Assembly: GCA_019237325.1 (NCBI GenBank) | Contig: JAFAHI010000744.1 | Coordinates: forward strand, 1 to 33,131 | DNA from: Verrucomicrobiota bacterium | GTDB taxonomy: Bacteria > Verrucomicrobiota > Verrucomicrobiia > Chthoniobacterales > JAFAMB01 | Direction: 5' to 3' | Length of the DNA stretch: 33,131 nt | Shown: one piece after another, positions 1 to 33,131 of the stretch | How positions within the stretch are numbered: the stretch's first letter is position 1 | Layout of the letters: each line of letters starts with the position of its first letter | Program-made: the position numbers and the translations under genes | The notes under the pieces: generated by a model | Seen by the model: the letters and a program-made list of their open reading frames with translations, nothing else | The model's database searches: none | Told to the model about the DNA's origin: nothing

Positions 1-273
1 GGATCGTGGCGCGACCAAGCCGCTGCCGCGAGGCCCGTTTTGGTAGAATCCGCTGAATACGCCGAGGCACGGCTAGCGCGGCTTGGTTTCTGGTCGGCAA
101 CCTTCCCGGATACTCCAGCTCCATTCGACCTTGCGGAACCCCCCAAGTCGTCACTTCCGGAACACTCCGCTGAATTGCACCACATTGAAACAACTGCGTC
201 GGAGGATCTGCATCCTCCGTTCGATTCCTCTAGAAACGCGCTTAACCCGAGTATTCAAACGACTGTCGGGTGA
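1..273 (+). CDS. 3' end of an unidentified gene (partial)
   Basis: Frame 1 is open from the left edge of the window to a TGA at 271-273, giving about 90 residues. I do not recognise the family. The stretch is rich in Ala, Glu and Pro, includes the segment ARLARLGFWS, and has a low-complexity tail. It lies about 60 nt before the methyltransferase start and on the same strand, so it could be the last part of an operon partner, but it could also be a chance open frame. Its reality as a coding sequence is uncertain. Confidence 0.3.
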   Translation, partial: GSWRDQAAAARPVLVESAEYAEARLARLGFWSATFPDTPAPFDLAEPPKSSLPEHSAELHHIETTASEDLHPPFDSSRNALNPSIQTTVG

Positions 274-333
274 TTTTCCCTTGCCCGCCACAATTTCGAA
301 TCCTTGTCCCCCAGACTCGGGAAGCGATCGTCC

Positions 334-938
334 ATGAAGCGTTCTATCGCCCGATCGGTTCCACCGGAATACTTCGACGCAAAGTATGTGGAAAAGCTGG
401 ATTACTGGGATTTCGAGACCAGTGCTTATGGGCGGCCAAATACGCCGATACCGTCCAGTCGATGCCCAAGGGACAATACCGAAACGCTTTTGAAATTGGT
501 TGCTCGATTGGTGTCTTGACCGCTCAGCTCGCAAAGAGATGCAGCCAGCTGCTCGCGATCGACGTTGCCGATCAAGCTTTGGCCGCGGCCCAGGCCTGCT
601 GTGCGGCTCTATCCAATGTCCAGATTGCGAAGATGCGTTTTCCCGCCGAACCACCGCTGAGTCGAACGCGCTTCGACCTCACGGTTGTTTCGGAGGTCGG
701 TTACTATTGGTCTTGGGAAGATCTCGCCGCGGCGCAGGATGTCATCGAGGAGCGACTAGAAAGCAAGGGACATCTCATTTTAGTGCACTGGACACCGCCG
801 GTTTCGGACTATCCATTGATCGGGGACGAGGTCCACGAAAGCTTTTTGCAGCGACCCTCTCTGAAATGGTTGCAGGGACACCGGGTCGACCGATATCGGC
901 TTGATGTGCTCGAGAAAAAATCCTCGAAGGAACGCTGA
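334..938 (+). pseudogene. NodS-like SAM-dependent methyltransferase, frameshifted
   Basis: The N-terminus reads in frame from ATG 334 (EYFDAKY, YWDFETSAYGR), which is how NodS-like small-molecule methyltransferases begin. The rest (AKYADTV, then the SAM-binding motif I FEIGCSIGVLTAQLA, then LLAIDVA and FDLTVVSEVGYYW) lies in another frame, from about 435 to the TGA at 936-938. One missing base near 431-437 (GGCGGCC where GGCGGGCC would restore AYGRAKYAD) joins the two halves into a protein of about 200 aa, the usual family length. The family transfers a methyl group from S-adenosylmethionine; in rhizobia NodS methylates the chitooligosaccharide Nod factor backbone, but the substrate here is unknown. 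The frameshift may be a real mutation or a sequencing or assembly error. Translation could also restart in the second frame, but that would lose the N-terminal substrate cap. Confidence 0.8.
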
Positions 939-998
939 CTCACCTCTTCTTTCCTGGTTCGGTACGGCCGCCTCCCCTCATTATCGCGAAACCGCAGT

Positions 999-2585
999 AT
1001 GGCCATGTTTTCCGTCGCTCGCGCCGCCGATCTTCAACCAGGCCAAATGCGCGTGGTCGAAATCTCTAATAAAAAAGTCTTGCTGCTTCATACCACCGAT
1101 GGTCATTGGGGCGCTTACGACGCGGCGTGCCCGCATGCGGGTGGACCTCTTGAAAAGGGCGCTCTCTGTGGCACGCACCTGATTTGTCCGTGGCACAAGG
1201 GTTGTTTCTCCGCTTCTGATGGAGCTGTCTTGGAACCGCCATCTCTTGAGTCGCTTCGATCGTATTTCCTTGAGGTCTCAGAGGATGAGATTCGGATCGA
1301 TCCTGACCGGACGAATCTAAAGAAAGACGCGCCTGACCGTCGAAAGATTAACTCCAAGTCGAACCAAACGTTTGTCGTCCTGGGTGCCGGTGCGGCCGGC
1401 ACCGCCGCAGTCAGAGAGCTGCGTGCACTCGGATTTGCCGGGCGCCTCGTCATGATCAGTCGAGAACAACGCTCGCCTTATGACCGGACCCTGCTCAGCA
1501 AGATGTACCTTTCCGGTCAGATTGATTCAAGTCAATTGCCGTTACAGCCGAAGAGCTTGCTGTCCGACTGCCAGGTCGAATTTATCGTAGCCGAGATCCA
1601 TTGCGTCGACTCGGCCAAGCACACCATCGGTTTCAAAAACGGCTTTCCCGCTTTGCACTACGACGAGTTACTAGTTGCGACCGGAGGAAAGCCGAAGCCT
1701 CTTCCTCTCCCCAACTCAAACTCACAGCCATTTGTCCTTCGCAACGTGGAAGACGCCGACCGCTTGATCGCGGCGGCGGAGGGAGCCAAGTCTGCCGTCA
1801 TGATCGGCGCGAGTTTCATTTCGATGGAAGTTGCCTCCGCCTTGCTAGAGAGAGGCTTGGCCGTCACGATCATCAGCAGAGACAGGATCCCGCTGATTAA
1901 GCAACTAGGAGCGGAGATGGGCCAGCTAATCCTGGAAAAGCACGTAAAAAAAGGGATCCGATTTCTCCTGCAAGCTGACGTGCTTGAAATCTCCCATGAT
2001 AGGTCCGCCTCAAACGTCAGGTTGAAGAACGGTCAGGAGCTGAAAGCCGACCTTGTGGTCACCGGTATTGGAATTGAGCCGGCAACAGAGTTTCTCAGGG
2101 ACGTTCCGCGCAACGAGGATCAAAGTCTTTCGGTGGACGCTTTCATGAGAGTCTTGGGCGTTGATTCGATGTACGCCGCGGGCGATCTAGCCAACTTTCC
2201 GTTGCCAGGCAGCAACAATCAGCGCGCTCGAATCGAACATTGGCGGGTCGCTCAACAACAAGCCAAGACTGCGGCAGCCAACATGATGGGTCTTGAGCAT
2301 CCGTACGAAAAAGTCCCCTATTTTTGGACCTATCATTATGGCGTTCGCTACGAATTTTTTGGACGAATCCCCGATCAAAGGAAGTTGTACATTGAAGGTG
2401 ACCTCGAGGAACCTAAATTTGTTGCTGCTTATCTTGCTGACGGCCGATGCGATGCGGTTTTCGCTGCCAACCGGGAACGTGAAACGGCAAGCCTCCTTGA
2501 CCATATGCAACGGGAAGGCTCGCCTTCTTTGAAGACTCTTAAGGCGATTTTGAATTCATTTTCTGTAGCCGTTCGGTCTCTTTGA
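999..2585 (+). CDS. Rieske [2Fe-2S] / FAD-dependent NAD(P)H oxidoreductase (AIFM3-like)
   Basis: This is a two-domain redox protein of 528 aa. Residues 1 to about 105 form a Rieske domain with ligands C44/H46 (CPHAGG) and C63/H66 (CPWHKGCF), which hold a [2Fe-2S] cluster. From about residue 125 there is a pyridine-nucleotide-disulfide oxidoreductase fold: a first dinucleotide motif (VVLGAGAAGTAAVREL), a PYDRTLLSK segment typical of ferredoxin reductases, the second dinucleotide region AVMIGASFISMEVA, and the FAD-binding YAAGDLANF near residue 395. The order matches AIF-3 / Rieske-ferredoxin-reductase fusions, which pass electrons from NAD(P)H through FAD to an iron-sulfur centre. The physiological acceptor is unknown. 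The start could be ATG 999 or ATG 1005; neither has a strong Shine-Dalgarno. No partner oxygenase is adjacent. No signal peptide is seen, so it is probably cytoplasmic. Confidence 0.9.
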   Translation: MAMFSVARAADLQPGQMRVVEISNKKVLLLHTTDGHWGAYDAACPHAGGPLEKGALCGTHLICPWHKGCFSASDGAVLEPPSLESLRSYFLEVSEDEIRIDPDRTNLKKDAPDRRKINSKSNQTFVVLGAGAAGTAAVRELRALGFAGRLVMISREQRSPYDRTLLSKMYLSGQIDSSQLPLQPKSLLSDCQVEFIVAEIHCVDSAKHTIGFKNGFPALHYDELLVATGGKPKPLPLPNSNSQPFVLRNVEDADRLIAAAEGAKSAVMIGASFISMEVASALLERGLAVTIISRDRIPLIKQLGAEMGQLILEKHVKKGIRFLLQADVLEISHDRSASNVRLKNGQELKADLVVTGIGIEPATEFLRDVPRNEDQSLSVDAFMRVLGVDSMYAAGDLANFPLPGSNNQRARIEHWRVAQQQAKTAAANMMGLEHPYEKVPYFWTYHYGVRYEFFGRIPDQRKLYIEGDLEEPKFVAAYLADGRCDAVFAANRERETASLLDHMQREGSPSLKTLKAILNSFSVAVRSL

Positions 2586-2656
2586 AACGCGCCGTGCTAA
2601 GGCGGCCACGAGGGCTGATCATTGAAGGTTCATCTTCGATCCAATCCCCTGGGGCT

Positions 2657-3037
2657 TTACAAAACAAGATCGATCGTCGCTAACAACTGGTCCGGGACAA
2701 AAGGCTTCCTTAGGACACTTTCAAACCCTGCGTTGACCACGGCCTGATCTAGAACATAGGCGGTCATTGCGATGACCGGAACTTCACCGCGATCCGGCCC
2801 TAGGTTCCGAATATCTGCCAGAAACTGAAGCCCACTTCTCCCTGGCATGTTAATATCAGATAGCACAACGTCTGGACGGATTTCTTGAACCAGCCGCAAG
2901 CCCTCCCATGCGTTTTTCGCGGCGAAAACTTGCGCCCCTTGCCGAGTCAGGAATTTGGCAGTCAATAAACGAAAGTCCGCCTTATCATCTACGATAAGGA
3001 TTCGAACGTTTTCTAAAGATTTGCGGTGCTGTTCCAC
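2657..3037 (-). CDS. Stand-alone response regulator receiver (CheY-like)
   Basis: This is a 126-aa protein made only of a receiver domain. The acidic pair is D17-D18 (ILIVDDKADF), the phosphoacceptor is D61 in VVLSDINMPG, the switch threonine is T92 (IAMTA) and the conserved lysine is K111 (LRKPF). All residues needed for phosphotransfer and Mg2+ binding are present. There is no DNA-binding or enzymatic output domain, so it should act by protein-protein contact or as a phosphorelay intermediate. No histidine kinase is found in the window. It is convergent with the Rieske oxidoreductase gene and divergent from the squalene-hopene cyclase, separated from the latter by about 230 bp. Confidence 0.92.
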   Translation of the reverse strand: MEQHRKSLENVRILIVDDKADFRLLTAKFLTRQGAQVFAAKNAWEGLRLVQEIRPDVVLSDINMPGRSGLQFLADIRNLGPDRGEVPVIAMTAYVLDQAVVNAGFESVLRKPFVPDQLLATIDLVL

Positions 3038-3192
3038 GCTAAGGCCACAACCCCTTTTAGTTCGATGGAACTGAAAGGACCGGATGTCTGGGAATCCCCT
3101 GATTCAATCGCTCCCTGCGATCGCGCCGGGATCGAAACGAGCGGAAGCTCATCTCTACCGTGGGCGACACAGCCAGCAGATGACGATCAAGC

Positions 3193-3259
3193 GAAATCTC
3201 TGTAGCTCACATTTTCAGATTTGTCCGAAATGTGCGCGGTTTGGCTAGATAGAGATTTC
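3193..3259 (+). promoter_or_regulatory. Nested inverted repeat in the leader of the hopene cyclase gene
   Basis: Three inverted pairs are nested in order. GAAATCTCT (3193-3201) pairs with AGAGATTTC (3251-3259), TAGC (3203-3206) with GCTA (3244-3247), and CACATTT (3208-3214) with AAATGTG (3228-3234) around a 13-nt loop. The outer arm ends 5 nt before the ATG at 3265, where a ribosome-binding site would be expected, and no Shine-Dalgarno is visible. It could be an RNA structure that limits translation of the cyclase, or a DNA operator for the divergent receiver/cyclase promoters. Function is inferred from position only. Confidence 0.45.
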
Positions 3260-3264
3260 AGTAA

Positions 3265-5169
3265 ATGGACTTAGAAGATGGTATAGAACGCGCGCAGTCC
3301 GCTCTATTTAGCCTGCAGCGCCCGGAAGGGTATTGGCTTGGGGAATTGGAGGGAAATTCTACACTCTATTCCGACTATATGGCCTTTATGCATTGGTCGG
3401 GAGACGTCCACCCCGAGCGGCAAAAAAAATGTGTCGAGCACCTGTTGGAAAACCAATTGGAAAACGGCGGCTGGAGCATTTATCGGGGCGGCCCAGCAAG
3501 ACTTGATCCTTCTGTAAAGGCATATTTAGCACTTAAGCTGGCAGGTTTTGAAAGTAGTGCGCCCCGGTTGCGGAGAGCCGCTGATCTCATTCGTAAGTTC
3601 GGTGGAATTGCCAACTCCCGCTATTACACCCGGTTCTATTTGGCTCTACTGGGACAAGTCGCGTGGAGTAATGTCCCATCGATACCGGTGGAGCTGGTGT
3701 TACTTCCCAAATGGTCCCCCATCAATCTGTATTCAATGTCTGCCTGGACGAGAGCCATCGTGGTCCCCATGGCGATCGCGCATCACTTCCAACCGACCCG
3801 GCCGATTCGGTTCGCCCGCGGCGTTTCGGAGCTTTATGTTTCGCGACCCAGGAACAACCATACCTGGAAAGATAATTGGTTCGAGGGAGCATTAATACTG
3901 TTGGAACGTCTGCAGCGCGGCGGCTTTCTTTCTTCACACGAATCAGCCTTGATGGCCTCTGAAAGATGGATGCTCGATCGCCTTAACCTGGACGGCAACG
4001 GATTAGGCGCCATTTTCCCGTCTATCCTGCACGCATTAATCGCATTGAGGTGCTTGGGTTACGACCACACGACTTCTGTATATCAAAAAGCTGAAAAGGC
4101 ACTGGAAGGGTTGTTTGTTAATGATGCCAAAGGGTTCCGTATTCAACCCTGCTTATCCCCAGTATGGGATACGGCACTCAGCACAATCGCCTTGGTCGAG
4201 TCGGGTGTGGCGCCGGACGATTCCAGGATCCAGAAGGCCGCCAATTGGTTAACTAGCCACCGAGTAACCACCAAAGGAGATTGGGCTGTCCGTATTCCAA
4301 ATATAGAACCGAGCGGGTGGAGTTTTGAATTCAAGAACTCTTATTATCCCGATGTTGATGATACGGCCATGGTGTTACTCGCTCTGAGCTCAGCAGTTGG
4401 GCCGCGCGAACACCTAATGCAGAAGAGCCTTGATTGGCTCTTGAGCTTCCAATGTCGCGATGGAGGGTGGGCGGCCTTTGACAAAGATGTGCAAAACCCG
4501 CTACTCAAGTACCTGCCATTTGCGGACCATCGAGCGATTCTCGATCCCAGTTGCCCGGATATTACGGGGCGCATTTTGGAAGCTCTTGCTAATTTTCGAA
4601 TTGGCATAGCGCATCCGAGCGTTCGCAAAGCCGTACGATTTTTAAGGGCAAAGCAGGAAGATGATGGATCCTGGTACGGACGTTGGGGGGTTAACTACAT
4701 TTACGGGACGGCGCATGTGCTTCGCGGTGTTCGCTCCACTGGAATCGATATGAACCAAAAGTGGCTTGCGAAGGCACGGCGCTGGGTCGAAGCGCATCAA
4801 AACTCTGATGGTGGTTGGGGTGAAAGCTGTGCTTCCTATCTGGACGTCACAGAGAAGGGGAGAGGAGAAAGTACCGCGTCACAAACAGCTTGGTCGCTTA
4901 TGGGGCTATGCGCATTCCCGGATGTGAACCGGAAGAGCATCGCCCGCGGAATCGAGTTCCTTTTGCATCGACAAAGACCGGATGGGACATGGGACGAGGA
5001 CCTACAGACAGGTACAGGATTCCCGAGCGTATTATACCTGCGATATGATTACTACCGAATCTATTGGCCTCTACGCGCATTATCAATTTACGCGGCAAAC
5101 GTGAAAAGGCGGGAAGAAAATACGCGTGCGTCGATCGATAGCGGTCCGGTAGTTGGTGTCTGGTCGTAG
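3265..5169 (+). CDS. shc: Squalene-hopene cyclase
   Basis: This 634-aa terpene cyclase converts squalene to hopene/hopanol for hopanoid membrane lipids; the family is membrane-associated (monotopic). The catalytic aspartate motif DVDDTA (D363 to D366) sits where family members carry DxDD. QW repeats typical of the double alpha-barrel are spread along the chain, for example QLENGGW, QCRDGGWAAFDKD, QEDDGSWYGRWG, QNSDGGWGES and QRPDGTWDED. The N-terminus (ALFSLQRPEGYWLGELEGN) is a normal family start, which supports ATG 3265. Length fits the bacterial family. No other hopanoid genes (hpnCDE, hpnH) are nearby, so squalene supply must be encoded elsewhere. The stop codon lies inside a short segment also found at 30690-30717, so the last few residues may derive from a repeat. 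Confidence 0.97.
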   Translation: MDLEDGIERAQSALFSLQRPEGYWLGELEGNSTLYSDYMAFMHWSGDVHPERQKKCVEHLLENQLENGGWSIYRGGPARLDPSVKAYLALKLAGFESSAPRLRRAADLIRKFGGIANSRYYTRFYLALLGQVAWSNVPSIPVELVLLPKWSPINLYSMSAWTRAIVVPMAIAHHFQPTRPIRFARGVSELYVSRPRNNHTWKDNWFEGALILLERLQRGGFLSSHESALMASERWMLDRLNLDGNGLGAIFPSILHALIALRCLGYDHTTSVYQKAEKALEGLFVNDAKGFRIQPCLSPVWDTALSTIALVESGVAPDDSRIQKAANWLTSHRVTTKGDWAVRIPNIEPSGWSFEFKNSYYPDVDDTAMVLLALSSAVGPREHLMQKSLDWLLSFQCRDGGWAAFDKDVQNPLLKYLPFADHRAILDPSCPDITGRILEALANFRIGIAHPSVRKAVRFLRAKQEDDGSWYGRWGVNYIYGTAHVLRGVRSTGIDMNQKWLAKARRWVEAHQNSDGGWGESCASYLDVTEKGRGESTASQTAWSLMGLCAFPDVNRKSIARGIEFLLHRQRPDGTWDEDLQTGTGFPSVLYLRYDYYRIYWPLRALSIYAANVKRREENTRASIDSGPVVGVWS

Positions 5170-5174
5170 AAATT

Positions 5175-5462
5175 TGGTGGGGCGAGGCTCTCTTCTAGCC
5201 CTACAGTGTTAACGAAGCCGCTGATGTGCTGATTCCCACAATTTAGCGAGGCCGCAACCCTCGCCGAGCCGGGTTTGCAGTGCGGCCGCGGAAGGTGCAG
5301 AAATTCGACCATACATGTCGCCATTTCTCCAATCCATACCAATGTGGCTGCAAAGCCTTAGACCCGCGGCTCGGCGCATCGATTGGCCTAACATAACAGC
5401 TAACTCTACATGACCCAATTCTTCGCAGCCACTTAGGGAACGACAGGAGCCTCGCCCCACCA
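5175..5462. repeat. 288-bp element with 16-bp terminal inverted repeats
   Basis: The gap between the cyclase and the mutase gene is almost entirely this element. Its ends are perfect inverted copies of TGGTGGGGCGAGGCTC: 5175-5190, and its complement at 5447-5462. Inside, CGCCGAGCCG (5262-5271) pairs with CGGCTCGGCG (5367-5376), so the whole could fold as a long interrupted hairpin. No open frame of note is present. A single end of the same type occurs at 30690-30717, where the similarity extends outward past the end by about 12 bases. It could be a non-autonomous mobile element. It lies between convergent genes, so it may also act as a terminator. Confidence 0.6.
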
Positions 5463-5482
5463 TTAATGCTACGAATAAACTC

Positions 5483-6637
5483 CTAAACTGCAGCTGCTAA
5501 CTCTCTCGCTCCGTTATTCTGTGGCGACACCGGGCGGCTGACATGGCTTGCAGCCAGCTTATTGTAGAGAGTGAGTGCCGCCCCGACAACCTGGTCCATA
5601 TTGTAGTAACGGTAGGTGGCCAATCGACCAACAAAATAAACGTTTCGAACAGCCCGGGCAGCCTCTGAATATCGTTGGTACAGTTCCGCGTTCGCCGGGC
5701 GCGGGATCGGATAGTACGGGTCTCCGGTGGCCTCCGGATACTCATAAATGATGCTGGTTTTTGAATGTTCCTGCCCGGTCAAATACTTCATCTCAGTGAT
5801 CCGAGTAAAAGCATGTTCATTCGGATAGTTGACAACTGGCGCCGGTTGAAAGATGGGGCGATCCAACGTCTCGTGTTGGAAGCGCAAAGATCGATAGGGG
5901 AGCTCACCGAACTGGTAATCAAAGTATTCGTCGATCGGGCCGGTAAAAATCAGGCGGTCATAACTAATGGCGGATTTCACCTCTCTATAGTCAGCGTTCA
6001 AGAGGATGTTGATATTTTTGTGGTCGAGAAGATTCTCAAATAAGCGCGTGTAACCATGCCGTGGCATGCTTTGGTAGCAGTCGGTGAAATATCGGGTATC
6101 TCGGTTTGTGCGCACCGGAACTCGGGCGGTAACACTGGCATCGAGATCAGAGGGATCTAGCCCCCACTGTTTACGCGTGTAGCCGCGGAAGAATTTCTCG
6201 TACAATTCACGTCCGACCTTGCTTAGAACAACGTCTTCACTGGTACTGATTTTCGGGCGGGACTCAGCCCGCGACTCTAGGAACCCGGCAATCTGATGAG
6301 CTGAAAGATTGGTTCCGTATAGCTCGTTGATGGTATCGAGATTGATAGGAATTGGAACGAGTCGCCCATCAACGCTAGCCAGTACGCGATGCTCGTACTT
6401 TCTCCAGGTGGTAAACTGGGAAAGATAGTCAAAAATCTGCTTCGAGTTGGTGTGAAAGATATGAGGACCGTATTTGTGTACCAAGATGCCGGCATCATCG
6501 TAATGGTCATAAGCATTTCCACCGATATGGTTGCGGCGTTCGACCAGCAAAACCCGCTGTTGAGCGTTGCGGGCGAGTCTCTCGGCCAGAACGCTGCCGG
6601 CGAACCCGGCGCCGACGATGAGATAGTCAAACTTCAT
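5483..6637 (-). CDS. glf: UDP-galactopyranose mutase
   Basis: This 384-aa flavoenzyme interconverts UDP-galactopyranose and UDP-galactofuranose, supplying the precursor for galactofuranose-containing surface glycans. The N-terminal dinucleotide motif GAGFAGSVLAERLA (residues 9-22) binds FAD. It is followed by the family hallmarks RNHIGGNAYD, KYGPHIFHTN and FFRGYTRKQWG, and a C-terminal GRLATYRYYNMDQVVG segment. The length is normal. It is the last gene of a tight minus-strand operon, starting 5 nt after the stop of the glycosyltransferase at 6643-7842. The neighbours (glycosyltransferase and ABC exporter) suggest the galactofuranose is used in a glycan assembled by this cluster. Confidence 0.96.
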   Translation of the reverse strand: MKFDYLIVGAGFAGSVLAERLARNAQQRVLLVERRNHIGGNAYDHYDDAGILVHKYGPHIFHTNSKQIFDYLSQFTTWRKYEHRVLASVDGRLVPIPINLDTINELYGTNLSAHQIAGFLESRAESRPKISTSEDVVLSKVGRELYEKFFRGYTRKQWGLDPSDLDASVTARVPVRTNRDTRYFTDCYQSMPRHGYTRLFENLLDHKNINILLNADYREVKSAISYDRLIFTGPIDEYFDYQFGELPYRSLRFQHETLDRPIFQPAPVVNYPNEHAFTRITEMKYLTGQEHSKTSIIYEYPEATGDPYYPIPRPANAELYQRYSEAARAVRNVYFVGRLATYRYYNMDQVVGAALTLYNKLAASHVSRPVSPQNNGARELAAAV

Positions 6638-6642
6638 TGTAG

Positions 6643-7842
6643 CTATCCCGCAATCATCGGCAATGCTTGGCCTGAGGGTGATGCCGATGATCTCGCTGCT
6701 GTGCGCGAAGAAAGAACGTCCCAGATATGCCGTTCCAGGTTCTCCACTACTTGTTCCCAGGTATTTCTTCTGGCGACCTCTAAAGCGAGCTTCCGAACAG
6801 CCAGGTCAGAACAACGACAGACGTTTTGGCATTGTTCAACAAATTCGGTGTGACTGTGCGCAATTTTTACGAACTCCGAGAATTGGAGCATCACATCGGC
6901 AATCGCTGTGGAAATCACTGGTCGACCAGTTGCTAAGTATTCGAGCACTTTGGTCGGATTAACGAACTCAGTTGCCGGATTTAACGCGAATGGAAGCAAG
7001 CAAACGTCAAAAACCGCAGCGTAGTTCGGCAATTGGTCGTAAGATCGCTTGTCTAAATAATGTAGATTGGGACGCTGGGGGAAATGGGCTGGATCAACCT
7101 TCGTCCAAGGGCCAATCAGCACAATGCTGCCGGTCGAAAAAGCATCGGCTAATTCGGCTAATAATGCGTAATCCATGCGTTCATCGATGACACCGAAGAA
7201 ACCAAGGATCGGTTTCGGTAAATTGGCTACGTCGACGGGTCGCTGGATCGTGGGATCCATGGCTTTGCCGAAATGATCTGCGTCAACTCCGCATCCGTAA
7301 ACGAAGGTATTGGCGTTAAATTTCCGCTTCTCCGCGCCTAACTTGGGACCTCCAGCGAAAACAATATCGGCGACTTCCAGCAAGTGCCGCTCTCGTTTAA
7401 CTAGGACGTCGGGTGCGCCTTTAAATTGGCTCAACTGGTCCATACAATCGAACACGATGGCTTGTTCGTTCATATGGCCGGCGAAAGCGGTGACTGCCAT
7501 CGGGTCGTAAAACCACTGGATTGGTTCTTGAAAGGAGGCTCCTAATGGTCCTGCTAAAAGCTCTTGTACCAGACGCCGGCGTTCATTATCGACCCAATCG
7601 CCATCAAACCACTTTGCTCCGGGCATCCTCATCCGGACCACGATAACATTTGAATAATCCGCGGCCGGCCGAGCCTCCAGGCGGGATTCGTCGAGGTTCT
7701 CCTCGGGCAAAGGGCCTTCTATGAATAAGACAGCGTGCCGCTGAGACAGCCGCGACATGAACTGCTGAGGACGTTGCCATACCCAGTCCCATCCCAAATG
7801 TGAGTGCACTATAATTGGATATTCGCGCTGGAGTAAGTTCAT
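6643..7842 (-). CDS. GT-B glycosyltransferase (group 1 / GT4-like)
   Basis: This 399-aa protein has the two-Rossmann layout of GT-B enzymes. The N-terminal half carries HSHLGWDWVWQRPQQF, a motif seen in bacterial glycosyltransferases annotated as TuaH-like or group 1. The C-terminal half has GVDADHF, LGFFGVIDERMD, IVLIGPWTKVDP and the nucleotide-sugar binding helix NPTKVLEYLATGRPVIST with its conserved glutamate. No signal peptide or membrane segment is seen, so it should act on the cytoplasmic face. Its ATG overlaps the stop of the ABC exporter by 4 nt and its stop is 5 nt from the mutase start, which implies one transcript. The donor sugar cannot be read from the sequence; galactofuranose is plausible from the adjacent mutase. 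The C-terminal half of the fusion protein at 9913-12309 is a divergent relative. Confidence 0.85.
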   Translation of the reverse strand: MNLLQREYPIIVHSHLGWDWVWQRPQQFMSRLSQRHAVLFIEGPLPEENLDESRLEARPAADYSNVIVVRMRMPGAKWFDGDWVDNERRRLVQELLAGPLGASFQEPIQWFYDPMAVTAFAGHMNEQAIVFDCMDQLSQFKGAPDVLVKRERHLLEVADIVFAGGPKLGAEKRKFNANTFVYGCGVDADHFGKAMDPTIQRPVDVANLPKPILGFFGVIDERMDYALLAELADAFSTGSIVLIGPWTKVDPAHFPQRPNLHYLDKRSYDQLPNYAAVFDVCLLPFALNPATEFVNPTKVLEYLATGRPVISTAIADVMLQFSEFVKIAHSHTEFVEQCQNVCRCSDLAVRKLALEVARRNTWEQVVENLERHIWDVLSSRTAARSSASPSGQALPMIAG

Positions 7843-9827
7843 ACTGATCCATTTCGTTTCCCATTGAACTGGCTGGTCTTGCCGGACGCCTGGTGTTCAA
7901 CTGATTTTAGGTCGTTTGCTATTGATTGGTCCTTAGTTTCTCGATGCAGGGCTACTCCGTTCGGAGCGTGAAAATTTGGATTTGGTGGCCCGATGTCGAA
8001 TTTATCCGAATCCACCATATCCTTGAACAGCCCTGGCGTTAGACTCAGTTCCTGAAACGTACCGTCCTGAACGATCTCGCCATCGGCAATCACGAGGATG
8101 CGATCACAATGTTTTATCGTCGAGAGCCGATGGGCGATTAAGATTGCCGTTCTACCCACTAAAATGCGACTTAACGCCTGCTTCACCAAACGTTCACTGA
8201 CTGTATCCAGAGCACTCGTGGCTTCATCGAATAAAAGGTAGTCAGGATTATGTAGGAGCGCCCGGGCGATAGCTAGACGTTGACGTTGTCCTCCGGAAAG
8301 CCGCACGCCGCCTTCGCCAACGAGTGTATTTAGACCATGAGGAAGGGCTCTAATGAATTCCCAGGCATTGGCCGATTCACAGACTTCCAACAGCCGTTCG
8401 TTGGAGCAATGACGGTCGATCAGTGTGAGGTTATCGCGAATGGTTGTAGCGAAGAAATAGGGATCCTGCGGCACAACACCGAAATGGCGGCACACGTCTC
8501 GCGGCGAGCAATTCCGAAGATCGACATCCCCAAAGGAGATACTCCCCGACTCGGGGTCATAGAGTCGCAGGAGCAGCTTCGCCAACGTGCTTTTTCCAGA
8601 TCCACTCGGTCCCACAAAAGCGACGCGTTGTCCGAATGGAATCGATAACGTGATGTCGCGAAGAACAGTTGTTCCGGGATTGTAAGCGAAGCTAACTTCT
8701 CGAAGAACAATATCCGCTTTGGTAGGCGGATTTAGCCGGAGAGCAGGAACCGGTTCAGGGGTGCTACTCTGCGCGCGAAGGACCTTTTGCAGTCTGGTGA
8801 AACTGGCCTCGGCCTGACCATGCATAGTGCCCACCGTAAAAAGGACGGTTAGTGGCTGGTAAAGCGACAGGTACGCGGCGAGAAATCCCATCAATTGCCC
8901 GGAGGTAATGTGGCCGGTGAAATATCGCCAAGCGCCCAAGCCGCAAAGCAATGCGAAACAGATATAGCCGAGTCCTTCTGCTCGCATATTCACGCGGTGC
9001 GTACCGACATCGCGTTCATATGCTTTCTCTCGCAAACAATCTACGTTCTCTTTGAAGGCAGAGTTAATTTGCGGTTCGATTCCGTGCATCTTGATATCTC
9101 GATTGCCTCGGAAGATGTCGACAACCCGTCCGATGATCCGGCTTTCCGCCGCTTGATATCCTTGGAACAAGCTACGGAGTTGGAGGCTGCTATACCGGGC
9201 GGTCAGCGCTGTCGCGATCACCAGAGTGACCAACACCGCGGTTAAGCTCCAATCCCAAAAGAAGATCCAGGCACAGGCCACTACCACCATGGTGGCCGCG
9301 TTGGGCACGTTGATCACTGCGCTGTGAAAAAACTTAGCAATTTCCTGTAAGGGCGACCCCATAACATTAGTAAACAATTCTCCGCTCGAGTGCCGGTTAT
9401 GGAACCTGAGGCAGAGCCCATTAATGTGTTCGAAGAAACGCGCTCGCAGGTCGAGAACCACGTGTTCCCGGATACGAGTAAAGATCCGGTAACTGGCGTA
9501 CCAAGCAGCCATGCGCAGCACAAAGGCCGCGACCAGATAAAGGCTTAGTAAAATCGTAAGCCGGACAATTCGTTCGTTTGCAGGGAGCCCCTTCGGTGTC
9601 AACACATCATCTATCAGATACTTCGGCGCCAAGGTCTGAAAAGCGATGGCAACCCCAGGCAAACAATTCAAAGCGAACGCGAACAACAATAGCCGTCGGT
9701 GCCGGGCTGCATATGGCCAGACAAAACCTAGTAAGTTTTTCGGAATCTTTGCGTCATGACCGTTCCCTTTCGGTTGCTGATTCGCAGCGAACGAAGGACT
9801 CCTCAATGTTTCTGAATGCGCCCACAT
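7839..9827 (-). CDS. MsbA-like ABC exporter (fused permease and ATPase)
   Basis: This is a 662-aa half-transporter. Residues about 35-335 form the six-helix exporter membrane domain, and about 372-610 the ATPase. Walker A is GPSGSGKST (406-414), the signature is LSGGQ (510-514), Walker B is LLFDE (531-535) and the switch histidine is in IAHRLST (H566). All catalytic residues are intact, so a homodimer should be active. The tail of about 45 residues is polar. It is the first gene of the exporter / glycosyltransferase / mutase operon, so the likely cargo is a lipid-linked sugar or glycolipid. The start at 9827 leaves an N-terminal extension of about 30 residues; a later start is possible. Confidence 0.92.
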   Translation of the reverse strand: MWAHSETLRSPSFAANQQPKGNGHDAKIPKNLLGFVWPYAARHRRLLLFAFALNCLPGVAIAFQTLAPKYLIDDVLTPKGLPANERIVRLTILLSLYLVAAFVLRMAAWYASYRIFTRIREHVVLDLRARFFEHINGLCLRFHNRHSSGELFTNVMGSPLQEIAKFFHSAVINVPNAATMVVVACAWIFFWDWSLTAVLVTLVIATALTARYSSLQLRSLFQGYQAAESRIIGRVVDIFRGNRDIKMHGIEPQINSAFKENVDCLREKAYERDVGTHRVNMRAEGLGYICFALLCGLGAWRYFTGHITSGQLMGFLAAYLSLYQPLTVLFTVGTMHGQAEASFTRLQKVLRAQSSTPEPVPALRLNPPTKADIVLREVSFAYNPGTTVLRDITLSIPFGQRVAFVGPSGSGKSTLAKLLLRLYDPESGSISFGDVDLRNCSPRDVCRHFGVVPQDPYFFATTIRDNLTLIDRHCSNERLLEVCESANAWEFIRALPHGLNTLVGEGGVRLSGGQRQRLAIARALLHNPDYLLFDEATSALDTVSERLVKQALSRILVGRTAILIAHRLSTIKHCDRILVIADGEIVQDGTFQELSLTPGLFKDMVDSDKFDIGPPNPNFHAPNGVALHRETKDQSIANDLKSVEHQASGKTSQFNGKRNGSV

Positions 9828-9912
9828 CCGTAGTGAGGATCGAAATTAGGACGTGATGTGGACGTGGCAGTACCACCCTGATTGGCAAACTTTTCAGAAA
9901 TAAGGGCGAAAC
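9828..9912. promoter_or_regulatory. Divergent promoter region of the glycan cluster
   Basis: These 85 nt separate the exporter operon (minus strand) from the hydrolase-glycosyltransferase fusion (plus strand), so promoters for both must lie here or in the gene ends. GGACGTG occurs twice within 20 nt (9852-9871). I cannot assign -35 and -10 boxes with confidence. Confidence 0.35.
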
Positions 9913-12309
9913 ATGGACAGTCTCCAGGGTTATCAATTTCGTTGGGCTAGCGGTATAGAAGGGTCGGTCATACCTCACCTCGGTATCGATCAGTTTGCTT
10001 GGACTCAGCACGATCGTTTCTGGCGACAGGATCTCGCATTAGCTGCGCAAGACCTGGGTTGTGTGTGGATCCGCTATCCCCTGGTCTGGACTCGGCTGGA
10101 ACCTGAACCTGGACAATTTAACTGGGATTGGGCAGACGAACGACTTGAGGCGGCGGCGAAAGCGGGTCTCAATCTGATCCTGGATCTGGTGCATTTCGGT
10201 GTTCCTGAATGGCTCCCGGAGGCAGTTGGCGATATCGATTTCCCGCGTGCGTTGGAACGCTTCACCGAAGCGTTCGCCGATCGTTATTCAGGCCATCCTG
10301 CGATTGCGAGTATCTGTCCAGTCAATGAACCTTTGACCACGGCTTTCTTCTGCGGTGATGCGGGTCTCTGGCCGCCTTTCGGTCGCGGCCTACAGGATTA
10401 CATGACCGTTCTTCGTCAAATTGCGGAGGCGCTCGTACGCTCGATTCGAGTGCTTCGAGCAAAAATGCCGGGCACTGAAATCCTGATGTGCGATTCGCTG
10501 GAGGTTGCCACAACGGAGGAGCCGAGCTCCAGCGAGAGAACAAGCCCTTTTTTGCTGGAGTCCCTTGGCGCAGATGTTGCCCGGCGGATGGAACGCCGGC
10601 ATTTGGCGGTCGATCTGGTCACCGGCCGAGTTGGGCCGCGCCACTTTCTTTGGGATTGGCTTCGTCAAAACGGATTCTCCCGAATCGATCTCCTTTGGTT
10701 CCGCCAAAACGCTCAGGAGGTCGATGTAATCGGACTAGATTACTATAACCATACCGAGGTCGAAATCCTTACCTCTCCTGAAGGTCATTACTTACAACGG
10801 ATCGCGCGCAATCCTCTCGGGCTGTACCGAGCCGCTCAGGATTATTGGCATCGATATCACCGCCCGCTAATGATTACGGAAACCAGCGCCACCGGATCGA
10901 ATCAGATGAAGCTAGATTGGCTAGAACGGTGTGTTTCCGATATTCGAAGACTGCGCGCGGACGGTTTTCCGGTTATCGGGTATACGTGGTGGCCGCTTAT
11001 CGACCATTTGGACTGGGACGGCGCCATGCGCCATCAAACAGGGCATATTCATCCCGTAGGCATCTATGCTTTGAGACGAGAAGCTGACGGGACGTTGCGA
11101 AGAGAAGCGACTGAGCTAACGAAAGCCTACCGCCAGCTCGTCGCTGGTGCCGATGAGAGCTCCGGTCCGCTTCGGCTTAATAAAATCGATAAGAGACAAT
11201 CGATCCTCACAAAGACTAACCGCCGAGGGGACAATAACGGTGAGCCAGTGGGGCGCCCGATCCTGGCGTTTGGCAGTGAACGTTGGAGCGAGGTGTGGCG
11301 AAGAACTAACTATTTGCTGGCGGCGTTAAGCCGGCGTCATCTGATTGTTTATCTGTCGATCCGCCGTGGGTTTACCGGAACAGAACCTTCGGTTAACCTG
11401 GTTCATCCAAGACAAAACCTTATTGCAGCGACTCTCACTGTCGCGGCAACAGGCGATCCGGACGGTCTGAAGAATCAAGCGCTCTTGCAGCAGTTAATCA
11501 CTTACCTATTGCGGAGCCCGAGCCAAGAGCCAGCTGTCTGGTATGCAGATCTTCCGGCCTATAAAGACTTTGGTTCTTTATTCCCGAGTGGACGTAAGAT
11601 CCTCGATCTCGACTCGACCGACCCCACTAGCGAGGATTCGGTCGCTGCCATCCGGCGCATCGATGCCGTTCTTCTTCGTTGCCCGACCCAGATCCACTCC
11701 ATCCCAGAGGAGTTTGGCAGCAAGGTCTTGTTGGTCGAGGATGGCGTCGATCTTAGGTTTATTAAGGCTAGGCGACCGAGAACGGTGTTGCCTACGGACA
11801 GCCGTTTCATCCGCCGACCAGCTCTGGGTTTCATTGGTAGTATTGATTCGAGGATTGATCTCGAACTGATTGACCGGCTAGCCGAGACGACATCACTGTG
11901 GACCATCGTCATGATCGGGCCAGTTCGGGATATTGCGCCAGAAATTCTTCCTCGAAGGGAAAATATCTATTGGATTGGAGCTCGGGACCATTCTCTTTTG
12001 GGTAATTACTGCCGTGGGATGGATGTGGCGATCCTGCCATTCAAGACCAATCAACCACGGCAAACGCTGCCAACGCAGCTTCGGCAGTCTCTGTTGGCGG
12101 ACCTGCCGGTTGTGGCATTAGGGCTCGCCTCTTTGGAACGTGATTACTCGGGCTGGTTTGATTCTGCCAACTCGCATGATGAATTCGTCGATCTCTGTCG
12201 CCAGCGTTTAGAGCAAAAGGAACCAGAAAGACGAGCGAAACTACGGAAACTCGTGGCGAGCCGCAGCTGGAACCAGGTGGCCCGAGAGGTGGAAGCGGTT
12301 GTCGGTTAG
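9913..12309 (+). CDS. Glycoside hydrolase (GH1-like, clan A) fused to a degenerate glycosyltransferase
   Basis: This is a 798-aa two-part protein. Residues 1 to about 410 form a retaining TIM-barrel hydrolase: the acid/base is E139 in CPVNEPLTTAFF, the candidate nucleophile is E323 in RPLMITETSATG, and the WIRYPLVWTRLEPEPGQFNW segment is typical of beta-glucosidase-like families. After a linker, residues 447-798 align by eye with the neighbouring glycosyltransferase (6643-7842): ERWSEVWRRTNYLLAALSRRH against the WQRPQQ region, GVDLRF, LGFIGSIDSRID, IVMIGPVRDIAP and the C-terminal SRSWNQV. The donor-binding helix, NPTKVLEYLATGRPV in the neighbour, reads LPTQLRQSLLADLPVV here, so the conserved glutamate is lost. 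There is no signal peptide, which is unusual for a hydrolase and suggests action on a cytoplasmic glycan intermediate. It is divergent from the exporter operon. The second half may be a binding or regulatory domain rather than an active transferase. Confidence 0.85.
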   Translation: MDSLQGYQFRWASGIEGSVIPHLGIDQFAWTQHDRFWRQDLALAAQDLGCVWIRYPLVWTRLEPEPGQFNWDWADERLEAAAKAGLNLILDLVHFGVPEWLPEAVGDIDFPRALERFTEAFADRYSGHPAIASICPVNEPLTTAFFCGDAGLWPPFGRGLQDYMTVLRQIAEALVRSIRVLRAKMPGTEILMCDSLEVATTEEPSSSERTSPFLLESLGADVARRMERRHLAVDLVTGRVGPRHFLWDWLRQNGFSRIDLLWFRQNAQEVDVIGLDYYNHTEVEILTSPEGHYLQRIARNPLGLYRAAQDYWHRYHRPLMITETSATGSNQMKLDWLERCVSDIRRLRADGFPVIGYTWWPLIDHLDWDGAMRHQTGHIHPVGIYALRREADGTLRREATELTKAYRQLVAGADESSGPLRLNKIDKRQSILTKTNRRGDNNGEPVGRPILAFGSERWSEVWRRTNYLLAALSRRHLIVYLSIRRGFTGTEPSVNLVHPRQNLIAATLTVAATGDPDGLKNQALLQQLITYLLRSPSQEPAVWYADLPAYKDFGSLFPSGRKILDLDSTDPTSEDSVAAIRRIDAVLLRCPTQIHSIPEEFGSKVLLVEDGVDLRFIKARRPRTVLPTDSRFIRRPALGFIGSIDSRIDLELIDRLAETTSLWTIVMIGPVRDIAPEILPRRENIYWIGARDHSLLGNYCRGMDVAILPFKTNQPRQTLPTQLRQSLLADLPVVALGLASLERDYSGWFDSANSHDEFVDLCRQRLEQKEPERRAKLRKLVASRSWNQVAREVEAVVG

Positions 12310-12334
12310 CGGTGGGCGGTGACCGCGTGCAACC

Positions 12335-12537
12335 GGTAGCGGCGACTGTCTATGAGGCTATATCGTATGCCTCGGTCCTATCATCTTAACGGAGAGACGG
12401 GCGTGCCTAAGCTCAACGCGCAGTCGCCATTCGAGCGTTAATGGCGACTGTGTTCTCAGGTTATTCACACCTGCAGCTTCGATATAATCTTGGCTTTAAT
12501 GCACACCATTTCGGCCTCACGGACAGTCGCCGCTACC
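12335..12537. mobile_element. 203-bp terminal-inverted-repeat element, copy 1
   Basis: The ends are 24-nt inverted repeats beginning GGTAGCGGCGACTGTC (12335) and ending GACAGTCGCCGCTACC (12537), with one non-complementary position. Inside, GCAGTCGCCAT and ATGGCGACTG flank a loop that contains CGAGCGTTA, so the core GCGACTG occurs four times in alternating orientation. A second copy at 19537-19737 is about 80% identical by eye, with the termini and internal stem best conserved. It codes for no protein; an ATG at 12441 inside it is in frame with the HlyD gene but is not that gene's start. A MITE-like non-autonomous element is the simplest reading. No obvious target duplication is seen. Confidence 0.7.
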
Positions 12538-12540
12538 GAA

Positions 12541-12603
12541 CTGCCAACCGCCAACGGCAAACCGCCAGCCGCCAACCGCCAACGGCAAACGGCAAACTCT
12601 CAA
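12541..12603 (+). repeat. Heptanucleotide tandem repeat (CCGCCAA / CGGCAAA)
   Basis: Nine consecutive 7-nt units run from 12541: CTGCCAA, CCGCCAA, CGGCAAA, CCGCCAG, CCGCCAA, CCGCCAA, CGGCAAA, CGGCAAA, and a degenerate CTCTCAA. The array starts 3 nt after the terminal-inverted-repeat element and ends 44 nt before the HlyD start. Such arrays can change length by replication slippage and would alter the leader or promoter spacing of the efflux operon, but no promoter elements are recognised here. Confidence 0.75.
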
Positions 12604-12647
12604 CCGGTTGCGACCCGAAAGCCGCTGATTTGCGATCTAGAGCAGTC

Positions 12648-14015
12648 ATGAGCAACGGCGGTGTTTCGGATTCCAGGGATAGTCAAGACGGTCCATCCGA
12701 TAATTTCGGGGACCGACTTGATCGGATTGCGGCGGCGCTCGAGAGACAGAATGAGATTTCTCAGAAGCATGCTGGAGATGGCAACCAAGAGAAAGACAAA
12801 GGCGATCGGAAAGGCGGTGAAGGCGAGAAGAAGCAAGGGGAAGGGAAAAAAAAGAAAGGACTTATCCAGAAAATTGGGGGCAAGCGCACCCTCATCATTG
12901 TGGGGGCGATTATCCTGCTCATCGTTATCTTTTTCGGAGTTCGATACTGGATGTATGCATCGAGCCACGAGACCACGGATGATGCTTATACGGCGGGCCA
13001 CACTCATCAAATTAGCCCCCGCGTAACCGGCACCGTTGAGGAGGTGCTGGTGGATGACAATTGGTATGTGAAGGCAGGTCAACCCCTGGTCCGGCTGGAT
13101 CCTAGCGACTATCAGGTCGCATTGCAGCGAGCGCAGGCGCAGCTAGAACAATCGCAAGGCCAAGCATTGCAAGCACGAGCAACTGTTGCTCAAGCCGCAG
13201 CAGACTTGAAGCAGAGACAGGCTCAGGTGACGCAGAGCAACGCGCAAGTGGGTCAGGCTAGCGCCCAGCTGGAAATCGCGCAGATCAATTTCGATCGGAA
13301 CAGTCAACTCTTCCAGCGAGACATGAAAGCGGTGGCGAAGGCGGATGTCGATTCTACCAAAGCAACGCTTGATTCGGCTAGGGCGAATCTGGAGGCAGCC
13401 AAAGCAACGGTTGATTCCAATGCAGCGGCCGTAGAGACCTCAAAAGCGGATCTGCAGAGCGCGCAGGCGCAGTTACAAAGCGCTGATGCTGCGGTGGCCG
13501 CAGCCAAGGCTGCCGTGGCCAATGCTGAGCTTCAGCTTGCCTATTGTACAATTCCTTCCCCGGTCAACGGACGGATAGCTCAGAAAAGCGCCGAGCCAGG
13601 AAACCAGGTCCAACCTGGAGGGGCCCTGATGGCTGTCGTCGAGGATAATGTGTGGGTACTTGCCAACCTTAAAGAAACGCAGCTCAAGAGGGTTCAGATA
13701 GGCCAGTCCGTCGAGGTTAACATCGATGCGATTCCCAGCCATACCTTCACCGGTAGAGTAGACAGCCTGCAGCCGGGAAGTGGCTCAAATTTTGCCCTGT
13801 TACCACCCGATAATGCGACGGGAAACTTTATTAAAATCGTGCAGCGAATACCGGTCAAAATCGTATTCGATCCGGAGAGTATACGCGACTTTAAATCGAA
13901 AATAGTTCCTGGTCTGTCGGCTGAGCCAAGCATCGACGTCAGCAATTATGATGAGAAACACCCGCGATCCACGCAGGTACCTGGGACGGAAAGACAATCG
14001 GAGCATGCCCAATGA
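12648..14015 (+). CDS. HlyD/EmrA-family membrane fusion protein
   Basis: This periplasmic adaptor (455 aa from ATG 12648) links the inner-membrane pump to the outer-membrane channel. It has a short cytoplasmic tail with a Lys/Glu-rich stretch (about 48-70), one membrane helix (about 81-99), then the family entry motif ETTDDAYTAGHTHQISPRVTG. A biotinyl-lipoyl-like half follows (VDDNWYVKAGQPLVRLD), then a long Ala/Gln-rich coiled-coil hairpin of about 180 residues, and the returning lipoyl half with IPSPVNGRIAQKSAEPGNQV. An in-frame ATG at 12441 lies in the repeat element and reads through the heptanucleotide array, so I chose 12648. The stop overlaps the next start by 4 nt (ATGA), pointing to translational coupling with the outer-membrane gene. 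Confidence 0.92.
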   Translation: MSNGGVSDSRDSQDGPSDNFGDRLDRIAAALERQNEISQKHAGDGNQEKDKGDRKGGEGEKKQGEGKKKKGLIQKIGGKRTLIIVGAIILLIVIFFGVRYWMYASSHETTDDAYTAGHTHQISPRVTGTVEEVLVDDNWYVKAGQPLVRLDPSDYQVALQRAQAQLEQSQGQALQARATVAQAAADLKQRQAQVTQSNAQVGQASAQLEIAQINFDRNSQLFQRDMKAVAKADVDSTKATLDSARANLEAAKATVDSNAAAVETSKADLQSAQAQLQSADAAVAAAKAAVANAELQLAYCTIPSPVNGRIAQKSAEPGNQVQPGGALMAVVEDNVWVLANLKETQLKRVQIGQSVEVNIDAIPSHTFTGRVDSLQPGSGSNFALLPPDNATGNFIKIVQRIPVKIVFDPESIRDFKSKIVPGLSAEPSIDVSNYDEKHPRSTQVPGTERQSEHAQ

Positions 14016-15730
14016 CTAGGTGGCTCTACGCTTTCCGTTATGAGTGCGCAGCGGCTCGCCGGACACGGTCACTAAAGCCGCGTCCGGAGACGAATCGGCC
14101 TGAAATTAAGTTCCTCAAGTTGGACAAGGCTGTCTCGTCGACAGCATCAACATTGTCGGCGTTCTCCGCTCTGTTTATTTCCGGATGCATGGTCGGCCCG
14201 AAATACCATGGACCACCGGCGGAAACGACCGCGGATTTGCCAGGAAAATATAAGAACGGAACAACTCAGAATGGACATTGGAAGACGCCGGAGCCGCGAG
14301 ACACCGAAGGGGCTGGAGATTGGTGGCGGATTTTTTCGGATCCAACGCTTGCCCGTCTTGAGAGTCAGGCGGTGGCAGGCAATCAGAATATAAGGCTTTC
14401 TATTGACCGAATCGATGATGCCCAAGCCCAGATGCGGATTGCGGCTGCTGATCTTTATCCCAATCTTGCACTATCGTGGAGCGGAACGAAAGCTCGGACT
14501 ACATCCACCGGGCCGGTGGAATCCGCTCGAATTGTCGGTAGCGCATCTTCCCTGAGCGGGGGTGGTAGTAGCGGCGGCAGTAGCAGTGCACCGATGCCGG
14601 TTTATTCAGGCTCGAGCGGCCCCGTTTTTTCTAGCCAACCCATCTCGATGACTGCTTGGGATTTTCGTCTGCCGGCGGAACTCCGTTGGGAATTGGATCT
14701 GTTTGGGCGGGTGCGGCGCAATGTCGAGGCAGCTCGGGCTCAGACAGAGCAGGCCAGGGCGGATTTCGAGGCGGCTTTGCTAAGTATAACGGCGAATGTG
14801 GCGGCCCAGTACTTCACCCTTCACGCGCTAGATGCCCAAATCGCAATTTTGGAACGCACAATCTCGACTAGGGAAAGCTACCTCCGCATTGCGGAGGAAC
14901 GTCTGGCCGCCGGACTCGTGAATGAGCTGGATGTTGCTCGAGCCCGATCTGAATTAGCAACAAACCAAGCCGATCTGTATGCTCTTCGTCGCTCTCGAGG
15001 CGAAATCGAAAACGCAATCGGCACTCTACTTGGCGAGCCGGCTAGTAATCTGCGTCTTCCCGCTGAGGGGATCGCGTCTGCTCCGCCGGCGATTCCAGCA
15101 GGGCTTCCCAGCAGACTATTGGAGCGCCGGCCAGACGTGGCCTCAGCGGAACGGAGTGTCGCCGCGGCCAATGCACGGATCGGCGCCGCGATAGCCGCTT
15201 TCTTTCCTGATGTGACGATCAACGGTGCGAGCGGATTTGAGACAGCAAATATCGGCGACATGTTTGCAGGGCAAAGTTTGATATGGTCGGTCGGCCCAAG
15301 TGTCAGCGTACCAATCTTTGAAGGGTTCCGTTTACGAGCGGGAGTAGAGAGCGCCAAAGCGCAGTATCGGGAGACCGTCGAAAACTACCGCGGCCAGGTC
15401 TTAAACGCGTTTCAAGACGTGGAAAATGCGCTGATCGACCTCAGAACTTTAGCAGGTCAATGGGAGGCGCAACAAAGCGCAGTGGACTCAGCTCAGCGGA
15501 CCTTAGACCTCAGCCGTGCGCAATATGAGAAAGGAGCCGTGACGTATCTAGACGTCTTGGACGCAGAAAGAACGTTATTGGCCGATCAAGAAGTGTCTGC
15601 TCAGCTTTCCGGCGCGAGGCTGCAAGCCTCGGTACAACTAATTAAAGCGCTGGGTGGGCGGTGGGGTCGTGAATACAACCGGCCGAAAGCTCCGGTGATC
15701 GCGTTGCCAGGGAGATCAAAGAATGGCTGA
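14012..15730 (+). CDS. NodT-family efflux outer-membrane lipoprotein
   Basis: This 572-aa TolC-like channel subunit belongs to the NodT / OprM group. The lipobox LFISGC places the acylated cysteine at about residue 59, followed by MVGPKYHGP, a classic start of mature family members. Two outer-membrane efflux repeats follow, with WRIFSDPTLARLESQAVAGNQ in the first and DVASAERSVAAANARIG opening the second half. A Gly/Ser/Pro-rich insertion lies near residues 175-210. The roughly 40 residues before the signal peptide are long for a lipoprotein; a TTG at 14120 would give a conventional signal, but the ATGA overlap with the HlyD stop favours 14012. It overlaps the following MFS gene by 8 nt, so the three genes form one operon encoding a complete tripartite pump. 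Confidence 0.92.
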   Translation: MTRWLYAFRYECAAARRTRSLKPRPETNRPEIKFLKLDKAVSSTASTLSAFSALFISGCMVGPKYHGPPAETTADLPGKYKNGTTQNGHWKTPEPRDTEGAGDWWRIFSDPTLARLESQAVAGNQNIRLSIDRIDDAQAQMRIAAADLYPNLALSWSGTKARTTSTGPVESARIVGSASSLSGGGSSGGSSSAPMPVYSGSSGPVFSSQPISMTAWDFRLPAELRWELDLFGRVRRNVEAARAQTEQARADFEAALLSITANVAAQYFTLHALDAQIAILERTISTRESYLRIAEERLAAGLVNELDVARARSELATNQADLYALRRSRGEIENAIGTLLGEPASNLRLPAEGIASAPPAIPAGLPSRLLERRPDVASAERSVAAANARIGAAIAAFFPDVTINGASGFETANIGDMFAGQSLIWSVGPSVSVPIFEGFRLRAGVESAKAQYRETVENYRGQVLNAFQDVENALIDLRTLAGQWEAQQSAVDSAQRTLDLSRAQYEKGAVTYLDVLDAERTLLADQEVSAQLSGARLQASVQLIKALGGRWGREYNRPKAPVIALPGRSKNG

Positions 15731-17279
15731 AGCCGGAGACGAGTTAGTTAGTTTTCGTACTTGGATCGCTGTGCTCGGTACCATTCTCGGCGCCTTCATG
15801 GCGGTGCTCGACATCCAGATTACCAATTCTTCCTTGAGAGAAATCACAGGAGGGATTGCTGCAACTTCAGTTGAAGCCTCCTGGATATCAACCTCCTACT
15901 TGATCGGTGAGATCATCACGATTCCGCTCACCGCTTGGCTGTCGCGAGTTTTTGGCGTCCGTTGGTACCTGGTTGGCAACGTCTTGCTCTTTCTGCTGTT
16001 TTCTGGTCTCTGCGGTACCTCCACCGAATTGACGCAAATGGTGATTTATCGATCGCTTCAGGGATTCACCGGTGGCGTCATGATCCCAATGTCGTTTGCG
16101 GTGGTTAACACCAAGTTACCTCCATCGAAAAGGCCGTTAGGGCTGGCGCTTTTTGGCGTCACGGCGACCATGGGACCGGCCATCGGACCTTACGTTGGAG
16201 GATATCTGACGGACGTTTTTGGGTGGCAGATGGATTTCTACATTAATTTCTTCCCTGGTGCTCTGATGCTGGCTTCGGTTCTCTATGCGATTGACCCGCA
16301 ACCGTTGAATCTTAAACTCCTGAAGCAGGGTGACTGGTTCGGGATCGCGGCCATGGCAATCGGTCTTGGCTCTTTCATCGCCTTTCTAGAGGAAGGCCAA
16401 AATGAGGATTGGTTCACGAGTGTCTTTATCCAACGTTGCTTCGCGTTGGCCGTCATCTTTATTCCAACCTATTTAATTATAGAGTTAGTCCGAAAGCATC
16501 CTGTGGTTAACCTTCGGCTGTTGACCAACCGTAATTTAGCTTTGAGTTGCGTGGTGAACTTTGTTATGGGCGCAGCCCTGTATGGCTCGGTTTATTTGTT
16601 GCCCCAGTATATGGAGCAAGTGCAACAATACAGCGCCAGCCAGACCGGTGCCGCTATGGTGTTAATCGGATTGCCCCAACTCGCGATATTTCCGTTTGTG
16701 CCCCGGTTGATGAAGATCTTCGATCTGCGTTTGCTGGTATTTGTGGGCGCCGCCATTTTCGGAGCTAGCTGTTTTCTCAATACGCATATGGCGACGGAGT
16801 CTGGCGGCCCGCAATTCCAGCTGGCTAATCTGGTGCGGGCAATTGGTCAGCCATTCACGATTGTGCCGCTCTCTGCCATTGCCACGGCGGGTCTGGCAGC
16901 GCGAGATCAGACGGATGGATCGGCCTTATTTAATATTCTGCGCAACTTAGGCGGTAGTGTCGGTACTGCTCTGCTCAGCACGATGATTACACAGCGCGAG
17001 CAGTTTCATGATGAGAGGATCGGAGAGAGTGTCACCCCTTATAGCCTCTACGTTCAAGGGTTTCTTCGGGTGCAGTCATCGCAGAACTTGCTACATGGTG
17101 GAGATCCGCACTTGGCGATGATGCGGGCGTACAAAACGCTTCAAGCCGCAATTCAGGGGCCATCCTTTGTAATGGCTTTCAGCGAATGTTTCCTAATAGT
17201 TGGCTCCTTGCTTTTGGCGGGTTCAATACTGATCTGGTTTTGTCGAAAACCGAATCCGGAAGCGTCGCCGGGTGAATGA
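15723..17279 (+). CDS. DHA2-family (EmrB/QacA-type) MFS drug:H+ antiporter
   Basis: This is a 518-aa inner-membrane transporter with about 14 predicted hydrophobic segments. It opens with the helix-1 motif TILGAFMAVLDIQITNSSL, where the D1 motif LDIQITN is typical of EmrB-like pumps, followed by SWISTSYLIGEIITIPLTAW. The helix-4 and helix-5 region shows the antiporter motif GPAIGPYVGGYLTDVFGWQ. It is the third gene of the HlyD / NodT / MFS operon and overlaps the NodT stop by 8 nt. The natural substrate is unknown; EmrAB-type systems extrude hydrophobic compounds. A hairpin-cluster repeat follows the stop codon by 66 nt. Confidence 0.94.
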   Translation: MAEAGDELVSFRTWIAVLGTILGAFMAVLDIQITNSSLREITGGIAATSVEASWISTSYLIGEIITIPLTAWLSRVFGVRWYLVGNVLLFLLFSGLCGTSTELTQMVIYRSLQGFTGGVMIPMSFAVVNTKLPPSKRPLGLALFGVTATMGPAIGPYVGGYLTDVFGWQMDFYINFFPGALMLASVLYAIDPQPLNLKLLKQGDWFGIAAMAIGLGSFIAFLEEGQNEDWFTSVFIQRCFALAVIFIPTYLIIELVRKHPVVNLRLLTNRNLALSCVVNFVMGAALYGSVYLLPQYMEQVQQYSASQTGAAMVLIGLPQLAIFPFVPRLMKIFDLRLLVFVGAAIFGASCFLNTHMATESGGPQFQLANLVRAIGQPFTIVPLSAIATAGLAARDQTDGSALFNILRNLGGSVGTALLSTMITQREQFHDERIGESVTPYSLYVQGFLRVQSSQNLLHGGDPHLAMMRAYKTLQAAIQGPSFVMAFSECFLIVGSLLLAGSILIWFCRKPNPEASPGE

Positions 17280-17345
17280 TTCTGTGCTGGTTTTTTCTGA
17301 ATCATTCCTGAGCACGGAATTTTGAACAGGAGCTCGCAGAGGTTT

Positions 17346-17524
17346 AGCTCCGTAGGAGCGACATATTTATAGCAACGCCAATTTGTACGCGATTAGCTCC
17401 GTTAGGAGCGGCATATAAGAGCGGGTACCCACAGTCTGGCAAACGTTCTAATTAGATGTCGCTCCTACAGAGCTAATCCCGTCCTTTGTGCCGTGAGCTA
17501 TAAATATTTCGCTCCTACGGAGCT
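17346..17524. repeat. Hairpin-cluster repeat, copy A (GCTCCGTAGGAGC family)
   Basis: The outer arms at 17346-17373 and 17497-17524 are inverted copies (AGCTCCGTAGGAGCG, then an AT-rich segment ending TTTATAGC). Inner arms near 17394-17414 and 17456-17475 repeat the same GCTCC-loop-GGAGC hairpin. The centre holds AAACGTT. The element has four small hairpins inside a larger cruciform-like fold. Related copies are at 23654-23830 and 30427-30677. It sits after the efflux operon and could act as a transcription end or mRNA 3' stabiliser. Confidence 0.75.
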
Positions 17525-17662
17525 GTTCCTTCGCTCTGCGTCCTCTGCGCCCTCCGGGTGAATGTCTTTTTTTACCTAGGAGACATACAAAGAACCCACC
17601 TACAAAGAACCATCAAAGACGAACTAAGCTGAGGAAGAACTCAAAGAACGAAAGCAGGTTTC
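17525..17662. other. Intergenic remainder with a relic of the CCTCTGCG repeat family
   Basis: The segment 17531-17560 (GCTCTGCGTCCTCTGCGCCC) matches the ends of the 92-bp repeats around the GxxExxY gene. It is followed by an AAAGAAC-rich stretch (17588-17652) leading to the next start. No coding potential is seen. Together with copy A this explains the roughly 380-bp gap. Confidence 0.4.
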
Positions 17663-19492
17663 ATGGCAGAAGAATCCAACAAGTCGTCAAATGCGACCCC
17701 GAGCCCGTCAAAATCTGGTGCCTCGCCGCGGCTGGGACCGCAGATCTTAATGATGTCCCGTGCCTTATTCGCATCGCCGCAACGCAATAAGATTATATTT
17801 CTGGCTATCGCTTTAGTCGCGGTTATTGGCGCAACTGCTTATGGTCAAATCAGGCTTAATGCTTGGAACCAGCCTTTTTACGACGCGCTTTCCCGTAAAA
17901 ATATCGGAGCATTTTTTTCTCAACTCATCGTTTTTGGTTTTATTGCCTGCGGCCTTTTGATCCTGAACGTCGCCAAGACCTGGTTCAGCCTAAAGTCCAC
18001 GATCGTACTCCGCGAAGGCCTGGTGCGGGATCTGTTTGATCAATGGCTCAAACCGGGACGGGCCTTTCGTCTCTCAGACGCCGGTGACATTGGCAATAAT
18101 CCGGACCAACGCATTCACGAGGATGCCCGTCATCTATGCGAACTGTCAGCATCACTCGTTATCGGACTCTTGGAGTCATCGCTCCTCCTTGGCAGTTTTA
18201 TCGGCGTCCTGTGGATGCTCTCTGGGAATGTGACCTTCCATTTCAACGGACGGAGTTTCGGCATTCCGGGATATATGGTTTGGACTGCTCTTATCTACGC
18301 AGGCACGGCCTCTTGGCTCAGCTGGCTTGTAGGCCGTCCGCTGATTCAGCTGAATGCGCAACACTACGCCCAGGAAGCGGAATTGCGCTTCGCACTGGTG
18401 TGGCTCAACGAACATATTGACAGCGTCGCGCTATATGGCGGCGAAGATGATGAAAAGCAGCGCCTTGGGGTTGCTCTTGAGACGGTGCTGCGGATTATGG
18501 GACGAATCGTGGGCGCCAGCACCCGGCTCACCTGGATCACATCGGGTTACGGTTGGTCCACGATTGTTGTGCCCATTCTCCTCGCTGCTCCTGGATACTT
18601 CGGGGGCGGCCTTTCATTCGGTGCGTTAATGATGTCGGTCGGCGCCTTTAACCAGGTGCAACAAGCCCTTCGCTGGTTTATCGACAATTTCAATGCCATT
18701 GCCGATTGGCGCGCCACATTGCTGCGTATCGCCACCTTCCGGCAAGCGTTGGTTGCAGTCGAGACGGTTGGCGCGAACGAAAAACAGATCGAATTTTCGG
18801 AGGCGTCTGATAACAAAATCGTACTCGAGAACCTGGAGATCGCGACCCCGACCGGATGCGCCAAGCTGGATCAGCCGCATGTCGAGATTGCGCAAGGTGA
18901 GCGCGTACTCATTTCGGGTGAGTCCGGCGCCGGCAAGACGATTCTTTTCCGAACGATCGCCGGTCTGTGGCGCTGGGGGATGGGCCAGGTCACGCTTCCT
19001 AAGGGGCACGCGGTAATGTTCATGCCGCGCCAGCCCTATGTACCTTTGGGAACATTGCGAGCGGCGTTGGCCTATCCGTCCGACCAGGTTTCACACAGTG
19101 ACGAAGAGCTGGCAGCCGCGCTTCGATCGGCAGGGTTAGATCGTTTGAGTTCTGCAATCGACCACGTCGAGCGCTGGGATAAAGAGCTTAGTTTTGATGA
19201 ACAACAACGCTTGGTGTTCACGCGTATGCTGCTCCACAAACCTCACTGTGTCGTGATTGACGAAGCGCTCGACACCTTGGATGACGCAACTCGGGAATGC
19301 ATTATCCAGTTGCTAAATAGCGAGATGAAAGACACGGCCGTTATCAATATCGGCCGGGCCGCCTCAAACGATCATTTTTTCACGCGAATTCTCAAGCTTA
19401 TCAAGGAACCGGCTGGAAGGTGTTTTATGCCCGACCTCAGTTCCTATGGCTTCGGCCGGACAGCGGAAGCGGTGGGCAGTTCTGGCGGGTGA
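17663..19492 (+). CDS. YddA-like ABC half-transporter A (SbmA/BacA-type membrane domain plus ATPase)
   Basis: This is a 609-aa protein of the ABC_membrane_2 type. Residues about 40-350 form the SbmA/BacA-like membrane domain with family motifs WNQPFYDALSRKN and NNPDQRIHEDA. The ATPase spans about 385-590, with Walker A GESGAGKT (419-426) and an intact Walker B glutamate in VVIDE (E534). The signature reads LSFDEQQ, with D512 where related proteins have glycine, and the switch histidine is replaced: NIGRAAS puts R565 where GHR is expected. These changes should damage its own ATP sites as a homodimer. The paralogue at 21885-23651 has the reciprocal defect. Relatives are linked to peptide or cobalamin transport, but the substrate here is not readable. 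The start ATG 17663 has only a weak AGG upstream. Confidence 0.88.
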   Translation: MAEESNKSSNATPSPSKSGASPRLGPQILMMSRALFASPQRNKIIFLAIALVAVIGATAYGQIRLNAWNQPFYDALSRKNIGAFFSQLIVFGFIACGLLILNVAKTWFSLKSTIVLREGLVRDLFDQWLKPGRAFRLSDAGDIGNNPDQRIHEDARHLCELSASLVIGLLESSLLLGSFIGVLWMLSGNVTFHFNGRSFGIPGYMVWTALIYAGTASWLSWLVGRPLIQLNAQHYAQEAELRFALVWLNEHIDSVALYGGEDDEKQRLGVALETVLRIMGRIVGASTRLTWITSGYGWSTIVVPILLAAPGYFGGGLSFGALMMSVGAFNQVQQALRWFIDNFNAIADWRATLLRIATFRQALVAVETVGANEKQIEFSEASDNKIVLENLEIATPTGCAKLDQPHVEIAQGERVLISGESGAGKTILFRTIAGLWRWGMGQVTLPKGHAVMFMPRQPYVPLGTLRAALAYPSDQVSHSDEELAAALRSAGLDRLSSAIDHVERWDKELSFDEQQRLVFTRMLLHKPHCVVIDEALDTLDDATRECIIQLLNSEMKDTAVINIGRAASNDHFFTRILKLIKEPAGRCFMPDLSSYGFGRTAEAVGSSGG

Positions 19493-19536
19493 AAAACGGA
19501 GGAGCAGTATGGGTTTCGATGCCGGGACGACGCCCC

Positions 19537-19737
19537 GGTAGCGGCGACTGTCCATGAGGCTATATGGTATGCCCCAATTTATCATCCTAACGAAGGGACA
19601 GGTGTATCTAAACTCAACGCGCAGTCGCCATCCGAGCGTTAATGGCGACTGCGTTCTCAGGCTAGCAACACCTGTCGCTTCGATATCAGCACGGTTTTAA
19701 GACACACGGTCAGGCCTCATGGACAGTCGCCGCTACC
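19537..19737. mobile_element. 201-bp terminal-inverted-repeat element, copy 2
   Basis: The 24-nt termini 19537-19560 and 19714-19737 are perfect inverted repeats, extending to CCGG at the outside (19535-19739). The internal stem pairs GCAGTCGCCAT with ATGGCGACTG across a loop. It is the relative of 12335-12537. It fills the gap between ABC half-transporter A and the GH43 gene, and its right end supplies the GH43 stop codon and last codons. No coding capacity is present. Confidence 0.75.
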
Positions 19738-21750
19738 GGCGGGCAGCCGCGCGTCCCCCCCGGCGTTCGGACAGGTCACTACCACATAATCAAAATGCGA
19801 ATCAAAGCCGGTACCGCCCATTGAAATCAGCCCGACGCGCGCACCGTTGCCCAGCGAATGAGTCCAAGTTCCGCCCCGTACCCAGTCCTGACCGGAGGCT
19901 CTCGTGTAACCCGTGTAATATTCGACGTTCTTATGAAGGTGCCGGACGATTCGCAAATGAGTCCAATCCCCCGGAGTTCCAATCACCATGTTTCCGTACT
20001 CCTGCTTCAGCCCATCTGGTGATGGGCAAGCCTTGGCAAATTCTGTCTGCCGAGTTTCCCAGATCGAAACCACAACCAACTTGATGAAATGCGTGAGCTG
20101 GTCATAAACGATTAAGCCGCCTTGCACAAAATTGTGGCAAGTACCGTCGGTTGGCACATCGAGCCTGACGCGAGTTTCTATCATCCATTCACCAGGAGGA
20201 AGTTCGCGGGTCAGGATCGAAGCTCTCTTGGACCCTTTGTGGAGATCCGCGCGTTGAGTTTGAAACACGAAGCAGCTTTTCGTGACCCGAAAAGCACTCG
20301 ATTTCGGAGGCCGCACCCAGCTCCATTCCTTGCTTAGGCTGGAGCCTTCGAAATCTTCATACCAAAAACTGTCGGGCTGCCATCCGCGGAGCGCTGCCTC
20401 GCTAGCGAGGCCGACAGGGGAAGATCGGAGCTCAATCCGAAAAGCCCGCCGCGCCGCTTCGGCGTTCGGCGTTTGGTCCCGCGCCTGCGGGAGCGTTTGG
20501 CGCTTACATGATTCATCGCTTGGCTGCGCAACCGGTCCGGGTTGCGCATCTTCGGAGGGACCGCTGCTGACTACCGGCCAACCGTCCGCCCAATCGATTC
20601 GATCCATTAAGAGGATTCGCTTTTGCTCCTTGCGCTTCTTGGCTTCATTCCCGTCGTTAAAAAACGGGTCGTTTTGATCCGTCGCGTGATAGAGCATCCA
20701 GCTTTGCCCGGCAAAATCTTCGACCACGCACTCATGTCCCGGACCGACCCAGCGATTACCATTCTGGGTCAGCACGGGTGTACCACCAACCCGGCCGTCG
20801 AGTAACGAATTACCGTTTCGATCAAGATAGGGGCCTAGCGGGTGCCGCGATCTACCGCAAAACACCGCATATCCAGTCAAGCGGCCATTACACGCGTTTG
20901 TGGCTGATGCCAGCAGGTAGTAGTACCCATGCCGCCGGATCACGTTGGCAGCCTCATAACGATGAGGTGCGGTGATCGGTCTTTCGCTGCTTGGGTCCGA
21001 GGACAAGCCATTCGGTGTCAAAACCCGTGCCGAAATTCCGCCAAGATAACTTCCATAAAATAGGTACCGCGTACCGGTAGCGTCCGGCACAATGGCAGGA
21101 TCGTAACACCAGCGCATTGCTCCTCGCGTACCGGGTCCACAATGCGGTTCAACGACCGGCGTGGCGGCCTCCGTCCATGGACCCAGAGGATGGTCGCTGG
21201 TGGCTACTCCAATGGCCGTGCCTGGAAAAACCGTTCTGGTCACGACGTAATAGAGATGGTACCGGCCGCAAAAGTACTGAATCTCGGGCGCCCAAAGCTG
21301 CGTTCCCAAGGTGCTATAGCGAGGCGGGCAAGACAACGCATCTCCCTGATATTCCCAGCGAACCAGATCAAAGGAACGATAGATTGGTAACCAGTGATAT
21401 CGGAGGTTGCCGGTGCTGTCTCGATCCGTCTCGTTTAGAGCTCCGCCCGTGCAATAGAGATACCAATAAGGATCACCCGGAGTTCGACTTCGAATCACGG
21501 CGGGGTCGGGACACTGCTGTGCGGCGCCTACCGGGGTGCTCATTGGTAGCGGGTTCCGGTAGATTCTCGCCCGATATTCAGAGAGCTTCGTCCTTGAGCT
21601 TCCGTGTAGCGCTGCCTCGCTTCCTCCGTCGTCCGGCCCAGCCGGTCTATGGCGGACAAGTGCGAGGCCGACCGATTCTGAGCCTGAAACTAAGCCGGAC
21701 GACATAAACTGCAGTGATGCATCGGCCGATGCCTTTAGCACGGCGGCCAC
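19717..21750 (-). CDS. GH43-like glycoside hydrolase with C-terminal concanavalin-like domain
   Basis: This protein has up to 677 aa. Residues about 75-395 form the five-bladed propeller of GH43-type arabinosidases/xylosidases: candidate base D82 (QCPDPAVI), pKa modulator D217 (RWCYDPAIV) and acid E266 (RYEAANVI), plus LWAPEIQYF and GYYYLLAS. Residues about 460-665 resemble a concanavalin-like module (FWYEDFEG, GEWMIETRV, GGLIVYDQ, GDWTHLRIVRH), as in DUF1349/xylosidase C-terminal domains. It probably trims arabinose- or xylose-containing polysaccharides. The frame begins with a GTG at 21750, but ATG 21543, just before the catalytic domain, is also plausible; no clear signal peptide is seen. 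Two short palindromic segments are read in frame, near residues 30-48 and between the domains. The last codons and stop lie in a repeat element, so the original C-terminus may be lost. Confidence 0.87.
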   Translation of the reverse strand: MAAVLKASADASLQFMSSGLVSGSESVGLALVRHRPAGPDDGGSEAALHGSSRTKLSEYRARIYRNPLPMSTPVGAAQQCPDPAVIRSRTPGDPYWYLYCTGGALNETDRDSTGNLRYHWLPIYRSFDLVRWEYQGDALSCPPRYSTLGTQLWAPEIQYFCGRYHLYYVVTRTVFPGTAIGVATSDHPLGPWTEAATPVVEPHCGPGTRGAMRWCYDPAIVPDATGTRYLFYGSYLGGISARVLTPNGLSSDPSSERPITAPHRYEAANVIRRHGYYYLLASATNACNGRLTGYAVFCGRSRHPLGPYLDRNGNSLLDGRVGGTPVLTQNGNRWVGPGHECVVEDFAGQSWMLYHATDQNDPFFNDGNEAKKRKEQKRILLMDRIDWADGWPVVSSGPSEDAQPGPVAQPSDESCKRQTLPQARDQTPNAEAARRAFRIELRSSPVGLASEAALRGWQPDSFWYEDFEGSSLSKEWSWVRPPKSSAFRVTKSCFVFQTQRADLHKGSKRASILTRELPPGEWMIETRVRLDVPTDGTCHNFVQGGLIVYDQLTHFIKLVVVSIWETRQTEFAKACPSPDGLKQEYGNMVIGTPGDWTHLRIVRHLHKNVEYYTGYTRASGQDWVRGGTWTHSLGNGARVGLISMGGTGFDSHFDYVVVTCPNAGGDARLPAGSGDCP

Positions 21751-21884
21751 ACAAATTGCTAGCAGTTTATCGGTTACCGATGTAAAAGATCAGGCGTTTA
21801 ACCCGATCAGAACGTGATCACGGATGTTGTAATTAATCCTGCTTTGGACGGCCGCCGGCATAGATTTATCAGCTCTCGCGGCGG
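21751..21884. promoter_or_regulatory. Divergent intergenic region with two palindromes
   Basis: These 134 nt separate the minus-strand GH43 gene and the plus-strand ABC half-transporter B. Two perfect dyads are present: ATCGGTTACCGAT (21769-21781) and CGTGATCACG (21813-21822). Both have the size and symmetry of operator sites for dimeric regulators, for example of the LacI or GntR type, but no regulator gene is adjacent. Promoter boxes are not assigned. Confidence 0.4.
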
Positions 21885-23651
21885 ATGACACAACGGGAGC
21901 TGCTGTCAGAGGTTTGGCGTCTAGCTAAGCCATATTGGACTAGTGAAGAAAAAGGACGCGCCTGGAGTCTGCTTCTTGCTGTCATCGGACTCAACCTCGG
22001 GACCGTGTATATCGGAGTGCGAATCAATGAATGGAACCGGGCGTTTTATAATGCGCTTCAAGGCCTCGACAGCTCCGAGTTGGTCCGACAAGTCGGCGTG
22101 TTTTGTGTTCTGGTGGTGTTCGCCACGGCAATTTCAGTCTACGCGGTCTACCTGAACCAGATGCTCTACCTCCGTTGGAGGCGATGGCTGACCCACAGAT
22201 ACTTAGCGGTGTGGTTGTCGGACCGCACCTATTATCAACTGCAGTTTTCAAGTACTACGGATAACCCGGATCAGCGTATTTCGGAGGATATCGAAAAATT
22301 CACCGCAGCTCTGATGAGTCTTTCGGTCGGCCTCATCACTGCGCTGGCATCGCTCGCCTCTTTTCTGGTGATCCTTTGGACCTTGTCTGGAGATATCGTG
22401 ATCCCGCTAGGCCATTTAGGCAGCATCCATCTTGCCGGGTTCCTGGTTTGGGCAGCCTTGCTCTACGCTGGGATTGGGACCTGGGCGACCGTGAAGCTAG
22501 GGCGTCCGCTGGTGGCTTTGAATTTTAATCGGCAACGCCATGAGGCTGACTTTCGTTTCAGCCTGGTACGATTCCGCGAGAATGCGGGGAGTGTTGCCTT
22601 CTATCGAGGGGAACGATCTGAACTCCGGATGTTTCATCGCCGGTACCAGAACGTATTTGAAAATTTCTTTCTGATCATGAGGAGGCAAAGAATCATGAGT
22701 TGGTTCACCTCTGGTTATGCTCAAATAGCACCCATTCTGCCGATGGTGCTGATTGCTCCTCATTATTTCAGCAAAATGATCGGCCTAGGCGGGCTGATGC
22801 AGGGAGTGAACGCATTCGCCAGCGTTCACACCTCCCTTTCGTTTATCATTACTAGCTATCCGGAAATTGCTTCCTTGCAGGCAGTTACTCAGAGATTGAG
22901 CAGCTTTGAAAAGAGTTTGCCGGAAATTCGCAAGGCTAGAGGTTCCCTGGATCGAATAAAGGTCCGGCAGAGTTCCAGCGTGAAGGGTGTGGTGATCCGG
23001 GAATTGGATCTGGATTCACCTTTGGGCGTCCCGCTTCTGCGCAGCGTCTCTTTCCAGGTGCAGAAAGGGGACGCCATTTTGATCAAGGGAGAGGCCGGGG
23101 TTGGCAAGAGTGCTTTGCTGCGAGCCATGGCTGGTCTTTGGCCGTTCGGCCAAGGGACGGTTGAGCTCGAACGAGGAGTAACCCTTTTTGTGCCACAGAC
23201 TTCCTATATTCCGCTGGGCAGCCTCGCTGAAACACTCGTTTATCCGGACGACGAAGCCGGAATGTCACGAGACGTGTTGGCAAAAGTCTTAGCGGCAGTG
23301 GGGTTGGATCCATTACTGGATCAACTAGAGGAGGACCGGAATTGGCATGAACGGTTATCTGCGGGTGAACAACAACGCCTGGCTTTTGCCCGAATTCTGT
23401 TGATCAAACCGGCCATTGTTTTTCTAGATGCTGCCACTTCGGCTCTCGATAATCGAGCCGAGGCGCACCTTTATGAGCTGCTTCGGAATGCGCCGTGGCA
23501 TCCCACCATTGTTAGTGCGAGTCACAGGCTGGACCTGCGCAGTTTTCACGATAAGATTCTTAATTTGGCTGATTTCAATCCGGTCGCTGCTTATCCAGCC
23601 GTTGAAAAAGCGAATCTATCTTTGGCGGCTGATTCAAACCAGAGTGGGTAA
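21885..23651 (+). CDS. YddA-like ABC half-transporter B (SbmA/BacA-type membrane domain plus ATPase)
   Basis: This 588-aa protein is a paralogue of the gene at 17663-19492. Its membrane domain has EWNRAFYNALQGLDSSEL and TDNPDQRISEDIEKF. The ATPase has Walker A GEAGVGKS (402-409), an intact signature LSAGEQQ (491-497) and an intact switch histidine H547 (SASHRL). Walker B is IVFLDAATSALD: the catalytic glutamate is replaced by A516 (codon GCT). As a homodimer it should hydrolyse ATP poorly. Paired with half-transporter A, its signature would complete A's intact Walker site, and the two defects would fall together in the second site. The start ATG 21885 lacks a clear Shine-Dalgarno. A hairpin-cluster repeat begins 2 nt after its stop. 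Confidence 0.88.
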   Translation: MTQRELLSEVWRLAKPYWTSEEKGRAWSLLLAVIGLNLGTVYIGVRINEWNRAFYNALQGLDSSELVRQVGVFCVLVVFATAISVYAVYLNQMLYLRWRRWLTHRYLAVWLSDRTYYQLQFSSTTDNPDQRISEDIEKFTAALMSLSVGLITALASLASFLVILWTLSGDIVIPLGHLGSIHLAGFLVWAALLYAGIGTWATVKLGRPLVALNFNRQRHEADFRFSLVRFRENAGSVAFYRGERSELRMFHRRYQNVFENFFLIMRRQRIMSWFTSGYAQIAPILPMVLIAPHYFSKMIGLGGLMQGVNAFASVHTSLSFIITSYPEIASLQAVTQRLSSFEKSLPEIRKARGSLDRIKVRQSSSVKGVVIRELDLDSPLGVPLLRSVSFQVQKGDAILIKGEAGVGKSALLRAMAGLWPFGQGTVELERGVTLFVPQTSYIPLGSLAETLVYPDDEAGMSRDVLAKVLAAVGLDPLLDQLEEDRNWHERLSAGEQQRLAFARILLIKPAIVFLDAATSALDNRAEAHLYELLRNAPWHPTIVSASHRLDLRSFHDKILNLADFNPVAAYPAVEKANLSLAADSNQSG

Positions 23652-23653
23652 CT

Positions 23654-23830
23654 AGCTCCGTAGGAGCGAGATCTTTATAGCCATGGCGATCTAATGCGCG
23701 ATGAGCTCCGTTAGGAGCGACATCTAAAAACGTTTCTCACGGTCAGCCAACACCCCAGATGAGATGGCGCTCCTACGGAGCTACTCCCGCTTTTGGGCCA
23801 CGAGCTATAAAGATTCGACTCCTACGGAGC
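23654..23830. repeat. Hairpin-cluster repeat, copy B (GCTCCGTAGGAGC family)
   Basis: The outer arms are 23654-23681 (AGCTCCGTAGGAGCG followed by an AT-rich piece ending TTTATAGC) and 23804-23830 in inverted form. The inner hairpins are near 23703-23720 and 23767-23782. The central AAACGTTTC is shared with copy C, and AAACGTT with copy A. It starts 2 nt after the stop of ABC half-transporter B, so it forms that gene's 3' untranslated region. The stretch 23831-23931 to the next gene shows nothing else recognisable. Confidence 0.75.
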
Positions 23831-23931
23831 CGTTTTTCAACAATCTGCTCTGGCGCTGCGATGGGCTACAACGGTCAATGATGACAGACTATGGCTTCCT
23901 CAAGTTCAGGCGAAAGATCCTTAACCGCCCC

Positions 23932-24303
23932 TCAAAACATCGGATGCAGATTCACGGCGATATCTGGCATCGGTTGTACGACATCCCAATGTTCAACAAT
24001 TCTTTCTTCCTTCACCCTGAAGATATCGACGACGGCTCTGCCGCGATCCAGCCGATCGTTCTTAACTAGGCCGTGAACTACGACCAGATCGCCTTCCGCG
24101 ACGATATGGCGAATGCTAAAGTGGATCTTCGGATTCTCGCGCAAGTGCGTTTCAAGAGCTACTAAAGCGGGTTCTGCCCCATCCGCGATTACAGGGTTGT
24201 GCTGAACCAGAGTCTCGACGACAAACCGCTCAAAGGCAGCCCTCGGCTGCTTTTGATCAAAACAGAGATAGTAAAAATCGGCTACTACCTGCTTCGGAAG
24301 CAT
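23932..24303 (-). CDS. SnoaL-like / NTF2-fold protein
   Basis: This is a cone-shaped alpha+beta barrel protein of the SnoaL/ketosteroid-isomerase-like superfamily. Family features are VADFYYLCFDQKQPRAAFER at the start, LVQHNPVIADGAEPALV, IRHIVAEGDLVVVHGLV and the ending VDIFRVKEERIVEHWDVVQP. From the ATG at 24303 it has 123 aa, slightly short; the open frame extends to a TTG at 24429, but that extra 42 residues is not family-like. Many relatives are annotated only as nuclear transport factor 2 family protein; the substrate is unknown. It is divergent from the KimA-like permease gene. Confidence 0.8.
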   Translation of the reverse strand: MLPKQVVADFYYLCFDQKQPRAAFERFVVETLVQHNPVIADGAEPALVALETHLRENPKIHFSIRHIVAEGDLVVVHGLVKNDRLDRGRAVVDIFRVKEERIVEHWDVVQPMPDIAVNLHPMF

Positions 24304-24498
24304 TTGTACAAATCGTGAGTGGTTTGAGTCGTCGCTGGACCGTTCATTAGTATTTCGTCCAAGCAGGCGGCCGGGGATTTGATCTAAGCAGCCCTTGTGA
24401 GACTTAATATTTGCGTTAGCCCGGTCCAACCGTCTGGGTGCACTGCCGCGAACTCGTCTTAGTAATGATGGGAACTGGGTTCTGAACGGACGAGAGAT

Positions 24499-26478
24499 AT
24501 GAAATGCCTTGATCTGCTTCTCGGTCGTTCACTGGCTTCGAGCGAAGACAAGAAAGAACGAGTTGGCGCGGTTCCAGGTGTGTCCGTCTTCGGCCTGGAC
24601 GCATTCAGTTCGGCGGCTTACGGGCCTGAAGCGGCGTTAACCGTGCTTATCCCGCTCGGTGTCGCCGGTGTGTCATTCGCGTTACCGATCACGATTGGGA
24701 TCTCCGTGATCCTGTTCCTCGTTTACCTCAGTTACCGGCAGACGATTGCCGCTTATCCGAACGGTGCAGGTTCTTACACCGTTGCGAAAGAGAACCTCGG
24801 AGACAAGGCCGGCCTGTTAGCCGCGGTCGCATTGATGATCGACTATACGCTCAACGTGGCGGTCGGGATCTCGGCTGGTGTTAACCAAATCGTGTCCGCA
24901 GCGCCAGCACTGCAGCCCCATACCCTTCTACTTTGCCTGGCAATTCTGGCAGCGCTTGCCTACGTGAATCTCCGCGGCCTTCGGGAAACCGGGTTAGCGT
25001 TTTTACCGCCGACCTACTTGTTCGTGGGGTGTCTCGGTGTTCTCATCGCCTTGGGTATCTTTCGAGCGATTACTGCCGCCGGTCATCCGCAGCCGGCCAT
25101 GGCGCCCGCGGCGTCCCCGGCCGTTCATGAACAGATCAGTCTGTGGCTCTTTCTCAAGGCATTCGCTGCTGGTTGCACCGCGATGACCGGAGTCGAGGCC
25201 GTCAGCAACGGGGTACAAGCGTTTAAGGAACCGCCGGTGGCATTTGCCCGCAAAGCTCTCACTATGATTGTCTCTGTCCTGATCCTGCTCTTGCTCGGAG
25301 TTGCTTTTCTTGTACAGACCTACAAAATAACGGCAACCGAGCCTGGATCGCCCCAGTATCAAAGCATCTTGTCGATGGTAACCCAGGCCGTGGTTGGCCG
25401 TGGTATTTTCTATTACATCACGATGGGCGCGGTACTGTTAGTACTTTGCCTCTCCGCGAATACATCATTTGCTGACTTCCCGCGCGTCTGTCGCACAATC
25501 GCTCAAGATGGCTATCTGCCATACTCCTTCATGGTCCGGGGACGCCGTTTGGTTTTCACGGAAGGGATCCTCGTACTAACAGCCCTCGCGGGTGTCTTGT
25601 TGATCTGTTTTAATGGCGTTACGGATAAGTTAATTCCGCTGTTCGCCGTCGGAGCATTTCTGGCATTCACCTTATCTCAAGCGGGAATGGTGATGCATTG
25701 GCGCAAGAAAAGAAAATCTGGAGCGGTGGGTAGTGTGGCCATGAATGGAATCGGCGGTGCGGCGACCGGGATCACATTCCTCATCGTTATCGTAACCAAA
25801 TTCACTGACGGAGCGTGGATCGTATTTCTGGTGATTCCGGCGCTCTATCTATTCATGCTACGAATCCACCGGCATTATAAAATGGTCGGTGATCAACTGG
25901 CCCTTAGTGGCTCCGTCGAATTGACGCCACCGCGCCAGATGATCGCCGTAGTCCCTCTGGTGAGTATGGGTAGTCTCGCCCAACGGGCTCTCCAGATCGC
26001 ATTTGGCCTCTCCGGAGATATCAAAGTCGTCCATGTTGAACAGGAAAATAGCCCGCCAGATTTTCAAAACCAATGGGCGCACGATGTGCTTCCGGCCGTT
26101 AGTCGGGCTCACTTAGCGGAGCCTCAACTCGTTACCCTGGCGTCACCCTATCGGCAAGTCGTCACGCCGATATTGTCCTACATCTGGCGCTTGGAAAAAG
26201 AAAACCCGGACCAAACAATTGCGGTGCTGATTCCGCAGCTCATCGAATCTCGTTGGTACTACAGCTTTCTACACAATCGGCATGCAACCATTCTGCGGAC
26301 GCTATTGTTGATGAAAGGCCTGAACCGGATCGTGGTCGTTAATGTACCTTGGCATATTCAGGAACGAGAAAAGATAGCGCAACAGGCCCACGAGCTCTGG
26401 AAAAGGCGCAGTAAGATCGAGGGACCTGCCCAGTTCATTCGGCGCGAGCCGGCTGAGCGGAAAGATGAACGGGCGTGA
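24499..26478 (+). CDS. APC-superfamily permease, KimA/YdaO-like
   Basis: This 659-aa membrane protein has about 12 hydrophobic segments in the first 460 residues and a soluble tail of about 200 residues. The N-terminus carries VPGVSVFGLDAFSSAAYGPE, close to the conserved start of KimA/YdaO potassium transporters, followed by AYPNGAGSYTVAKENLG, a typical APC helix-3 stretch. In Bacillus KimA takes up K+ and is inhibited by cyclic di-AMP through its soluble domain. Whether this protein carries K+ or amino acids cannot be decided from the sequence. The 70-nt upstream gap is too short and lacks the features of a ydaO riboswitch. It is convergent with the MFS gene at 26494, only 15 nt away. Confidence 0.85.
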   Translation: MKCLDLLLGRSLASSEDKKERVGAVPGVSVFGLDAFSSAAYGPEAALTVLIPLGVAGVSFALPITIGISVILFLVYLSYRQTIAAYPNGAGSYTVAKENLGDKAGLLAAVALMIDYTLNVAVGISAGVNQIVSAAPALQPHTLLLCLAILAALAYVNLRGLRETGLAFLPPTYLFVGCLGVLIALGIFRAITAAGHPQPAMAPAASPAVHEQISLWLFLKAFAAGCTAMTGVEAVSNGVQAFKEPPVAFARKALTMIVSVLILLLLGVAFLVQTYKITATEPGSPQYQSILSMVTQAVVGRGIFYYITMGAVLLVLCLSANTSFADFPRVCRTIAQDGYLPYSFMVRGRRLVFTEGILVLTALAGVLLICFNGVTDKLIPLFAVGAFLAFTLSQAGMVMHWRKKRKSGAVGSVAMNGIGGAATGITFLIVIVTKFTDGAWIVFLVIPALYLFMLRIHRHYKMVGDQLALSGSVELTPPRQMIAVVPLVSMGSLAQRALQIAFGLSGDIKVVHVEQENSPPDFQNQWAHDVLPAVSRAHLAEPQLVTLASPYRQVVTPILSYIWRLEKENPDQTIAVLIPQLIESRWYYSFLHNRHATILRTLLLMKGLNRIVVVNVPWHIQEREKIAQQAHELWKRRSKIEGPAQFIRREPAERKDERA

Positions 26479-26493
26479 GCGGCGAATCCTCGC

Positions 26494-27903
26494 CTATTCG
26501 GCGCTGCGTGCACCGGCCGGTGACAGCCGCAGCACGCTGAGAGCGGCGCCAAAGATGGCAACGCCCGCGCCGGCCAAAAGAGCGATCTGCGTTCCCGCTA
26601 CAGGGTTACGCGCCAGAAGCAGCGCCACGAGTGCCGCGCCGATCGTCTGGCCAAGTAGCCGCGCTGTGCCCAGCATGCCGCTGGCGCCCCCGCTACGTTC
26701 GCGCGGCGCTGCCGCGATCATAGTGCGGTTGTTAGGCGACTGAAACAGTCCAAAACCGACACCGGTGAGCACCATCCGCCACACCACGTCCAGCGGCGCC
26801 GGGTGTGCGGGCAAAAACGCGAGCGTGCTTAGTCCTCCCGCGAACAGGAGAAGTCCGATGCCACCAAGAAGGCCGGCCGGATAGCGCTCAACCAGGATGC
26901 CCGCCAGCGGCGCCACAAAAGCGATCGCGATAGGCCAAGGCGTAATTAACAGCCCGATTTCCACAGCTGAAAATTTAAAATGTTCGTACAGATAAAAAGG
27001 TAGTCCAACCAATGCCAGCATCTGAGCACTGAAAGACGCGATCGAGGTGCAGATCGACAGGGTGAAGACGGGGATACGCAGCAGATCAATCGGCAACACC
27101 GGTGAAACCGCGGTTCGCTGGCGACGCACCAGTAATAGACAAGCAGTGGCCGCGATCACCGCTTCCGACAGATAAATGAATGGCGCCTCGCTATGGCCGA
27201 AACTGTCGATAGCGCCGATACCAAGGCCAAACATGATCGCGCACATCAGCGCGCTTTGCCAATCGAAGGCGCGGCGGCTGCGCGGAGCATGCGGCAGGGC
27301 TTGTAATCCGATCACCACAGCAGCGATGCCGAATGGGATGTTGATGGAAAATAAATATGGCCAGGTGGCTGTCGCCAGGATGCCCGCAGCCAGCGTTGGC
27401 CCGATCGCGGCGGAGACAGCGACCACTAGCGCGTTGATGCCGATGCCGCGCCCCAGTATGCGCTGCGGATAGGTAAATCGGACCAGGGCTGCGTTCACGC
27501 TCATAATTCCAGCTGCGCCAAAGCCCTGGATGACCCGCGCGACGGTTAGCATGGTCAGCGTCTGTGATAGCGCGCAAAACAGCGAGGCAAACGTGAACAA
27601 GATCAACCCAGCGATATAGACCCGGTGATACCCGATAATCTCTCCCAGCGACGCCAGCGACAGCAGCGAGATCGTTATCGCGAGTTGATAACCATTAACG
27701 ATCCAGATCGAAAACGTCGGGCTGGCGTGCAGATCTTGAGCGATGGTCGGCAGCGCGACATTCGCGATTGAACTATCCATTACGGCCATAATCAGGCCCA
27801 GCGCAATAGTGAGAATGGCCCAATGGCGTTGAGGAACCGGCAACCCATCCGCGGTTTTCCCCACGGCAACTGGTGTGTCGACTGATCGCGGAAAATGTTT
27901 CAC
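26494..27903 (-). CDS. MFS transporter, DHA2-like (14-helix drug antiporter type)
   Basis: This is a 469-aa inner-membrane protein. It opens with IALGLIMAVMDSSIANVALP (motif D1 of DHA2 pumps) and continues with WIVNGYQLAITISLLSLASL, the helix-4 arginine segment ARVIQGFGAAGIMSVNAALV and the antiporter motif AAIGPTLAAGIL. It resembles SmvA / methyl-viologen-resistance type exporters, but is distinct from the DHA2 pump at 15723-17279, and no HlyD or TolC partner is adjacent. The start is a GTG at 27903 with AGGGAT a few nt upstream. Base composition looks more GC-rich than the cluster to its left, which together with the neighbouring transketolase hints at a block of different origin. A 160-nt gap to the transketolase gene holds nothing recognisable. 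Confidence 0.9.
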   Translation of the reverse strand: MKHFPRSVDTPVAVGKTADGLPVPQRHWAILTIALGLIMAVMDSSIANVALPTIAQDLHASPTFSIWIVNGYQLAITISLLSLASLGEIIGYHRVYIAGLILFTFASLFCALSQTLTMLTVARVIQGFGAAGIMSVNAALVRFTYPQRILGRGIGINALVVAVSAAIGPTLAAGILATATWPYLFSINIPFGIAAVVIGLQALPHAPRSRRAFDWQSALMCAIMFGLGIGAIDSFGHSEAPFIYLSEAVIAATACLLLVRRQRTAVSPVLPIDLLRIPVFTLSICTSIASFSAQMLALVGLPFYLYEHFKFSAVEIGLLITPWPIAIAFVAPLAGILVERYPAGLLGGIGLLLFAGGLSTLAFLPAHPAPLDVVWRMVLTGVGFGLFQSPNNRTMIAAAPRERSGGASGMLGTARLLGQTIGAALVALLLARNPVAGTQIALLAGAGVAIFGAALSVLRLSPAGARSAE

Positions 27904-28063
27904 TAAAAATCCCTGAATCCATCTTCCTCAGGACCAAAGCGCTGGTAGATTCTTTGGTAGTACTTTCTCATGCGGTCGATCTCATCGGGAGCGTCACGTG
28001 GCTGCCGAAAACGGTTCACTTTGCCAGATCTCTCAGCGGCGGCATCTCTGCCTTTGCCTCACC

Positions 28064-29953
28064 TTAATGGACAGTGATGCCGGCAAGATTGCGGGCAGCA
28101 GTTGCGATATGATCTGCGTCGATTCCGGCCCAGGCGAGGAGTTCCTTACTTGAGCCAGAGCCTGGCATCTCACGCACGGCGAGGTGGACGGCAGACAACG
28201 GCGCGGTCCCAGCGGCAACCAGAGCTTCGATGACGGCCGAGCCCAGTCCTCCTTCCGGGTGATGGTCTTCGGCGATGACGACCCGGCCGGCGGTAGCAGC
28301 CGTCACCGCGCTCAGGGCAGTGGCATCGATTGGCTTAATTGAGTAGCAGTCGAAGACGCTGGCGTGAATGTCTTCTTCCCGCAACAGGTCGGCGGCTCGG
28401 AGGCACTCGTGCACGGTAACACCGGCGCCAATGAGGGTTACATCGTCCCGGTCACTTGAGCGGAGCAATTTTGAGCCGCCGACGGGGAAAGTCTCTCCTG
28501 CTGGATAAAGGACGGGATAAGCGCCGCGGGTAGTACGCAGGTAACTAATGCCCGATGTGGCTGCCATGGCTTCTACGAGAGCGATGGTACTGGTGGCATC
28601 GCTTGGGTAAAGCACCGTCGACCCATGCACGGCGCGGAGCATGGCTATATCTTCCAGCCCCATTTGCGATGGGCCATCAGCGCCGATTTCAACGCCGCAA
28701 TGAGAACCGACTAGTCGCAGGTCAACGCCGGAGATTGAAGCCATCCGAATGAAGTCGTATGCCCGAGTCAGAAACGCGGCGAAGGTCGACGCAAAGGGAT
28801 GATAGCCGCGGACATTGAGTCCAGTCGCTGCGGCCACGAGTTGTTGTTCGGCAATGAACATCTCAAAATAGCGATGAGGGTAGGCGTGTGCGAACTGGTT
28901 AGCGTAGGTGGAGTTGCTAACTTCTCCGTCGAGCACCACCACGCGCGGGTCTCGAGTACCGAGTGCAACGAGCGCTTCACCATAGGCCTTACGAGTGGCC
29001 ACTGCCTTTCCCACCTCATAGCGGGGCCATTCTGCGTCAGCAATTTTCGACTGAGCCTGCCGGGGAATACCGGAGGCAGGGCGTGGGCCCCGCAGCACCA
29101 GGTTGCGGATACCACCGAGCTCGGCAATCGCCCGGTCAGCCATATCGGCGGGGAATTGTTTGCCGTGCCAGTCCGGACTGTCCTCGACCTCGGAGAAACC
29201 GCGACCCTTGATGGTTTTAGCCAGGATAACCGTCGGCTTCTCACCCTGGGTATCTTCGGCTGTGGTCAGGGCGCCGTCGATGGCTGCCAAGTCGTGACCG
29301 TCGATAACGAGCGCGCGTGCGCCGAAAGCTTCTGCGCGCCGAAAATAAGCATCCAGGTTCCAGCCGAGATCGGTCGGGCCGCTTTGACCCAGCCGGTTAA
29401 CGTCTACAATAGTGATGAGATTTGACAATTGGTAATAGGCAGCTTTGTCCAGCGCTTCCCAAATGGATCCTTCAGCAAATTCGCTATCCCCGCACAGCAC
29501 CCAGGTCCGGTACGGCAGTCGATCCAGGTATTTGCCGGCTAACGCGACTCCGACTCCATCGGGTAGCCCTTGGCCAAGCGAGCCGGTGGCAACGCCCACC
29601 CATGGCAGGATGGGCGTGGGATGACCTTGGAGGCGTTGTCCAAAGCGACGGTAACCGTTCATTAACTCGTCCTCGGAGATAACGCCGGTGGCTTTGAATA
29701 TCGAATACAGTAGCGGAGAGGCGTGTCCCTTGGAGAAAATCAACTGGTCATTGACCGGCGACCGCGGCATGTCCCAGTCGTAGCGCAGGTGCCGGGTGAT
29801 GAGCACGGCTAGCAGGTCGGCCGCGGACATGCTGGAGGTCGGGTGCCCAGAGCCAGCGCTGGTGCTCGTGCGGATAGAATCAACCCGCAACTGAGCGGCG
29901 AGTTCGGCGGCGATGTCGAGGCTTACTTCGGATGTGGATGCGATCGTGGTCAT
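28064..29953 (-). CDS. tkt: Transketolase
   Basis: This 629-aa thiamine-diphosphate enzyme transfers two-carbon ketol units in the pentose phosphate and Calvin pathways. The ThDP/Mg2+ motif runs from GDSE (155-158) to N186 (IVDVNRLG). The N-terminal segment TSAGSGHPTSSMSAADLLAVL, then SKGHASPLLYS and TGSLGQGLPDGVGVALA, are standard family motifs. The pyrimidine domain carries EMFIAEQQLVAAATGL with the activating glutamate. The C-terminal domain is complete. The length of about 630 fits the shorter transketolase type seen in animals and actinobacteria. An AGGA 6 nt before ATG 29953 is a good ribosome-binding site. It is transcribed in the same direction as the MFS gene 160 nt downstream but may be independent. 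Confidence 0.95.
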   Translation of the reverse strand: MTTIASTSEVSLDIAAELAAQLRVDSIRTSTSAGSGHPTSSMSAADLLAVLITRHLRYDWDMPRSPVNDQLIFSKGHASPLLYSIFKATGVISEDELMNGYRRFGQRLQGHPTPILPWVGVATGSLGQGLPDGVGVALAGKYLDRLPYRTWVLCGDSEFAEGSIWEALDKAAYYQLSNLITIVDVNRLGQSGPTDLGWNLDAYFRRAEAFGARALVIDGHDLAAIDGALTTAEDTQGEKPTVILAKTIKGRGFSEVEDSPDWHGKQFPADMADRAIAELGGIRNLVLRGPRPASGIPRQAQSKIADAEWPRYEVGKAVATRKAYGEALVALGTRDPRVVVLDGEVSNSTYANQFAHAYPHRYFEMFIAEQQLVAAATGLNVRGYHPFASTFAAFLTRAYDFIRMASISGVDLRLVGSHCGVEIGADGPSQMGLEDIAMLRAVHGSTVLYPSDATSTIALVEAMAATSGISYLRTTRGAYPVLYPAGETFPVGGSKLLRSSDRDDVTLIGAGVTVHECLRAADLLREEDIHASVFDCYSIKPIDATALSAVTAATAGRVVIAEDHHPEGGLGSAVIEALVAAGTAPLSAVHLAVREMPGSGSSKELLAWAGIDADHIATAARNLAGITVH

Positions 29954-30231
29954 GATAATTCCTGTCGGTCAGAGCGAAGTCAGTAGCCGGGACGGCCGAT
30001 ACAGCATGAACTCTCGAGTTGCGGAGCTGCAGTGGGATGGTCATTGGTCGGGAGATTTTTCCCGTCAGCGACTGCCCGCTTCTGGTTAGAGGATCGCTTA
30101 CCACGAGGGATGTGGACGTAGGGTTATCCGTGGAACAGCAGACCTAGGCGGTGCGAGCGGATAGGCATCCGTCCGGTGAGCAAAAACGAACTTATTAACG
30201 GTACGAAGAACCAAGATGAGTGGAGAGGACC
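29954..30231. other. Intergenic region between divergent transketolase and ComA-like fragment
   Basis: About 280 nt that must hold the transketolase promoter on the minus strand. A ribosome-binding AGGA lies at 29960-29963 (minus strand). I see no repeat, RNA gene or persuasive palindrome. Confidence 0.35.
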
Positions 30232-30435
30232 ATGATAGCAACAACCTCAAAATCGCCTGAGCGCTGCTTTGAGTTTCTGCAAGTGAATGAGCGTGGCGGT
30301 AAGCCGCGGCAAGGAGGAATAACTGAGATTCGGGGACCGTATTATTCTGTTGTCGGTAAACGATATCTTCAGGACCTGCTAGAAATGGTCGGTGCTTATG
30401 TGGATCATCTGAAGTTTGCCGGCGGGGCTCCGTAA
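30232..30435 (+). pseudogene. Truncated ComA-like (phosphosulfolactate synthase family) gene
   Basis: Only 67 residues are present, against about 250-280 for the family. The segment KPRQGGITEIRGPYYSVVG (after an N-terminal RCFEFLQVNERG) and LQDLLEMVGAYVDHLKFAGG match, from memory of the family, the N-terminal beta strand and helix of ComA-type TIM-barrel proteins, which in their best-known role add sulfite to phosphoenolpyruvate in coenzyme M synthesis. The frame ends GGG-GCT-CCG-TAA, and the last bases GCTCCGTAA are the first bases of the inverted-repeat element at 30427-30677. No continuation is found beyond the element, so insertion was accompanied or followed by loss of the 3' part. The ATG at 30232 has GGAGAGG upstream; a GTG at 30220 is an alternative. 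Confidence 0.6.
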
Positions 30436-30677
30436 GCTCTGAATGGCCATCCTCCGTAGGAGGTAAATATTTATAGCACTCCGCGCCAAAAGAGCAGCTA
30501 GCTCCGTAGGAGCGGCATATCCGACCCTGCAGCGTCCATCGAACAGTTGAGGCAATAAACGTTTCGGATGCCGATCCTGACTAAATTTCGCTCCTACGGA
30601 GCTCGTCGCAAATTTCGAAACCGATAACTATAAATATTTACCTCCTACGGAGGATGGCCATTCAGAGCTTACGGAGC
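30427..30677. repeat. Hairpin-cluster repeat, copy C, with perfect 50-bp inverted ends
   Basis: The outer arms 30427-30476 and 30628-30677 are exact reverse complements over 50 nt. They contain the small hairpin CCTCCGTAGGAGG followed by TAAATATTTATAG. Inner arms carry AGCTCCGTAGGAGCG (30500-30514) and its complement (30589-30603). The centre holds AAACGTTTC. In copies A and B the outer small hairpin is GCTCC/GGAGC; here it is CCTCC/GGAGG, a paired change that keeps the stem. The left end supplies the TAA of the ComA-like fragment. The sequence from 30678 to 30836 contains only the solo repeat end and the leader of the exonuclease gene. Confidence 0.85.
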
Positions 30678-30689
30678 ATGACCCTTCGG

Positions 30690-30717
30690 GAGCCTCGCCC
30701 CACCAAACTTCTAGGAC
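30690..30717 (+). repeat. Solo end of the 288-bp repeat family
   Basis: GAGCCTCGCCCCACCA (30690-30705) is identical to the ends of the 5175-5462 element. The following 12 nt (AAACTTCTAGGACC at 30704-30717) match, with two differences, the sequence outside that element's left end. No partner end is nearby. Confidence 0.55.
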
Positions 30718-30772
30718 CAACGCTTAACTTAACGCCGGCGCGGCCGAGGAATCGTTCCCGGCGTTTAAATTG

Positions 30773-30837
30773 CTTGGAGGTTTTTCAGGAGAAACTATCT
30801 TGGTTTCTTGCTGCGTAACTCAACCATCACCTCCAAG
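30773..30837 (+). promoter_or_regulatory. Inverted repeat in the exonuclease leader
   Basis: CTTGGAGGT (30773-30781) and ACCTCCAAG (30829-30837) are perfect 9-nt inverted copies. The right arm includes the first base of the GTG start, and the left arm contains a GGAGG too far upstream to serve as its ribosome-binding site. Pairing could shape initiation, but a chance occurrence is possible. Confidence 0.3.
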
Positions 30838-31748
30838 TGAAATTGCTCCTTATTGACGGCCACTACTACGTTTATCGCTCGTTTCATGCCATCCAGAATC
30901 TGACTAATTCAAAGGGAGAACCGGCGAACGCGGTCTATGGATTCGTCAAGACCGTACGAAAAATGATCAAAGATGTCCGGCCGGATCTGGCGGCGGTTTT
31001 TTGGGACGAAGGCGCGCCTCAAAAAAGAGTGACTTTACAGCCGGCCTACAAACAACAGCGCGAGGCGATGCCCGACAAAATGATCCCCCAACTAAATTTC
31101 ATCCAATCATTTTGCGGCGCCATGGGTTTGGTCTCGATTTCGAAGCCCGATACCGAAGCCGACGACTTAATGGGCTGCTACGTCATGGAGGCTCGGAAAA
31201 CCGGTGTAGAAGTTGTCTTAGCGACCAACGACAAGGATCTTTTTCAGCTCGTAGACCCGCGGGTAACGGTTTACTCCACAAATAAGACAGACTTAAAGCA
31301 CCCCAAAGACTCTCACGCCCTGTTAGGTGAGGTCGAAGTCACGCGGAAGTGGGAGGTCCCTCCTCACCAAATCGCCGAGCTCTTGGCGCTTACCGGCGAT
31401 AGCGTGGATAACATTCCGGGGATCGAAGGGATCGGAAACAAAACGGCCGCAAATCTAATCCGGGAATTCGGCACCGTTGAAAATCTCCTGCAGCATTTGC
31501 CGGACGTGAAAACAGAAAAACTGAGGCTCCGGCTGGAGCAATCAGAAAAACAGATTCGGGAGAATCGCCAAATGGTCCAATTAGAGTTGGATCATCCATT
31601 GCCCGTCGAAATCTCCAAGTTGCAAATTAAGCCGAACTATCCGGAATACATTCGTGGACTCGAGAAATACGAGTTCAAGACGTTGCTCCCGGAGGTGCAA
31701 CGAGAAGCCGAGAACACCTTCGTAGGTCAGGGCGAATTACCGTTGTAA
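30837..31748 (+). CDS. Stand-alone 5'-3' exonuclease (DNA polymerase I N-terminal domain type)
   Basis: This 303-aa protein corresponds only to the 5'-nuclease domain of polymerase I, like ExoIX or phage flap nucleases. Acidic metal ligands are visible in LLLIDGHYYVYRSFHAI (D7), TEADDLMGCYV and ATNDKDLFQL. The helix-hairpin-helix DNA-binding motif is LTGDSVDNIPGIEGIGNKTA. It would remove RNA primers and 5' flaps during replication and repair. The start is a GTG with no Shine-Dalgarno; an in-frame TAA at 30816-30818 and the match to the family N-terminus leave it the only choice. There is no 3'-5' exonuclease or polymerase domain downstream, so it is genuinely separate. Its relation to a full polymerase I elsewhere cannot be judged here. 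Confidence 0.92.
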   Translation: MKLLLIDGHYYVYRSFHAIQNLTNSKGEPANAVYGFVKTVRKMIKDVRPDLAAVFWDEGAPQKRVTLQPAYKQQREAMPDKMIPQLNFIQSFCGAMGLVSISKPDTEADDLMGCYVMEARKTGVEVVLATNDKDLFQLVDPRVTVYSTNKTDLKHPKDSHALLGEVEVTRKWEVPPHQIAELLALTGDSVDNIPGIEGIGNKTAANLIREFGTVENLLQHLPDVKTEKLRLRLEQSEKQIRENRQMVQLELDHPLPVEISKLQIKPNYPEYIRGLEKYEFKTLLPEVQREAENTFVGQGELPL

Positions 31749-31754
31749 GCCAGA

Positions 31755-32061
31755 GAGCCTCGCGCAGAGGACGCGGAGGACGCAACGGAAGGCAAAGAGG
31801 GACGGTGGATTGAGTTTCGAGCGAACGATACTGGAAACGCTAGATGAGCCTCGCGCAGAGGACGCGGAGGACGCAACGAAAAGGCAAGGAAGGACGGTGG
31901 ATTGAGTTTCGAGTGAACGATACTGCAAACGCTAGATGAGCCTCGCGCAGAGGACGCGGAGGACGCAACGGAAGACAAAGAGGGACGGTGGATTGAGTTT
32001 CGAGTGAACGATATTGTAAACGCTAGATGAGCCTCGCGGCAGAGGTCATTAAGGACACAAC
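31755..32061 (+). repeat. Tandem array of 91-92 bp repeats (three full copies and one partial)
   Basis: Units begin GAGCCTCGCGCAGAGGACGC at 31755, 31846 and 31938, with a shortened, degraded one at 32029. Each full unit runs through GACGGTGGATTGAGTTTCGA and ends AACGCTAGAT. Differences between copies are few, suggesting recent duplication. The array starts 6 nt after the exonuclease stop and ends next to the 3' end of the GxxExxY gene. No open frame in it looks like a real gene. Confidence 0.85.
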
Positions 32062-32071
32062 GGATTATCCT

Positions 32072-32461
32072 TTAGTCAGGTTCGACCAGGCGATTTGCTA
32101 GTCGCTTAATGCCATCCTTAAGCCGTTCTTGACCAAAGTTGATCAGGTATCCAAGGCGCAAATTTGTTAATCGCAGCTGCGTCAGAACTTGCTTTGCATG
32201 AACACGCTCCAGAGCCTCGACCGATTTCAGCTCCACGATGACCTTATTTTCTACGATCAGGTCTGCGCGAAATCCTTCATCGAAGGATAGGCCCCGATAG
32301 ATGATGGGGATAGGCTTCTGGCGCTCAACCTCCAATCCTATTGCGCGTAGTTCATGTGCTAGAACGACCTCATACACGGTTTCTAAGAGCCCAGGTCCAA
32401 GCTCGGTATGAATCTCGAAAGCAAAATCTAAGATCCTTTTGCCTAATTGGTTTTCAGTCAT
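32072..32461 (-). CDS. GxxExxY-family protein
   Basis: This 129-aa protein (from ATG 32461) has the family motif GPGLLETVYE with G-x-x-E-x-x-Y, and a possible PD-(D/E)xK-like core FRADLIVENKVIVELKSV (the D and ExK residues are visible). The family is known from many environmental bacteria, often in multiple copies, and its function is not established; a nuclease-like role has been suggested from fold similarity only. The frame extends 10 codons upstream to 32491, but those codons lie inside a 92-bp repeat unit that starts at 32462, which favours the internal ATG. It is flanked on both sides by the same repeat family in opposite orientations, so gene and repeats may form a mobile cassette. Confidence 0.85.
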   Translation of the reverse strand: MTENQLGKRILDFAFEIHTELGPGLLETVYEVVLAHELRAIGLEVERQKPIPIIYRGLSFDEGFRADLIVENKVIVELKSVEALERVHAKQVLTQLRLTNLRLGYLINFGQERLKDGIKRLANRLVEPD

Positions 32462-32675
32462 ATTGAGACCGCGGTTGTAGCAATCGTTCACTTGCGGCTC
32501 AACCCTTCTCTCCTTGCCTTTTCGTTGCGTCCTCCGCGTCCTCTGCGCGAGGCTTTGAGACCGGGCTGTAGCAACCGTTCGTTTGGAACTCGACCCAATT
32601 GCCTCTTTGCCTTTCGTTGCGTCCTCTGCGTCCTTTGCGCGAGGCTTTTCTTTTTGCGTCCTCTGCGCGAGGCCC
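32462..32675 (-). repeat. Inverted counterpart array of the 92-bp repeats
   Basis: Two units of the family seen at 31755-32061 lie here in the opposite orientation, spanning about 32462-32553 and 32554-32645 (TTGAGACC recurs with a period of 92). A short third piece lies at 32655-32673. Read on the minus strand each begins GCCTCGCGCAGAGGACGC and continues through GCAACG, an AAAGGCAA-like segment and GAACGATTGC. The array abuts the GxxExxY start codon on one side and the DUF3108-like stop on the other. Confidence 0.8.
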
Positions 32676-33131
32676 CTACATCCCGATGTCGCTGGTCTCT
32701 AGCTCGGCGAAGACATAGCCGATAAAAATATCGGCTTCTACCCGGAGCGGTAGCCTGTACTCATCGTCGGAGAGCCAACCGCGACCGCTCTTGAAGCGTT
32801 TGTAGGTTTTCAGCTGCAGATGTGAATCGATGCTTTTGAAATTAAATTCGACCTTGATCGCATTTCGGTCGGTTTGGCCGATACGGATTCGATCCCGGCC
32901 GACAACTTTTATCGTAGCCAAGTAAGCCGCGTTGTTAGCGTACACTACCATTACCTCCCTTTCACCGTCAGTGAGCGGTTGGCTCCGAAGCCAGAGTAGG
33001 GCGGTTTCCAGGCTGTACACTGGATAGAACTCCAACGTCTTGGGCTTTGGCGGATCTTTGCTCGGCGTTACTTCGCGAAGGCTGGTCACCGACTTTGAAT
33101 TAAACTCAATCGTCGTGTGTACATTCTGATT
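32676..33131 (-). CDS. DUF3108-like protein, 3' part (gene continues beyond the window)
   Basis: The frame is open to the right edge of the window, giving 151 visible residues. The ending RLPLRVEADIFIGYVFAEL, preceded by LKTYKRFKSGRGWLSDDEYR, resembles the end of DUF3108 outer-membrane-associated proteins of unknown function. Earlier it has FYPVYSLETALLWLRSQPL and VVYANNAAYLATIKVVG. Any signal peptide would lie outside the window. A GTG at 33089 is an internal codon, not a convincing start. The stop lies a few nt from the repeat array, whose edge may have replaced the original 3' flank. Confidence 0.65.
   Translation of the reverse strand, partial: NQNVHTTIEFNSKSVTSLREVTPSKDPPKPKTLEFYPVYSLETALLWLRSQPLTDGEREVMVVYANNAAYLATIKVVGRDRIRIGQTDRNAIKVEFNFKSIDSHLQLKTYKRFKSGRGWLSDDEYRLPLRVEADIFIGYVFAELETSDIGM

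Follow-up and report, generated by a model that had tools for sequence, protein, structure and literature searches.

A single open reading frame of a Verrucomicrobiota bacterium joins a glycoside hydrolase family 1 (GH1)-type barrel, with both catalytic glutamates intact, to a degenerate glycosyltransferase (GT) domain that resembles the GT-B type, and it faces an operon that encodes a UDP-galactopyranose mutase (glf), an intact GT and an ABC exporter. We refer to the whole stretch of DNA analysed, 33,131 nucleotides of contig JAFAHI010000744.1 (assembly GCA_019237325.1), as the window. We propose, at slightly less than even confidence, that the fusion is a cytoplasmic GH1 enzyme that trims or transglycosylates during the assembly of a galactofuranose-type glycan and whose pseudo-GT serves for docking or binding; what we infer is the substrate, the reaction and the docking role. 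The features of the locus are as follows.

5483..6637, minus strand: glf, UDP-galactopyranose mutase (TIGR00031, 397.4 bits, above the cut-off of 303.75)
6643..7842, minus strand: intact free-standing TuaH-like GT-B glycosyltransferase, 399 aa (71/73 near-invariant residues)
7839..9827, minus strand: MsbA/HepA-like ABC exporter with fused TMD and NBD, first gene of the divergent operon
9828..9912, no strand: divergent intergenic region of 85 bp, between the ABC gene and the fusion
9913-12309, plus strand: GH-GT fusion open reading frame, 798 aa, ATG start, internal stop absent
9913..11157, plus strand: GH1-type (beta/alpha)8 barrel half, residues 1-415 (Pfam, fold and conserved Glu pair)
10327-10329, plus strand: codon of catalytic E139, within the GH1-type half
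10879-10881, plus strand: codon of catalytic E323, within the GH1-type half
11158..11250, plus strand: low-confidence linker, residues 416-446 (AF2 pLDDT <50 for 424-443)
11251..12306, plus strand: degenerate GT-B-like (TuaH-like) half, residues 447-798

An earlier note, made from the letters alone, had described one two-domain chain, and this is confirmed by the open reading frame, the Pfam match of the first half, the AF2 model of the full chain (mean pLDDT 82.5, pTM 0.56) and the match of the second half to the neighbouring GT. An assembly or sequencing artefact that joined two genes is ruled out by the occurrence of the single reading frame in seven other MAG assemblies and in more distant ones. 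The halves are not separate genes in close relatives, an outcome that the note had allowed for; the fusion instead recurs in other Verrucomicrobiota. The absence of a signal peptide, also claimed earlier, agrees with hydropathy analysis, in which the N terminus lacks a hydrophobic stretch, as it does in every relative examined.

Full-length fusions with 45-50% identity were found in seven others among 213 genomes of the same order, and an eighth relative (G457) has the fusion split across contig ends. The fusion-bearing relatives fall in two families (f1 and f5). A first contig scan with a single protein as query gave no match; a scan of named genomes gave back the loci already identified, as Verrucomicrobiota MAGs. 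Neither the fusion nor the GT is present in three sampled genomes of the genus to which the window belongs, so the locus is patchy in distribution. An extended reading frame in L085 that resembled a 1203-aa fusion looks spurious: nothing in the query set matches its first ~800 residues.

Where contigs allow, the orthologous fusions face the same operon. One locus (L072) has glf, GT and ABC genes opposite the fusion in the order seen in the window; on shorter contigs, the fusion is accompanied by GT and ABC genes (L071), the GT gene (L074) or the ABC gene (L073, L076 and L078), with a contig edge close on the operon side in L071 and L074. The MsbA/HepA-like ABC gene thus adjoins the fusion in five of these loci (L071, L072, L073, L076 and L078). 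In the window, the ABC and GT genes share 4 bp, and the divergent operon described in the earlier note is borne out as glf-GT-ABC, with an intact GT. The AF2 model of the free-standing GT matches GT4-type enzymes at Z 25-33, and a sequence search of the PDB with the GT family gave no match.

Other genes surround this locus. A squalene-hopene cyclase gene (3265-5169; hopanoid synthesis) lies near the glycan operon. Directly downstream of the fusion is a multidrug-type efflux operon (12441-17279) that encodes EmrA, a NodT-type outer-membrane channel and EmrB; it was ruled out as part of the system, with no match beside the fusions in L071-L078. Further on, two SbmA/BacA-type ABC proteins (17663-19492 and 21885-23651) flank a GH43 arabinanase-like gene (19717-21750).

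The N-terminal half is a GH1-type domain by several lines of evidence. It matches Pfam Glyco_hydro_1 (PF00232) at 1.4e-12 and 47.2 bits, above the cut-off of 22.6; a profile search of solved structures places it among GH1 beta-glucosidases (best E 1.2e-39), and Foldseek does likewise (E 8.5e-22). The modelled fold of residues 6-418 aligns with solved GH1 enzymes at Z 37-38.7, with the best match to TmGH1 (2j7h_A; Z 38.7, 376 residues); the Thermotoga maritima beta-glucosidase structure 1od0 (PDB) aligns over 374 residues at Z 38.5 and an rmsd of 2.6. Sequence identity to solved GH1-fold structures is about 14-22%. The catalytic pair named in the earlier note is intact: E139 and E323 align with the GH1 acid/base (NEP) and nucleophile ((I/V)TE) motifs, and each of the eight aligned fusions has N138-E139-P140 and T322-E323-T324 unchanged. 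The fusion differs from the Thermotoga enzyme in its C-terminal GT half and its biosynthetic neighbourhood. By alignment, the glycon-binding glutamate of the conserved GH1 W-x-x-x-D-N-x-E-W motif falls at D367, a position that varies across the aligned relatives; glycon recognition would then probably be unlike that of classical beta-glucosidases, and the aspartate is a weak hint of a sugar other than the usual glucose or galactose pyranosides.

The C-terminal half (447-798) is 28% identical to the product of 6643-7842 (E 1e-30), and in the full-chain model it forms two alpha/beta subdomains with an order of elements that resembles the intact GT. It has no match among Pfam models. For both the fused half and the free-standing GT, the best named model is that of the TuaH glycosyltransferase of teichuronic acid biosynthesis (NF047676), in which membership is ruled out, as they score 67.6 and 72.5 bits, respectively, against an equivalog cut-off of 550. 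The fused half further differs from TuaH in having lost the catalytic residues: S455, D673, Q717, Q722 and Q725 stand for conserved H, K, E, K and E, the last three of these in the donor-site motif, from which both glutamates are gone. Missing too are the N-terminal H-L-x-W..W-Q-R-P-Q-Q motif, D-C-M-D and the lysine before V-D-P. Of 96 columns that are invariant in six intact relatives, the fused half retains 37 and replaces 59. Across a set of 73 near-invariant columns, it retains 33, which places it among the most degraded of the degenerate halves of the eight fusions (32-49); on the same columns, the free-standing GTs of fusion-bearing genomes score 71-73 and the fused GTs of G162, Comamonas and Pantoea 67-70 (67 in G162). 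The earlier view of a degenerate GT half is upheld.

The note had also pointed to loss of the conserved donor-site glutamate. That holds for the window copy and is particular to the window genome, as the glutamate at 725 is retained in 7/7 other full-length orthologues (for example, PGKVYEYL), in which the rest of the GT half is degenerate; the orthologue of G447 lacks the donor-site lysine as well. Across the full-length fusions, most of the GxxDxR, GP and N-[YF]-W-x-G-x-R core is kept. In the window genome, the GT half is most likely non-catalytic. Could the half still be a transferase with altered donor or acceptor chemistry, making the chain bifunctional? The glutamate kept by the orthologues, mostly together with the DER motif, would fit such an activity, as would the intact fused GTs of more distant genomes (G162, L093, L094 and Comamonas). 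We regard it as quite improbable, given that glutamine replaces the donor-site lysine and both glutamates in the window and that the acceptor-side motifs are absent across nearly the whole clade.

The two halves have diverged at different rates. Identity to the window among orthologues is 58-67% for the GH half and about 29-43% for the GT half (local alignment), and the corresponding branch lengths in the trees are 0.33 and 2.0. Pairwise dN/dS (Nei-Gojobori; pairs with finite dS only) is 0.16-0.38 for the GT half, compared with 0.05-0.18 for the GH half and 0.08-0.12 for the free-standing GTs. The GT half is therefore under relaxed but real purifying selection, and dN/dS together with the intact reading frame disfavours a decaying pseudogene. 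The same figures bear on a simpler explanation, in which the GH acts by itself and what was a GT domain persists as a tolerated relic that merely folds and stabilizes the chain, with no binding role. The long GT-half branch is in keeping with a relic, as is the dN/dS of this half in close pairs of family f1, which exceeds the GH-half value by a factor of 2.5 to 4.6, and shared new conserved motifs in the GT half were not identified. We nonetheless find a relic unlikely: dN/dS is well below 1 in every measured pair, the eight full-length fusions are free of stop codons and truncations, and the core motifs described above persist. It is from purifying selection combined with motif loss that we favour a pseudo-GT kept for binding or docking.

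Loss of the catalytic residues coincides with the presence of a second GT. The fused GT is intact in G162 and in two MAGs, one of Verrucomicrobiales (L093), with glf after the fusion, and one of Phycisphaerae (L094), with a GH2 gene before it; no free-standing GT orthologue was found in the genomes with an intact fused GT (G162, G603 and G604; n = 3), and the L094 genome has a weak partial GT match (28%) apart from the fused GT. Where the fused GT is degenerate, a free-standing intact GT that is 60-100% identical to that of the window is present in 8/9 genomes. The exception is G453, in which none was detected; this genome has a completeness of 82%, and the start of its fusion lies 195 bp from the end of a contig. 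Degeneration of the fused GT is thus suggestively linked to a free-standing intact copy; the link does not represent independent events because all of the degenerate cases belong to one clade, and the comparison of this clade with three other genomes, in mostly incomplete drafts, comes near to a single evolutionary contrast.

The GH halves of the eight fusions form one clade (99/98), with L093 as sister (99/99), followed by G162, L094 and a Chloroflexi MAG (91/96). Because the GH halves of the Comamonas, Chimaeribacter and Pantoea fusions branch elsewhere, in a separate clade (100/100), the GH1-GT fusion probably arose at least twice. The fused GT halves cluster apart from the free-standing GTs, on long branches. 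The description of the fusion as lying beside its intact paralogue, which suggests local duplication, is not supported: the tree test rejects a grouping of the fused halves and the neighbouring GTs to the exclusion of others (p-AU 0.008, a result qualified by the long branches), and recent duplication of the 6643-7842 GT was discarded on the same test. Descent from a fused GT like that of L093, tested as a clade with it, is not rejected (p-AU 0.27). A single clade of all fused GTs of Verrucomicrobiota and Phycisphaerae is disfavoured (p-AU 0.019), which may reflect either several fusions or long-branch distortion.

The association of GH1-type proteins with glf and a GT extends well beyond this order. 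A tblastn search of plasmid records gave 167 matched records, in many of which glf is annotated between GT-like and GH-like pieces. The order GT-glf-GH1 occurs in Ensifer, Mesorhizobium, Deinococcus and Chryseobacterium. Comamonas antarctica encodes a GH1-like barrel fused to a TuaH-like GT (WP_244146392) adjoining glf, and in Chimaeribacter arupi (WP_304483827; L043:7980-11771) a 1263-aa chain of GH1-like barrel, TuaH-like GT-B and flavoprotein is followed by an MsbA-like ABC exporter. This flavoprotein is of the PRK07208 type, and the models used do not identify it as a true Glf. Both resemble the window fusion in architecture and differ from it in being an independent fusion, of another GH clade, with an intact GT half. 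In Pantoea sp. SS70 (L044:7854-10298), the GH1-GT reading frame extends into the beginning of the flavoprotein domain and breaks off there, probably through a frameshift in the record; the annotation given to related Pantoea records is FAD-dependent oxidoreductase.

A second type of fusion joins the GH1-like family to another sugar-biosynthesis domain, an RmlD-type SDR rather than a GT, again beside glf and/or a GT (G178, G408 and Gloeothece verrucosa WP_013334485; L039:12121-14235, L084:7512-9665 and L047:10337-12496). The hosts are two Verrucomicrobiota genomes and one cyanobacterium, and in Gloeothece the adjoining GT and glf are themselves fused. Other Verrucomicrobiota have the order GT-glf-GH2-GH1, in which a ~940-aa GH2-like protein without an obvious signal sequence forms a second hydrolase inside the cassette, between glf and GH1 (L036:13943-16810, L038:9947-12790 and L039:9290-12109). 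None of the GH1-type proteins of the cassettes examined has a hydrophobic N terminus by hydropathy. In all, a cassette of glf, GT and cytoplasmic GH1 occurs in at least six phyla (Verrucomicrobiota, Planctomycetota, Pseudomonadota, Deinococcota, Bacteroidota and Cyanobacteriota); a Chloroflexi GH lies at a contig end. Both the fusion and the cassette are already visible in public annotations under generic names, the Comamonas and Chimaeribacter proteins being annotated merely as glycosyltransferase or FAD-dependent oxidoreductase, and we found no description of a GH1-GT fusion or a glf-GT-GH1 cassette in the open-licence PMC papers searched.

This distribution bears on whether the protein is an ordinary cytoplasmic beta-glycosidase that degrades imported oligosaccharides and lies next to a glycan operon by chance. 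GH1 enzymes are usually catabolic, and the GH43 sugar-degradation gene is about 7 kb downstream. We judge such a role improbable: the GH adjoins glf and/or a GT in six phyla, it has been fused to the GT of the pathway more than once, and its core partners in the cassettes examined in detail are biosynthetic genes, not sugar importers.

The reading that we prefer, a trimming or transglycosylating enzyme with a pseudo-GT module, would work as follows. The Glf family supplies UDP-Galf, and the intact GT would use the Glf-derived sugar to build a cytoplasmic, probably lipid-linked saccharide. Retaining GH1 enzymes can transglycosylate, and the GH1-fold half would most likely act on this saccharide before export, either trimming or editing it or moving a sugar by transglycosylation. 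Of the functions put forward in the note, namely editing, length control and transglycosylation, none is singled out by the sequence results. The MsbA-like ABC protein would then export the finished glycan on a carrier; we take assembly and carrier-bound export from the GT4-like character of the intact GT and the MsbA/HepA-like exporter. The C-terminal half may formerly have been the pathway's own glycosyltransferase, which, with a free-standing GT of the same family present, lost its catalytic residues; it would have kept its fold and probably now has a non-catalytic function in docking or glycan binding, keeping the GH close to the assembly of GT and exporter.

A broader and more tentative reading, which we place on the unlikely side, is that in at least six phyla a galactofuranose-type glycan pathway regularly includes a cytoplasmic GH1-fold enzyme as one of its synthetic components. 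It would act as a transglycosidase or carry out an obligatory trimming step, having been fused repeatedly to the pathway GT, an RmlD-like domain or a flavoprotein, and the dead fused GT of the present clade would be a module for recruiting or regulating the hydrolase.

The usual reading of a glycoside hydrolase is a degradative one. Because gene order and repeated fusion tie GH1 proteins to a biosynthetic cassette in many phyla, a GH1 enzyme that lacks a secretion signal and is linked to a UDP-Galf-type cassette suggests a role in glycan building, and such proteins, which databases often list as glycosyltransferase, FAD-dependent oxidoreductase or beta-glucosidase, may carry the wrong name. 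The passage from an intact fused GT to a degenerate fused GT accompanied by a free-standing one would offer a clean case of an enzyme becoming a pseudo-enzyme under selection.
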